64,000 nt of DNA. Source: Acholoe squamosa. Taxonomy: Eukaryota > Annelida > Polychaeta > Phyllodocida > Polynoidae. The stretch covers positions 36,891,932 to 36,955,931 of the forward strand of contig OX439052.1 in the NCBI GenBank assembly GCA_949317995.1. The letters run 5' to 3'. This document shows, in pieces, positions 1 to 64,000 of the stretch; the first letter of the stretch is position 1; each line of letters begins with the position of its first letter. Both the position numbers and the translations under genes were made by a program. The notes beneath the pieces were generated by a model. The model was not told where the DNA came from. It saw only the letters and a list, made by a program, of their open reading frames with translations, and ran no database searches.

Positions 1-470
1 TTAGACTGAACTTCCGGTCGCGACCTTTCGATCTCTATTTCAACCTGTCCAGAAACAGACTTAGCCCTTTTCGTAGCCTTACGAGAAGGTGAATCATCAT
101 CAAGTTGTGGTTGCAACAACTCGATAGTTTGTGATAGTTCTACGCCCAACCACCGGCGCACTCTACCGACATTGCTCTTTTGCAACCACCAGCGGGATGA
201 ACGAAGTAATAATGTCGACTCAGAGAGGACAGAATCCACTACGAACGGCCCATCCCAGTTGGGAGCAAGCTTCCTAGCTGCCTGGGGGGTGTGGTACCTC
301 ACCACCTGTTCCCCAACTGAGTACCTTCTCTGCTTCAGTCCATAGTCATACCCGACTTTCTGGCGTTCCGCAGATTTACCTAGATTTTCTCTTACCATGC
401 TGTAACTCTCTCTCAATCGGTCACGAAGCTGTTCCACGAAAGTGACGGAACAAGAGACTTCGAGCGGGTT
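1..470 (-). pseudogene. Integrase C-terminal tail of copy A
   Basis: Translation of the minus strand gives the continuation of the integrase after a frameshift near 460: a segment beginning EQLRDRLRESYSM, then KVGYDYGLK, then a GPY/F-type module with NWDGPF near 245-262, then a basic Ser/Lys-rich tail. The same order is seen in the intact pol of element B. This is the DNA-binding end of a Ty3/gypsy integrase. It is incomplete because the window begins here. Confidence 0.75.
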
Positions 471-1890
471 CTCGATTGAGCCGAAAATCACATGACATGA
501 GAATTTCTTCCCCTAAGACCATCATATTTGGACTGCATCCAGTAGAACTATGTTCAGAGCTGTTATACGCGGACACCACATATTTAGCCTGTTCATCCAA
601 GTCGTCCATATGCTTGTCTACCAACATAGTCAGACTCTGAATCAATGTTCTATTGAACCTTTCCACCTGACCATCGCTCTGTGGCCTGTACGGATTGGTT
701 CTCTGTTTTACAATCGTCAAATATTCACACATCTCAGAGAAGAGTCGAGACTCGAATTCTCGACCTTGGTCGGAATGCAGAAGCAACGGGACACCAAAGG
801 TCAAAACCCATTCGTCCACGAAAGCTTCTGCACAGGTCTCTGCTGTGTGATTTGGTAGGGGAATAGCGCGTACATACTTGGTGAAGTAATCCTGGATTAC
901 TAACATGCAAGTATTCTTGTTTGGCGTGGGTGCAAATCCCGAAATGATATCCATAGCTATCCTCCCGAATCTCACCCCGAACAACTCTTGGTGCAAAGGG
1001 GACTTACCCATGCCCTCACCGGGCTTTACCAGGCAACAGGTAGGACAATGTTGAACCCAACGACCTATGTCCTTCCCCATTCCAGGCCAGTAATATCTCC
1101 TTTTCACCTTTTCGAGCGTTCGTTTTCGACCAAAATGTGCTGCTGTTCGGTGTCCATGGCAAAAGGAGAGTACCTCACCCCTCAGTTGGCGTGGTACCAC
1201 TACTTGAATCGTGCGTCTAGCTCGACCCGCCTCGACTTTCCAACGACACAACAAGCCTTCATGGAAAGTTAATAGAGGCCATTGCCCTACTAATTTCCGT
1301 ACCTCGGCGCTCTCGATTGATACATCAGGCCTAGTGGGTTTAGCCCCCTTAACTAGCCATTCCGCAACTCGTTTGATGTCGGCGTCCGCTTTCTTAGCAT
1401 CAATGAGTTCATCGAGAGACCAAAATGCAACACCCACCCAGCTGTCTACTAAACTACCTACAGCTGCCAAAACAGCATTATGACTGCCGCAGTCTGTGCA
1501 ATCCGACCTCTGGCATAGCCGCACAGGGATACGACTAAGACCATCTGCGTTTAGATGCTTGGCCCCACTTCGATGTTTGATCTTAGAGTTTTCGAGACCG
1601 AACTCCGAAAGGTGGGCCAGCCACCTACCCATCATCCCTTCAGCCTCTTTGAAATTCAGGAGCCATTTCAAAGACGAATGATCGGTGCGGATAGTGAAGT
1701 TACCACCATAGAGGTAGTGCCTAAACTTCCTGGTGTACACGACAACTGCCAGCAGTTCCCTTTTGGTGGTGCAGTAGTTTCGTTGTGTTTTACTTAGAGT
1801 GTTGCTAGCAAATGAGATCGGGACCTCTATTCCATCCTGCTCTTGGGATAGAACAGCCCCGATCGCGGTATTGCTAGCGTCAGTGTCCAA
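421..1890 (-). pseudogene. RNase H and integrase segment of pol, copy A
   Basis: An open stretch of 489 codons. It begins in RNase H with MDTDASNTAIGAVLSQ and the QRNYCTTKRELLAVV block, followed by TDHSSLKWLL. The integrase follows: an HHCC zinc-binding site (HGHRTAAHFG, then CPTCC), then the catalytic core with MDIISGF (first Asp), HSDQGREFES (second Asp) and the SDGQVERFNRT block (Glu). The catalytic residues are preserved although neighbouring parts are frameshifted. It is separated from RT by a short gap at 1891-1917 and from its own C terminus by a frameshift near 460. Compared with copy E it retains about 165 bp at the RNase H/integrase junction that E has lost. Confidence 0.92.
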
Positions 1891-1917
1891 GATAAAACGA
1901 CCGTCGGGTGTGGGGAA

Positions 1918-2199
1918 TCAAAGTACAGGTGTCTCCTTGAAACTTCGTTTTAACTCGACAAAAGCATGTTCGGCTCTCTCCGTCCACGCGAATGCCTCGT
2001 AACGACCTCTACTACCTTTAGGTTTTTGGATCACTAAGTCCTGCAAAGGACTTACGAGTTCCGCGAACCCCGGGATGAACTCTCGGTAGTAGGAACAAAA
2101 ACCAATGAAGGATCGGATTTCCTTCACTGTAGTGGGCCTAGCCCAAGTCATTACATCGCTAATTTTCCCCGGGTTGGCTTCTATACCCTGTTCAGACAC
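1918..2199 (-). pseudogene. RT thumb/connection segment, copy A
   Basis: A 93-codon fragment reading SEQGIEANPGKISDVM, then SFIGFCSYYREFIPGFA, then an EAFAWTERAEHAFVELK-like block. This is the typical region between the RT catalytic core and RNase H in Ty3/gypsy pol. It lies in a different frame from the RT core upstream, because a tandem repeat has replaced the normal sequence at 2217-2270. Confidence 0.85.
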
Positions 2200-2216
2200 G
2201 ATTCAGCCTAGGTACT

Positions 2217-2270
2217 CGACTGAAGTCCTAAAAAGCTGAAGTCCTAAAAAGCTGAAGTCCTAAAAAGCTT
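2217..2270. repeat. Local 16-bp tandem triplication inside RT of copy A
   Basis: The unit CTGAAGTCCTAAAAAG is present three times in succession. The sister copy E has it once at 34107-34122 and then continues into normal RT sequence. The triplication replaced about 20 bp and disrupts the RT frame between the YLDD core and the thumb. Confidence 0.9.
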
Positions 2271-2975
2271 AAACTTCAGCCCCCATGCTCGAATCCTGTT
2301 GAAAACTTCTGCCAGATTTGCCATTGCTTCATCCGTCGTTTTGCCGAAGACAATGATATCATCGAGGTAAACCAGGGAACTCTTACCCAGCAAACCTCTC
2401 AACATCTCCTCCATCATTCGCTCGAATGTGGCGGGGGCGTTACACAAACCAAACGCCATTCGATCGAACTCATAGAGCCCCCTCTGGTAGGAAAAAGCGG
2501 TTTTCTCGACGTCGTCGGGATTCATCCCGATCTGCCAATACCCAGATTGGAGATCGAGACAACTAAACCACTTATTTCCTCCTAGGGCATCCAAGGATTC
2601 ATCGATGCGCGGGAGAGGGTAGGCATTTTTCTTAGTCACTCCATTCAGACATCGATAATCGACGCAGAATCTCATGGTCCCATCCTTCTTCGTCACCATC
2701 TGGACGGGACTGGACCAGGGACTAATACTTGGCCTAACCACCCCCGTATCCAACATCTCCTTAAGTTGTTCATCCGCCGCAGCTTTCTTGCTGAGCGGAA
2801 TCCTTCTGTAAGGGACTCGGATAGGTTGTGCGTCACCAGTGTCGATGTTATGCAGACATCGATCGGTGCACCCTAACGGTTCATCTGGGGATTTAAAGAC
2901 ATCCACATGCTTACGTAGTAAGGCGGACAGCTTCAGTCTTTCTTCTGGCTGGGTCAGGTGGGTGTCACCATACAT
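2244..2975 (-). pseudogene. Reverse transcriptase core, copy A
   Basis: A 243-codon fragment with RT motifs in order: IPLSKKAAADEQLKEML, SPWSSPVQMVTKKDG, FCVDYRCLN, PLPRIDESLDALGG, FSCLDLQSGYWQI, AFGLCNAPATFERMM and the catalytic box LVYLDDIIVFG. The two catalytic aspartates of YLDD and the Asp of LDLQSGY are present. It ends at the tandem triplication. The N terminus (MYGDTHLTQPEERLKL) is the pre-RT linker after the protease. Confidence 0.93.
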
Positions 2976-3127
2976 GTCTAACAGCCAGGTAGGGAGCTCC
3001 CCCGTGTGTCTGCAGCTTCTTGCTCGAGACGCATCATCACAGATCCTACCTCCGGTGAAGAGAATTCACCGTTTCTGTCAGCGTACTGTATAGTACCGAC
3101 CACCTGGCCTTTTTCCAGGACAATGTC

Positions 3128-3940
3128 TCAATTCAGTGGATTACAGACGGGAAACACTGTTCGACGGACATTGCTGACAAGGGCAGCCTCACCAACCAAC
3201 CCAAAACTTCTTAGAGTTTTCGGGTCGGGTTCGACTATGCCCTGTCGATCTCTTTCCAGACCTTCGGATTTTACCAGGACATCGCACCGATGTCTGGCGG
3301 GTATCCTCATGGTCTGTGCTACTGAGGCTATCGATGACACTCTCTTCAGTTTACACTGATGGTGCTCATCTACCGGCTCTGTCATGACCAATTGACCCGT
3401 CCTTGGGTTCAGGATCATACCGTATAATGCCGCGAAGTCGAGCCCCAGAATGCCATTGTCAGCCACATCGGCCACTATTGGGCTAAACACATAGTGGGTC
3501 GATGCGACCTTAAGAGGCAGAACCAATCGACCATAGGTCCGCATTTCAGCTCCAGACGCAGTGCACGTCATTATTCCCTCGTAGAGATTATCTGACGGCA
3601 CTACTAACGTTTTCGCGAGTTCCCGAGAGACAATGGTGTGGCTGGCACCAGTATCTATCAGGAAGTCTAGAGAACGCCCTCGAATCTCTGCAGACAGGTA
3701 CCATTGTTTCCCCGACAAGGGGGCGGTTCCTGCTAGCATTCTCAACCCTACGTCAGTACTCAGATCGATCCCTCTCTTCTTCAGAAAAGAGAGACAGGGA
3801 TCATCTGAGGGAAGCTCTGTTGCACAGACTCTGGCCAGCTGCCGCATCAGGGCTTCTCTCCCGGCGTTGACTTTCACTTTCGATCCAGTCGAACCCCTGA
3901 CCTCAGAGTTCGGGCTGCCAGCGCCCTGTTCCTTGGCCAT
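3128..3940 (-). pseudogene. Retropepsin-type aspartic protease region, copy A
   Basis: 270 open codons with the aspartic protease active site LIDTGASHTIVS in the middle and the flap/second-half block DNGILGLDFAALYGM about 80 residues later. This is the protease at the N-terminal side of pol. It is separated from RT by a frameshift around 3000-3130, where A has also lost about 30 bp relative to copy E. Upstream it follows the gag zinc knuckle in another frame. Confidence 0.9.
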
Positions 3941-4140
3941 TGAGGCTTTTTCTTCACAGACATCTTCGGAACCCGACCGGTGATCAACCGGTGCCGCTGT
4001 GGTAAAGGGCTGGGACGGCCCTACCGGGACCTTACCTAGTTCCCTCGAATCTACTGTCGTCTGATCAGGAGTGCCAGAGGTGCTGATACCTTGGCTTTTC
4101 GATGGTCAGGCAGCTTGATTGCCACGTCGAGCCGCCCGCC

Positions 4141-5451
4141 TCAGTTTTCCGTCGCGTCAGGTGGTAGTCCTTTAATCGGCTCGGGGCAAGTTCGTGCGAA
4201 ATGCCCCTGCTTCTTGCAGTTCCAACACTTGGCGTCGGACGGAGGGGTACTCGGCTTCTCCGAGTTAGTAACAGGGACATCCCCTCCCTCGATAACCCTG
4301 AGAAAATTCTTCAATTGACTCAGCGAGAAGGTCTGTTCCTGTACCTTGGGTTTGGAGGCCTTGTTTGGCCGTTTCGATTTACCAGCCGATTTCTGACTTT
4401 TCTTAGTCTTACTCCCCGCCCCGGGCTTCGAGTATGAGGACACCTCCCCCTGTCCCTCTTCGATTAAAGCGGCGTCGGCCAACGCCGACAATGCATTTGT
4501 TGAGGTAGGATTCACCAACTTCGGCAGGAGTTGTCGTTTCCGCAACAACTTGTCTGCCAAGTCCATGAGATCCTTGAAAGACATGTAAGTGCGCCATTCC
4601 CGAAGCACGTCTTGTTGTAAATCAACGTCATACAATCCTCCTATGAACAACTGGTTGACTTTGGTTATGAGCCATTCAACTGAGAAGTCCACACCTGGAT
4701 AGGCATCGCCGGCAAGACGTCTCAAAGCAAAGCCATAGGCTCTAATGCTTTCGTTCTTGCCCTGGCGTCTCTTCTCCATTGTGACAATGGGATCTTGCAG
4801 GCTAGAAGTCATGGCTTCTGTTACCATGTCGACCAGTCCATCCAAAGTCCCATCTCCATGCTCCTCCCATAGCCACACAGTATCAGCTGCGGGGCCATTC
4901 TGGAGTAACATGAGGAGTTGAGCTAATGCCATACTCGAGGTCCACACATTTACTCGACGGACGTGATTGAATCCGTGGTACCAACAGAGCCAATCATCCT
5001 TCCATGTAAATGGAGGGCACTCGACTGACCTAGTTCGGGCCGGTTCATGCTCGATAGAGGTATTTTCAAACATTCTGCTTGATCTTCTGACCTGATCAAG
5101 AGCGAATGTTGTACCTCTTCTAGGTATCTGATGGTCCATCCCCATGTTCGTCATAGTCGTGTCTGCACGACTATGATTCATCCCCCAAGGGTTACCGGAC
5201 TTGGCCTCACTCAAATGCGAAGCCTCGAACCTGATATCCCTATATTTGGGTGGATCGACATGTTGTTGGGCCGTGGTAGGGGTCGAGAACTGCCCGATCA
5301 CTCCACTTAGACCATCGGTGCGCGGCATCGAAAGAACTGGTTGGGTCCGACGTGACCTCGAATCCACTTTCGAGATGTCATCGATTGCCCCCACCATTCT
5401 ATCTATCTCTGCCTGCTGTTTTGAACGTTCCGCCTGTCTTAATTCCAACAC
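4141..5451 (-). pseudogene. Gag capsid region with zinc knuckle, copy A
   Basis: 436 codons. The N-terminal part is Glu/Arg-rich and continues a coiled coil. The middle has a retrotransposon-gag capsid-like stretch (FTWKDDWLCWYHGFNHV to SLQDPIVTMEKRRQGKNESIRAYGFALRRLAG). A Lys/Ser-rich linker follows, then one CCHC zinc knuckle CWNCKKQGHFARTC close to the C terminus, which binds element RNA in this family. The piece upstream was separated from it by the MITE inserted at 5523-5896. Confidence 0.9.
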
Positions 5452-5522
5452 CAGGAATTCCAGGCGGGCATGTTCAGGCTTCGAGAGATCTCATTGCTCG
5501 CTGAGGGCAAAGAGTTGCTTAA

Positions 5523-5896
5523 CCCATCAAGGCCTGATGTTGAGAATACTCAACATCCATGTAGGGGCGGATGTTGAGTATTTTCAACACCATGTAGGGC
5601 CTGATGTTGAGTATAATCGACATAGATATATAATGTGGTAGCCATGTTTGGAAATTTAAGATAGGCTTAAGTGGATTGCTATATTTGGTATGATGATGTT
5701 AATTACCTACTTTGGGGCCGAGGAATTCGAATATGAGAAGTTAACAGTGATAAAGACATTGTAAAATGGTTGAAAATGATATCAAAGTCATTGAAAGTGT
5801 AATATACCTTGAACCCTCCCGCCCCCTGGTAAATGTACTGATCAAAATTCAGTCCCCTAGTCTTTCAAAGTACTCTCATAGCCAGCCCTTAATGGG
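5523..5896. mobile_element. piggyBac-like MITE inserted in gag of copy A
   Basis: Copy E is continuous across this point, while copy A has an extra 374 bp. The insert is flanked on both sides by TTAA (5519-5522 and 5897-5900). It begins CCCATCAAGGCCTG and ends in an imperfect inverted copy (CAGCCCTTAATGGG). TTAA target duplication with ends starting CCC is the signature of piggyBac-type elements. It has no coding capacity. Near its left end it carries three imperfect units of about 32 bp built on GTTGAGnATACTCAAC-like palindromes. Confidence 0.8.
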
Positions 5897-6936
5897 TTAA
5901 CCTCCTTCATGGCATGGTCAAGCCACTCTCTGTAGTCAGGGTTTTCGACTAGGTCCTCTTGAGTGGCAACTCTAGTAGTGCTGCATTCACTACTTTGTTG
6001 CTTCTCTCGAAGTCTAGCGGCACGCAATTTCGATTCAGTCTGCTCCTTCAGACATTCCTCGAGTGCGAGTTCATCACAAACTTCTTTATTCACCCTGGCT
6101 TCGTCAGCCTCCCTGTGAGACGATATCTCTCGTCGGAGCTTATCGATTTCTCCACGCATGGCTCCAAGAGTATCCGAATCCTTCTGATCCTTTAGTGATT
6201 GGGCTACTAGGGATTCAGATTTCAAGGAATTAAACTCGGCCTCGTGCTTCGCTTTTTGTTCCATTAGAATCTGATATTCCGCCATCTTGTTTGCGTGTTC
6301 GATTCATTCCTCACAGCGACGACGCATTTCTGCCTCGTCCCTGGCTCGAGCATCCTCGTCAGCTTGCATCTGACAGAGCAACGACTCCCGTTCCTGACGT
6401 AGCTGTTTGACCTGCTTTTCATAAGCTGTTAGGTGCTCAGCTACTTCTTCAGTATGCTCGGCTGATTGTTGGTTCAACTCATGCCGCAACTCTTGCAGTT
6501 GTTCATCCAACATAGTCTTTTCTACTTCTTGTAGTTTCAACTTATGTTTAAGGGACGTCTGCTCGTGCTGGGCATCCCGAAAATCGTTTCGAGCTCTCTC
6601 GACACATTCTTGGCGGCTAGTAGCAAGGCGGTCGATCTTCGCTTTTAGTGATTGACAATCCATTGCTGTCAATCGACTACGCTCGATCTCCGACTTCGTT
6701 GCAAGTAAGGACTCTTTTTCGCTAGAGAGCTGCTTGACCTTCTCTTGAAGATCAGCAAGTTCTCTGTTTGCGATCTGAGTCTTATTCGAAGCCTCTAGCG
6801 CTTGCTGCCTAAGCTGTTCCAATTTCAGCTCTATTTCTGTACTCTTCTCCTGAGCTTTCGTGGTGTTACTCGCGAGAGCATCCAACTGCTGGCGACCCTG
6901 GCGCAGTTGGCGTTGCTGCTCTTGCAAGAGATACAC
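5857..6936 (-). pseudogene. Gag N-terminal coiled coil, copy A (two frames)
   Basis: Two consecutive open stretches (6304-6936 and 5857-6285) encode a long, Glu/Gln/Arg/Lys-rich coiled coil with repeated heptad-like patterns (for example LREKQQSSECST, KEVCDELALEECLKEQ). The same protein is seen in copy E at 37395-38658. They belong upstream of the capsid region in one long gag. A stop near 6300 separates the two parts, and the last codons before 5896 lie within the MITE. The element breaks off near 6930. Confidence 0.8.
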
Positions 6937-7316
6937 TACTCTTCAATTGATCCGCTGTTATACTTAGCATATGTAAATCATACTGGTTAACGTTCATAAA
7001 ACCATACATATGTGTGTAAATAAGTTCAATTGGTCAACTTCTCCATAGTAACGTGTTGCTATGATAAAAATTGTTATATGGTTACCATGACAACCACCTA
7101 CTAAAAAGTGATCATTTAGTGTACCTTAGGGGACCACATTTTATAAATAATCATCTTGCCTGACGAAGGGTAATAAACTTACCTGAAACGTTGCATTGAT
7201 CACATCTTCAAATATTTACCATCAAATGATTGTCAAAGCTACAAATGTCAAAAAATAAAACTTTGAACTTTATACTTCCACTTGTCTGGTTTTGTGTAAT
7301 ACATAACACCTTCAAC
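6937..7316. other. Intergenic AT-rich DNA
   Basis: No coding region, RNA gene or clear repeat is seen between the 5' break of copy A and the dispersed 335-bp repeat. Confidence 0.5.
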
Positions 7317-8000
7317 TATGTATATGAATGTAATGGTTAAAATTGTGTTAAAACATATTTACTAATGTGAATTCTATAATGTGATATAGAATTATAGTAT
7401 TGAGGGTCATGAGGGTAGGGCATCCATTCCCCTGAACACCATGGGTTCCCTCAGAATAACAACAATTCTACTTCAACTTATCGTATAATTATAAGATAAA
7501 TCACTCACTATAAGGTACCTGTTTGATCATATTTTGGCCACCTTATTACTGTGTTGATAATGAACACCCCTCATATAAGGCACACCTCTAACTTTGGCTG
7601 ATCCTTTAAGCAAAGGCACAGCCAAGGCTGTTCTCTTACCTCATATATTTGTGGGCACAAATGTTTTATGGTTAAAATTGTGTTAAAACATATTTACTAA
7701 TGTGAATTCTATAATGTGATATAGAATTATAGTATTGAGGGTCATGAGGGTAGGGCATCCATTCCCCTGAACACCATGGGTTCCCTCAGAATAACAACAA
7801 TTCTACTTCAACTTATCGTATAATTATAAGATAAATCACTCACTATAAGGTACCTGTGTGATCATATTTTGGCCACCTTATTACTGTGTTGATAATGAAC
7901 ACCCCTCATATAAGGCACACCTCTAACTTTGGCTAATCCTTTAAGCACAGGCACAGCCAAGGCTGTTCTCTTACCTCATATATTTGTGGGCACAAATGTT
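7317..8000. repeat. 335-bp repeat, two tandem copies
   Basis: The sequence starting GGTTAAAATTGTGTTAAAA at 7335 recurs at 7670, nearly identical for more than 320 bp up to TTGTGGGCACAAATG. The period is 335 bp. The only differences noted are single substitutions, so the duplication is recent. A third diverged copy lies at 8556-8905. Function and class are unknown; there is no coding potential. Confidence 0.92.
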
Positions 8001-8555
8001 TTTTGAGTAGATGTTTTGACATTTTTTGACGTTGAAGAAAAAAATATTTGGCAAACTGAGGAACCAAATAGTGGGTAGGCAGCCCCCCAGGGCAGTCATT
8101 TAAGTCTTTAAGCACTTGACAGCTCTGTCAGAGTTTCAAAGCACTATGTTATCCTCAAAGACCAGTTCTTAGAGGGTTAAAACACTAAGCAGCCCATAAA
8201 GAGTTAAATGTTTGCCTGTTGATGTGAATGTGGCATAGAACATTATTTAAACTAATATTACTTGTGATTAGGGTAATTGGTGCTACAGAATACAAGGCGT
8301 GACCCATATAACATTTATATGCCTCCATGTCTTCCTGCCCCCATATCGAGCCTCTACCTGTTTAAGCTGACCAAAACAAAGGACTTTTTAACAAGTAGAA
8401 AACTGTATAATAGAATGTTATTGTGATAGGGCTTCCCTAGCCCACTTAAAAGGGTCTGTTTTATCTCTTCTTTTCTATCCACTCAGTTTGTCTGATGCAC
8501 AAATGCGTCGGCACCACCATGCTCATTGCGAAATGGTGTAATGTAGTTTTCTCGC
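8001..8555. other. Intergenic DNA between repeat copies
   Basis: No feature recognised apart from low-complexity A/T runs. Confidence 0.5.
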
Positions 8556-8905
8556 TATGTATATGAATGTACCGGTTAAAATTGTGTTAAAATGTATTTA
8601 CCAATGTGAATTCTATAATGTGATATAGAATTATAGTATTGAGGGTCAGGCGGGTAGGGCATCCATTCCCCTGAACACCATGGGTTCCCTCAGAATAACA
8701 ACAATTCTACTTCAACTTCTCCTATAATTATAAGATAACTCACTCTCTATAAGGTGCCTGTGTGATCATATTTTGGCCACCTTATTACTGTGTTGATAAT
8801 GTACACACCCCTCATATAAGGCACACCCCTAACTTTGGCTGATCCTTTTAGCGCAGGCACAGCCAAGGTTGTTCTCTTACCTCATATATTTGTGGGCACT
8901 AAGGT
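8556..8905. repeat. Third, dispersed copy of the 335-bp repeat
   Basis: It matches the 7317 copy including the short leader CTATGTATATGAATGTA that the second tandem copy lacks, and ends at the same TTGTGGGCAC. It carries a modest number of substitutions and small indels, so it is older than the 7335/7670 pair. Confidence 0.88.
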
Positions 8906-8913
8906 AAAAATTA

Positions 8914-9160
8914 CAATGAGAAAATATCCTTATTCACATGATTCTAGATCCAGGGAATGTTGCCAAAATGAGTATTGTTTGAGACCCAGCCTGATTCTTG
9001 AATGATACTCATGCAGATCCTGAGGCTGATCCTGGGGTGATACTCTGGCTTTGCCTGAGTATCATACAAGGATCAGGCTGAGTCTTAAACAATACTAATT
9101 TTGGCAACATTGCATGAGTCTGGTTCTAGACTCATGTGAGTAAGAATATTTTCTCAGTGT
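8914..9160. mobile_element. Foldback/MITE-like inverted repeat
   Basis: Left arm (8914-9015) and right arm (about 9040-9160) are imperfect inverted copies of about 100 bp. Shared blocks include TGAGAAAATAT, ATGTTGCCAAAAT, AGTATTGTTT and CAGCCTGATYCTTG. The two arms are separated by only about 25 bp, so the whole unit can fold into one long hairpin. It has no coding sequence. The family was not identified. Confidence 0.8.
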
Positions 9161-9960
9161 ATATGCAATATAAAACCCTGCGTATAAGCCGCACCCTGAG
9201 TTTGTGAACTGCCTTGAAAATTTCAAAAATTCAATTGGCCCATAAGTTTCAGAAACAGTACTATGCCATCCCCACGTTCTAATATCTTCGAATTCACCAC
9301 TGAACACAAGCCTGTCTCCATGCCTCCCACCTTTTTAGGAATGCCTGCATCATAGGTTTGAAATTCCAATGGCAGATTTATAGAAGGGGAGCGTGGTGGC
9401 AAGCACATCCCCCTTTTCTCCAGTACATAAGAGATATTTTCGACCCCAAAATTTGCTCAAAAGTAGGCTTTAATAGAGGGTTGTATAAAACATCCACCTC
9501 CCTCTGTATCCCTCCCTCCCTCAATCCTTTAATAGAGGGTTGTATAATCGCTTGGTGCCTGCTAGTGCAATGGTTTATCAGCTAAGTAGTGTGTGTCAAA
9601 TGACAATCCCCAAAATTGTTCTTATTTCTGTTGTCTTACACTGTATACTAATAAAGACAAAGGCCTAGGTGACGAGAAGATCATGGCTAAGTGGAGTATT
9701 CATATTCATAAATCATGTCGACAAAAGGACATTCTGCATTTAGCACCATGTCAGTCATAATGAGTTAAGTCCCTAAATGAACCCAGACATAAAATCAGTC
9801 AACCTTTATATAGTAGTGAATCACAAAAGCAGGCACAAACACAGCTTATAAAGTGGTTTTTGTTATTATTGCAAGGTTGAAAAAACATGTTGAGAGAGCT
9901 ATTTGTTTATATAGGAAAGGGTTTGTGTACAGTCTCAGGCATGATATATTTTGTTGTCAA
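9161..9960. other. Intergenic DNA
   Basis: A short motif, TTTAATAGAGGGTTGTATAA, occurs twice at about 9470 and 9530. No gene is seen. Confidence 0.45.
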
Positions 9961-9963
9961 ACG

Positions 9964-10120
9964 ATGTAATCACTGCCCCCTAGTGTGTGTATCATACCGA
10001 TCCAGGTGTAGTTGGAAGGTAGAGATTGTCAAGCCAGGGGAAGTAGCTCAAAGGTAGAGCAGCCCCTTTGAAGTTGGAGGGTCTCGGGTTCGAGTCCCGG
10101 TTTCTCCATGACATTTTCCG
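9964..10120 (+). repeat. tRNA-like SINE unit, copy 1
   Basis: A 72-nt tRNA-like body lies at 10037-10108. It has a 7-bp acceptor pairing (GGGGAAG with TTTCTCC), a D arm and the B-box GGTTCGAGTCC, matching the RNA polymerase III consensus. A 60-70 bp leader (CTGCCCCCTAGTGTGTGTAT and onward) and a tail (ATGACATTTTCCGCTGAACA) are shared with the two other copies nearby. The shared flanks show a repeat family rather than a functional tRNA gene. The anticodon-loop positions differ between copies. Confidence 0.75.
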
Positions 10121-10211
10121 CTGAACACTACATGTAGGGACAGTAATTCCCAGTACTTGGTGGAGATACCAAGTGGTCCCGCCTCACAAGGGGGATCTCT
10201 AGAGAGCTCGG

Positions 10212-10365
10212 TACCAGGTAATAACTGCCCCCTAGTGTGTGTATCATACCCATCCAGGTGTAGTTGGAAGGTAGAGAATGTCAGGCCAGGGGAACCGCTT
10301 CGAAGTTGGAGGGTCCCAGGTTTGAGTCCCGGTTTCTACATGACATTTTCTGCTGACCACTACAT
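10212..10365 (+). repeat. tRNA-like SINE unit, copy 2 (deleted D arm)
   Basis: The leader and tail are the same as in copies 1 and 3, but the tRNA-like body (about 10284-10338) has lost the D arm/A box. The B box is altered to GGTTTGAGTCC. It is a decayed member of the family. Confidence 0.72.
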
Positions 10366-10713
10366 TGGTGGAGAAACCGAGCATCCTAACGCAATCACTG
10401 ATTGAAGGTATAGGAACTCTGTATCTTAACGCAATCATGTATTTAGGACTCTGGAACTAGGCCGATATGATACAGATGAAGCTTCGACCAATCTGGTAAT
10501 TGTACCGGTACATTCACTGGGAAGTCAGGAGTGCCCAAACACTGCTTGATAAAGCCTCAATTTCAAGGTAACTGGTTTGAGGGGGAATGCCGGGTGCTAG
10601 TGGATGGTGGTTGAAGCTGATGGGGAGGAGTGTAGGGGCAGTAATTCCCAGTACTTGGTGGAGATACAGAGTGGTCCCGCCTTGCGAGGGGGATCTCTAG
10701 AGAGCTCAGTATC

Positions 10714-10885
10714 AGGTAATCACTGCCCCCTAGTGTGTGTATCATACCAATCCAGGTGTAGTTGGAAGGTAGAGAATGTCAAGCCAGGGGAAGTAGCTCA
10801 GGGGTAGAGCCTCTGCTTCAAAGTTGGAGGGTCCTGGGTTCGAGTCCCGGTTTCTCCATGACATTTTCCGCTGACCACTACACAA
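10714..10885 (+). repeat. tRNA-like SINE unit, copy 3 (best preserved)
   Basis: The tRNA-like body at 10787-10858 is 72 nt. It has acceptor GGGGAAG/TTTCTCC, D arm GCTC/GAGC, A box TAGCTCAGGGG, T arm CTGGG/CCCGG and B box GGTTCGAGTCC. The anticodon loop reads TTCAAAG, giving formal anticodon CAA, but there is no long variable arm as a Leu tRNA would have and the anticodon stem is weakly paired. Intact A and B boxes mean it could be transcribed by Pol III. The surrounding units also share GACAGTAATTCCCAGTACTT-type linker sequence. Confidence 0.75.
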
Positions 10886-12854
10886 CTATTATACCATTTA
10901 ACGTGCTTCATTACACTGTATGCTATTAGGTTAATCATAATTATAAGTATAACGAGTAAATTCACCCACCCACCCACCCACTTTCCAGCACTAAGCATAT
11001 AGACGTACCCGGGTTAACAAATCTCTATACTTGCTGTAAAATGCACACTGGTACTTTTGAACAGAATACAAAGGCATACCTGTAGATATGGTATATGATT
11101 GGGTCACTCCAAAAAAGAAACTTTTTTCTCATCACCAAGTCATGAAAAAAATTGAACGTCCGTGTGTAGGAAAAACTGCATTTTGATAGTAAAGTTATCA
11201 TTGACATTTTAAAAAATATGAGAATGTCTATCACTATTGCCAGCTGCATTCCCTGCACCATTTATAAAATTTCAGTTGATACCAAACTCAACTACTCTTG
11301 TTCAATTTTCTTTCTGACGAGGGCAGTGCTGAGAAATAAGTTTTTTTAGTGGCCTAATGGTGTTCTGGTTTTGGAGGTACAGGGTGAGGGGTATAGTAGG
11401 AGGGATAGTGTTGACAGAGGAGTGAGTAAATAATGTCTATGGTGCTGTATGTTGGTCAGCACACATTGAATTCACCTGGGGCATCCAAGAATCTGGATCA
11501 GAACTCTTTTTTCTTAATGACATAGAGAGGTCAAACGTTTTTCAAACCCTCTTGAAAGAGGCAGAACCGTTTTACCCTATGCATACACTTTACTATAATT
11601 TAGTGAGAGAGCTCTTTTCAACGTATATAGCTTCAACTACTTCTGCTTGAAATAGAAAAAAAAAGTCTGCTTAGTTTTACAACATATTAAAGAAAGAGTC
11701 AACAGATATTATCATACAATATCTTGCCACATTGAGTGAGGAGGCAGGGAAGAAAGCAAAAGCCTTGGATTATAGTTGTTATTGCAAAGCCAACAGAAAC
11801 TTCAAGAACATCAAAGGGAGTTCCTTACATCAAATAGACCTTAACAAACAAAGAGAAAAAATGAACTTTTTTCAATCTTTGCATCCTTTGCATTCATCCT
11901 TCCCATACAGGGTGGTGGTAAAAAACTGTTCTTCCTGTTATAATAACCCATACTTCATCTTGAAAAGGGATTATTTTCATATTTTTTCTTATCCCATAAC
12001 CAGTTCTTCTAAACTTTATTCTATTGAATAATACTTATGTATGGAGGAGGCCCATAAGCATACACTTTCAGCCCAAACAAGGGTCTTCCAGTAGATTGCT
12101 TCTATTTCTGAAATACAGAAGTAGCTGCTGTATGTACAAATCCAATGACCCGGTTTGGATTTTGCTGTAGCCACTACAGTGGTCTTTCTAGCCCATTTAC
12201 AATTGGGTCTGAGAGTGTAGGTTATTTTAATTATGAAAAGACATCTAGAATGAGTAGGACTTTGTATTGTATATTATATATTCTGCACATATATAATACA
12301 ATACATACAAATGGTGTAGATAATGTACCTTTTCACACAGCACCTCTAGTCACTATCCGTTATTCTATGTATACTTTATTGGCAGTTAAACTTAGCAATG
12401 GGAGAATTAGGCATTTTGACATTTTCTTTTTTACAGTGTGGGATGAAAACGTGATGGCTTTCGATTGAACAATTTATAACCAGTATATATTCAACTTAAA
12501 CATTGTTACATTGAAAAACAAATGAGAATATTATATTCTATTTATCTATATTTCCTTTGGCATTGGGTTTTGTTTAATAAACTGTTGTACAAATATTTTT
12601 ATCAGCTGGTTACCTGATGCCAGATGATGTTTTGATACATATCAGAAATGCCCATAGTTAGCTCGAACCCTAAGCTAGCCCTTCTGCAGTGTATTGATAA
12701 GGTCATATAGATGAATGTAGCTCTGGTATCAAGTAGACATACCAAGGGCTTAATTCAATATAACACACGATATGAGAAATCACTGATGGAGAGGTGGTCG
12801 TCAGAGACTCTTGCCTAAGATTGTGGCTGATGTCATTATCACACAGAATTTGAA
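10886..12854. other. Intergenic DNA
   Basis: It holds a short (CCCA)n run near 10963-10982 and AT-rich single-copy-looking sequence. The short open frames here have no recognisable protein features and no shared domain. Nothing else is seen. Confidence 0.5.
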
Positions 12855-13178
12855 AGACCAGCCATAGCACTGCAGACACTAAGGGAGTGATCATTTTTTG
12901 ACAATCGGGGGGGGGGGGGTGGGGTCTGGTTTGAGGGGGGGCAGAATTTTTTTCAACCCCTTGATGGGAAGGTCAGAATTTTTTCAACCCCTCTGATGGG
13001 GGGATTAGAATAATTTCACCTGTTTTCAATGGAAAAGCCTGTGCGTTACGCTAGGTTAAAAGGGCACGTTCAGGCAATTTTCGTCCCTCATGGGGGAGTC
13101 AACAAAAATTTAGCCCCTCGAGAGGGGGAGTTGACAACCTCCCCCCTTGTTAACATATGATCACTTCCTATGGCTGGT
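12855..13178. mobile_element. TIR element (MITE-like) with G-rich interior
   Basis: The outer arms GACCAGCCATAG (12857-12868) and CTATGGCTGGTC (13169-13180) are inverted copies, followed inward by GTGATCAT...ACAATCGGGGGG and its inverse CCCCCCTTGTTAACATATGATCAC. Inside are repeated AGAATTTTTTCAACCCC-type blocks. It is non-coding. The exact ends are uncertain because the left arm has an internal indel. Confidence 0.65.
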
Positions 13179-13179
13179 C

Positions 13180-14389
13180 ACTATGATCAACACAGAGCTG
13201 ATCTCCATGAGTTTATTGGTGATTTGAGGCCTATGTAGTCATGCATGATGGCGACCAGAGAACATGATGGATTAATGCACTATGCAGCCCTTAATGGTTT
13301 AATGCTGCTACAGAAATGAGTCCAATGAATCATCAGATATAGGGAAGGTACATGGGCAGGTTCAGGACTAACCTGTTTCTTAGTACGCCCTAAGATTCAA
13401 TGATAGTCCCTGGATCATGGGGTGTACTAAGATCTTGTTTTATCATCAAATTTCTCTAACTTCTTCATCAAAATACATAATTTTAAAGTCACCTAAAGTG
13501 CATGGGGACTATATTTTACATATTCACTTTTTAACAGAACTAAAATCAGAATATTCTCTGAGAAATGGCTATATCTATAAATTTCCCCTTAGTCCTGGTA
13601 TAGTAAAATCTATTTGCTAATTTTTTGTTAAATTTGCTAATAAATATGAACCCACAAGATTAAAGAATAGATAAATGCCTACAAAATGACTTTTTCATTT
13701 TAGCCAAGTGTTGTTTAAAAGGGAGTAAATGTATCATTTAATGTAAATGTAAGTACAAAATAGTGGAGTGGTTTCACCATCCCACCTTTGACCCCAATAA
13801 TGTATGCACAGGTAGGTGTCATGGTCCAGTGACCAAGGCTCTGATTGGCCCATACAACTGCAGTGGTGAGTGTCATGGTCCAGTGCACACACAAGTGTAC
13901 TAAGAACCCAGTACATCCTAAGACTGTGCATGGTATCAGAATCTTAGTACAGACTAAAATCAGACTCTTGTACTATGATCCTGGTGTGTCCTAACAAGAT
14001 TTTCCCGTCTCTAACCTGATGGGTACTGAAAATGGTTATAAGCTTATCAGGTATACATTATTTTACTTTCAGGTTATCACAATATATGACACTGTGTGTG
14101 GATGTATTGGTTATAGTTTTAGGTCACCTTATCCTGATAAAACTTCGCATCCACTTCAACGCTTAGAGGCTGATAGTGTAGTGATGTGTCAGGCCTATTG
14201 GTCATCATGATGCGCTAATGCATCCCTGGCGATTAACTTTCTGGAGTTGCATCATGCAGACCTAGCAGAGTTGATGCACTACCCAAGTGCTGGCAGGCAG
14301 CAGACTTGCCAGCACATCCTTGGTGCATAATGAGGACCGATGGTTATGTTGCACTTATTGACACAAAGCATCAATCCAGCATGCTGGAC
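13180..14389. other. Intergenic DNA
   Basis: Only short duplicated phrases such as GTGTCATGGTCCAGTG (about 13817 and 13870) are present. No gene is recognised. Confidence 0.45.
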
Positions 14390-15260
14390 CATCAATATGA
14401 GGCATCACTTTTAATATAAGGCAACAATGAAGCAATCCAGACCATTCACATGAGGCTGCAATGCAGCATACTGGGCCATTATAATGAGGTATCAATGTAG
14501 CATGATGGGCCATTATAATGAGATATCAATGCAGCATACTGGGCCATTATAGTGAGGTATCAATGAAGCATGATGGGCCATTATAATGAGGTATCAATGC
14601 AGCATGATGGGCAATTATAATAAGGTATCAATGCAGCATGCTGGACCATTATAATGAGGTATCAATGCAGCATGATGGGCCATTATAATTAGTTATCTAT
14701 TGTCTTTATAACACATGTTAGGACATTAAAAGTCCAAAGCCTCTGATATCCCACAGGAAGGATAGACAAGGTGATACCTTGCTCAGGTGTGCACTGTACT
14801 CCTATAAGGCACTCAAGGTCAGTTCTATATTGTGCAGCAATGCATGGGCTGCTGTTTTATAATGTGCAACAGTGCATGGGCTGCTGTTTTATAATGAGGT
14901 ATCAATGCAGCATGATGGGCCATTATAATCCGTTATCAATGCATCATGATGGGCCATTATAATGAGGTATTAATGCAGCATGATGGGCCATTATAATGAG
15001 GTATCAATGCAGCATGATGGGCCATTGTAATGATCTATCAATGCAGCATGATGGGCAGTTATAATGATCTATCAATGCAGCATGATGGGCCATTATAATG
15101 ATCTATCAATGCAGCATGATGGGCCATTAAATGAGGCATGAAAGCAGCCTGCTGGACCATTAACATGGGGCATGAAAGCAGCTTACTGGAACATGAAGCA
15201 CCAAATGCAGCATGCTTTGTCATTATTATTAGGCAGCTATGCTGCATGCTGGGCCATTAT
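14390..15260. repeat. 34-bp minisatellite (interrupted)
   Basis: A tandem array with the unit GAGGTATCAATGCAGCATGA plus TGGGCCATTATAAT (34 bp). There are about nine units in 14450-14700 and about ten more from 14896 to 15250, with point differences. The central interruption (about 14700-14895) carries two 32-bp copies of a GCAGCAATGCATGGGCTGCT-type unit. Units near both ends are more diverged. Short open frames across it are just the repeat translated. Confidence 0.92.
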
Positions 15261-15560
15261 TAGAGATTGTTTAGCCTACATGCCCTCAAAGGAAAAACTT
15301 AAGAATCGGTTTCTAGATATGTCGATATAATGTAAATCTAAAACAGTGACATGTCCCCTCAATCTGAATCACCTGAATGTAGATCCATCCAAAATGTTAA
15401 GGTTAGGTTGTGTAACTACATGAGTGGTATAATTTATTCTGTTTGTGTGTATTACACCAATCGTTATGGGAAACATTGATTTGCCCAGCCATGAGATGGG
15501 CATTGAACCTTCAAGGGCTACATAATGCCACCAGGTTCTAATGCTCCCTTCACCAGACAT

Positions 15561-15915
15561 TTAAGGCTCTTAAAAGAAAAGACCACCCTTTTTTCACATT
15601 GATTAATTTGGTAGTCTTTGCGCTAATAAACAAGATTTTGGCATACTTAGTCAAATATGCATTACTATGAGGGAGAGCAGCAGGTCTTTTCTGCTGCATT
15701 ATATGACGTCACAATGACCAAATGCAGCAGGTGCTGCATTGATTATGTATGGAGGCTATCATAAAACATATTTATAAAAAGAGTATTAAAGTGCACAGCA
15801 TTATGATACCATTTAGAAACCCTCTCCTAGGTTATTTAATGGGATTTATCAAAGAACATGAACAACCATGGTCCAAGGAAAGATATGGAGACATTTTGCT
15901 GTCTATCAGTGCTGT
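15561..15915. mobile_element. Long-TIR DNA element, left part (split by element B)
   Basis: 15565-15745 is an inverted match to 28783-28945 on the far side of element B (shared blocks AAAAGAAAAGACCACCC, GCTAATAAACAAGAT, ATGACGTCACAAT, ACCAAATGCAGCAG). Both outer ends abut TTAA-containing sequence (15561-15564 or 15570-15573; 28946-28949). The element was about 510-530 bp before B inserted near its right arm. TTAA flanks suggest a piggyBac-type MITE, but the ends do not begin CCC, so the family is open. Confidence 0.78.
15901..15915. repeat. 15-bp direct repeat flanking element B (left copy)
   Basis: GTCTATCAGTGCTGT lies immediately outside the left LTR. The same 15 bp is found at 28766-28780, two bases (CC) outside the right LTR. 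This looks like a target-site duplication but is much longer than the 4-6 bp usual for Ty3/gypsy. Confidence 0.85.
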
Positions 15916-16292
15916 TGTAAGGGTTTGTGGCCTTACGGACCTGGGGGGTTCGGGTCTTACGATTCGGAAAGAAAGAGTAAGACAGTATTCCAAGTGTATG
16001 CCAACGGTTAGGTTTATTACTTAATGCACACTCACGGCTGCCGAATGATATCAAAGAGGCAGCTAATATTAAAAGGCAGTGGTTTACATAGTGTGGAGGC
16101 CAGAAGGGCCTCTGACGCAGCGGCTGAGCCCTGGGCTTTATATACGGACCCAGGTGTTCGTCGTCAGATGTCCCCACAGACCCGGATCGGTGCTGCCACC
16201 TATCCGGAACCTGAGGAACGTCCGACGACTCGACTCACCCGCCACGTCAGACGGTACCCAACTCCTATGGTTTAGTAAAGTGTACCTCTACA
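15916..16292 (-). repeat. 3' LTR of element B
   Basis: 377 bp with ends TGTA...TACA, matching 28387-28763. On the sense (minus) strand a TATA-type signal lies at 16137-16144 and an AATAAA polyadenylation signal at 16013-16018, about 120 nt apart in the expected order, which defines U3-R-U5. Short open frames in it are identical in both LTRs and are not genes. Confidence 0.95.
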
Positions 16293-16302
16293 CCACTCCC
16301 CC
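16293..16302 (-). other. Polypurine tract of element B
   Basis: The sense sequence GGGGGAGTGG lies directly before the TGTAGAGG start of the 3' LTR. It is the plus-strand DNA primer site expected here. Its last two bases (GG) are also found between the 15-bp flanking repeat and the 5' LTR, suggesting that the reverse-transcribed end may have retained them. Confidence 0.8.
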
Positions 16303-17809
16303 AGACATTTAGGAGGGTGTTATACATATAATATTACTAGGATAACATTTCTACATGTCTAAACCTTTAGTAATAGAGGTACAACCATAGGTATAACATT
16401 AACACTAAATAAATTGTGAACCAGATGTCATATATATATATTCGATAGTGAAATTTAGTTACATATAACGATTAGGATGTTGAAATATTATACGAATTAC
16501 TTGAAGAAGAGACAGTTATGTGAAACGGAACTGTCTATTTAATTATTATACCACATAATATTGTATTATATTTCAGGTATAATTAATAAGACAAGTAATA
16601 TGAATCGTATACATGTGATGATGACAGCTATATGTAACGGAACTGTCGATAATAAAACATATCACAAAATAACATCCGTATGTGTGTTTGTAGTCATTGA
16701 CACCACATTTGAATATGTAGTCTTAAAGAAGACTGTTATAGTAACATCACTATCTAATGACATGTCGTATATTAATATTATACGAATCCGTTAAGGATTC
16801 CGTGAGTAGTACGAATAGGATTATTTATAACATACACTTGAAAAAAAAGAAAAAAAACATCACGGTGTGGTAATGAATATAATAATATATTATCACCGTG
16901 TACCTAATAACTTTTATAGCACCAGATCATTATACTTATTATATAATTTGTCTCGCAGGACAATAATATGTGTTATCTGGTGAAGTTTAACGGATCTTAT
17001 AATATAAATACTAATAGTGATTAGAGATCCGTATCAGGAAATGTCCATGTACCCGTATTATAATATGTATCTAGTGGATATGTACATACATATAATATTA
17101 TAGAAAAATAGAAATATGACATTATATACAATATACAGGAGTTATAAATGCTGCTGGAGTCTTCTGCTGTATCCTCCGGGTACTAGTAGGTAGGTGTGGT
17201 CAGCTAACCACGGGATGGACGTGCTAAAGTTTATAGTTTCCTTATATTGAGTGAACACGGTAGTTGATTTGGGGCAGCTACCCACAATCCTCTAGTAGTG
17301 CTAAAGTTTATAGTATATCCGAATGGTGTAGATTTGTAGAATATTAGTCCGGATGTGTCAACTGTGTAGAGAACGTAATCCTTTTTAAGTTTTAGTTGAC
17401 ATAAGTAAAATAATAGTCCGATATAGGTTGATCCGGAAGTAATAGTAGTAGAGATATAAGTCCATTCGGGAGTACAGATGAGTTGTAGAGGTAAATCGTA
17501 AAGTCCATCCTAGTAATTGGTTAGCACGGGTAACAGCAGGAGTCTGGAACTGGCATCCGGATGCGTCTCACAGCAGCAAGTCTACTATCGGATTGTTCAT
17601 GGATGAAATTATAAATCCGAATAGGCTATTCAGGGTGTAATAAATGTTATACAACCTGAATAATAGACTGGTCAAAGGAACCCGGAACACATAGCATAGG
17701 TGTTCATGCACTAGAAAAAGCATTCGCAGACCTATAGGGTTCCGCAAAGACTATATCTGGTCATTTGGTGTTGGAAAAAAAATTATGGAAGAAATAACCC
17801 TAGCATGCT
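16303..17809 (-). other. Long 3' untranslated region of element B
   Basis: About 1.5 kb between the ORF3 stop and the polypurine tract, very AT-rich and without coding capacity. It holds an array of small perfect inverted repeats (16511-17032). Two related repeat units ending GTGCTAAAGTTTATAGT lie at about 17228 and 17300, similar in layout to the tandem units in the same region of element C. Confidence 0.8.
16511..17032 (-). repeat. Array of perfect small hairpins in the 3' UTR of B
   Basis: At least seven inverted repeats follow one another: GACAGTT/AACTGTC (16511-16535), GACAG/CTGTC (16623-16647), AGTCTT/AAGACT (16718-16733), GAATCC/GGATTC (16784-16800), CACGGTG/CACCGTG (16861-16900), CACCAGAT/ATCTGGTG (16920-16982) and ACGGATCT/AGATCCGT (16990-17032). 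Stems are 5-8 bp, perfect, and loops are mostly short. The role is unknown; packaging, RNA stability or export are possibilities only. Confidence 0.7.
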
Positions 17810-20758
17810 TTAAACGGATTTCTTAGCATGCTTCTTCTTCAGAAGAGCTAAAGCCGACTCGGGAGTGCCGTCCCACTCGTCCAAGTCGACTCCGAACACC
17901 CTCATGAACTTAGTGTTCAGGTTGGTGTTCCGAGTGATCTCCTCCTTTACACGTTTTTCCAACACGTGTACATCCATAGCTGCTTTTTCTTGAGCAGCTG
18001 AGGCAGCCTCCTCCTGGGCCTTTACATCGTCCCGGATGAGAGTCTCGAGACGTTGCTTTTCAGCGTCGCCCACCTGTTTCATACACAACAGGGTTTCGTT
18101 TAGGAGACCCTGATGAAACTCGATCGCTTTCTCACGAACGGTCTTCTCCCAATGGGTGTAGATGGCCTTCTGGACATCTGCCTCCCCTTGGCGAGACTTC
18201 TCAAACCAAACTTCCGCATTACCAGTTTTAATGGTAATGGCGTCCTTCGGTTTCTCAGGTGCCGCGACAGCCTTGGGAGGAGTCGAGGCGGCCTGTGGAC
18301 CACTTCCGGGTTTAGGACTCCCGGACACACCTGTCGTTGGTACACAGAAGGCAGGTGGTACATTCTGTTTCAGTCCCATTTGCAGGTACATGTTTAACTG
18401 CTCCTGGGTAAAGGTAACTGGTGGGGCGGCTGGAGCGGATGCAGATCCGGCGGCAGCAGATGCGGTGGTCTTCTTTGGCATAAGGCGACCATCCTTTCCT
18501 ACCACCAAGGTCTGGCTCTCAGGTCCAGGTCCCTGGTTTAAGGACGGAAAGTTTCGAGAACTCACTTTCCCAGGTTTAGATACGGCTCCAGCGTATCCGG
18601 CAGGTTCAGGCTTCTTGAACACCGGAGTGCCCTGAGCCTGTTCTGCGGGGTGCCTTGTCAGAGGGGACCTGGAACGGTCCTCTGCTCTGACCTTTGGTTT
18701 TGTTGTGCTCTGACCATTACCGTTGCCGCCACGGTTCTGGTCTCTCCTGCTCCTTTCACGAGCTCTCTTTGCATCCTTTCCGGATTCCTCGCACTTCTGC
18801 CAGAGAGACTCGTGCATGTCCAATTTACCCTTTCCAGGAGTCAGGACTATCTTTGCTCGGAGTTTCGAATCCTTGGTCTTCGGAACTTCGCAGAGGACTT
18901 GGTCCCCTGGTCGGATCTTAGACCAAGCATCCTCGCTCAGGCTATCGAACTCCTTCATGAGTTCCTGATGAAGCTCCATGATGCGCTTCCGGGCCCCGTC
19001 CAAACCTTCTGCGTGGCATTTCTTCTGGTGTCTAGCCAGATCACTACGTCGGTTGTATTGCACCTTCGTAGTACACTTCTTGCCCTTCTTACCATAACTC
19101 GGATCACAAATGTAAACCGGGTGATGGTGGAAGTGGGCCTCTACCAGATGCCTTTGGAACCGGGCTGGAGTACTCCAGGTCCGGATCGAGACATCACTCG
19201 CATCCTGGCAGATAGAGAAGGGACAGGACTTTTGATCGTCACCGTACCACTTCTCTAAAGCCCAACGCAGCTTCCTCCTCTGGGTATAAGTGTAATACCC
19301 TTCGGTGTGGTTTAGCATAAGCCACATCTTTCGATAGGCTTTGCTCGGATTGGGGTCCTCGTCCGAAAGGCGCATCCAATCTTCATCATCCGACTCATCG
19401 TTCTTATTGATTGAGTCTGGACAGGCATAGAGGGTAGAGCCGTCCTTCTTAACTCCGTACGCACAGTCGGAGAAACACGTCGGGATCCGGGTTTTGAATC
19501 CGGATTTGGCGTTAGCCCAACGTTCGGCCTCGGTTTGAGTTGATGGAGTGGCCTTCTCATCATACTCAACCGAGGATTCGTGCACCGACTCCTCGTCAGA
19601 CGACTCAACCTCCATGGCAGTACTACCAGTGGTTGAGGTGCTGGGTTTCGGCTCGGCTCTCGCAGAATCCGGGAGATTCTTGAGCTTCCGAGCAGCGGAT
19701 CGTCGGTTCTTACTGACCTTCCAGTCTTCCTCCGGTTCCTGGGTTCCGGATGTGCTGGAGGTCGTGGCTTCTACTGGAGTAGTAGTGCTGCCGGTAGCTG
19801 ATGTAGCACTGGCGGAGCTTCTGGTGGCAAGCTTCAGGTCGGGGATAGGAGGTGCGGGTGCTTCCGCGGCCCTCTTAGCCTCTTCCTGTGCCTCCTGTTC
19901 GGCAGTCATGCGGCGGACAATAACCGTCCGAAGGGCTGCAGCTCGGTCCAATCCGATTAGTGAATTGTTCTGGACATCCACCAATTCCTGTTCGGTTATG
20001 TAGTAACCGTCGTCCCACTGCTCGAAGTTAGCAGCGGCCTCCCGGAATTCCTTAGTGGTCCGGCACGGCGTCCGGATAGCACTAGGGCGTGGGTAGGTCT
20101 GGCCATCGGTATCCCAGACACAGCCTACCCAGTTAATGTTCGTAGCCTTGACGTTCCACAGGGACTTGTCAGGCTTCGGATACGCTCCGAGCTCGAAGGC
20201 TCGGTTAGCTGCGTACACGGTTTCACGGAAACCGGCGTCCACCATAAGTCCCCGTTGGAACCACGGCCAGTCTCGAAGCCACTCGGGAGGCATCCTGGTT
20301 AGCTGTTCGGGAGCCATGACGCCCTCGATAGCTATCCTGACTTTCGGGTCCATCCTGACTGGTGTCCCGTCCGCGTAGGTCACTTGTGCCTGCAGTTCCG
20401 GGTGGACATACAGGTAGCGACCATCATAACTAGCTGGAAAAGGCTCCGCCACTGCTGGCTTCCACTCATCCTTCTGTCCGTCGACTTGGGTAGTTTCGGA
20501 CTCTGTCGCTGCGGGTTCAGCACTCGCAGTCGCTCCGGATCCCTCTGCTGGGAGTGGAGATAGCAGTTTCTCTGGCTCATTGAGTGAGAATGAAGCCAGC
20601 TTCTCCTCGAACGAGCGATCCGTGGGTTCCTCCACGTCCATCATCTCGCTCTCTTCCTGTGTAACAGGCGACAAAGCTTCCGGAAAAGCTTCTGCGGACG
20701 GAGTCAGCTTATCCGGGTCACCGGATAGCTTGGCTGCAGCTACGGATTCCTCAGCCAT
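17810..20758 (-). CDS. ORF3 of element B: novel post-pol protein with zinc fingers and coiled coil
   Basis: An intact 982-codon ORF on the sense strand, 510 bp after pol. I chose the ATG at 20758 (MAEESV) because element C's homologue also starts MAEE(A)V; an in-frame GTG lies six codons earlier. Regions: acidic Ser/Glu-rich N terminus (1-100); a globular domain starting YDGR (about 110-310); low-complexity Ser/Thr/Lys linker; a domain starting WANAKSGF (about 415) that leads into two C2H2-like zinc sites (CPFSIC...RHLVEAHFHH near 513-545, and YICDPSYGKK...RHQKKCH near 550-582); a basic, Pro/Ala-rich stretch; and a C-terminal coiled coil (about 860-955) ending in the conserved box FGVDLDEWDGTPESAL. 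There is no signal peptide or membrane segment, so it is not an envelope. It may be nuclear or nucleic-acid binding, which is inference. No named family was recognised. Confidence 0.88.
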   Translation of the reverse strand: MAEESVAAAKLSGDPDKLTPSAEAFPEALSPVTQEESEMMDVEEPTDRSFEEKLASFSLNEPEKLLSPLPAEGSGATASAEPAATESETTQVDGQKDEWKPAVAEPFPASYDGRYLYVHPELQAQVTYADGTPVRMDPKVRIAIEGVMAPEQLTRMPPEWLRDWPWFQRGLMVDAGFRETVYAANRAFELGAYPKPDKSLWNVKATNINWVGCVWDTDGQTYPRPSAIRTPCRTTKEFREAAANFEQWDDGYYITEQELVDVQNNSLIGLDRAAALRTVIVRRMTAEQEAQEEAKRAAEAPAPPIPDLKLATRSSASATSATGSTTTPVEATTSSTSGTQEPEEDWKVSKNRRSAARKLKNLPDSARAEPKPSTSTTGSTAMEVESSDEESVHESSVEYDEKATPSTQTEAERWANAKSGFKTRIPTCFSDCAYGVKKDGSTLYACPDSINKNDESDDEDWMRLSDEDPNPSKAYRKMWLMLNHTEGYYTYTQRRKLRWALEKWYGDDQKSCPFSICQDASDVSIRTWSTPARFQRHLVEAHFHHHPVYICDPSYGKKGKKCTTKVQYNRRSDLARHQKKCHAEGLDGARKRIMELHQELMKEFDSLSEDAWSKIRPGDQVLCEVPKTKDSKLRAKIVLTPGKGKLDMHESLWQKCEESGKDAKRARERSRRDQNRGGNGNGQSTTKPKVRAEDRSRSPLTRHPAEQAQGTPVFKKPEPAGYAGAVSKPGKVSSRNFPSLNQGPGPESQTLVVGKDGRLMPKKTTASAAAGSASAPAAPPVTFTQEQLNMYLQMGLKQNVPPAFCVPTTGVSGSPKPGSGPQAASTPPKAVAAPEKPKDAITIKTGNAEVWFEKSRQGEADVQKAIYTHWEKTVREKAIEFHQGLLNETLLCMKQVGDAEKQRLETLIRDDVKAQEEAASAAQEKAAMDVHVLEKRVKEEITRNTNLNTKFMRVFGVDLDEWDGTPESALALLKKKHAKKSV

Positions 20759-21267
20759 GACTGGGGAATCGACCACGGGAGTAAACTACTCCTTTTTCCG
20801 GCTTTTACGGCGCCGGGGCCGGCACAAACGGAGTCTGTCTACCAGGAGACAGACTCTGGAGGAGCAGCGGGGGGTTTGCTTAGCCGGTAAAATCCAAGAA
20901 GGGAGCGAGCTCGACCGTCTTGAACGTTACCGAAAACAAATATGGCGACAGGCCAGCTTTCGTGACGTCATTTCCCCGCGGTCCGCGAGGTCACGAGAGG
21001 TCAGCCGAGACTGGACACGGTGACGTCATGCGGAAACGCACGTGCTACAGGCGGTACATCAACAAACTGATTGTTTTTAGGTAATTATCGCTCACCCCGA
21101 TGACTCGACTGGGGATTTAAGTGGAGATTATGGAAAGCTTAAGCAAATCCACCGGATTATCCGTCCACTACCCATTGGTACATCATGCGGGGGCGACAAA
21201 TAAGCCTTTAGGGTCAGTTGTCATCCGTTCCTCTAAATGTAAACATTACACTCGTTGTGTATACAGG
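20759..21267 (-). promoter_or_regulatory. pol-ORF3 spacer of element B with conserved motifs
   Basis: A 509-bp non-coding spacer. It shares two short blocks with the same spacer in element C although the surroundings have diverged: one at 21147-21167 and one at 21248-21273 overlapping the pol stop. It also has CRE-like TGACGTCA near 21022. It may contain an internal promoter, a splice acceptor or a translation signal for ORF3; the sequence alone does not decide. Confidence 0.5.
21147..21167 (-). promoter_or_regulatory. Conserved palindromic motif in pol-ORF3 spacer (B)
   Basis: The plus-strand core CCACCGGATTATCCGTCCA is identical in element C (62074-62094). Its centre CGGAT-T-ATCCG is a perfect inverted repeat around one base. 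It lies in otherwise poorly conserved DNA, so it is likely under constraint. Confidence 0.6.
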
Positions 21268-24200
21268 TTAGGTCACTGCAGTCCTCTGGGCAATTCGGGG
21301 GCTGCGGCGAACGTATCTCCCCTTCTCGGATAGTTCTTTATCGGACCTGACAGTCTGAAGAGCTTTCTCTAGGTGCTTCTTAGCCTTAGAAACACCTTTC
21401 CTCTTCTTTTTGTCTTCACCTGCCGAGACTTTTTTAACTCCCCCACGCTTAATCGGTGTTGGCGTGGGTGTTACTGATTCGGAACACTTTTTGGGTCTAC
21501 CTTGACCACGCTTCACTGTAGTGTTCTTTACCTGGTCTATTATGCGATTCTGATTCAGGATCCTTTCGGAACCTTCACCATACATTTCTGTGGAGGTCTC
21601 CCTCCCAGACCATCTCCTTAATCTAGCCACATTTGACTTATAGAGTCGACCAAGGTCAGATTTAATAATTACGGTACAATCACTGATAATTTGTGTTATA
21701 GTAAAGGGACCGTCCCAATTAGACGCTAATTTTATGTGTCTAAGTGGTTCATGTAATCTAAGGACTCTGTCTCCGGATTGGAATTTCCGATGTTTTAGAT
21801 CGGTATCGTATCCTACTTTCTGCCATTTGGCACTTTTCTCCAAATCAATTCGGACAGACTCATATGCTTTTCTAAATCTGTCTCTTAAACATTCCACAAA
21901 AACTACATGGCAAGGTAGTTCAGGGTCCATTCCTACGACTCCAAAAACTAGGTCAGCAGGCATTATCAAATCCTCTCCGAATACTAAAAGGTTCGGAGAA
22001 CAATTTGTACTTGAATGTACTGTACTATTATAAGCATGTGTCACAAAATGACATTGCTCATCCCAGTCATCCATATGTTCATTAACGAGTGACTTTAGGA
22101 CTTGGATGAGGGTTCTATTGAACCTTTCCACTAATCCGTCGCTTTGTGGTCTATACGGATTGGTTCTAGTCTTGCAAATAGCCAAGTATTCGCACATACC
22201 CTGCCAGAGATTTGATTCGAACTCTCTGCCTTGGTCACTGTGTAACATTAATGGTACACCGAAGCTTAGTACCCAACCTTTTACAAAAGCTTCGGCGCAA
22301 GTAATTGCTTTGTGATCCGGTAGTGGAAATACTTTAGTGTATTTCGTATAATAATCACACACTACCATCATACAGGTATTATCATTAGCGGTTGTATTAA
22401 ATCCACTAATAATATCTACCCCGATTCTTGCGAATCTAACTCCGAAAAGTTCTTGGGATAGGGGAAGTTTGCCCATCCCGGGTCCGGGTTTGTTTTTACA
22501 ACAATCCGGACAGGTGGTTATCCATCTTTGCAAGTCCCGTGTCATGCCAGGCCAATAGTATTTCTTGGAAAGTCGTGCTAGCGAGCGTTTCCTTCCGAAA
22601 TGACCACTGGTCCGATGTCCATGACAAAAGTACATAATGTCATGTCTCATGGCATGTGGTATCACCACTTGCATGATTCTATCACCATTATTACATGGCT
22701 TCCAACGGTATAACACGCCTTTCCGGACTTCAAGCTCTGTCCATTGAGCAAGAAACCTTCTCATTTCTCGATTTTCCAGAGAGACCTCTGGTCTAACTGG
22801 ACGTATACCCTTTGGTACTAATTGCAGTAGCTGTGCAGTTATCGAGTCAGCTTCCTGGAAATGTCGTATGTGATCCATAGACCAATCCAGTATACTGGCA
22901 ACTAGGGGTACGAATGGTCTTCGAATCCCTGCTAACACTGCCTTATGAGCTCCACAATCAGTACAATCCGGATTATCACATTTCCGGATTGGTATTCGAG
23001 ACAAAGCATCAGCATTTAAATGCTTAACTCCGGGTCTATGCTGAATCTGTTGATGTTCAAGCCCATATTCGGATAAATGGGCTAGCCATCGGCCTAACAT
23101 GCCTTCAGCATCTCGGAAGTTCAGTAACCACCTTAAAGAGGAATGATCCGTACGCAAAGTAAAGTTCGTTCCCCATAGAAAATGTTTGAACTTCTTGGTA
23201 TATACGACTACTGCTAACAACTCTCTTTTGGTTGTGCAGTAATTGCGCTGGGTCTTGCTCAGTGTATTGCTGGCAAAGGCAATTGGCACTTCTCTCCCAT
23301 TTTGGACTTGCGAGAGAGCTGCACCAATGCTATCATTACTAGCATCAGTATCCAGTATGAAATGATCCGTCTCATTCGGATATTGCAATACGGGAGTACT
23401 CGTGAACAGGTCTTTTAGCTTTTGGAAAGCGGTTTCCTGTTCATGCGTCCAAGGAAATTTTTCCTTGGTACTTCCTGGAGTCCAGTTAGCTATTGCTTGT
23501 AATGGGTAACTGACTCTAGAATAATTCGGAATAAATTCCCTGTAATAGGAACAGAATCCTAAAAAGGACCTCACTTCTTTGGGTGTTTTAGGTCTATTCC
23601 AATTCGTAACTGATTCGATTTTTTCTGGATCAGCCTTTATTCCTTCATCACTGATGATGCGGCCAAAATAATTTATGGACTTTCTAAACATGTGGCATTT
23701 CTTAGGTTTCAATTTGAGACCATTTGAAATAATACGTTCTAGTACCATTTTTAGGTTATTAGAACATTCTTCGAATGTTTTTCCGAAGACAATGACATCG
23801 TCTAGATATACAAGACATCTTTTCCACAATAAATCACTTAGAATTGTTTCCATCATTGCTTCAAATGTTGCAGGTGCATTGCACAATCCAAACGGCATTA
23901 CATTATATTGGAATAATCCAATATGACTTGAAAATGCAGTTTTCTCCATATCTGAAGGGTTCATTCCCACTTGCCAATAGCCTGATTGCAAGTCTAGGGT
24001 ACAAAACCAACTGTTTCCTCCTAAGGAGTCAATGGTTTCATCTATTCTCGGTAATGGATACGAATTCTTTTTCGTTATTCCATTCAACTTCCTGTAGTCT
24101 ATGCAGAAACGGATAGTACCGTCTTTTTTTGTTACCATACACACAGGACTACTCCATGGGCTATTGGAAGGGACTATTACATCCTGTTCCAACATCTTAT

Positions 24201-25503
24201 TTATTTCATCCTCAGCTACTCTCTTTTTTGCTAAGGGTAACCGTCTATACGGTATCTTAAAGGGTTCGGCATCTCCAGTATCTATTTTATGTAATACCTT
24301 ATTTGTCGTACCTAGTTTTTCACCAGGTTTGGCAAAGGCAGTATGATACTGACAGAGCATATCATAGAACTCTTTCCGGTGTTCCGGATCTTCTAATGAA
24401 GTTTCTTCATACAACTTAAGTAAGTCTTCCGAAATTTCATCATCTCCTGTTACCTTCTGTAAGCTTAGCTTACTATCCGTTACAGTTTCCGAAAGGGTCA
24501 CGTTTCCAAAAACTTGTCCCTTTTTCAAGTAGATAGTAGTGTTTCCAGTATTGGAGACAGGTACTACCGACCAGGATGCATTCGCTACTATCGTGTCTAC
24601 AGAATTTAATCCAATACCTGACAAAGTAACTACATCCGGTTCTATCACTGCAGGTTTGTTACGCATTGCAGGATCACTTCTTACAAGCACATCACAGGCT
24701 ACTCCCGGAGGGATTCGCACAGTGTGTGCCACACTAGCCATACTGCTCACTTGTCTCAGTGCACATCTAACCTTCACGGGGTACGGGTATCTCACACTCA
24801 ACACTCCTGTTTGGGGTTCCAATACAGCACCATACAGGGATGCGAAATCCAACCCGAGTATCCCCTCATCTGCTATATCCGCAACGGTGGCGCTCATGAC
24901 ATAGTCATGTATACCATCTAACTGTAGTCTCACACAAGTTCTACCATACGTTTGCAAGGTACTGCCGTCGGCCGTCTGAGCACTTCCTCCCGATTTGAGA
25001 GTATCATGTTCATCCGGTATAAGGTCGTAGAACCCCTTGGAGATACAAGAGTGGCTAGCTCCCGTATCCACAAGGAATTCGGCAGACCTTCCGTTAACAG
25101 TAAGGCAAACATACCACCGCTTTCCGTTTAGAACAGAGGGCATGTCCGTGACAATCGGAACGTCATTTTTCACACCAGGAGTCAATCCACATCCTTTTAA
25201 GAATTCCAGACAAGGATGACCCGGGGGCAGGTGGGCACCACAGACCTTGGCTAACGAATAGCCGCCTGCCTCGTTACTGATATTGGGTTTCCCCTGTGCT
25301 CCCATAGCACCTGTTATATCAGCTTCCCTAACCTTCCGGGTGTCTACAACCACCTCGGTGTTAGGCGATCTTGTTACTTCATGTGAACTATCATCACGGA
25401 TGGTGATATCATGGCAAGATTTGTCACTGGGATCCCCTTCTTTGCCCCTCGGGAGACCCCTCCTTAGTTTTCCTCTGTACTTACTCCAGAGACACTCTCC
25501 TGT
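21268..25503 (-). CDS. pol: Pol of element B: protease, RT, RNase H, integrase
   Basis: An intact pol polyprotein. The open frame reaches 25503, overlapping the gag end by about 40 nt in the -1 frame; the first in-frame GTG is at 25353 and there is no early ATG, so gag-pol fusion by -1 frameshifting is likely. Counting from 25353: retropepsin FLVDTGASHSCIS (about 95) with DEGILGLDFASLYG; RT with PLPRIDETIDSLGG, LDLQSGYWQVG, PFGLCNAPATF and the catalytic YLDDVIVFG (about 516); RNase H LDTDASNDSIGAALSQ (about 670) and TDHSSLRWLL; integrase HHCC site (HGHRTSGHFG...CPDCC, about 915), catalytic D, D and E in GVDIISGF, HSDQGREFES (about 1036) and DGLVERFNRT; GPY/F module NWDGPFTITQI (about 1216); and a basic Lys/Arg-rich tail ending TAVT. 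All catalytic residues are present. Confidence 0.97.
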   Translation of the reverse strand, partial: TGECLWSKYRGKLRRGLPRGKEGDPSDKSCHDITIRDDSSHEVTRSPNTEVVVDTRKVREADITGAMGAQGKPNISNEAGGYSLAKVCGAHLPPGHPCLEFLKGCGLTPGVKNDVPIVTDMPSVLNGKRWYVCLTVNGRSAEFLVDTGASHSCISKGFYDLIPDEHDTLKSGGSAQTADGSTLQTYGRTCVRLQLDGIHDYVMSATVADIADEGILGLDFASLYGAVLEPQTGVLSVRYPYPVKVRCALRQVSSMASVAHTVRIPPGVACDVLVRSDPAMRNKPAVIEPDVVTLSGIGLNSVDTIVANASWSVVPVSNTGNTTIYLKKGQVFGNVTLSETVTDSKLSLQKVTGDDEISEDLLKLYEETSLEDPEHRKEFYDMLCQYHTAFAKPGEKLGTTNKVLHKIDTGDAEPFKIPYRRLPLAKKRVAEDEINKMLEQDVIVPSNSPWSSPVCMVTKKDGTIRFCIDYRKLNGITKKNSYPLPRIDETIDSLGGNSWFCTLDLQSGYWQVGMNPSDMEKTAFSSHIGLFQYNVMPFGLCNAPATFEAMMETILSDLLWKRCLVYLDDVIVFGKTFEECSNNLKMVLERIISNGLKLKPKKCHMFRKSINYFGRIISDEGIKADPEKIESVTNWNRPKTPKEVRSFLGFCSYYREFIPNYSRVSYPLQAIANWTPGSTKEKFPWTHEQETAFQKLKDLFTSTPVLQYPNETDHFILDTDASNDSIGAALSQVQNGREVPIAFASNTLSKTQRNYCTTKRELLAVVVYTKKFKHFLWGTNFTLRTDHSSLRWLLNFRDAEGMLGRWLAHLSEYGLEHQQIQHRPGVKHLNADALSRIPIRKCDNPDCTDCGAHKAVLAGIRRPFVPLVASILDWSMDHIRHFQEADSITAQLLQLVPKGIRPVRPEVSLENREMRRFLAQWTELEVRKGVLYRWKPCNNGDRIMQVVIPHAMRHDIMYFCHGHRTSGHFGRKRSLARLSKKYYWPGMTRDLQRWITTCPDCCKNKPGPGMGKLPLSQELFGVRFARIGVDIISGFNTTANDNTCMMVVCDYYTKYTKVFPLPDHKAITCAEAFVKGWVLSFGVPLMLHSDQGREFESNLWQGMCEYLAICKTRTNPYRPQSDGLVERFNRTLIQVLKSLVNEHMDDWDEQCHFVTHAYNSTVHSSTNCSPNLLVFGEDLIMPADLVFGVVGMDPELPCHVVFVECLRDRFRKAYESVRIDLEKSAKWQKVGYDTDLKHRKFQSGDRVLRLHEPLRHIKLASNWDGPFTITQIISDCTVIIKSDLGRLYKSNVARLRRWSGRETSTEMYGEGSERILNQNRIIDQVKNTTVKRGQGRPKKCSESVTPTPTPIKRGGVKKVSAGEDKKKRKGVSKAKKHLEKALQTVRSDKELSEKGRYVRRSPRIAQRTAVT
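25464..25475 (-). promoter_or_regulatory. Candidate -1 ribosomal frameshift site between gag and pol (B)
   Basis: The sense end of gag reads GAG GAA AAC TAA. Slipping back one base at the A-rich GAAAAC places the ribosome in the pol frame, which reads through as LRRGLPRGKEG with no stop down to pol. The Y-YYZ half (AAAAC) fits a slippery heptamer, but the P-site half (GGA) is not a perfect XXX. Confidence 0.5.
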
Positions 25504-28247
25504 CTACGAGGGACAGGTTTTTCAGCCATACATTCTGGAGCATAATGCCCCAGTTTCTGGCATCTGAAACATCTCCTCTGGGATTTGTCAACTCTCGGTC
25601 TCTTTAGAGCTTCTGTTAATCCGGCTAATAATGTTTCCATCATGTTAGTCGGAGCAACAGTGGCTGCTACAGTTGGGTTCGCCGTAGAGGCTACACTGCC
25701 AGGTTGAGTTGATCCGGAAGCTGTTTTACCAGCAACTGATCCTCCTCTCCCTCTCGAATGTACTTTCCTATACCGCTTTTGTCGGTAATATTTTCCAGCT
25801 ACATGCACTGAACCAATATAATCTCCGTTTTCATCGGAGACATATTCATCATTCTCATCAACTTCATTCGATTCAACCGGAGCTAATTGGGAAGTATCAT
25901 ATACCGGAGCAGGTGTACCTCCGTATTGGAATGGAGCTGCTCTTATTGGATTAGGTCCGAGACCTACCAGACGTTTCTTCATGTCATGTCCATCGATTGC
26001 TATAAACAGATCACTGAAGGAAGTGTCATCTTTCCAAGAGTCCCAGACCACTTGCTTGTGATCCGGATCACGCAATCCACTGTAGAATTGTATAAACAAT
26101 TCTTGTAGATAACAATCATCATCATGAGCCCAATTTGGACGTGCTTTCGAAAGCAAGTCCTGTAGCTCCAAACCAAAGACTTTGTGTGATTCTTTAGGTT
26201 TTTGTGTCCTCTTCTTAAAGCTTACCCACGGATCTTCTCTAACGATTGATCCGAAAAGGTATGCGGCACATTCGACCAATTGATCATAGGTACCATATAT
26301 TCCGTAAGCTGCTCTCCATTGGTTGAGAGCTACTTTTCCGCCTTTATTTAACCAACAAATCAAATATGGCAGAGCTTCTTCTTTTGTCCAGCCACTACAA
26401 TTGACTTCGTCAACAAAAGCTTGATACCTGTCCTTCCATGGATCATTAGAATCATATGGAGGGGGTATCCGTGCCTGCCTACGTGCCGGATTATTGCATC
26501 CGCGTAGTCTATCTGCTTCTCGCATGCTCCAGTTCATGACTTCCATGCCGTCTGCTCCCTTTCGGTAGCAGTCAATGCCAAGGTTTTGTATACATTGGCT
26601 TCTATCAAAGATGGTTTGCATCCCTGCAGGCATAGAAGTTCTCCTGTTAGGTTTCCTGCCATCTCCTCCTGATCCTGATCCTCCGAATCCGGATCCTCCT
26701 GGGCCGCCTGGAGGGTTTCCTCCTGGTGGACCATTATTATTATAGCCTCCAGATGAACCACCAGGGTATCCACTATTGTGACCGGTGTTTCCAGAAGAAG
26801 CATATCTAGGGTAAGAATCATTTTGATTCCCTCCCTGGTTATAGCTATTACCATTCTGATAATTGCCACTTCCCGATGGATTATAATTATTTCTATATCC
26901 ATAGGAAGATGTTCTCGGTTGGTACGTACCGCCGTTGATATTGTTTTGTGGCGGATTTGGTCTCGGAAAACGTCCATCAGTAGGACCATTACCAGAACCT
27001 GGGGGTGGATTCGGTAATCTTGGTACTGCTGGTGTACTGTGGCCGGGTTGGGGGAAATATGAAGGTGGTGTCAACATATGTCTCATTGGTCCGGGTGCTC
27101 TTGGTTGTGCCACGGGTGAATTATTATTATTCCCTGTAGCACCATCGTGAGTCGCTTTGATTTTGTGACTCAAATCTGGTATGGGTGGTGCTGGTCCTAT
27201 CGTATCCAGCATTGGAACTACTGGTTTAGATGCGGTTCCATTTACTGCAGCATTATCCGGTTTCTTATAGATTCCGGATACCACATTCTTGTCAGCCCCA
27301 TCATCAACGAATGGGCTGTATCTAATTGGGGTTGCATCTTTAGATGTCTTTCCCAACATTGTAGATACCACAGCTGGGTCTATATTACCTATAGTTAACT
27401 GGGCTGCTTCTACATATTTATCTAGAGTTATTGCAGTGGCCTGCAATTCCTGAAGCTCATTCGTGAGTTTCTGTCTATCCTCCTCCAGTTGTTTGTTGTA
27501 AGCTATGATGCCTACCCGGATGGTCTCATTATCTTCAGCTTGTTTACTGCACTGAAGTTTCAATTTATCCAACTCCTCCTGATAATGGCGAATTTCGGAT
27601 TCGAATTTTGTCTTATCAAGGTTTAGTTGGTCGTTCGTATCTATGTATGTTTGGATACGAATGTGCCTATTGTCATATTCTTTATTGAATGAATCTCTCA
27701 TAGATTGAAGTTTTAGTTCTTCACTCTCGAGTTCTTTCATGTACTCGCTCCTTCTGGCTTCGAATTCCTTTCGCATGCCAGTTAGGTCCTCTTCCATTTG
27801 AAGTTTTTCATGCAATACTTCATCCTTAGCTTTGACCAAGGTATTTAAATTCTCGTTCAAAGTTACATAAGTTTCATTCAACAACAGGACATCCGGTCGT
27901 TTTAATTCTTCACCTTCCGGTACCGCATAGGTTAAGTCGCCATCTATAGCGCTATAATCTAATATTGGTAATTCGGGCCTGGGTAACCTATAAGGTAGTT
28001 CTCCGAATGTTACCCTTTTTCGCATTGGTGCCGGATGTTCTGGGTTAGTACTACCACCGACTTCGAACATCGAATCACATAATTCGTCAACAATTGAATG
28101 CTGGCCTATTAAGTTACTATGTCTCTGTATGGACTGTTCGCGTCGTACAGAGTCTGGCAGATTCTCCTCACTATCATTATAGTGGGGTCCGGGATCTCTC
28201 CAGGATGCTGATTCTGCATCTTGTGAGTCCGAATGGGCTTGGAGCAT
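25464..28247 (-). CDS. gag: Gag of element B
   Basis: An intact structural polyprotein. The frame is open from just after the primer site, but the first ATG is at 28247 (MLQAHSD), giving 927 residues; an in-frame GTG at 28361 would add 38. Order: a short N-terminal domain; a long coiled coil (about 130-300) rich in Glu/Lys/Leu; a Pro/Gly/Asn/Tyr-rich low-complexity stretch (about 370-530); a retrotransposon capsid-like region (about 570-740: PPYDSNDPWKDRYQAFVDEV, FKKRTQKPKESHKVFGLEL); and a single CCHC zinc knuckle CFRCQKLGHYAPEC about 20 residues from the end. Capsid and knuckle are expected to assemble particles and bind element RNA. The coiled coil before capsid is shared in layout with the A/E family gag. 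Confidence 0.93.
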   Translation of the reverse strand: MLQAHSDSQDAESASWRDPGPHYNDSEENLPDSVRREQSIQRHSNLIGQHSIVDELCDSMFEVGGSTNPEHPAPMRKRVTFGELPYRLPRPELPILDYSAIDGDLTYAVPEGEELKRPDVLLLNETYVTLNENLNTLVKAKDEVLHEKLQMEEDLTGMRKEFEARRSEYMKELESEELKLQSMRDSFNKEYDNRHIRIQTYIDTNDQLNLDKTKFESEIRHYQEELDKLKLQCSKQAEDNETIRVGIIAYNKQLEEDRQKLTNELQELQATAITLDKYVEAAQLTIGNIDPAVVSTMLGKTSKDATPIRYSPFVDDGADKNVVSGIYKKPDNAAVNGTASKPVVPMLDTIGPAPPIPDLSHKIKATHDGATGNNNNSPVAQPRAPGPMRHMLTPPSYFPQPGHSTPAVPRLPNPPPGSGNGPTDGRFPRPNPPQNNINGGTYQPRTSSYGYRNNYNPSGSGNYQNGNSYNQGGNQNDSYPRYASSGNTGHNSGYPGGSSGGYNNNGPPGGNPPGGPGGSGFGGSGSGGDGRKPNRRTSMPAGMQTIFDRSQCIQNLGIDCYRKGADGMEVMNWSMREADRLRGCNNPARRQARIPPPYDSNDPWKDRYQAFVDEVNCSGWTKEEALPYLICWLNKGGKVALNQWRAAYGIYGTYDQLVECAAYLFGSIVREDPWVSFKKRTQKPKESHKVFGLELQDLLSKARPNWAHDDDCYLQELFIQFYSGLRDPDHKQVVWDSWKDDTSFSDLFIAIDGHDMKKRLVGLGPNPIRAAPFQYGGTPAPVYDTSQLAPVESNEVDENDEYVSDENGDYIGSVHVAGKYYRQKRYRKVHSRGRGGSVAGKTASGSTQPGSVASTANPTVAATVAPTNMMETLLAGLTEALKRPRVDKSQRRCFRCQKLGHYAPECMAEKPVPRRQESVSGVSTEEN

Positions 28248-28370
28248 TAGCGATCCATTTCCATTCTCTTGGGCAAGTGATTGCCCTGCTGGGTTAGCTT
28301 CCCTAAGGGTGTCTAACCCATGTACTAGCCGTTCGGACGTTATAACGTCCGGGCTATACACCAGAATTAA

Positions 28371-28385
28371 CTGGTCACGGCACCA
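28371..28385 (-). other. Primer binding site of element B
   Basis: The sense sequence TGGTGCCGTGACCAG starts one base after the 5' LTR. The first 12 bases match the complement of the 3' end of metazoan tRNA-His (GTCACGGCA plus CCA). The same 15 bases serve as primer site in copy E (38775-38789). Confidence 0.8.
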
Positions 28386-28386
28386 G

Positions 28387-28763
28387 TGTAAGGGTTTGTG
28401 GCCTTACGGACCTGGGGGGTTCGGGTCTTACGATTCGGAAAGAAAGAGTAAGACAGTATTCCAAGTGTATGCCAACGGTTAGGTTTATTACTTAATGCAC
28501 ACTCACGGCTGCCGAATGATATCAAAGAGGCAGCTAATATTAAAAGGCAGTGGTTTACATAGTGTGGAGGCCAGAAGGGCCTCTGACGCAGCGGCTGAGC
28601 CCTGGGCTTTATATACGGACCCAGGTGTTCGTCGTCAGATGTCCCCACAGACCCGGATCGGTGCTGCCACCTATCCGGAACCTGAGGAACGTCCGACGAC
28701 TCGACTCACCCGCCACGTCAGACGGTACCCAACTCCTATGGTTTAGTAAAGTGTACCTCTACA
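28387..28763 (-). repeat. 5' LTR of element B
   Basis: 377 bp, matching 15916-16292 with no difference noticed. Sense-strand TATA signal at 28608-28615 and AATAAA at 28484-28489. Identical LTRs point to a recent insertion. Confidence 0.95.
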
Positions 28764-28765
28764 CC

Positions 28766-28949
28766 GTCTATCAGTGCTGTACAGTCACAGCTCTGCTGCA
28801 TTTGGTCAATTGTGACGTCATACAATGCCATGAAAGGCCTGCTGCTCTCCCATATAGTAATGTATATTTTGGTATGCCAAGATCTTGTTTATTAGCACAA
28901 AGACTACCAAAATAAATCAACATGAAAAAAGGGTGGTCTTTTCTTTTAA
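28766..28949. mobile_element. Long-TIR DNA element, right part
   Basis: It begins with the right copy of the 15-bp GTCTATCAGTGCTGT repeat and continues as the inverted arm matching 15565-15745, ending at TTAA (28946-28949). It was separated from its left part by element B. Confidence 0.78.
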
Positions 28950-29439
28950 TCCTTTAACTTAAGGGTCACTAAAGCATTAATGCATTATGCCCATAGGTCT
29001 TCATACTGCATGAATGTAGACCTGGTGAGTAACTCACCAGGGCTACATTCAAGCATCATGCCGATCCTATACAGGGTTTAACATAACACCTGGAGGGTCG
29101 TCATGATGCTCCAATGAAGTGTTGTGAGCAGATTCGTCAGCACTTTATTGGGCATGATGCACTCCTGCATCAGCAGCCCTGAAAAAGGCCATTAATACAT
29201 TCAGGGGTCATTAGTTGTCCTGATGCTTGGTCAGCATGACTGCATGCTGAAAGCATCATTCCAATCACACATGGTCTAGGATTGATATGATGTATGATGC
29301 ATCAATGTTTTAACGGGTTAAAGAATTGATAATTTTCTGACAGAGTACCAATCCATCGTGTTGCGGTAGTCTAATACGTGCTTTCTACTTATGAGAGCTG
29401 CTACTTTTGTACGGGTATATCGCTGTCTCTGATTCTCTG
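28950..29439. other. Intergenic DNA with dispersed GCATCATG-rich repeat
   Basis: 29036-29140 (CCAGGGCTACATTCAAGCAT through GATGCTCCAATGAAG) matches 30298-30385 imperfectly. It is a short dispersed repeat of unknown origin. No gene is seen. Confidence 0.5.
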
Positions 29440-29740
29440 GCTCTGTGGCCTGTCTGTCTGCTTGGCCTTCTGTCTATCTGTCTCTGTCCGTCTGTCTCTC
29501 CCTCACTCTCTCTTTCTCTAGCTCTATCTGTCTGCCTGCTGCCTGCCTGCATGTTTGCTGTCTGTCTAGCTGTCTGTATCTCTCTGTCTCTCTTTGTCTC
29601 TCTGTCTGCCTGCCTCTCTCTCTCCCTCTCTTTCTCCCTCCCTTTCTCTATCTTGTTCGAGCTGCCTGTCTTACCCTCTATTTTCGCCGCTCACTCTTCT
29701 TCTGTCTGTCTCTGTCTTTACCTGACCACGTGCTCACTCG
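29440..29740. repeat. Pyrimidine-rich TCTG/TCTC microsatellite
   Basis: About 300 bp of irregular (TCTG)n, (TCTC)n and CCTG runs. Long open frames across it (rich in Leu, Ser, Cys) are by-products of the simple repeat. Confidence 0.9.
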
Positions 29741-30734
29741 CTTTCCTCTCCCAAAACCATTCTTCCGATTGTTGCAAATTACCCCTATTACCACTAATTA
29801 ACGCATGCTCACAGCCAATCCCACAACTTCCAGTCAACTTGATGCTGCCATGGAGCAATATCCGGGTATTGATCTTGACAAATAGAGCAGGATAGGAAGG
29901 TGTTCCATAGCAGAGGCCTGGATATCTATAAATCCATGCGCCTATAAATAAAGTACACATTATTGGGGCAACCAGCCGTGGCAGTTCATTGAGTCCCTCT
30001 ATGGCCAGCGAATTGATGTCAATTAGTCGCTGTGATGCATGAATGCAGTATTGTATACTGCTGGTTAATTCGCCATGGCAGCACTCATGCATCATTCTAA
30101 CCCTATGAGGCTGATGCATTAATTCCTAAAGAATTGGCATAATGCACTATGCAATTCAATCTTGGCGAGACAACTCGACTGCATTGGTGCATAATGATGA
30201 AAATATAAATGATCCTGGATGTATAATGTGATCCTTTCATCCTTTAAGGGATGCTCATTTTCATCATGATGCATAATGCAGTTTTTGCGACTAACCTACC
30301 AGGGCTAGATTGATGCGTCATGTCGACCCTATTAGATTGATGCACATTCGGAGGGTCTGCACGATGCTCCAATGAAGCACTACATGACTGGCTTAATGGC
30401 CTTTAAAGGGTTTAATGGGTGGGATGGAAAACCCTTATACCATTGGTCATATATTGTGCATTTGTGATCATTATGCATAAAATGCATCATATAATTAAGG
30501 TCTACTCACCAGGGCTGCATCCATATATCAAGATGACCAATGGACATTATGTGTAATTGCAACATTGGCCTTTGAATGATTATCAAGAAAGGCAACTAAT
30601 CACAATTTATCTTCTTGTGAATTATCTATGTATACATGTTGTAAGTCCATGACAGAGAGGCTTTGTTATGAACATATACTCCATATTGATCTGCATATAT
30701 TATCAAGCTGCCTAAGTTCCCACCACTGGATCCA
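29741..30734. other. Intergenic DNA
   Basis: It contains the second copy of the 29036 repeat (30298-30385) and other TGATGCAT-rich phrases. No gene is recognised. Confidence 0.45.
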
Positions 30735-31793
30735 AGGGAGTGTGTTATTATTAGGTACCAAATTCAGCTTCTTATACTTGAAGGATTGGATGAAAACAAA
30801 CCGGCTAGTCTGAGAGAGACCTTAAATCAACTCCTCAATGATCTATCACTTGACTTTAATAATACAGCTGCTGAATGAATATATCGAAGAGGCAAGAAGA
30901 AAATCGTAACTCCACAGCAAAAGAGAAATCCTCGCTTCAAACCATTCAGTAGACCAGTAGTTGTGGTCTTTTCCTCACCCCAATACAAACTGAGGATGTA
31001 TGAGAATATCAGGAAACTCCAAGGAAACCCTGCATGGAAAGGATTACATCTTTCTGATGATGTTTCACCAGACGAGAAGAGAATACAAAAGGACTTGAGG
31101 GCCATCCAAGCCCTAGCCAAGAACAAATTTAAGGCATTGACTACACTGTTAAAGGTGCAAACTTGGTGATTGACGGCCAACAATACCAAATTAAGGATAT
31201 TAATAAGCTGCCACATAAAATCTCTCAATCCAGAATGCAAAGACTGTGGAAACCCCAGACGGGTTTGCCTTCCAGGGTTAACATTCTATCTTTTCAAACC
31301 TTTATAAGTGCCCAATTACCTTTGAAAACCAACAGTATGACTCTGTTGAACCTGCCTACCATGCTAAAAAGTGTGTAGTTAGTAATCAGGTGAATATTCT
31401 ACGACGTGTGATTGCTGCAAAATCTCCTATCGATAGTATGTATGCTGCTAAACAATGTATCAACTCAAATGACTGGTATGATATTAATGAGGAGGTTATG
31501 ACCCGTCTGTTGGAGATAAAATTTGCACAGCCCATTCTCCTTCAAAAACTAGTGAATTCCAAATAAAAGGGAAGTACCTCTACGAAGCCACATACCATTC
31601 CACATATGGTGCAGGTTTTCATCTGGATCAGAAGGACCAAATAACTAAGAGCAACGTGGCCCACAACCAACATGAATGTGCAAACAAACTAGGAGAAATG
31701 CTTATGAAAATAAAGTACGCCCATACAGGTGAAAATCCATTGCCAACAGCTGAAGACATTCAATTACAAGACGCTAGGAATGCTACTTCATAA
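30735..31793 (+). pseudogene. LINE-ORF1-like RNA-binding protein joined to a NADAR domain (decayed)
   Basis: Plus-strand translation in one frame (from about 30735) gives QLLILEGLDENKPASLRETL, then IYRRGKKK, then FKPFSRPVVVVFSSPQYK and SDDVSPDEKRIQKDLRAI. This is the order typical of ORF1-type RNA-binding domains of non-LTR retrotransposons. After a frameshift near 31145 it continues GANLVIDGQQYQIKDINKLP. From 31291 another frame encodes FSNLYKCPITFENQQYDSVE, then AYHAKKC and DWYDINEEVMTRLLEIKFAQ. After a third frameshift near 31562 it reads GKYLYEATYHSTYGAGFHLD and NKLGEMLMKIK before a stop at 31791-31793. The latter part matches the NADAR (YbiA-like) N-glycosidase fold in motif order. There is an in-frame stop at 30876 plus three frameshifts, so it is dead. 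Whether NADAR belonged to the LINE ORF1 or to a separate gene is inference. Confidence 0.72.
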
Positions 31794-32153
31794 ACTTTCA
31801 TTACCTGTGTTGATCATGTACCTTGTATAACTACTATGTTTCTATGTTACTCAAGTATATACTGAAGATAAGTTTGCCTCAAATGATATATTTGTTGGTT
31901 ATTGACCTTTCCCATGTTTTTTTATTATTATTTAAACTGCTTTTTTGGCTGTAACTGTCAAGCCACTAGTCACTAGCTACAAAGACATATTATACCAGTA
32001 TAGGGTGCGGCATTAAGGCCTATGCCCCTTCTATGGTATTAAATTTGTGAATTGTATTGGGGGTCTCCGGGGGTTTAGATGATGGTCTTGAATGGAGGGA
32101 CTACTTTGTAATGTATGTTGATTATTTATGTCACAGCTTAATATCTTTGATTC
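31794..32153. other. Spacer between ORF1/NADAR remnant and LINE endonuclease
   Basis: 360 bp without coding signal. Its length fits an ORF1-ORF2 gap of a LINE, but no end or tail was recognised. Confidence 0.4.
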
Positions 32154-32521
32154 ATGCAATTTATATCACTAAATGACTTAGTAAGCACCAAAGGTCTGCG
32201 CTTTATGCATGCTTGTAGTATTAAATGTAATTATGCCAGCATTTGTGCTGAAATTTATCCTGCTAATTTTGAAATTTTTACCTTCTCTGAAACATGGTTC
32301 AAATGCGAAGATGATGAATCTGATTATCAGTTTTCCGATTATGCACGTTATAGGCTTGATAGGCAGGTTTTGGATGTAAGAGGGAATATCAAAATTGGCA
32401 GTGATGTTTGTATTTATATCAAACATGGAATCAAGCATCACTACAACATGTTTTCTACACTTATTCGCTCTAATGCTGATATAGAGCCAGAGTGTTTGCT
32501 CTGGGTTTTCTTTCTTTTCAG
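32154..32521 (+). pseudogene. LINE ORF2 endonuclease N-terminal fragment
   Basis: About 120 codons: NDLVSTKGLRFMHACSIKC, then FEIFTFSETWFKCEDDESD, YARYRLDRQVLDVRG and VCIYIKHGIKHHYN. This is the start of an APE-type endonuclease of a non-LTR retrotransposon, with the catalytic Glu in SETW. It is cut off abruptly at about 32521, where copy E begins, so no RT follows. It lies on the same strand as the ORF1/NADAR remnant and may be part of the same element. Confidence 0.75.
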
Positions 32522-33534
32522 GTAGTCCCTCGAGAGGGTTCTTGATTGAGCCGAAAATCACATCCGCTGGCATGAGAATTTCTTCCTCGAATACCATCAT
32601 ATTTGGACTGCATCCAGTAGAACTATGTTCAGAGCTGTTATATGCGGACACGACATATTTAGCCTGTTCATCCCAGTCATCCATATGTTTGTCAACCAAC
32701 ATAGTCAGACTCTGAATCAGTGTTCTGTTAAACCTCTCCACCTGGCCATCACTTTATACGGATTGGTCCTCTGTTTTACAATCGTTAAATATTCACACAT
32801 CTCAGAGAAGAGACGAGACTCGAATTCTTGACCTTGGTCGGAATGCAGGAGCAACGGAACGCCAACGTCAAGACCCATTCAACCATGAAGGCTTCTGCAC
32901 AGGTCTCTGCTGTGTGATTTGGTAAGGGAATATCGTGAACATACTTGGTGAAGTAATCCTGGATTACTAACATGCAAGTATTCTTGTTTGGTGTGGGTGC
33001 AAAACCTGAGATGATATCCATAGCTATCCTCCCGAATCTCACCCCAAACAATTCTTGGTGCAAAGGAGACTTACCCATCCCCTTACCGGACTTTACCAAA
33101 CAACAGGTAGGACAATGTCGAACCGAACGACCTATGTCGTTCCCCATTCCAGGCCAGTAATATCTCCGCTTCACCTTTTCGAGCGTTCGTTTTTGACCAA
33201 AATGTGCCGCTGTTCGGTGTCCGTGGCAAAAGGAGAGTACCCCGCCCCTCAGTTGGCGTGGTATCACTACTTGGATTGTGCGTCTTGCGCGACCCGCCTC
33301 GACTTTCCAGCGACATAACAAGCCTTCACGGAAAGTTAAGAGAGGCCATTGCCCTATTAATTTCCGTACTTCGGCGCTCTCAATTGATACCTCAGGCCTA
33401 GTGGGTTTAGCCCCCTTAACTAGCCATTCGGCAACCCGTCTGATGTCAGCGTCCGCTTTCTGAGCATCAATGAGTTCATCGCGAGACCAAAATGCAACTC
33501 CTACCCGACTGTCTACTAGACTGCCTACAGCCAC
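32522..33534 (-). pseudogene. Integrase, copy E
   Basis: Two frames (32785-33534 and about 32522-32741). Motifs: HHCC (HGHRTAAHFG, CPTCC), MDIISGF and, after a frameshift near 32780, VERFNRTLIQ. The region with the second catalytic Asp is frameshifted (LHSDQ is read as CIPTK in the neighbouring frame). Relative to copy A about 165 bp are deleted at 33534, removing the RNase H end and integrase start. Confidence 0.88.
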
Positions 33535-33984
33535 CTTCAGCTTCTTTGAAATTCAGGAGCCATTTCAAAGAAGAATGAGCGGTGCGGATAGTGAAATTAC
33601 CACCATAGAGTGCCTAAACTTTCTGGTGTACACAACAACTGCCAACAGTTCTCTTTTGGTGGTGCAGTAGTTTCGTTGTGTTTTACTTAGAGTGTTACTA
33701 GCAAAAAAGATTGGGACCTCCATTCCATCCTGAATCTGGGATAGAACAGCTCCAATCGCCGTGTTGCTAGCATCAGTGTCTAAGATAAAACAACCGTCGG
33801 GTGTGGGGAATCGAAGCACAGGAGTCTCCTTGAAACTTCGTTTTAACTCGACAAAAGCATGTTCAGCTCTTTCTGTCCATGCGAATGCCTCGTAACGACC
33901 TCTACTAGCTTTAGGTTTTTGGATCACTGCAAAGGACCTACCAGTTCCGCAAACCCTGGGATGAACTCTCGGTAGTAGGAACAA
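33535..33984 (-). pseudogene. RNase H region, copy E
   Basis: 139 codons with LDTDASNTAIGAVLSQ, SNTLSKTQRNYCTTKREL and LLAVVVYTRKF, then a frame break. Its downstream end is fused directly to the integrase by the 165-bp deletion. Confidence 0.85.
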
Positions 33985-34747
33985 AAACCAATGAAGGATT
34001 GAATTTCCTTCACTGTGGTGGGCCTAGCCCAAGTCATTACGTCGCTAATTTTCCCCGGGTTAGCCTCTATACCCTGTTCAGACACGATTCGGCCTAGGTA
34101 CTCAACTGAAGTCCTAAAAAGCTGACACTTTTCAGGTTTCAACTTCAGTCCCCATGCTCGAATCCTGTTGAAAACTTCTGCCAGATTTGCCATTGCCTCA
34201 TCCGTCGTTTTGCCGAAGATGATGATATCATCGAGGTAAACCAGGCAAATCTTACCTAGTAAACCCCTCAACATCTCCATCATTCGCTCGAATGTGGCAG
34301 GAGCGTTACACAAACCAAACGCCATTCGATCAAATTCATAGAGCTCTGGTAAGAAAAAGCAGTTTTCTCGACATTGTCGGGACTCATTCCGATCTGCCAA
34401 TATCCAGATTGGAGATCGAGACAACTAAACCACTTATTTCCTCCCAAGGCATCCAAGGATTCGTCGATGCGCAGGAGAGGATAGGCATTTTTCTTAGTCA
34501 CTCCATTCAGACATCGGTAATCAATGCAGAATCTCATGGTCCCATCCTTCTTCGTCACCATCTGGACGGGACTGGACCAGGGACTAGTACTTGGCCTAAC
34601 CACCCCTGTATCCAACATCTCCTTAAGTTGTTCATCCGCAGCAGCTTTCTTGCTGAGAGGAATCCTCCTATAAGGGACTCGGATAGGTTGCGCATCACCA
34701 GTATTGATGTTATGCAGACAACGGTTCATCTGGACTCTTAAAGACAT
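33924..34747 (-). pseudogene. Reverse transcriptase, copy E (two frames)
   Basis: 34280-34747 carries RVPYRRIPLSKK, SPWSSPVQMVTKKDG, FCIDYRCLN and SCLDLQSGYWQIG. 33924-34424 carries FGLCNAPATFERMME, LVYLDDIIIFG and VEYLGRIVSEQGIEANP. A short deletion near 34350 shifts the frame. Here the sequence after the VEYLGR block is normal, which shows what copy A lost to its tandem triplication. Confidence 0.9.
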
Positions 34748-35727
34748 CCACGTGCTTACGCAGTAAGGCGGACAGTTTCAGTCTTTGTTCTGGTTGGGTC
34801 AGGTGGGTGTCACCATACATATCTAACAGCCAGGTAGGGAGCTCCCCCGTGTGGGTGCTCGCAATTTCTTCTGTCTCGACGTCTGCAGCTTCTTGCTCGA
34901 GACGCATAATTACAGATCCTACCTTCGGTGAAGAGAATTCACCGTTCCTGTCAGCGTACTGTATGGTACCGACCACCTGGCCTTTCTCCAGGACAATGTC
35001 TCGATTCAGTGGATTACAGATGGGAAACAGTGTTCGACGGACATTGCTGACAAGAGCAGCTTCACCAACCAACCCAAAACTTCTCAGAGTTTTCAGATCG
35101 GGTTCAACTATGCCCTGTCGATCTCTTTCCAGACCCTCGGATTTTACCAGGACATCGCATCGATGTCTAGCTGGTATCCTAGTGGTCTGTGCTACTGAGG
35201 CAACCGATGATACACTGATGGTGCTCTTCTTTCGGCTCGGTCATGACCAATTGACCCGTCCTCGGGTTAAGGATCATCCCGTATAAAGCCGCAAAGTCAA
35301 GCCCCAGAATGCCATCGTCGGCCACGTTGGCCACTATTGGGGTAAACACATAGTGGGTCGATGCGACCTTCAGAGGTAGAACCAATCGTCCGCATTTGGC
35401 TCCAGACGCAGTGCACGCCGTTATTCCCTCGTAGAGATTATCTGACGGCACCACTAATGTTCTCGCGGGTTCCCGAGAGACAATGGTATGGCTGGCACCA
35501 GTATCTATCAGGAAGTCTAAAGGATGCCCTTGAATCTCTGCGGACAGGTACCATCGTTTCCCCGACAGGGGGGCGGTTCCTGCTAACATTCTTAATCCCA
35601 CGTCAGTACTCAGATCGATCCCTCTCTTCTTAAGGAAAGAGAGACAGGGATCATCCGAGGGAAGCTCTGTTGCCCAGACTCTGGCCAGCTGCCGCATCAG
35701 GGCTTCTCTCCCGGCGTCGATGTTCAC
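34710..35727 (-). pseudogene. Aspartic protease and linker, copy E (two frames)
   Basis: 35179-35727 contains FLIDTGASHTIVSREPA and DDGILGLDFAALYGM. 34710-35072 contains the linker VGEAALVSNVRRTLFPICNP, then EIASTHTGELPTWLLDMYGD. There are frame breaks near 35100 and in the following linker. Confidence 0.88.
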
Positions 35728-36028
35728 TTTCGATTCAGTCTAATCCTCGACCTGCCAGCGCCCTGTTCTTTGGACATTCAGGCTTTTTCTACACCGACAT
35801 CTTTGGAACCCGACCGGTGATCAACCAGTGCCACTGTGGTAGAGGGCTTGGACGGCCCTACCGGGACCTTACCTAGTTCCTTCGAATCTACTGTCGTTTG
35901 ATCAGGAGTGCCAGAGGTGCTGATACCTTGGCTTTTCGATGGTCGGGCAGCTCGATTGCCACGTCGAGCCGCCCGCCTCAGTTTTCCGTCGCTTCGGGTG
36001 GTAGACCTTTAATAGGCTCGGGGCAAGT

Positions 36029-37447
36029 TCATGCAAAATGCCCTTGCCTCTTACAGTTCCAACACTTGGCGTCGGACGGAGGGCTACTCGGCTTCTCCGA
36101 GTTAGTAACAGGAACATTCCCTCCCTCGATCACTCTGAGTAAATTCTTCAATTGACTCAGCGAAAATGTCTGTTCCTGTACCTTGGGTTTAGAGGCCTTA
36201 TTTGACACCCTCGATTTACCAGCAGCTTTCTGACTTTTCTTAGTCTTACTCCCCACCACAGGTTTTGAGTACGAGGACACCTCACCCTGTTCCTCATCGA
36301 CCAAAGCGCTGTAGGCCAATGCTGACATTGCGTTTGTCAAAGTAGGATTCACCAACTTCGGCAGTAGTTGTCGTTTTCTCAACAACTCATCTGCCAAGTC
36401 CATGATATCCCTGAGGGACATGTAAGTGTGCCACTCTCGAAGCACGTCTTGTTGCAAATCAGTGTCATATAATCCTCCTATGAACAACTGGTTGACTTTG
36501 GTTATTAGCCATTCCACCGAGAAGTCCACACCTGGATAGGCATCGCCGGCAAGTCGTCTTAAAGCAAAGCCATAAGCTCTGATGCTTTCGTTCTTGCCCT
36601 GGCATCTCTTCTCCATAGTGACAATGGGGTCCTGCAGGCTAGAGGTCATGGCTTCTGTTACCATGTCGACCAGCCCCTCTAGAGTCCCATCTCCATGCTC
36701 CTCCCACAACCATACAGTATCAGCTGCAGGGCCGTTTTGGAGTAGCATGAGCAGTTGAGCCAATGCCATACTCGAGGTCCATACATTCACTCGACGGACA
36801 TGATTGAATCCGTGGTACCAACGGAGCCAATCATCCTTCCATGTAAATGCAGGACACTCGACTGACCTAGTCCGGGCAGGTTCGTGCCTGATAGAAGTAT
36901 TATCAAACATCCTACTTGATCTTCTGACCTGATCAAGAGCGAATGTTTTACCTCTTCTAGGTATTTGATGGTCCATCCCCATGTTTCTCATAGTGGTATC
37001 TGCACGACTATGATTCATCCCCCAGGGGTTACCAGTCTCGGCCTCACTCAAATGTGAAGCTTCGGACCTGATATCCCTATACTTAGGAGAATCAACATGT
37101 TGTTGGGCAGTGATAGGGGTCGAAAATTGTCCGATCACATCACTTAGACCATCGGTACGCGGCATCGAAGAAATGGGTTGGGTTCGACGTGATCTCGATT
37201 CTACTTTCGAGATGTCATCGATAGCCCCTACCATTCGATCGATCTCCGACTGCTTTTTTGAACGTTCCGCCTGTTTCAATTCCGATACTAGGAATTCCAG
37301 TCGGCTATGTTCTGCTTTCGAGAGATCTTGTTGCTCGCTAAGGGCAAAGAGTTGCTTAACCTCTTTCATGGCACGGTTAAGCCACTCCCTGTAGTCAGGA
37401 TTCTCGACCAGGTCCCCTTGAGTAACAACTCGCAGTGCTGCATTCAC
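36029..37447 (-). pseudogene. Gag capsid region with zinc knuckle, copy E
   Basis: 472 codons, continuous with the coiled coil in another frame. The capsid-like core (TWKDDWLRWYHGFNHVRRVN to ESIRAYGFALRRLAGDAYPG) is intact. The zinc knuckle begins CWNCKRQGHFA but a stop codon follows immediately, truncating the last Cys. The corresponding frame in copy A continues ARTC. Confidence 0.9.
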
Positions 37448-38658
37448 TACTTTGTTGCTTCTCTAGAGATCTAGCGGTACGCACTTTCAAGTCTGTTTGC
37501 TTCTGCAGATGTTCTTCAAGTGCGAGTTCATCACGAACTTCTTGATTGACCCTGGCTTCGTCAGCCTCTCTATGAGACGACATCTCTTGGCGGAGTTTGT
37601 CGATTTCTCCCAAAGCACTCGAATCCTTCTGATTCTTCAGAGATTGAGCTACTAAGGTTTCAGATTTTAGGGAATTAAGCTCGGCTTCATGTCCCGCTTT
37701 ACTTTCCATCAAAATCTGATATTTGGCCATCTTATCTGCGTGTACGATTCGCTCCTCACAGCAACGACGCATTTCTGCATCGTCCCTGGCTCGAGCATTC
37801 GTCAGCTTGCATCTGACAGAGGAACGATTCTCGTTCCTGACGTAACTGTTCGACCTGCTTTTCATAAGCTGTTAGGTGTTCAGGTACTTCTTTAGTATGC
37901 TCTGCTGATTTTTGGCTCAGCTCATGCCGCAACTCTTGCAGTCGTTCCTCCAACATAGTTTTTTCTACTTCTTGTATTTTCCACTTATTTTTAAGGGACG
38001 TCTGTTCGTGTTGGGCATCCCGAAAATCGTTTCGAGCTTTCTCGACGCATTCTCGGCGGCTTGTTGCAAGGCGGTCGATCTTTGCTTTCAGTGATTGACA
38101 TTCCACAGCTGTCAATCTACTACGCTCGATCTCAGACTTTGTTGCAAGTAAGGACTCTTTCTCGCTCGAGAGTTGTTTGACCTTCTCCTGAAGATCAACA
38201 AGCTCTCTATTCGCGATTTGAGTCTTGTTTGAAGTCTCCAGCGCTTGCTGCCTAAGCTGCTCCAACCTCAGTTCTATTTCTGTACTCTTCTCCCGAGCCT
38301 TTGTGGTATTACTCGTGAGAGCATCCAACTGTTGACGACCCTGTCGTAGTTGGCGTTCTTGCTCTTGCAACAACTCTTCGGTGAGTCCCTTGCCACTGTC
38401 TATACTTCCTGGTATAGAAACGGGCGAAGGACCCTCGAAAGACCAACTACCAAGGCCCATTGGAGTTCCCACGGGCGATGCTGTTCTTTCCACATAGGAC
38501 AAACTCTGTGTCCTTAAGAAATTCTCAGCAGCCGGAGAGAGTTGAGTCGACACTCGCCAGTTGAGTAGTTGACTCCTTTGATACAGGCCCAACAGGTCAG
38601 TTGATGGACCTGTTATCAGTGAGTGGTTCAAACCACCACCAATTAGTGGATCGTTCAT
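37395..38658 (-). pseudogene. Gag N-terminal coiled coil, copy E
   Basis: Two overlapping frames (37756-38658 and 37395-37865). The ATG at 38658 gives MNDPLIGGGLNHSLITG, a short unstructured leader, then about 200 residues of Glu/Gln/Leu/Arg-rich coiled coil (LRQGRQQLDALTSN, EKVKQLSSEKESLLATKSE). This is the natural start of the family's gag, missing in copy A. A frameshift near 37800 separates the parts. Confidence 0.85.
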
Positions 38659-38774
38659 ATCCACTAATGGACCTGCAGCCGCTTGATGTTAGTGATTGGG
38701 GTCATCACCTTCATCCAAGTGGCCCTGCATGTCGAACTTAAGCTTGCAGTATCTATGCGAACTAAAGTTAACAA

Positions 38775-38789
38775 CTGGTCACGGCACCA
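38775..38789 (-). other. Primer binding site of copy E
   Basis: Sense TGGTGCCGTGACCAG, one base after the 5' LTR end; identical to the site in element B and compatible with tRNA-His over its first 12 bases. Confidence 0.8.
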
Positions 38790-38790
38790 G

Positions 38791-39268
38791 TGTAGTGTTC
38801 TACCCCTCGAGGTTAATCGAATCCTTCGATAAACAACGAAGAACAACTATTCAGGTTCCAGTTAAAACTTTATTGTCAATAACACATAGGCATCAGCCGT
38901 TCTCGATGACAGTTACAGGTAGTAGAGTTTGAACTCTAAAGCACTTTCGACACTAGACGACTAGCACAGCCTTCTAGTGTCTATAGTTATCAACCCACAT
39001 TTACCTTCTCTGTGCAACAGCACAGAGAAGTATCACAACATGGTAGTGGGGCAGCCGCCAACCATCGCTCACGATGGTCCGTCATGACTGGACTGACCCT
39101 GAGGAAGGCCGTACAACCAGAGTCGAGGGCCACGTGACCATGTGGTGACGTGGCGCTGGACTCCAGCGCCCCCAGGCGTTGTGTAAGAGAGGTGCTCTCG
39201 ATGTCGCCCACGAGGACCACGAAGGTACCTCGAGGATGACTCGGGACCACCACAAAACTAACACACTT
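38791..39268 (-). repeat. 5' LTR of copy E (outer end approximate)
   Basis: It ends (sense) with CACTACA directly before the primer site. A sense AATAAA lies at 38869-38874. The start of U3 cannot be checked because the 3' LTR is lost; TGTGTTAG at about 39268 is one possible start. It is GC-richer than the flanks and has a CACGTGACC/TGACGTGG block near 39130-39155. Confidence 0.6.
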
Positions 39269-39299
39269 CACCAGCCAAAATAGGCCACAACAAGCAAAT

Positions 39300-39592
39300 G
39301 GCACCAAGTCAGTTTAATATGGGATTGGCTGGACCAAATGCCTAAAATTCCCATGTAGCACACAAGTTCACAGTAGACTAGCAGAGTTCAACCAAGCACC
39401 AACATGTGGTTTCACTTTCAGGGTTCTTGACTTGAGATCCAGGCTGGACACTTTGGTCTACTCACAATTTCCTGGATTCAATTCCTTCACAAAATGACAT
39501 CTTCTGGTAAGCTTATACATCAATTCATCAATTGGCATTACCAGGTGGGTTTGCATCCTCTTCTACAGCTGTAGAACCACTTCTGACAACCA
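39300..39592 (-). mobile_element. Leader fragment of short-LTR element G
   Basis: Sense sequence continuing from the primer site of G (TGGTTGTCAGAAGTGG, 39592-39577) toward lower coordinates. It matches no other part of the window, and no ORF was recognised before the E LTR begins. Confidence 0.45.
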
Positions 39593-39726
39593 TGTAATGA
39601 ACCAAGACCTTACAATTCAGTGCCTCGTGCTAGACTAACATTTAATTCACATATTATCACTCAACTTCTGGTTCTCGGTCTAGTTAACATTCTACACACA
39701 AGACGGCGCCAGGGGCATCCGTTAAA
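39593..39726 (-). repeat. LTR of Mag-like element G (5' LTR, inverted copy of F's LTR)
   Basis: The reverse complement matches the LTR at 43108-43251 for most of its length (GGCGCCGTCTTGTGTGTAGA, GTCTAGCACGAGGCAC and others), ending CATTACA next to a primer site. The internal TGTCAGAAGTGG of the primer site matches the complement of a Leu tRNA 3' end, with one extra base after TGG. Confidence 0.8.
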
Positions 39727-39734
39727 CTGCCTAC

Positions 39735-40012
39735 CCCTGCCACCCCACCAACCCGCTTTTATATTTCCCGCCCTATCATAACCTACCTGCCTACCAACTA
39801 TCATGGAGAATTACTTTCCGGATAATTTGTTATTGGAAGTTAGCAACAGACTGCTTACGAACCAGAAGTGACCTTTTGACCTTGACCTATCAACCAATCA
39901 GAAGCTAGCATTTGACCGGAAGCCACGGCCATGACCATATATGGGCATGTGACCTCATTTTTCAAGCTCTGATTGGCTGAGAGGTGTTTCCATGGCAGAC
40001 GTCGCATAATCA
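39735..40012. other. Intergenic DNA
   Basis: No feature recognised. Confidence 0.4.
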
Positions 40013-40240
40013 CCTGACACCTAGTGGATATTATTGGAACTGCTTTAAGCTGCGTTTAGTGGAGCCCTCTTGTGGTTAAAAAAAACTAACGACACCCTTA
40101 CGCCTGACACCTATAGGATGTTATTGGAACTGCTTGTAGCTGGGTTTAGAAGAGCCCCCTTGTGGTTAAAAAAATACTAGTGACGCCTTTACACCTGACA
40201 CCTAGTGGATATTATTGGAACTACTTATAGCTATTGTATT
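40013..40240. repeat. 90-bp tandem repeat, about 2.5 copies
   Basis: Units start CCTGACACCTA at 40013, 40103 and 40194, each followed by GGAT..TTATTGGAACT and, in the first two, CCCYCTTGTGGTTAAAAAAA. Confidence 0.9.
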
Positions 40241-41146
40241 GTACGCCATGTAACATGCTACTTTCCTTTTGCTATCAAGAAATGAAATGTGTAATTAACA
40301 CAACACAACATCATTTGTATTTCATTTTTTTGTCGATATGCGACAGAAAGAGGTGTTAGCTCTTGTTGATCCATGATGAATGAAAGGTCAAACCTGAACA
40401 GTGGTGTCTTTTAAGTTAGGTGAAACCTCCGTTAAACTTTCTACGTAAAGAGCTATGTCGCCACGACCCATGTTGTTTAACGCCACAATTAAACTGCTTG
40501 GATGAGATATCTTCTTGTATTTCTACACCTTAAGAACTTCAAGGAAAGGGTTTTGTACTCTTCTGTCAGAGGGAAGTGGTGTAGAGCAGAGTTTAAGCTC
40601 AGAAAAACTTAACTCCAATTCCACTCCCAATTCTTTCCAATCTTACGCCAACTTCTGTGCAACCTAAACAAACAAAGTTTCTAGTTTCCACACCACTGCA
40701 GTGTTGTGATTTTTTTTTGTTTGAATTCACTTTATTTGTCTCGCTCAAAGTTTCAGTATATTTGTGAAGGTAGAAGCAATATTCTCTATCACCAAATTAC
40801 ATAGTCAAATCAGTCAATCTTATTATAATAACAACTTGCTTGTAATAAGGCAAAAAAAGAAGGCAGAGGACCTCATCCCCACATTAAGTGTACGGGTTGG
40901 TACTTCTGGTACTACCTGACTTATGAAATTATATGTAACAGATGACACACAAATATTTGTATACAGTTTAGGGGGTCAAAAAAGGGGGGAGGGGATTATG
41001 GGTAAACATGAATGAATGAGAAACTACTACTCTCTCACCACAAAAAAATCATCGTACATACAATAGCAATAGTGATTGGTCACTCCTCATAATAGGGTAG
41101 TAAACACTTTATTAGGAATAATGTATCATTTAACCCTTCTAGCAAT
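40241..41146. other. Intergenic AT-rich DNA
   Basis: About 900 bp without a coding signal; the RNase H homology of element F starts only at about 41150. Confidence 0.45.
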
Positions 41147-41149
41147 GGT

Positions 41150-41560
41150 GATGCATCCAGCTACGCACTAGGAGGTGTGTTGCTCCAAAATGACAAACCA
41201 GTGGCATATACCTCAAGGGCCCTGAAGGGCACAGAACGAGGGTATGCTCAGATAGAAAAAGAGACACTAGCTATTGTCCACTGTTGCAAGAAATTTCATC
41301 ACTATGTCTCTGGCAAAGAAGTGGTTGTGCAGTCAGACCATAAACCACTTCAATCGATCTTTACAAAGCCTATGTTAGCAGCGCCAATGAGACTCCAGAC
41401 GATGATGCTACACCTTCAGCCCTATGACCTAAATGTCTGCTATGTTCCAGGAAAGGGAGATGCACTGAGCCGGGCAAACCTGATGTTTCCAAGAAAAAAC
41501 AGGTTGGCCAAATACAAAAGAACAAGAGCCACACAGCATAAGGGAGTACTGGTCCATTAG
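41150..41560 (+). pseudogene. RNase H fragment of element F
   Basis: Starts DASSYALGGVLLQNDKPV (first catalytic Asp), then SRALKGTERGYAQIEKETLA, SDHKPLQSIF and LQPYDLNVCYVPGKGDALSR. This is the typical Ty3 RNase H ending before integrase. Sequence upstream of 41150 is unrelated, so RT is lost. A frameshift separates it from integrase. Confidence 0.85.
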
Positions 41561-41588
41561 AGATGAGCTTGCAGTATCGGATGGCATC

Positions 41589-42389
41589 ATGTATAAATGG
41601 ATGAGGATTGTGGTGCCACCTAGTCTTCGAGCAGAGATGCTCACCCAGGTTCATGGATTCCACCTTGGCATCACAAAGTGTAAACAGAGAGCGAGAGAAG
41701 CACTGTACTGGCCAGGGATGAGCCAAAGAATCGAAGAACTGGTCAGTGATTGTGCAACCTGTAATACTTATCAGAATAAGCAGATATCAGAGACCCTACA
41801 TCCATCCCCATCACCCAAAAGCCCCTGGCAGGAGGTGGCTAGTGATATATTTGAGTGGAAAGGACAAAACTCTTTGCTGACTGTAGACTATGTGACTAAA
41901 TTTATTGAAGTAGACACACTGAATGGCATGTCATCAGCAACTACACAAGAGACTCTGATGCGCCAACTAGCAGTCCATGGCCTACCAGAGACTCTTAGGA
42001 CAGATATTGGACCACAGTTCTCTAGTCAGGATTTTAAACGATTTTGTGTTATAAGACACATTACACATATCACATCATCTCCAAACTACCCTCAATCTAA
42101 TGGGGAGGCCGATAGAGCAGTGCAAACAGTGAAAAGACTTTGGGCCAAAGCCAGTGACAAATATATGGCACTGCTAGATCATAGAACAACACCGATGGAG
42201 AGTTGTGGCCTGTCACTGGCACAGCTGAGTATGGGCAGGAGACCAAATAACACGATTCCAATAGCTACAGAGTTACTTAACCCAAAACAGATAAACATTA
42301 AGGATGTGAGGCCTTGGACCAATCTAAAAGGTCACAGAAAATTTATCATGATGCCAAGCACCCAAGTGACCTACCACCACTTAAAGTAG
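41589..42389 (+). pseudogene. Integrase of element F
   Basis: 266 codons: HHCC zinc site (HGFHLGITKCKQ...CATCNTYQ), then the catalytic core with VDYVTKFIEV (Asp), RTDIGPQFSS (Asp) and SPNYPQSNGEADRAVQTV (Glu). The DDE residues are preserved, but the frame breaks at 42389 before the C-terminal domain. Confidence 0.9.
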
Positions 42390-42433
42390 GTGATCCAGTA
42401 AGAATGTCATCATTCCAGGGATCTAAGAAATAG

Positions 42434-42904
42434 GTGCCAGGGACTGTTGTGAGACATCATGAGGAGCCAAGGTCTTATGTGGTGGAGTGTGAAGGGCGAA
42501 AGTATCGGAGAAACCGTCAGCATCTACGATTGGCAACACATGAGGCCAACAAGAATGCTAACAATAACTGTACTCCTGAAGTAACTAGGGCTACTGTGGC
42601 CCAGAGAACAACTGTGAACATACCATTTATCGATATCATACTGCTAACACCTGCTGACTTACCATCTCCACCTAAGCTACTCTCGCCACAGAAATCACCT
42701 CACCCAACTGTTACTGTTAGTTGCCCAAAAGAAGTGCCTCCAACTCCTACTTGCAGAAAAGACTCTGCTCAAGGTGATGGTGCTCCATATCGCACCAGTA
42801 GTGGCAGGTTGAGCAAACCACCCAAAAACTCGATCTTTGAAACATTTATGTATTATCTTCAAAAGGACTGTTCAGTTAGTCATTGTGACATAAACTATAA
42901 GTGA
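42434..42904 (+). pseudogene. Integrase C-terminal extension of element F
   Basis: 156 codons starting PGTVVRHHEEPRSYVVECEG, a GPY/F-like beta-rich block with YRRNRQHLRL, followed by a Pro/Ser/Thr-rich tail. This is typical of the last part of Mag-clade pol, just before the polypurine tract. Confidence 0.75.
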
Positions 42905-43090
42905 CCCAAAGGTATTTGATATTATGGTATTTTGCATCGTTTTATCATGAGACTGTTCAAGAAAAGATGACAGACACTTGATTTTTTTTTTCACATCACA
43001 GTAGCCTTCATTATATTGAAGACTGGTTAAGTCATGTTCATTGGTGCATTTGATGGTTGTGCTATATAGAAACTTCTCTTTTAAAAACAA

Positions 43091-43107
43091 AAGAGAAAAG
43101 GGAGATG
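43091..43107 (+). other. Polypurine tract of element F
   Basis: AAAAGAGAAAAGGGAGA runs directly into the TGTAAC start of the 3' LTR. Confidence 0.85.
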
Positions 43108-43251
43108 TAACATATGCGCTTGGCGCCGTCTTGTGTGTAGAATGTTAACTAGACTGAGAACCAGAACTTGAGTGATAATATGTGAATTAAAGGTTAGTCT
43201 AGCACGAGGCACCGAATTGTAAGGTCTTGGTTCTTTCTTCAACACATTACA
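43108..43251 (+). repeat. 3' LTR of element F (144 bp)
   Basis: TGTAACATATGC to CAACACATTACA, bounded by the polypurine tract on the left and confirmed by the inverted copy at 39593-39726. Confidence 0.85.
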
Positions 43252-44214
43252 GGTGGGTTGGCAGTGTAGCAACTTAGCGAGTGGTGCGATGCCTGTGTGT
43301 CTAAACAGTGTTAGTGCGTCTGCTTTACACTAGCTACCGCCACTTTGCGCTTTTTTTTAAAAACACCAACCTCCTAAGCACATAGCATCACGTTTATGTG
43401 GGAAAAAAGTGACTTATAGTCCCTATTCACTTTCTATTTTTTTACTTTAGCCCACACCTTATTTGTAAGTTCTACATAGCCAATGGGTATATAAGTATGC
43501 TTTGCCCTAATAGATATTGACAAGTCCATACCCCAACTGTTACGGTCCGCTCATTGTCACATACCAGCATGACATCAAAGTCGATCCGATCTTGGGATTA
43601 GCAGAAAGTGTCTCTCTGGAGTGTAGTTCTTCTAAATCACTAAAAGCACTAAAAAACTCACTAAACTAAATCACACTAAAAGATCACTTCTCTCTCTCTC
43701 TCTCTGCGCACATGCGCTTGGTGATCAGTGTAGTTCCGTTCCAATGCTGCAAATGTGGGAAGGCATCTTTGCCAGTATCTAACTGGCTCTGCTCCTGTGT
43801 CATGATTCATGTCTACATTCTCCTTGTTCTTCATTCTACCTTCATCCTGCGCTGCAGTCGTCAAACAAAATGGGTGACAATTGACCTCCTCTTTTAACAA
43901 CTGCTTTCAATGATTCCTCCGCGTAACAGCTTGCCCCCCTTTTTTTTAAGTCGGGTCCACGTAGGACGTTCACTAAATCTTAAAAAAAAGGGTTTACGAG
44001 CATCAGCTAGTTTTGAGATGAGTGTGGACAAAGTGATAAGTTCCACATCAGGTGAATGAAGCTGCATTAACCTTCCATAATGCTCAGCGGGATTGTTTTG
44101 TAGTGTAAGATAGTGTAGGGTGTCCATTTGAATTCCTAAACCGACTCCTATCATTTTCACCTATTTTTTAAACAGTGTGAAATCTGTGGGATATTTTGTT
44201 TTTTTACCATTGTT
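43252..44214. other. Intergenic DNA
   Basis: A short (TC)n run lies at 43685-43707. Minus-strand open frames at 43676-43900 and 43894-44160 look slightly protein-like but match no family I recognise. Confidence 0.4.
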
Positions 44215-44480
44215 GTGGTGGTAGGTAAGTAGGTAGGTAGGTAGGTAGGTAGGTAGGTTGGTTAGGTAGGTAGAGTGAGTAGGTAGGTAGGGGTTATATA
44301 GGGTAAAGTAGGGTAGGGTAGGGGGTCTGCATATGTTATACATACATGCATGTATGTGTGGTGCCCCCTTGCCCCCCTGTTACTTAAGGGGTGCCCCCCA
44401 CCCCATACTTTACCCCTACCATACCCCACCCCTACCCTACCTCTTTTACACCTACCTACCCTACCTACTCTACCTAATTT
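44215..44480. repeat. GGTA-type simple repeat with inverted counterpart
   Basis: 44221-44325 is GTAG/GGTA/GGGTA repeat. 44400-44475 is the complementary CTACC/ACCTACC repeat, so the two parts can fold back on each other around CATACATGCATGTATG. Confidence 0.85.
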
Positions 44481-44599
44481 TTTTTCTCCGCCTCCTTTAT
44501 TCTAGCTTTAACATCAAAAGAAAATTGTTTGTTAATCAACCATGAACCAGTGACCAGCAATGTTTGTGTGTGTGGGGTCGCGGTAGCGGCAGTGGTGTC

Positions 44600-45660
44600 A
44601 GCGGTGTCGGCGGTGGCGGTGGTGGGGAAAATGTTATGATGAGGGTTATGCGTGCCATGGTAGGGTGCAGCATGTAAAAGGTTAATTGGAACATGTTGAT
44701 AGGATCATTTATTTTTGTAACCTTGTGGTGGGGAGAATGTTATGGTGTAGGGGAAGGCGTAAACTTTGTCGCCTTTTTCTTTTAATCCTTACACCTGAAA
44801 GCAAAAGCAGAGCAGTGTCCAGTGGTTGATGCTGGTGAGTTGTAGTGGGAGAATGTTATGATGAGTGGGACTGGAGGCTTTCCTCTGATCCTAAAACATA
44901 TGCCACGCATGCCATGGCAGAGTGCACTATGTAAAAGACTAATTGGAACATGTTGATAGGTTCATTCATGGAGATTGTTATGATAAACGAACAGGGAGGT
45001 AAAATGCAAACTCCTTTTTTTCAGTTTATACATGAAATTGTTTGTTATGCAAACAGGGTGTAATCCATAAATTTGAGCACGTCAATAATGCCAACCACTC
45101 TTCATGGTCAAATCTTATACCTGTCTGTTTTTTTCGTCCTGGAGCGGCAGAGAATGTTAATGATGAGTGAAACTGGAGGTATAGGGAAAAAAAAACTAAA
45201 ATCCAAAGTTTGGCTTTGATCTGCTTTTGCTGCTTCTGCTTCATGCTCAATGGTGGATTTGGTGGTGGTGGTGGTGGTGGTGGTGGTTACACTGCTGCTG
45301 GTGCTGCATGGATGCAGGTGGTTAAAATCCATCACTTTTTTTTATGCTTTTAGTTGGGTAAAAAAAAACAACATCTCTCTGTCTTTTTTTATTGCTTCTA
45401 GAGGAAAAGGTGTCAATGCCAGTGGTGAAGCATGCAAACAGGATGAAAACTAACTACTAGTTTTCAACATGGAAAACGTTTTTTTGATAACCTTACCATA
45501 ACCACAGCGTGCAGTACGGAGACGACACCATAAAGTTGAAATACACAGAGGGGTCGCCATAGAGTTAACATAGCAGCAAAATATGCAGCGGGCGTCATAG
45601 ACTTAACATTGCAAAGAGGTTGTGGTGGAAGAATGTTATGATTGACAAAGGACTAAAAGG
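44600..45660. repeat. Diverged tandem repeat with GAGAATGTTATGATGAG core
   Basis: The core recurs about six times (about 44626, 44738, 44851, 44970, 45152, 45628), spaced mostly 110-180 bp. A longer block, ATTGGAACATGTTGATAGG, occurs at about 44686 and 44942. There are also (GGC/GGT)n runs near 44580-44620 and 45260-45290. Confidence 0.7.
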
Positions 45661-46350
45661 TAGAGTGGGGTAAAATCTGATGAATGGCTTTGATGCTGGA
45701 ACACAGGTACCATTGGGTGTGCAGTCTTTTGATCTCCTAGAGCATGTAGCAGGCGCATCAGTGGAGATGTATAACCTCCTTCATTGTATCCGTGACTTAA
45801 ATCAACTCGTACACCAATAAAAGTTATATATGCTCTTTATACCATATAGCCAACCCTAAATTTTAAGTATTTACCTTGAAAAACAATGAATTTTGATGCA
45901 AGTTGGGCCGGACGAGGAGGAAGCCATTCCACCATCTTGGAATATCATGTTTGTCAATAAGCTGTGGGGTCCGCAGAAAATAACATTCAATTTCCACCAT
46001 TTATAGAGCATTTCTGTCCTCCACAGGTTAACATAGCAAAGAATAAACCTTCTTTTTACTGTTCCCATGTTTCAATAGAAGAATTAAAATCTATATTCCT
46101 TCAAAATAGCAAAAAATACACACCAGATGGCGGGACTGCAGCGCGGCAGGGGAGGTTGACACTAAGGCCAAGATGTGCAGCCCGGTGTCTGCAATGGTAA
46201 AGGATATGAGTCAACTCGCTGTCAAACTTCTGTTTCATTTAAACATCGTTCATTCTAGCTGTGAACGCAAAAATATGCCAATGACCCATAACCATGCTAT
46301 AACTTAACATAATACTGTAATGTAGTGCATTCTACTGCTTCTCTGTCATT
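45661..46350. other. Intergenic DNA
   Basis: No gene or clear repeat recognised. Confidence 0.4.
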
Positions 46351-46500
46351 GATTTCTATCACCAGGACGGAGTGTGGAGGCAGGGGGCTTCTGTTTCTTT
46401 GATTTCGACCATTAGGACGGCATGTGGAGGCAGGGGGCTTCTGTTTCTTTGATTTCCACTACCAGGACGAAGAGTAGAGGCAGGGGGCTTCTGTTTCTTT
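46351..46500. repeat. Three tandem 50-bp units
   Basis: Exactly 3 x 50 bp starting GATTTCTATC, GATTTCGACC and GATTTCCACT, each ending CAGGGGGCTTCTGTTTCTTT. Confidence 0.95.
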
Positions 46501-47357
46501 GAAGATTGAATAACTCCAGGGGGGGGGGGGTTATATAGATTTAATATGTTCTCAGAATCGTGAGATAATCATGGTCTGATCTTTTGCATTGGTCACAGTA
46601 CTACTCTACTGTAGTTTACCATAGTATTTCCCGCACACATTGATATTACATTCCACTGCACGGCATGTTTTCTTCTATTTTCTTATTTAAAGATTCTAGG
46701 ACTCTGAAATGGGTTATATAGATTTCTTTTCTTTTTATTGATCTTTTTTATGATTGTTTGTGTTTTTTTGTTGTTTTTTTTGGCACAATTAGTATTCCTC
46801 CTGTGTAGATTTATCTTTAGGTGAGACAATAGGAGCAGATAAAACCAGATAGTGCCCAGAACCCCTCTGAACAGATTGTCACCCGCCTCTGGGGTGGGAT
46901 CAGTGCCGCCCAGTCAGGGTCATCCAGATGTGACTAAGACCGACATGCTGGTAGTAGCTTAACACAACATAGCAAGCTGCAGGTGTGCATTACTCACCTG
47001 GTAGCCTTAGTGAGAACAGGTTGTCTTCAATAAGCATAAGAAGAATATATTTCTCCATGTCAAGGTAGGCATATAATTATCATTATGAAATTCTTAATTT
47101 CCTACCTATGTGTATGTTAATCTACGACAGCATTGATGTATTTTGATATTGAATCAAACTAACAATAATTATATCCATATAATTATAGTATACTATAGTA
47201 TAACATTGGTAATGTACCGTAATTTACTAAAGCACATGTACAATATATACAATAGTAAACAACCAGAGTACAGTATTGGGAATACCGTGGTATACCAGAG
47301 TAATGCTGTGGTGAACTAGATTAAGTTTCTTAATGATAATATGTTATACAATAGTAA
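46501..47357. other. Intergenic AT-rich DNA
   Basis: No feature recognised; several TATAGTA-type palindromic phrases near 47180-47340. Confidence 0.4.
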
Positions 47358-47830
47358 ATATGTGACCCATCCTTACAAAATGGTACGAAAGTCGCACATG
47401 CAAAATGTTTAGTTATTGGCATATTCATTTGCAGCTCATCAAGAGCTTTCATTTGGTATATAACACTTGCATATTTGAACCAGGTGGTCCTTTCTAGATC
47501 TTGTGTAGGAAAATTTAGTCGGATCGATTAAAAAATTATTCAACTGAGATAATTGACATATTAAACATTTAATAATCTATGAATCCTATATGATTCCTAT
47601 GTAATTCTATATAACCATTAAAAATAGATATATGTCTTTTGGGCATTTGGGACCTAAATTCAATCTAGTAAGCAAGGATTCTGAAAGATATCTACCCATA
47701 TGTAAGAAAAATGCTAAAATATCAATTTTGAAAAATCTGATATTTTCTGACACTATACCACTTGAAAGGGCCATATCTAGGTTTCTAAATGTGCGACTTC
47801 AGTACCACTTTGTTAGGATGGGTCACATAT
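47358..47830. mobile_element. TIR element (MITE-like), TATGTGACCCATCC ends
   Basis: The left end TATGTGACCCATCCTTACAA (47359) and the right end are inverted copies over about 26 bp with 2-3 mismatches. It is about 470 bp and non-coding; a 69-codon open frame inside has no protein features. Confidence 0.78.
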
Positions 47831-48109
47831 GTGGTAGATAAACACTGAGTTTTGTCACGGTATTCACTATATAGACAACAGGCTGTCATGGGTAATGAGG
47901 GAGGGTGTATGTGCTCAGTGGACCGCACCAACTTACAACAGCTATACGCAATATATTACCTGTGCTTTTCCATTGCCTTTCCACCTAAGTGTGGTATATT
48001 AGAGTATATCATAGTTCAAAGTATTCTATTTAGAGGGTATATAAGCTTTATTGATGCACGAGTTGACTTTAGGCATGGATACAATGAAAGAGGGAGTTAT
48101 ACATTGTAT
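47831..48109. other. Host flank of element C
   Basis: Sequence left of the 3' LTR of element C; nothing recognised. The target duplication cannot be checked because the 5' end of C lies outside the window. Confidence 0.4.
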
Positions 48110-48523
48110 TGTAGTGGTTCGTCTCGTTAAGTTAGATTAAATCATAACGAAGAGAGAGAAAAGTTTCCGGGTAGGCAACCGAGCTTTTATTTCATAGCTT
48201 ATGTTACATACGATCACAGCCTCAGAGGACTACATGCTACTAGGGCATTCGGTTACCCTTTCGGTAACGACCTGGTTGAGCAGTGGGTAAACCACTACTG
48301 AAGAACATGGGTTACGACCAGCCTTATATAGGGGAAAAAGCCCGCGAAACTCAGACCGGCCATGTGACGTGTGGCGGACGAGTGGTAGGCCCCCTGGTGT
48401 AATGGATACGAACCCAGAGGCAGGTGCTGCCACCTGCCATCCGGATTCCCCCACTACACCCGAAGGACCTAGGTCTGAGTCTCACGGGTACATGAACGTA
48501 AAGTGTAAATACCATACCCCTAC
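48110..48523 (-). repeat. 3' LTR of element C
   Basis: 414 bp with ends TGTAG...CTACA, next to a polypurine tract. On the sense strand a TATATAA-type box lies at 48324-48330 and AATAAA at 48186-48191, the same arrangement as in B. Only one LTR is visible, so identity cannot be measured. Confidence 0.8.
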
Positions 48524-48534
48524 ACTGCCCCCCT
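48524..48534 (-). other. Polypurine tract of element C
   Basis: Sense AAGGGGGGCAG directly before the TGTAGGGG start of the LTR. Confidence 0.75.
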
Positions 48535-48636
48535 TAGACAATAACATGGGGGTAATTAAACCGCAGTGTATTAATAACCTAGTAAGTGATTGTTTACAAT
48601 ACTAAAAAGGGGTATTAATTACACTTGCTCGATGTG

Positions 48637-49153
48637 AAATAGGCTATAGTATAAGACTATCCTATTTCTGAAAAATTATACAATAATAGCATCAAGTGTC
48701 GTTCATTTCATTTCCACCAGTAGCTTATAACAACCACAAATGATAAATATACAATTATCACAGATTTATAGTAACGTTTTGACAACAGTAGGGTCCTGAA
48801 AAGGACCGGTGGTTGTAAATAATGACCGATTACAGATATTAAACCCGGGAAAAAAAATTTTCGACTTTTTAAATTAACAACTCTGTCCACTTTACAAAGT
48901 GAATTGAATATTAATGATCAGATATGAACAATTAATCTGATACTATATGAACACAATTAGGTATTAACCTGAGTAATACAATACTAAGTTTAGAGAAATC
49001 CGTTGGACCTTCTCTTATTTTATAGAAAGATATTTATACTTTTGAGACGCAGCTCAGTTTATACCTTAGTGTTTTATATTTACAAGTTACAGAAGAAGTA
49101 TAGTCTCTTAATATATTGAGACCAGGAATGACCTATATAGACAGTTATAGGTC
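48637..49153 (-). repeat. Array of perfect small hairpins in the 3' UTR of C
   Basis: Successive inverted repeats: AAATAGG/CCTATTT (48637-48667), GGTCC/GGACC (48792-48807), CACTTT/AAAGTG (48888-48901), ATCAGAT/ATCTGAT (48917-48941), GTATT/AATAC (48961-48979), GTCTC/GAGAC (49103-49122) and GACCTATA/TATAGGTC (49130-49153). Same position and extent (about 520 bp) as the array in B, with unrelated stem sequences. Confidence 0.7.
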
Positions 49154-49339
49154 TAGGATTACCTTAAACAATTTTTAGGATTCGCAGATCCAGTATATTT
49201 ATAGGTAAGTACCCTTATATAATAATATATCTTTTATAGTTATAAATACAATTTTTACATACCATATAATATTATCAACAAAGTTACTTGTTTTCATGAT
49301 TGGAGGATGTAACAGGAGTCGGATGCTGCTGATGTCTTG

Positions 49340-49511
49340 GTATGGGCGAGCTGAACCCTGATGCCTGAAGTGCTATAGTAAAACTTGTTGGTGGGTGTAG
49401 CTAAACCCTGATGCCTGTAGTGCTAGCTAACTTGGAGATAATAAGAGGTCCATTTGTAGATTATTGAAGAACTTTATGGGCGTAGCTAAACCCTGATGCC
49501 TGTAGTGCTAG
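49340..49511 (-). repeat. Tandem units in 3' UTR of C (left of D)
   Basis: The phrase AGCTAAACCCTGATGCCTGT (then AGTGCTAG) occurs near 49409 and 49483, with a variant near 49350, and again at about 57647 beyond element D. Units are 50-85 bp apart. Element D inserted at the CTAG of one unit. Confidence 0.85.
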
Positions 49512-50101
49512 TGTCAATGGACGATTCTGGGTATAACAATTATTGGATATATATTTACCTTTCACCACTAGGCTTATCCACAGCTCTGCCTACAAGCCTA
49601 GTTCAAACCAAGGTGAACCTATTTTTAGCTTGGCAGGGTGAAGAGTTCACACCTGCCCTCCTCCAGTGGGAAATCCCCAGGCTCCCTCCTGTGGGTCCCC
49701 CACTGGAGAACTCAACTATATTTAGATTCACCTAGCCAATAGGAGCAGCTCACCCCTCCTACCACAGATTGGGACTGAGCAGAACCACCGACTCAGCATA
49801 TTTGAGTCGCTCCCTATACTAAAAATAGAAAGTACAGAAATAGACACGACGTCATCTGGGCTTGCTCCTGACTATATAACCTAGCCAGGATCAAGCCTCA
49901 GCATCTTATTTTGCTCACAGACCTAGAGGCTGCATCACCCTATACTAAGGCATACATAGGCTTGGCTGGATAAGCTTGGTGAGTGATCATGCTGTACCAT
50001 CTTATGATCACTCTGTACCAAACTGGAATAAACCTGGATCAACTGAAGACCTCTGAGCTTCTGTCTTCCCTCACTAATAGTCATTTAACGATCTATTGAC
50101 A
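49512..50101 (+). repeat. 5' LTR of element D
   Basis: 590 bp, TGTCAATG...ATTGACA. TATATAA at 49873-49879 and AATAAA at 50027-50032 define transcription start and polyadenylation; a CRE-like GACGTCA lies just upstream of the TATA box. A 79-codon open frame inside is repeated in the other LTR and is not a gene. Confidence 0.95.
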
Positions 50102-50102
50102 C

Positions 50103-50113
50103 TGGTGGAGAAC
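50103..50113 (+). other. Primer binding site of element D (unassigned)
   Basis: TGGTGGAGAAC starts two bases after the LTR end. TGG is the required start. I could not match it to a tRNA with confidence. Confidence 0.55.
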
Positions 50114-53100
50114 TTAATTAAAATCCCACTATTATTACCTCTTACAAGAACAATAGCAGGATTCTACCAACACCAGAATGCCAGCCAACAGCTCCCAGCC
50201 TCCAGCAGCCTACAGCCTATACATACATACATACTACTACTACTACTCACTGTAGCAGGCCTCCTCCTCCTGTAGCTCCTCCTGTGTGTTACTCCAACCA
50301 CCAGCACTACCACCACCACAGGTAGTATCACCACCTACTCCACACATACACCAGAGTAGACCAGAGTACCAGAGACTATATGCCATATATACACCATGCT
50401 CTCAAATGGCACAAGGAGGATTCAATCCATACAGCAACACTTACATCCACCTGATGATTGGCACCAGCAACTTATGGGCACAAAGGTAGGAAGTCCACAT
50501 TAATACTGACATAATTGCAAAACAGGTTCTGGTCACAGGTTACTATTTTGTCATGCGGGATCTCTTGTATAATACTCTATGATCTTTCCATGTACATGTA
50601 AAACCCTCTTATTAGCAACTCACTCACAGTGAACTGCTCCTGTCCCAGGTAAAAATACCTTCCTATTTCCCAAATAGCCATCCTATATCAGTCCATGAGA
50701 AACCCTAACATTTTAGGCTCATTCTGACGACAATAACCATCCTGTATTAATCCATAAGAAACCCAACAATTTTAGGCCCAATTTGATATCACTTTTGAAC
50801 CAACCCACCCCAATAACCTGATATGTGTCCCAGTATCTGAATTCAATAAGAAACTGCTACTGTGTATTTCCCTATAACCTATACCATCTGTGGTCAGTCC
50901 AGACCCCCCCCCCTCCTTCTCCCATATACCACCCCCTGGTCATCTCCATGACCTGAGTATGACCCCACCCCTCTCCCTCTTCTCCCCTTTCCCTCTCAGA
51001 TAGTCAGCTGACTCCTGTCGTCATATAGAACCTATTTCTACAGAATAGTATGTTTTCATATTATCCAAAGCTTCATGTCAAAATTATATCATTGGTCTTT
51101 CACATTCATATTGGACTAAAATCTAGTCTTTCTTCACGAAATTCAAACAAAATTTAAACCACTATTACACTTTTAGACTCATTCTTTTTGTAGTATACTT
51201 TGGGTTGAACCCTTTCTTTCACAGCAACTCATATGCTATCAAAGAAATCTTTGAACCCATTTGTATTCAAACATCCAAACATGAACCTTCACAAGTTTAG
51301 ACCAACACTACACCCAGCTGATCAGCTGATCACACCATCAAATAGTGTATAGTCTACAGTCACCCTGTCAGGTCATCACTGAAAGCTAACACTTACCTCT
51401 CCCTCTACCCTCCCCCCCCCCCCATAGACCCACCCTACCAGCTGTTTCCAATACAGCTGACCACCAGGCCTCACACATAGCCTTACTCACCCCCCTCCCC
51501 CCAACTCTCACCCCACTAAACTTCATCCATCCCTTACTGTACTTAGTGCTACACCATTACTGCAGCCTAGTAACATATCACACAAGCCCCACCTCATTGA
51601 TTTGTCCATCATAAAACTCTCACACACAGCCAAGAACACTTCACATATTTATAATAATATCCCTTTCCCAATCCATAGCAGATATACCTTTAAAACTTCA
51701 GGCTTTTACACCTATGTAGTCAAAAATAATGTTAGTTTACCCCTCCCCCCCATGTCACACACTAAATACTACCTTGGCAAGGTATTTTTATCCATACTGA
51801 TAAAATCGTTTATAGTAATATTTTACCAAATGTACTATTTACATTGGTTATATTTATCAAAGCATGATTGCTTTGCATACTGCATCCTATACCAACAATG
51901 CATACCTTTCAAAATCATTTAACCAAATCACCTTACCATCCAGAACATGCAATCTTACACAGACTATACAATTACATCAAAGCTAACCACCATTTTACCC
52001 AACCCCATTTTCGGTCATTTACCCATTTTTCTTATAGTTTGCCTCCTGGCTTCAAATCTTCTAAACAAATCAATTGAAAGTCACCAGAACTTTAGATCCT
52101 TTTCCAAGCATCAATACAAAGATTTAATTTCCCTGACACTAGCTGGCCTCTCCCCACCCTTTCAGGAATAATTTATGTTAGACCCCCTAAGGTCTAAATC
52201 CTGTAAATTACTCTTAGATCAAAACCCTCACACCATCTGTATCTCCCTTTTTCCTCTTTTGTCCTCCAAAACACAAAACTTAACAAAATGATAACCATTA
52301 CTGAAAGCGTATATGCGGACTGTCTTGTTCCAGTTATGGTTGGGTAGCCACATAAATTGCCCACGGCGGCAGTGTATCCTCTGGTACATGCTTTTCAAGC
52401 ATGCATACACCGGCTAGATAGCTTTTCAGGGCTCCTATTTACCAGTATGGCATATTGCCAGTCGACACGCCTATTGTAGGAGTCTGTATTCCCCCATGCC
52501 CAATCCATGTTTGTACCTCTGTTTAGCACGAGGACGGTGATGCAGGTAGAACACCATATTTATGAGCTGTCAATTAAGAGCAGCTCAGTACCCCCATGCA
52601 TGATGTTTCTCACACACACATGAATTCATGGTCAGCAATGTTTAGACACGTACACTGACCCTCCCCACTCCCACCTTATCTCGAACCTGACCCCAGGAAT
52701 TCCAATTATAAGCTTTATTACCGGGGCATAGGTTCCAAATTTGCATAAGGGACATATGCCCAAACTGCAGCCATCCAATAGAATCAGGCTCAGCCTTTTT
52801 AGGGCAAGACATACCAACATAGGGAGATCAAGAAGTGAGAAATAGCCACCCTCACGGACAGGTTTATAAGCCTTAGCCCACCCCCATCTTAGCCTTTTTC
52901 ACAAATATTCTAAAATTCCAACCACATCACCGCAACCAGTGAGCAAGTGCCTGGATTAGGAGCCACATGGCGTCTACAGCGTGCAATAAGCCCAGGTAGG
53001 CCTGTCCTATGTGCCCATCTTTAGTACTAGACTATCAGTCGTTCTTATATCGTCAATGGCATAACCTGATGTCATGATACCCAGGTACCTCCATTAACCA

Positions 53101-56100
53101 ATGGCAGTGTGAGTACTAGAATACCCGTAAAAAGTTCGACTGTTCACTTCACAACCCACAGCTAGTCCAACCTGTCTGCCCCTGTACCCCTTCGGATTGG
53201 TTTATCAAGAGATAGACTCAATATCATGGAACACCAATATTTGATTACCAATTAGCAACTGATGATTTACAAATTGTAAAGCACTAATTAGTGCTCCTAA
53301 ACTGACTCCTAAGACCGGCAGAGAATGAACCTCCTAAGACCTGCTGAGTATTGAACCTCCTAAGTCAGGCTGAGAACTGTACAAATGAGCGCTCCAAAAC
53401 CGACTCCTAAGTCCGGCAGAGAATGACCCGCCTAAGACAGGCCGAAAACTGGCAATCCAGAGCATTGTCATCCTAATTTCATCACGAGGTATTTTGGAAT
53501 CCACCCGTGAACCATACATATATTAGTCTCTATCTCCCCCCTAAAAGCCCTAGTGCTGATCTATTATAGCTAACATAAGCTAAAACCTTTTTATTTATTC
53601 TCTTTATTATTATTTATTTATTCATTTATTTGTTTTATTTTTTTTTTTTTTCTCTAAAACCCCAACCTCTTTTTCCACCTACTCTGAGTGCCAGCATGTC
53701 ATCTTAAATAACTATTAAAATTCAGACACACCATACAAATCTCCAATCCCCCTCCTCTTCCATATATTATCCTTTGTGTATCCTGAAATAGCTCAAGGCT
53801 TGTGTGGGGATGGACAGTTCTATGATCATATCCTTTTTTTCTCACCCCTTTTTTTTTTTTTATTCCTTCCCCCCCTTCCCCCCCCCCATCAACATCCCTT
53901 TCTTCACCTACAAATATTTCCAAGCTTGTTTGGGGATGAACATAATTGTATCTTCTCCCTACAGCCCTCCCCCCCCCCCCGAACTAAGAAAATTTGACAT
54001 CATTAATACATTCCCAATTTTTTTTAGGCAACATTCAGTGGACAAATTAATTTTGAAATACCTCCACCTTCGTGTGGGGATGGCATCCTCCCATCCTTGT
54101 GTGGGGATGGTATCTTCCCATCTTTGTGTGGGGATAGATTAACCACCCCATCCTAACCACCGATTTACCCAACCGCTACCTCAACATAAAAATTCAACAC
54201 CCCATTTTACGGAGTACTGGAGAGATCTCTGCCAAAATTGAGTTGATGTGCTGAGATCATCCTGAGTGATAAATTCTATGTAACCAAACATGTGACCCAA
54301 GGTTTTGATTGTGTCTACATTTTGTGACTTCCTGTATTGCCTCTGATAATGCTTGCTAATCCAAACTCTCTAATGTGCCTTTTTCCCAATGTATCCACCA
54401 TCATCAAAATTAAGCGATTGCAGAGACAGTCCTTACTCTAAGAAGCAGACATGAAGGAGATTGCGGCACCTGACTCCCATTCAACTACGTCTAAGGGCTC
54501 CATCTTCCCATCTTCATCAGGGCACATCACAACAGCAACGTGGCTTGCCACCACAAACCCTGTCGCCGAATGGAGCTGCAGAAACCAGTTGACCGCAACC
54601 CGCCAGAAGTCTAATTTTTGTTGTACAGGCACACCTGATACATTAAACAGGATGTCTCTAAACCCTAAGCCCTTTATAAGCAACTTGTTTGTCATATATC
54701 TGTAACAAGGGATTATTCAACTTAGATAGAAAATGCATGCATATTTTCAGTTTTACTCTGTTTGCTGTGCTATTTTTGGTTTGCCTGCCTTAAGGAAGAC
54801 ACTCCAAAAATATATTTAGTTTAGTTTAGAAATTAGATACTTGAACTTTGATCAATTGATGTGAGGAGTTTTTCCCCCTCAGCAGTTAATCAAATCATTT
54901 CTGTACATCAGAGTGCTTAATATCAACATCAAACTTGCACAATACCTTTTGACCTTGACCCTTTTAACCCCTGCACTTCATACATTTAGTATTTTAGTGC
55001 TATATCTGTGTAGTGTAGGAGTTGAATAGTCAGTTCCATATAGCAATAACATCAATGTGTGTTGTGTGCACATGCAGAAGCGCATATGCATTGCACATGC
55101 ATGTGTAGTTTGGCATGTGTATAGATCTACATACTTGAATGGCCTTGTGGGTACCAAACTTATCTATATGTTTATCATTATGCCAAAAAAAAAAAATCAT
55201 GTGCATTAGTGCTCTCTTGCATTCACTCCATTATACTTTGCTTTATTTATCTTATCTTATCAATCTCAATGTACTGTTAGAACCCTTTTTGGTATACCAC
55301 ATTGTATATGAAAACCCTTTCGAAGTTGAGCCATATCACCAGTCATTGGTACATGAGGGTGCAAAGTTTTTGGATGAGAATGTATTTAACTCCATTGAAG
55401 TAGGGCAAATATCTCAGTCATCACACCCAAAGTACATGTTTTTCATTCCCATAGCCATGTTCAACCACAAAGCGCTCTAACTCGAACTTTCCTAATTCAA
55501 AAATTCATACAATCAAACATACCTTCACAACCCTTGAAACAATAACATAATGTGCGAGATCACTATCAATGAAAGGCCATATCAATTAAGTCGTTCATGA
55601 GCCCCCTTCACCCCCCCCCCAACAGACAGAGGGCTGTGCTTGATAAATTTTGCTCAGTGACTAAAGCATATAATGGCAACAAGCCAATACTCTGTCGACA
55701 CAAATCACACACCAGGCACACTGCACATACTCCCTGAAGGAAGGGGACCTGGATGCAAATTGCAGTCAGTTCACCTTTTTCTAAATGGTAGTATACCAAA
55801 TGGCAACAAGGCCAATACTGTGCCAATATAAACATCAGACACACTGCACATATTTCCTGGATGAAGGGGACCTTGATGCACACTGCAGCTAGTTCACCTT
55901 TTTCTAAAATGGCAGTATTGAACAACCAAACAAGCAACAATCAGTCTGAGTGATATAAATTAAAAAAGCAAGTATGCTCACATGTCACCAGAGCCCAGCA
56001 TTTACTCATGCACACCTCATCTGTACCAAGAACCCCCTCCCCAACGATTTCCCCCTTGGCCCCATGCCTCCATCCATAGTGATATCTCAAAATTTAACCA

Positions 56101-56960
56101 AACTTCTGATAATACTTACATTAATGAGAAACCAAATTTATATTGGTTTAAAAGCGCACAGTTGTTGAACGGGGATATATGGAATATTGGAAGTCTAGCA
56201 TCAAACACTCCCTCTCCTAACAGGATTTGCATGCACCTGTCACTCATACGGAGCTGAGTGCTTGTGTGGGGATAACCTCACTCACTTCCATCATTATAAG
56301 AGAAACTTCTCAGGCCTTGCTCAGGTCAAAACACTTAATAGAAATTATATAATAAGATAAATTTATTACCAAGTAATAGATTTATCAATAAACACAACCA
56401 ACTTAATAGAAATGTTTTGAGTACACCCTGAGCTAGGGTTGGGAGTGTATAAGTCACTATCTTGTACGTGTACATTTTTCTTGAGCCCCTTTATGAAAGG
56501 ACTCCGGAAAAATCAGTCATAAAGACAGCCTTAAAGCCCGGCTCCTAGGCTGATTCTTAAATTTCATACCTTTTCAAGCCCACCATGTCTTGTATTTATG
56601 GGTTTTAGTCAATTTAGTCAACATATAATTTGCATGTTTAAGCATCATTCAGCATTCAGTGTGTCTCCTTGATCAGACCCAATCCAAGCTACCTTGCAAA
56701 TACTTTAGATACGAATCAGTGAAAGGTATAATTTAAACCCTTAATCAAAATCATATTCCTTAAAGGCTCCTTTTGACTTTACCCTCAATTTTCCTTATAA
56801 CCTTATCCTACACTACAAACAAACCTTTAAGGACTTCGTACAATTAAAAACCCTGTGGCAATTGCCTTCATACCGATCAAGATTACACAGATATTTCCTT
56901 CTGTAAATATGAGGTTGGTAAACCCAGAATCCTTACTCTTGTAAACCTATATTTTCCTTG
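50114..56960 (+). other. Non-coding interior of element D
   Basis: AT-rich with pyrimidine runs near 50890-51000, 51400-51500 and 53620-53990. It contains repeated CCTAAG..CGGCAGAGAATGA-type phrases (53289-53445), a 127-bp tandem pair (55672-55922) and six copies of a GTGTGGGGAT motif also found in the polypurine tract. Open frames are short. The longest protein-like one (54438-54695, minus, 85 codons) has no recognised family. Confidence 0.7.
55672..55922. repeat. 127-bp tandem pair in element D
   Basis: AATGGCAACAAGCCAATACT and following sequence at 55672 recurs at 55799, both ending AGTTCACCTTTTTCTAAA plus TGG.AGTAT. They are about 75-80% alike by eye. Confidence 0.85.
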
Positions 56961-56995
56961 CACTCATAGCGGAGATGAGTGGGAGTGTGGGGATA
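56961..56995 (+). other. Hairpin and polypurine tract of element D
   Basis: CACTCAT...ATGAGTG (56961-56979) forms a 7-bp stem just before GGGAGTGTGGGGATA, which abuts the 3' LTR. A similar hairpin plus GTGTGGGGATAA lies at 56242-56273. Confidence 0.75.
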
Positions 56996-57585
56996 TGTCA
57001 ATGGACGATTCTGGGTATAACAATTATTGGATATATATTTACCTTTCACCACTAGGCTTATCCACAGCTCTGCCTACAAGCCTAGTTCAAACCAAGGTGA
57101 ACCTATTTTTAGCTTGGCAGGGTGAAGAGTTCACACCTGCCCTCCTCCAGTGGGAAATCCCCAGGCTCCCTCCTGTGGGTCCCCCACTGGAGAACTCAAC
57201 TATATTTAGATTCACCTAGCCAATAGGAGCAGCTCACCCCTCCTACCACAGATTGGGACTGAGCAGAACCACCGACTCAGCATATTTGAGTCGCTCCCTA
57301 TACTAAAAATAGAAAGTACAGAAATAGACACGACGTCATCTGGGCTTGCTCCTGACTATATAACCTAGCCAGGATCAAGCCTCAGCATCTTATTTTGCTC
57401 ACAGACCTAGAGGCTGCATCACCCTATACTAAGGCATACATAGGCTTGGCTGGATAAGCTTGGTGAGTGATCATGCTGTACCATCTTATGATCACTCTGT
57501 ACCAAACTGGAATAAACCTGGATCAACTGAAGACCTCTGAGCTTCTGTCTTCCCTCACTAATAGTCATTTAACGATCTATTGACA
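56996..57585 (+). repeat. 3' LTR of element D
   Basis: 590 bp, the same as 49512-50101 by eye, with TATATAA at 57357-57363. It is followed by the CTAG target duplication and the resumed 3' UTR of element C. Confidence 0.95.
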
Positions 57586-57589
57586 CTAG

Positions 57590-57986
57590 CTAACTGGAGG
57601 TAATAGTAGATCCAGTTGTAGACTGTTGATGGACTTTATGGGCGTAGCTAAACCCTGATGCCTGTAGTGCTAGCTCACAAATAGTAGTGGTGTAGTAGTA
57701 AATCCGGTTTGTAGTTCAAAAGTCCATATTAGTGTAAATTGTCCATGATTTTATAATAGGCACAGTCATTATATTATAGCACAGTACAATTATGGTGTTT
57801 ACAGCATTCGTACTCCTCCTCCAGAGTTACTTGTTTGTTTCTCCTTCTGTTTTCAGTTTCCGGATTAGGGTACAGTTTGGTACCCAAATCAATACGGGTT
57901 GGATAAAAAATGGTTTCCTATCCAACAATACATAGGTAATAGCACCCCGGGACACACAATTATGTCCGATCTTCATGCAACAGTTT
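57590..57986 (-). other. 3' UTR of element C, right of D
   Basis: Non-coding sequence between the ORF3 stop and element D. It contains one more AGCTAAACCCTGATGCCTGT unit at about 57647. Together with 48535-49511 it makes a UTR of about 1.4 kb, close to B's 1.5 kb. Confidence 0.75.
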
Positions 57987-60900
57987 TCACTGTTCCATGT
58001 TCTCCTCGGGTGGCTGGTTGGGACCCGGTTGTTGAGCCTGTGGCTGAACGGGGGGGTCCACACCGGTTCCATCCGTAGATGCCAATGCTGGGACAGCAGG
58101 TGTTAGTTTCACCTTTTGGCGTGCTTCGAACAGGTTCAAAGCATGCTCAGGTGTGCCGTCCCAGTTATCCATGATAACTCCAAAAACCTTGAAGAACTTT
58201 TGCTGGTTCTTCATGTTCGTTGCTCGTTCTAGGTCGAGCATCTGAGAAGCTGTTTCCTTCTCGGATAGGGCCTCCTGCCGCAGATTAGCAGCTTCCTGCT
58301 TATCTTTGGCAACATCCGCCTTTATCTGAGTCGAGATCCGGTTGATCTCTGACTTCTGGATCCCGTCAATGCACTGGAGAGTGCTCGACACGGTCCGACG
58401 ATACATATCCAGGTGGAGGTTTTCCAGATGGTGCTGTAACGTCTCAAATTGCTTGCTCTGAATATTGCAAGACAATTTGTCCTCCTTCTTGAAGAAGGTC
58501 TCCACTGTCTGGATCAGCTTAGGCCGATGAACCACAGCACCAGGTGGGGGTACCTGACCCTGAGGCTTCGGCTGTGCTCCAGACCCACTCGCAGTGACAG
58601 CTACACGCGTATGCGAAGAAGCAACCGCAGTAGTAGCTGCACTAGCAGTGGTCAAAGAAGGGCCTTGAGTTGGTAATCCCTGAGCTAGGGGCAACCGCGA
58701 CAATTCGCTTCTAAGGTCTTTGGCTGTCAACAATGGCGCGGGTGGACGTTGTCTCACCACAGCACTCATTGTTGGTCGGGGAGCTTGACCTCCTACTGTC
58801 GGCAGTTCCTGCTTGACCCTCCCGTACTGATCAAAGATTTGCATCTCTGGTCCCGGGTGGGCCCATAGCAGGGTACTGCTTCGGGTCTTTGACATTCAAA
58901 GGCGCGTGTTTCCGGGAGGACTGGCCACCCGGTCCACTGACACCAAAGAATGTCGGGTTCTGTGCACCTAGTGGGGTTGGTGCTCGTCCATGATGGGAAG
59001 GAGTTCCAGTAGGAGATGGAAGATGTGGCTTCTTCCTTCCCCCATTCGTCTGTCTCTCCAACGCCTCCAGTGGTGACCTGGCTCGGCTTGGAGATTCAGA
59101 CGCCTGTCTCTTCCTATCTGCCGCGGAGGGTCCCTGGCGGTAATCCCTACGACTTCGGACCTGTTCTCCGGATGGAGTTACATAAGCCCCACCACAGCGG
59201 CGGGCCTTGTTGCTCCTCCATTCGTTCAACAGATCGTACTCTTCCTGAGCGTACTCTAGTTTGCCGGACCTGGGAGTCTGGGCAAACCGAGCCTTTAGTT
59301 TCTGGTTAGTACCAGGAACCGTAGGCGCAAACTGCTTCATACTCGGTGTGAGGGAAGCCAAATTCTCTGCATTGAGGCCCTTAAGGTTACCATAGAGTTC
59401 AGAGTGAATTTTCATCACCCGATCTATGGCTGCCTCCAGGCCCTCTCCATGCGAAGTCACATAGTGCCGGACCATGTCTCCGCGTCGGGGAGTGACACAT
59501 CCTGTGCATTTAGCACATTTCTTGCCAACCTCCCGGTCGCAGACATATTCCGTCCTCTGGTGCATATGAACCTCCACGAGATGACGAAGGAACTCGTCTT
59601 TCTCGATGAAGAATTCAACCTCACCCTCACTTTGGGTACAACGTTGAAAGGGACAATCCTTACGATCCTCCCCGTAGTACTCATCTAGAGCAAACTTGAG
59701 CTTGCCCTTCTGGTCGTAATTGTACAGACCATTGGGCGAATTCTTAACGAATTCCCAATAGATCCAGTACATATTGGCCGGCTTTCTATTGGAGAGCTTC
59801 TTGCGAAGCCACTCCTCCATATCTTCACGCTTCTCACAGGTGATCTGAGGGGGCAGTCTCCATACGGATTTACTCCCCTTCAGGTGTCCCCTGTGTAGAG
59901 GAATGAAGTCGACAAAGTTGCTATGGGCGTTAGCCCAGATAGCAGCCTCTTGCTCGTCAGTCGGAGTGGCATCCACAACTGGGTCAACTGGCTCCTCTCC
60001 CTCCGGGTCGGATGGTACATCCACAGGTTGCACAATGGGTTGTTGACCCACGAGAACCTGGGCTGCGGCATCTTGAGCGTCTCCACTCAAATCGGCCATT
60101 ACGTCGTGTAGCTTGACGATTGGCACACCGAGCTCAACTTTTACGGTTGGGACAGCCGGTTCAGCTTCTGTATTATCAGCTTGAACGTCTACCTCGATAG
60201 GTTCAGGTTTGCGTTGGTCAACCTTCTTCTTATTCCGCCTGCGGGATCTGCCGTTAGTAGAAGTGCCAGGCTCGGATGCGTCCGTCTCGTTGCCGGAGAC
60301 ATCCGAAGCCTTAGCGCCCTTCTTATTGGCCGAGCGTGGAGACACCCGACGGGTTCGGGTACTGTCGGCCACACTCGTGCTGGTAGAGGGTTCGGTTCCT
60401 GACCGCTTCCCTTTACCCTTACCTTTGGTGGGGGTTGCTTTACCCTTTCCACCAGCTGCTTTCCCTTTTACTTGCTCAGTCTTCGTAGGGGTAGACTGAG
60501 CAGTTTTAGGGGAACCATCTGCATCAGGTAGGGCCTTCTCAGGTACTACTGCTGCGTCTCCCAAGGTAGGAGTTTCAGCAGGAGACATGAGACGGTCCAT
60601 CCGATCGGCCATCTTGGCTGTTACGTGCACGGGTGCGGGTCCGGGTACTAGCTCCGGATGCGCCAGTGCATACTGCCTCTCCAATAGACGTACTACGAGG
60701 TCCTGTATTACCCCGAGTCTGTCTAGTGGAGACACACCAATACGGGCCTCTTCCGCCTCAATGGTTTGAGACGTAATGGGGACCCCTGGACAGTAATCCA
60801 CAACAGCGTTACCTGCTGCTTCATACTCATCCGCTGTGCCTAACATTAGGATCTGGTCTCTATCTATGTATCTAGAGACCTCATCTGCCTTGACACCGAT

Positions 60901-61666
60901 GTAACCCGTTTTGTCAGACACATAGGAAGGCCTATAAGAGGTATTCCTTCGGAAAGCCATTTCTGCGTCCCAGACGGCTTTACGAAACCATAAGTGGACT
61001 ACCAATCCTTTGGCCATCTGATGGTAATCCATCAACCAGGACTCCGGAAAGGTATTAGCCCATTGCGGATGAGCACATTCCCAGATTGCGTTGACGACAT
61101 GCTCGTCAACCTCTCTGGACGTCCCATAACAGGTGGGTATCAGCATTTCCTCAGAAATTGCTAACATCCGTCCGTCATAGGGACCGGCTACATCGTGCCA
61201 TTCTGGACTGTCTTGGAGGGGCAGCTCTAGGTACATTGGCCTGTCAACCGGAGAAGCAGGTCCCAAAGCACCGAATGAGGTACTCCCACCAAGACGGGGC
61301 GGCAATTGAGGGGGAGGTGGCATCAGAGCCCTGTCGTGAGACTGGACTCCTGCCGGCTCTCCACTCAAACCTTCGGATGGAGGGGCTACATAAGGCTCAC
61401 CTACATCAGTTTGTTGTTGAACACCTCGGCGTTCAGGACTAACTTGTCTGGAGTTGTCGGATGCGTCATAGAACGATTCTACGTCGCTATCGTCTACTCC
61501 AGAGAAGTACTGATCAACATTCATTTGTTGATCCATCTGATCACAATCAGCATCGTATTGCTGATCGTCGTATGTATAAGTGGGACTCTGGGGAGAACCA
61601 CTTCCATACTCCGGCGGGGTGCTGGCACCGGCACCACCACCAAGGCGGACGGCCTCTTCTGCCATC
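57987..61666 (-). CDS. ORF3 of element C (one frameshift): zinc-finger/coiled-coil post-pol protein
   Basis: Homologue of B's ORF3, about 1,226 codons in total. Start chosen at the ATG at 61666 (MAEEAVRLGG), matching B; an in-frame TTG lies 35 bp upstream. Blocks shared with B in the same order: YDGR domain (about 164), WFRKAVWDAEMAF, LVVRLLERQYALAHPE, WANAHSNF (about 575), C2H2-like sites CPFQRC...RHLVEVH (about 670) and CDREVGKKCAKC...RHYVTSH (about 737), basic linker, coiled coil, and the terminal box FGVIMDNWDGTPEHAL. The first frame stops at 58831 and the rest is in the +1 frame (from about 58895). Alignment to B places a single-base indel near 58860 in a GGGCCCACCCGGG run, so this is more likely a mutation than two genes. 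It has a longer acidic N terminus and linker than B and no membrane segment. Confidence 0.85.
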
Positions 61667-62219
61667 GACAGAAGTGGCTGTTCGGGGATAAAATATCCCA
61701 ATCCACCGGATAAGCAGTAAGTACTGCTTACCCAGTGAAAGGCGGGTGCCTTTTAACGAGGGCACACCTCGGAATATGGCTGTCACGGGCTATCAGACTC
61801 CAACAAGAGTAAGACCACCCTCGGCCACGTCTTCTTCCTTCACAGGAATAAGACAATATGGCGGGATACTCGAACTTGAATCGCTGCGCATGATCAAACC
61901 GGCGCCTCACGTGACCATTCGAAAATGGGTCAACAACTTTCCCGCGTGCCCTTAATTAGGTCACGCGCCCTTACATAAAAACAATACAATACCCGATAGG
62001 TCGTCCGTCCGTACTCAGGGTTCAACCATGACAACTCGCTAGGTATTATGGAGTTTATGGATAGCATAAGCATATCCACCGGATTATCCGTCCAAAACCA
62101 TGGGTACATTGTCATAGGACCTTTTCCAGAAACTCATGACCAGCTCAAATATACATTGAACTAGGTTACAACATATAACAGTACACAGTACAGGACAACA
62201 CACTCGTTGTGTTAACAGG
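61667..62219 (-). promoter_or_regulatory. pol-ORF3 spacer of element C with conserved motifs
   Basis: 553 bp non-coding. It shares with B's spacer the palindromic block at 62074-62094 and the ACACTCGTTGTGT block at 62200-62226 that overlaps the pol stop. The remainder is not obviously alignable. Confidence 0.5.
62074..62094 (-). promoter_or_regulatory. Conserved palindromic motif in pol-ORF3 spacer (C)
   Basis: The plus-strand core CCACCGGATTATCCGTCCA is identical to B (21147-21167), with similar flanks (TATGGA..AGC.TAAGCA before, CCAT.GGTAC after). Confidence 0.6.
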
Positions 62220-62226
62220 CTAGGTT
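62200..62226 (-). promoter_or_regulatory. Conserved motif across the pol stop codon (C)
   Basis: ACACTCGTTGTGT, two bases, then ACAGG-TAGGT; matches B at 21248-21273. The stop codon of pol (TAG here, TAA in B) lies inside it. Confidence 0.55.
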
Positions 62227-64000
62227 ACGGCAGTCTTTAGCAACCTTGGACTGCGTCTAAGAGGTTTTGAGGCCTCTTTTATTGACCTGGTATCCATAAG
62301 AGCCTTTTCCAAGGTCTTCTTAGCCTTAGAAGGACCTTTCCTCTTATTTTTACCTGCGCCTGCCGAGACTTTTTGTATCTTCCCCTGTTTTCCGGATGTT
62401 ACGACAGGGGGCACCACCCTCTTCGGGTCTGCAACCTTCCGTGGCCGCCCGGGTCCTCGCTTTCGGGTCGGTACCATTTCGAGTTGCTTAACATGACTCT
62501 GTTCCATTACTTCCAATAGACCATCACCATACATTTCGGTGGAGGTATCCCTCCCTCTCCATGGGCGTAGTCTCGCTACATTTGACTTGTAACATTTACC
62601 AAGCTGTGATTTAATAATCACTGTGCAATTACTAATAACCTGAGTTATAGTGAAAGGTCCATCCCAATTGCTGGCTAATTTCAGGTTGGCTAGAGGTTGG
62701 TGTAGACGCAGTACTCTATCCCCTAGATTAAAAAATCTAGCTTTTAGACCTGTGTCATAGCCAACTTTCTGCCAACGCGCAGTTTTCTGCAACTCGTCTC
62801 TAACCCTCTCATAGGCTTGTTTGAAATTATCCCGTAGGGATTCTACAAACATCACCTGGCAAGGGGTTTCCGGATTCATTCTTATTACGCCAAACACCAA
62901 ATCTGCTGGCATAATCAAATCCTCTCCAAAAACGAGGAGATTAGGGGAACAGTTTGTGCTCAAATGTACAGTGCCATTATAGGCATGTACCACGAATTCA
63001 CATTGTTCATCCCAATCATCCATCTGCTCATTTACTAGAGACTTCAATACTTGGATCAAAGTCCTATTGAATCTCTCTACCTGTCCATCGCTCTGTGGCC
63101 TATAGGGATTAGTTCTTGTCTTGCAGATCGCCAGACAATTACACATCTCTTGCCACAGACTAGACTCAAATTCTCTGCCTTGGTCACTATGTAACATGAG
63201 TGGGACACCTAGGTGCAGCACCCACCCTTTTACAAAGGCCATAGCACAAGTAACAGCCTTATGATCCGGTAGAGGAAACACTCGGGTGTACTTGGTATAA
63301 TAATCAGACACGACCATCATACACGTGTTGCCACTAGGAGTGGGGGGAATCCCACTAATAATGTCAACAGCTATTCTAGCAAACCTTACACCAAACAGTT
63401 CCTGGGATAATGGCAGTTTGCCTAACCCGGGTCCTGGTTTGTTCTTACAGCACTCGGGACAGGTCTCCACCCATCGGGTGAGATCTGTACTCATGCCGGG
63501 CCAATAGTATCGTCTGGTTAGACGTTCTAGAGACCGTTTCTTTCCAAAGTGTCCACTAGTTCTATGTCCATGACAGAAATACATAATATCTCGTCGCATA
63601 GCACTAGGTATGACAACTTGCAAGGTTTTCTTCCTATTAGAATGGTTCTTCCATCGAAACAGAATACCATCCTGGACTTCTAGCTCGGCCCATTGAGCTA
63701 AGAATCGTCTCATCTCTCTGTTTTCCAATGACACCTCGGGTCTTGGAGGACAGATACCCTGATTAAGGAACTTAATCAAACGTGATGTGACTGCATCAGA
63801 CTCCTGGAACTGCTGGATGGTCTCCAAGGACCAATTCAAGACATGTTCCGGATGGGTTTCGAATGGAACTCGAACCCCTGCCAACACAGCATTGTGTGCT
63901 CCACAATCAGTGCACTCAGCATTTGCACATTTCCTCACTGGGATTCTAGACAAAGCATCTGCATTCAAATGCTTTGCCCCGGCTCGGTGTTCAATCTGGC
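62220..64000 (-). CDS. pol: Pol of element C: RNase H end and integrase (partial at window edge)
   Basis: Open without interruption from the right edge to a TAG at 62220. It starts in the RNase H end (IEHRAGAKHLNADALSRIP) and covers the whole integrase: HHCC (HGHRTSGHFG, CPECC), catalytic D, D and E in VDIISGIPP, HSDQGREFES and DGQVERFNRT, GPY/F module NWDGPFTITQV, and a basic tail ending TAVT, the same last residues as in B. About three quarters of residues agree with B's integrase by eye. The N-terminal part is beyond the window. Confidence 0.95.
   Translation of the reverse strand, partial: QIEHRAGAKHLNADALSRIPVRKCANAECTDCGAHNAVLAGVRVPFETHPEHVLNWSLETIQQFQESDAVTSRLIKFLNQGICPPRPEVSLENREMRRFLAQWAELEVQDGILFRWKNHSNRKKTLQVVIPSAMRRDIMYFCHGHRTSGHFGKKRSLERLTRRYYWPGMSTDLTRWVETCPECCKNKPGPGLGKLPLSQELFGVRFARIAVDIISGIPPTPSGNTCMMVVSDYYTKYTRVFPLPDHKAVTCAMAFVKGWVLHLGVPLMLHSDQGREFESSLWQEMCNCLAICKTRTNPYRPQSDGQVERFNRTLIQVLKSLVNEQMDDWDEQCEFVVHAYNGTVHLSTNCSPNLLVFGEDLIMPADLVFGVIRMNPETPCQVMFVESLRDNFKQAYERVRDELQKTARWQKVGYDTGLKARFFNLGDRVLRLHQPLANLKLASNWDGPFTITQVISNCTVIIKSQLGKCYKSNVARLRPWRGRDTSTEMYGDGLLEVMEQSHVKQLEMVPTRKRGPGRPRKVADPKRVVPPVVTSGKQGKIQKVSAGAGKNKRKGPSKAKKTLEKALMDTRSIKEASKPLRRSPRLLKTAVT

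What the first reader, a model, noticed from the sequence alone, without database searches (positions are those of the whole stretch)
17810..20758. ORF3: a large, unrecognised post-pol protein in an intact Ty3/gypsy element
Seen: a 982-codon intact sense-strand ORF between pol and the 3' LTR. Its homologue in the diverged element C has the same block order (MAEE start, YDGR domain, WANA domain, two C2H2-like zinc sites, coiled coil, FGV...WDGTPE box). Known: extra post-pol ORFs in Ty3/gypsy are usually envelope-like, with a signal peptide and membrane span. This one has neither. Inference: a retained non-envelope accessory protein, possibly nucleic-acid binding, and a candidate new ORF class.
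Basis: partly seen in the sequence, partly recalled or inferred. Interest (0 to 1): 0.88.

Follow-up and report, generated by a model that had tools for sequence, protein, structure and literature searches.

The report
Ancient zinc-finger third gene in retrotransposons

Summary
On the minus strand, 20758-17810, lies an intact 982-codon ORF between pol and the 3' LTR of a young Ty3/gypsy element (12.8 kb, identical LTRs). The same gene follows pol in element C (window copy frame-broken; at least 6 of 30 fetched copies, the window copy among the 30, have an uninterrupted frame of 1221-1227 codons), in element A (coil module in a separate open frame of 1009-1015 aa in 22 of 141 scored places; zinc module read in one copy) and in L073, a contig of a bacterial MAG (1051 aa; pol about 50% identical). 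All four have two C2H2-type zinc sites whose ligands persist although spacings vary. No membrane span or signal peptide was seen. Pfam, PHROGs, PDB, IMG/VR and a 5.8-billion-protein search gave no significant relatives, but those searches are weak for this protein. In C copies, shared substitutions in an ORF3 part that was not used to pick the copies are 8 N:16 S against 16.4 N expected, as constrained as pol. I judge it an old, non-envelope accessory gene, most likely an oligomeric nuclear nucleic-acid-binding protein. That function is inferred; the only accepted structure prediction failed.

The parts
17810..20758 (-). ORF3 of element B, 982 codons from ATG to stop
20417..20428 (-). YDGR motif, in a domain of about 200 aa seen so far in B and C only
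19376..19393 (-). SDDEDW acidic-tryptophan motif; SDDEEW in A, SDDEAW in L073, EDMEEW in C
19133..19225 (-). Zinc site 1, C512 C517 H537 H542 (C-x4-C-x19-H-x4-H)
   Evidence: candidate ligands also in C, A and L073
19013..19108 (-). Zinc site 2, C551 C562 H577 H582 (C-x10-C-x14-H-x4-H)
   Evidence: candidate ligands also in C, A and L073
18659..18754 (-). Basic tail after the zinc module (RSRRDQ ... RSRSPL)
17858..18211 (-). Proline-free stretch (17912-18211), presumed coiled coil (no predictor run), followed by the VFGVDLDEWDGTPE box (17858-17899)
21122..21183 (-). 62-nt block in the pol-ORF3 spacer, 87% identical in element C although the ORF3 proteins are only about 30% identical; role unknown
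21249..21260 (-). ACACAACGAGTG just after the pol stop, identical in C
21268..25353 (-). pol of element B (PR-RT-RH-IN; AT-hook-like and RRSPR tail)
25464..28361 (-). gag frame of element B (GTG-open) with a CCHC knuckle just below the Pfam cut-off
15916..16292 (-). 3' LTR of B, 377 bp TG...CA
28387..28763 (-). 5' LTR of B, identical to the 3' LTR
58831..61701 (-). ORF3 of element C, first frame
57987..58895 (-). ORF3 of element C, second frame (C-terminal part and WDGTPE box)
62049..62109 (-). C counterpart of the conserved spacer block
62220..63998 (-). pol of element C, C-terminal half (cut by the window end), 70.6% identical to B pol

Best explanation
ORF3 is an old third gene of one Ty3/gypsy lineage, inherited with pol and kept by selection in the copies that spread. 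Shown: position after pol, intactness, presence in four families, two recurrent C2H2-type sites, absence of hydrophobic spans, purifying selection. Inferred: it is a soluble nuclear protein. The paired zinc sites and basic tail bind DNA or RNA, the C-terminal coil makes oligomers, and the acidic disordered N terminus recruits partners. I think it most likely acts on the element's own nucleic acid or on host chromatin in the nuclear phase (nuclear cDNA/integration complex, or keeping the element transcribed against silencing) rather than in cell entry.
For: Gene found in A, B, C and L073. Candidate zinc ligands in 4 of 4 families with shifted spacings; the A stretch has exactly eight Cys/His there, C and L073 have spare ones. 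Weak profile matches to tramtrack and CTCF fingers (E 0.35 and 0.56; not significant). No hydrophobic span. Purifying selection: in the ORF3 part outside the query, 28 of 30 C copies used, shared changes 8N:16S versus 16.4N expected (z -3.8), changes in 4 or more copies 0N:10S (6.9N expected), singletons near neutral, 37N:19S versus 39.3N expected. The pol tail in 30 C sequences behaves alike: shared 8N:17S versus 16.3N, single 57N:23S versus 57.0N. B-C: third bases of conserved four-fold residues are randomised (30 of 121 same, 31.5 expected) while 286 of 953 aligned residues are identical.
Against: Nucleic-acid binding is inferred from sequence only. Finger spacings are not classical and no Pfam zinc-finger model matches the zinc module; the best PDB profile match of that module is GGA1, not a finger (E 0.13). 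No fold is known. Expression of ORF3 is not shown and I found no convincing splice-site pair. The YDGR domain is seen only in B and C. In L073 the zinc module is only weakly like B (E 0.26; like C 2e-5, like A 5e-14), and its FG..W box has no significant match alone. The presumed coil alone shows no significant constraint within C (shared 5N:5S versus 6.5N expected), nor does the linker. The spacer block shares no 7-mer with the LTR, only a hexamer that occurs twice.
Confidence: 0.5

Rival explanations
1. ORF3 is a suppressor of host silencing (small-RNA or chromatin pathway), a more specific version of the nuclear reading.
For: Fast protein divergence (about 30% identity B-C, against 70.6% for pol), as in host-interaction proteins; nuclear-type features; capped searches show many near-identical copies of these families.
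Against: gag diverges about as fast (B against A 29.5% and 23.5% in two stretches; B against L073 23.5%; C gag lies outside the window), so speed alone is no sign of an arms race. No domain of a known suppressor was found.
Confidence: 0.2
2. ORF3 is a structural or packaging protein of the particle, a second nucleocapsid-like protein next to Gag.
For: Zinc sites plus basic tail plus presumed coil could bind genomic RNA; it diverges at a gag-like rate.
Against: Gag already has a CCHC knuckle; ORF3 is not significantly similar to Gag (best E 0.03 in a low-complexity stretch); it is encoded after pol in its own frame.
Confidence: 0.15
3. ORF3 is an envelope-like or cell-to-cell transfer protein.
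For: Position after pol is where envelope genes sit; small non-envelope transfer proteins exist in insect elements (PMC11952523, abstract only).
Against: No hydrophobic span (maximum 0.67 and 0.96), none in the first 48 residues, 3 and 2 N-glycosylation sequons in B and C; no envelope family in Pfam scans.
Confidence: 0.03
4. ORF3 is a recently captured host zinc-finger gene or a passenger without function.
For: C2H2-like fingers are common in eukaryote proteins (recalled).
Against: Shared by four families including one on a contig from another source; purifying selection. A very old capture from a host remains possible as its origin; I did not search for host genes apart from element copies.
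Confidence: 0.05

Closest known systems
Non-envelope ORF3s of bdelloid rotifer LTR retrotransposons (PMC5408684; abstract and section 3.3 read)
   Same: Third ORF after gag and pol, not an envelope, family-specific
   Different: Those encode GDSL esterase/lipase or DEDDy exonuclease and are missing from the earliest branches; this one matches neither and is shared by families with pol down to about 50% identity
Ty3/gypsy elements with envelope genes (Errantivirus; from part 1 of 5 of PMC12440569)
   Same: gag-pol-third gene order
   Different: No fusion-protein features seen here
Chromoviruses (integrase chromodomain; from part 1 of 5 of PMC12440569)
   Same: Added module that may touch chromatin
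   Different: Here a separate gene; no chromodomain match in pol, whose tail has AT-hook-like motifs instead
Troyka (PMC12440569, abstract and part 1 of 5)
   Same: LTR elements near Gypsy
   Different: Troyka has CG...CG ends and 3-bp duplications; B has TG...CA ends and 4-bp duplications
sORF2 of Drosophila MDG1-group elements (PMC11952523, abstract)
   Same: Accessory non-envelope ORF in LTR elements
   Different: sORF2 is a short transmembrane fusogen-like protein; ORF3 is large and without hydrophobic spans

Membership tests
Ty3/gypsy (Metaviridae) element | pol order protease-RT-RNase H-integrase | tested here: met
   Pfam matches in that order
Ty3/gypsy (Metaviridae) element | TG...CA LTRs with 4-6 bp target duplication | tested here: met
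   377-bp LTR; direct 4-bp duplication in 6 of 10 pairs of other copies, the other 4 pairs and the window copy keep an extra GG and share 2 bp
Envelope-bearing errantivirus-type element | Signal peptide and transmembrane span in the third ORF | tested here: not met
   hydropathy only
Rotifer-type enzymatic ORF3 (GDSL or DEDDy) | Match to those enzyme families | tested here: not met
   not among Pfam matches at E<=1 for whole ORF3 or at E<=10 for its domains
Classical C2H2 zinc-finger protein | Match to a C2H2 profile | tested here: not met
   weak PDB profile matches only
Classical C2H2 zinc-finger protein | Paired Cys2-His2 ligands conserved across relatives | tested here: met
   candidate ligands of both sites in 4 of 4 families, one sequence each
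Nucleic-acid-binding accessory protein | Binds DNA or RNA | not testable with these tools
   needs purified protein
Troyka | CG...CG ends, 3-bp duplication | tested here: not met

The most novel reading that the evidence does not exclude
ORF3 founds a new, ancient class of retrotransposon gene: a zinc-finger oligomer that governs the element's nuclear phase (chromatin targeting or escape from silencing), carried by a whole Ty3 lineage and a reason for its large young copy number.
Probability: 0.3. Interest if true: 0.85.

Novelty: new variant of a known kind. Interest (0 to 1): 0.6.

Why it matters
Third genes in LTR retrotransposons are usually read as envelopes or as family-specific captures. 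A large non-envelope gene kept across several families, about as constrained as pol within one of them, implies a step of the Ty3 life cycle that gag and pol do not cover. The zinc module is small and looks soluble, so binding and location can be tested directly, and the domain signature given here lets others look for the gene in genome assemblies.

Tried and rejected
Fusion of ORF3 to pol in element A: by my reading the window copy A1 runs from integrase into ORF3-like sequence in one frame, but A1 is deleted. Other A copies show two open frames, pol with 1570 aa as the commonest value (150 scored) and ORF3 with about 1010 aa, and 3.4 kb between the integrase match and the coil match in the copy at C1:49961136/49965005; neither frame is long enough to hold both. 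Rejected.

A 15-bp target duplication around B (suggested): rejected. Six of 10 other LTR pairs have direct 4-bp duplications; the other four and the window copy share 2 bp plus a GG (the script missed the GG cases, I read them from its printed ends).

B-family identity as proof of selection: all 46 scored copies are 100% identical in protein (capped list), 20 fetched copies differ from the window by 4-12 nt and 0 aa, and their 32 variable sites are all synonymous. That list was ranked by ORF3 protein score, so I do not rest the claim on it. The B pol tail in 16 of those 20 copies (4 misaligned, dropped) has 12 S and 6 N changes. The first C test (codons 1-945: N/S ratio to expectation 0.58 for singletons, 0.44 for shared changes) has the same bias; I rely on the C-terminal part, outside the query (2 of 30 copies dropped for poor alignment). 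The codon model on codons 1-945 gave omega 0.57. B-C dN/dS cannot be given as a number because synonymous sites are saturated.

RNA structure in the spacer block: fold z-scores -0.13 and -1.58, not convincing. Spacer block against LTR: no shared 7-mer; hexamer ATCCGG/CCGGAT twice in the LTR. IMG/VR scans with ORF3, pol, a pol profile and the zinc module: no relatives. L073's ORF3 searched in four MAGs matched only itself (1 of 4).

The no-hit results are weak: a pol control found 6148 relatives at E<=1e-20 among 7975 scored in the same database, several of the listed ones on contigs above 10 kb, so the word filter, not absence, may explain the miss.

Full report
What is there. Element B lies on the minus strand of the window: 5' LTR at 28387-28763, gag frame 25464-28361, pol 21268-25353, ORF3 17810-20758 and 3' LTR 15916-16292. 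Pfam finds protease, RT, RNase H and integrase in pol, a CCHC knuckle in gag just below its cut-off, and nothing in ORF3 at E<=1. The LTRs are identical. All 46 scored copies of B ORF3 there are 100% identical in protein (13,481 first-look candidates, only the best 46 scored). Direct 4-bp target duplications were seen in 6 of 10 LTR pairs. The bases after the 5' LTR, TGGTGCCGTGAC, would fit the 3' end of tRNA-His (recalled; the check did not complete).

The same gene in three families of one genome. Element C (pol 70.6% identical to B) has ORF3 split in the window copy. Of 48 scored places of C, the window copy among them, 31 have no stop inside the matched stretch (my count). At least 6 of 30 fetched copies have an uninterrupted frame of 1221-1227 codons from MAEEAVR to ENMEQ (7 copies were tested for this). 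Element A (pol about 59% identical in its longer stretches) continues to the left of the window. Its window copy is deleted in ORF3, but the fetched stretch L051 carries the coil-like part and FGV box (box alone E 0.001 to C and 0.008 to B). A search with that stretch scored 141 places, 22 of which (my count) have an open frame of 1009-1015 aa. An 820-base piece of one such copy, chosen by expected position, holds the zinc module in the same frame as the coil match (tblastn E 6e-7 to C and 2e-5 to B); the 545 bases between the two were not read.

The same gene elsewhere. A pol-profile scan of prokaryote genome contigs returned 17 loci. One, L073, in a Calditrichota MAG, has gag, pol (50% best segment) and, after a 666-base spacer, a 1051-aa ORF with the zinc module and a C-terminal FG..WDG box. 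Its zinc module matches A at 5e-14, C at 2e-5 and B only at 0.26; the box has no significant match alone. The contig is probably eukaryotic contamination (inference); its two ends repeat 91 bases. Profiles of the zinc module and of the C-terminal part, built from the four families, match only B, C and L073 among the window and the 17 loci; those three are members of the profiles, so this shows only that none of the other 16 loci has the modules.

Anatomy. An acidic, low-complexity N terminus (net -17 in the first 100 residues of B); a YDGR domain shared by B and C (26% identity); a variable linker; the zinc module; a basic tail with RSRR and RSPL; a proline-free stretch (0 prolines in 100 residues of B and in 105 of C) and the FG..W box. 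Zinc site spacings: B C-x4-C-x19-H-x4-H and C-x10-C-x14-H-x4-H; C C-x4-C-x18-H-x4-H and C-x10-C-x13-H-x4-H (with spare Cys); A C-x4-C-x18-H-x4-H and C-x8-C-x22-H-x7-H with no spare Cys or His; L073 C-x2-C-x22-H-x4-H and C-x12-C-x20-H-x3-H (with spare His). Ligands kept while spacings shift argue for real zinc sites. Weak profile matches to tramtrack and CTCF fingers (E 0.35 and 0.56) point the same way but rank below GGA1 (E 0.13) and are not significant.

Selection. In C copies, changes found in one copy only should be mostly post-insertion and near neutral; shared ones reflect spreading lineages. With expectations corrected for mutation type and CpG: pol tail, 30 sequences, single 57N:23S (expected 57.0N), shared 8N:17S (expected 16.3N). 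ORF3 C-terminal part, outside the query that chose the copies: single 37N:19S (expected 39.3N), shared 8N:16S (expected 16.4N, z -3.8), shared by four or more 0N:10S (expected 6.9N) (28 of 30 copies used). The coil-like part alone is not significant (shared 5N:5S, expected 6.5N). By domain in the ascertained part, shared changes are fewest relative to expectation in the YDGR domain (0.27) and the zinc domain (0.39), and near expectation in the linker (0.78, z -0.7). Between B and C, four-fold third bases of conserved residues are randomised in ORF3 (30 of 121, expected 31.5; pol 48 of 133, expected 35.1), yet 286 of 953 aligned ORF3 residues are identical. ORF3 diverges faster than pol but about as fast as gag.

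Spacer. Between pol and ORF3, B and C share a 62-base block at 87% identity and a 12-base motif right after the pol stop. With ORF3 synonymous sites saturated, such DNA identity stands out. The block does not fold significantly and shares no 7-mer with the LTR. It may serve ORF3 expression; this is unexplained.

Mechanism. Committed reading: a soluble, oligomeric, nuclear nucleic-acid-binding accessory protein (0.5). Shown: gene, conservation, candidate ligands, selection, lack of hydrophobic spans. Inferred: zinc and nucleic-acid binding, oligomers, nuclear site, step of the cycle. An anti-silencing role is the main specific rival (0.2), a particle protein next (0.15).

Novelty. Non-envelope third ORFs are known in rotifers (PMC5408684, abstract and section 3.3 read), so the kind is known; this protein family I could not link to any described one. 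Eight paper searches (that was about the MAG) listed no such gene by title or abstract start; apart from the papers named here the texts were not read. The mollusc LTR survey PMC6238403 uses neither 'ORF' nor 'envelope' in its main text (passage search). Repbase was out of reach, so 'not in print' is not claimed.

Noticed in passing
28764-28765: Window B and 4 of 10 other LTR pairs keep an extra GG (probably from the polypurine tract) before the 5' LTR and then share only 2 bp of target sequence instead of 4. The LTR search favours such copies, so the frequency is not known.
   Followed up: partly
21122-21183 and 62049-62109: 62-base block in the pol-ORF3 spacer, 87% identical between elements whose ORF3s are about 30% identical; function unknown.
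   Followed up: partly
pol C-terminus, 21268-21500: The pol lineage has a tail with AT-hook-like and RRSxR motifs: RRSxR in 40 of 53 best-scoring pol relatives (P0002-P0054) and 7 of the next 67; hook-like motif in 34 of 53 and 10 of 67.
   Followed up: partly
49512-57587: LTR element with two identical 592-bp terminal repeats, CTAG on both sides (read by eye), and no ORF above 113 aa inside; looks like a recent large non-autonomous insertion.
   Followed up: partly
39596-43236: 129-base arms, 93% complementary, enclose plus-strand frames similar to RNase H and integrase of Ty3 pol (24-32% identity).
   Followed up: no
14348-15197: Two arrays of a 34-base tandem repeat, about 0.7 kb beyond the 3' LTR of element B.
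   Followed up: no
L073:1-13374: A retroelement contig with terminally repeated ends sits in a bacterial MAG of the genome collection, a likely eukaryotic contaminant.
   Followed up: partly
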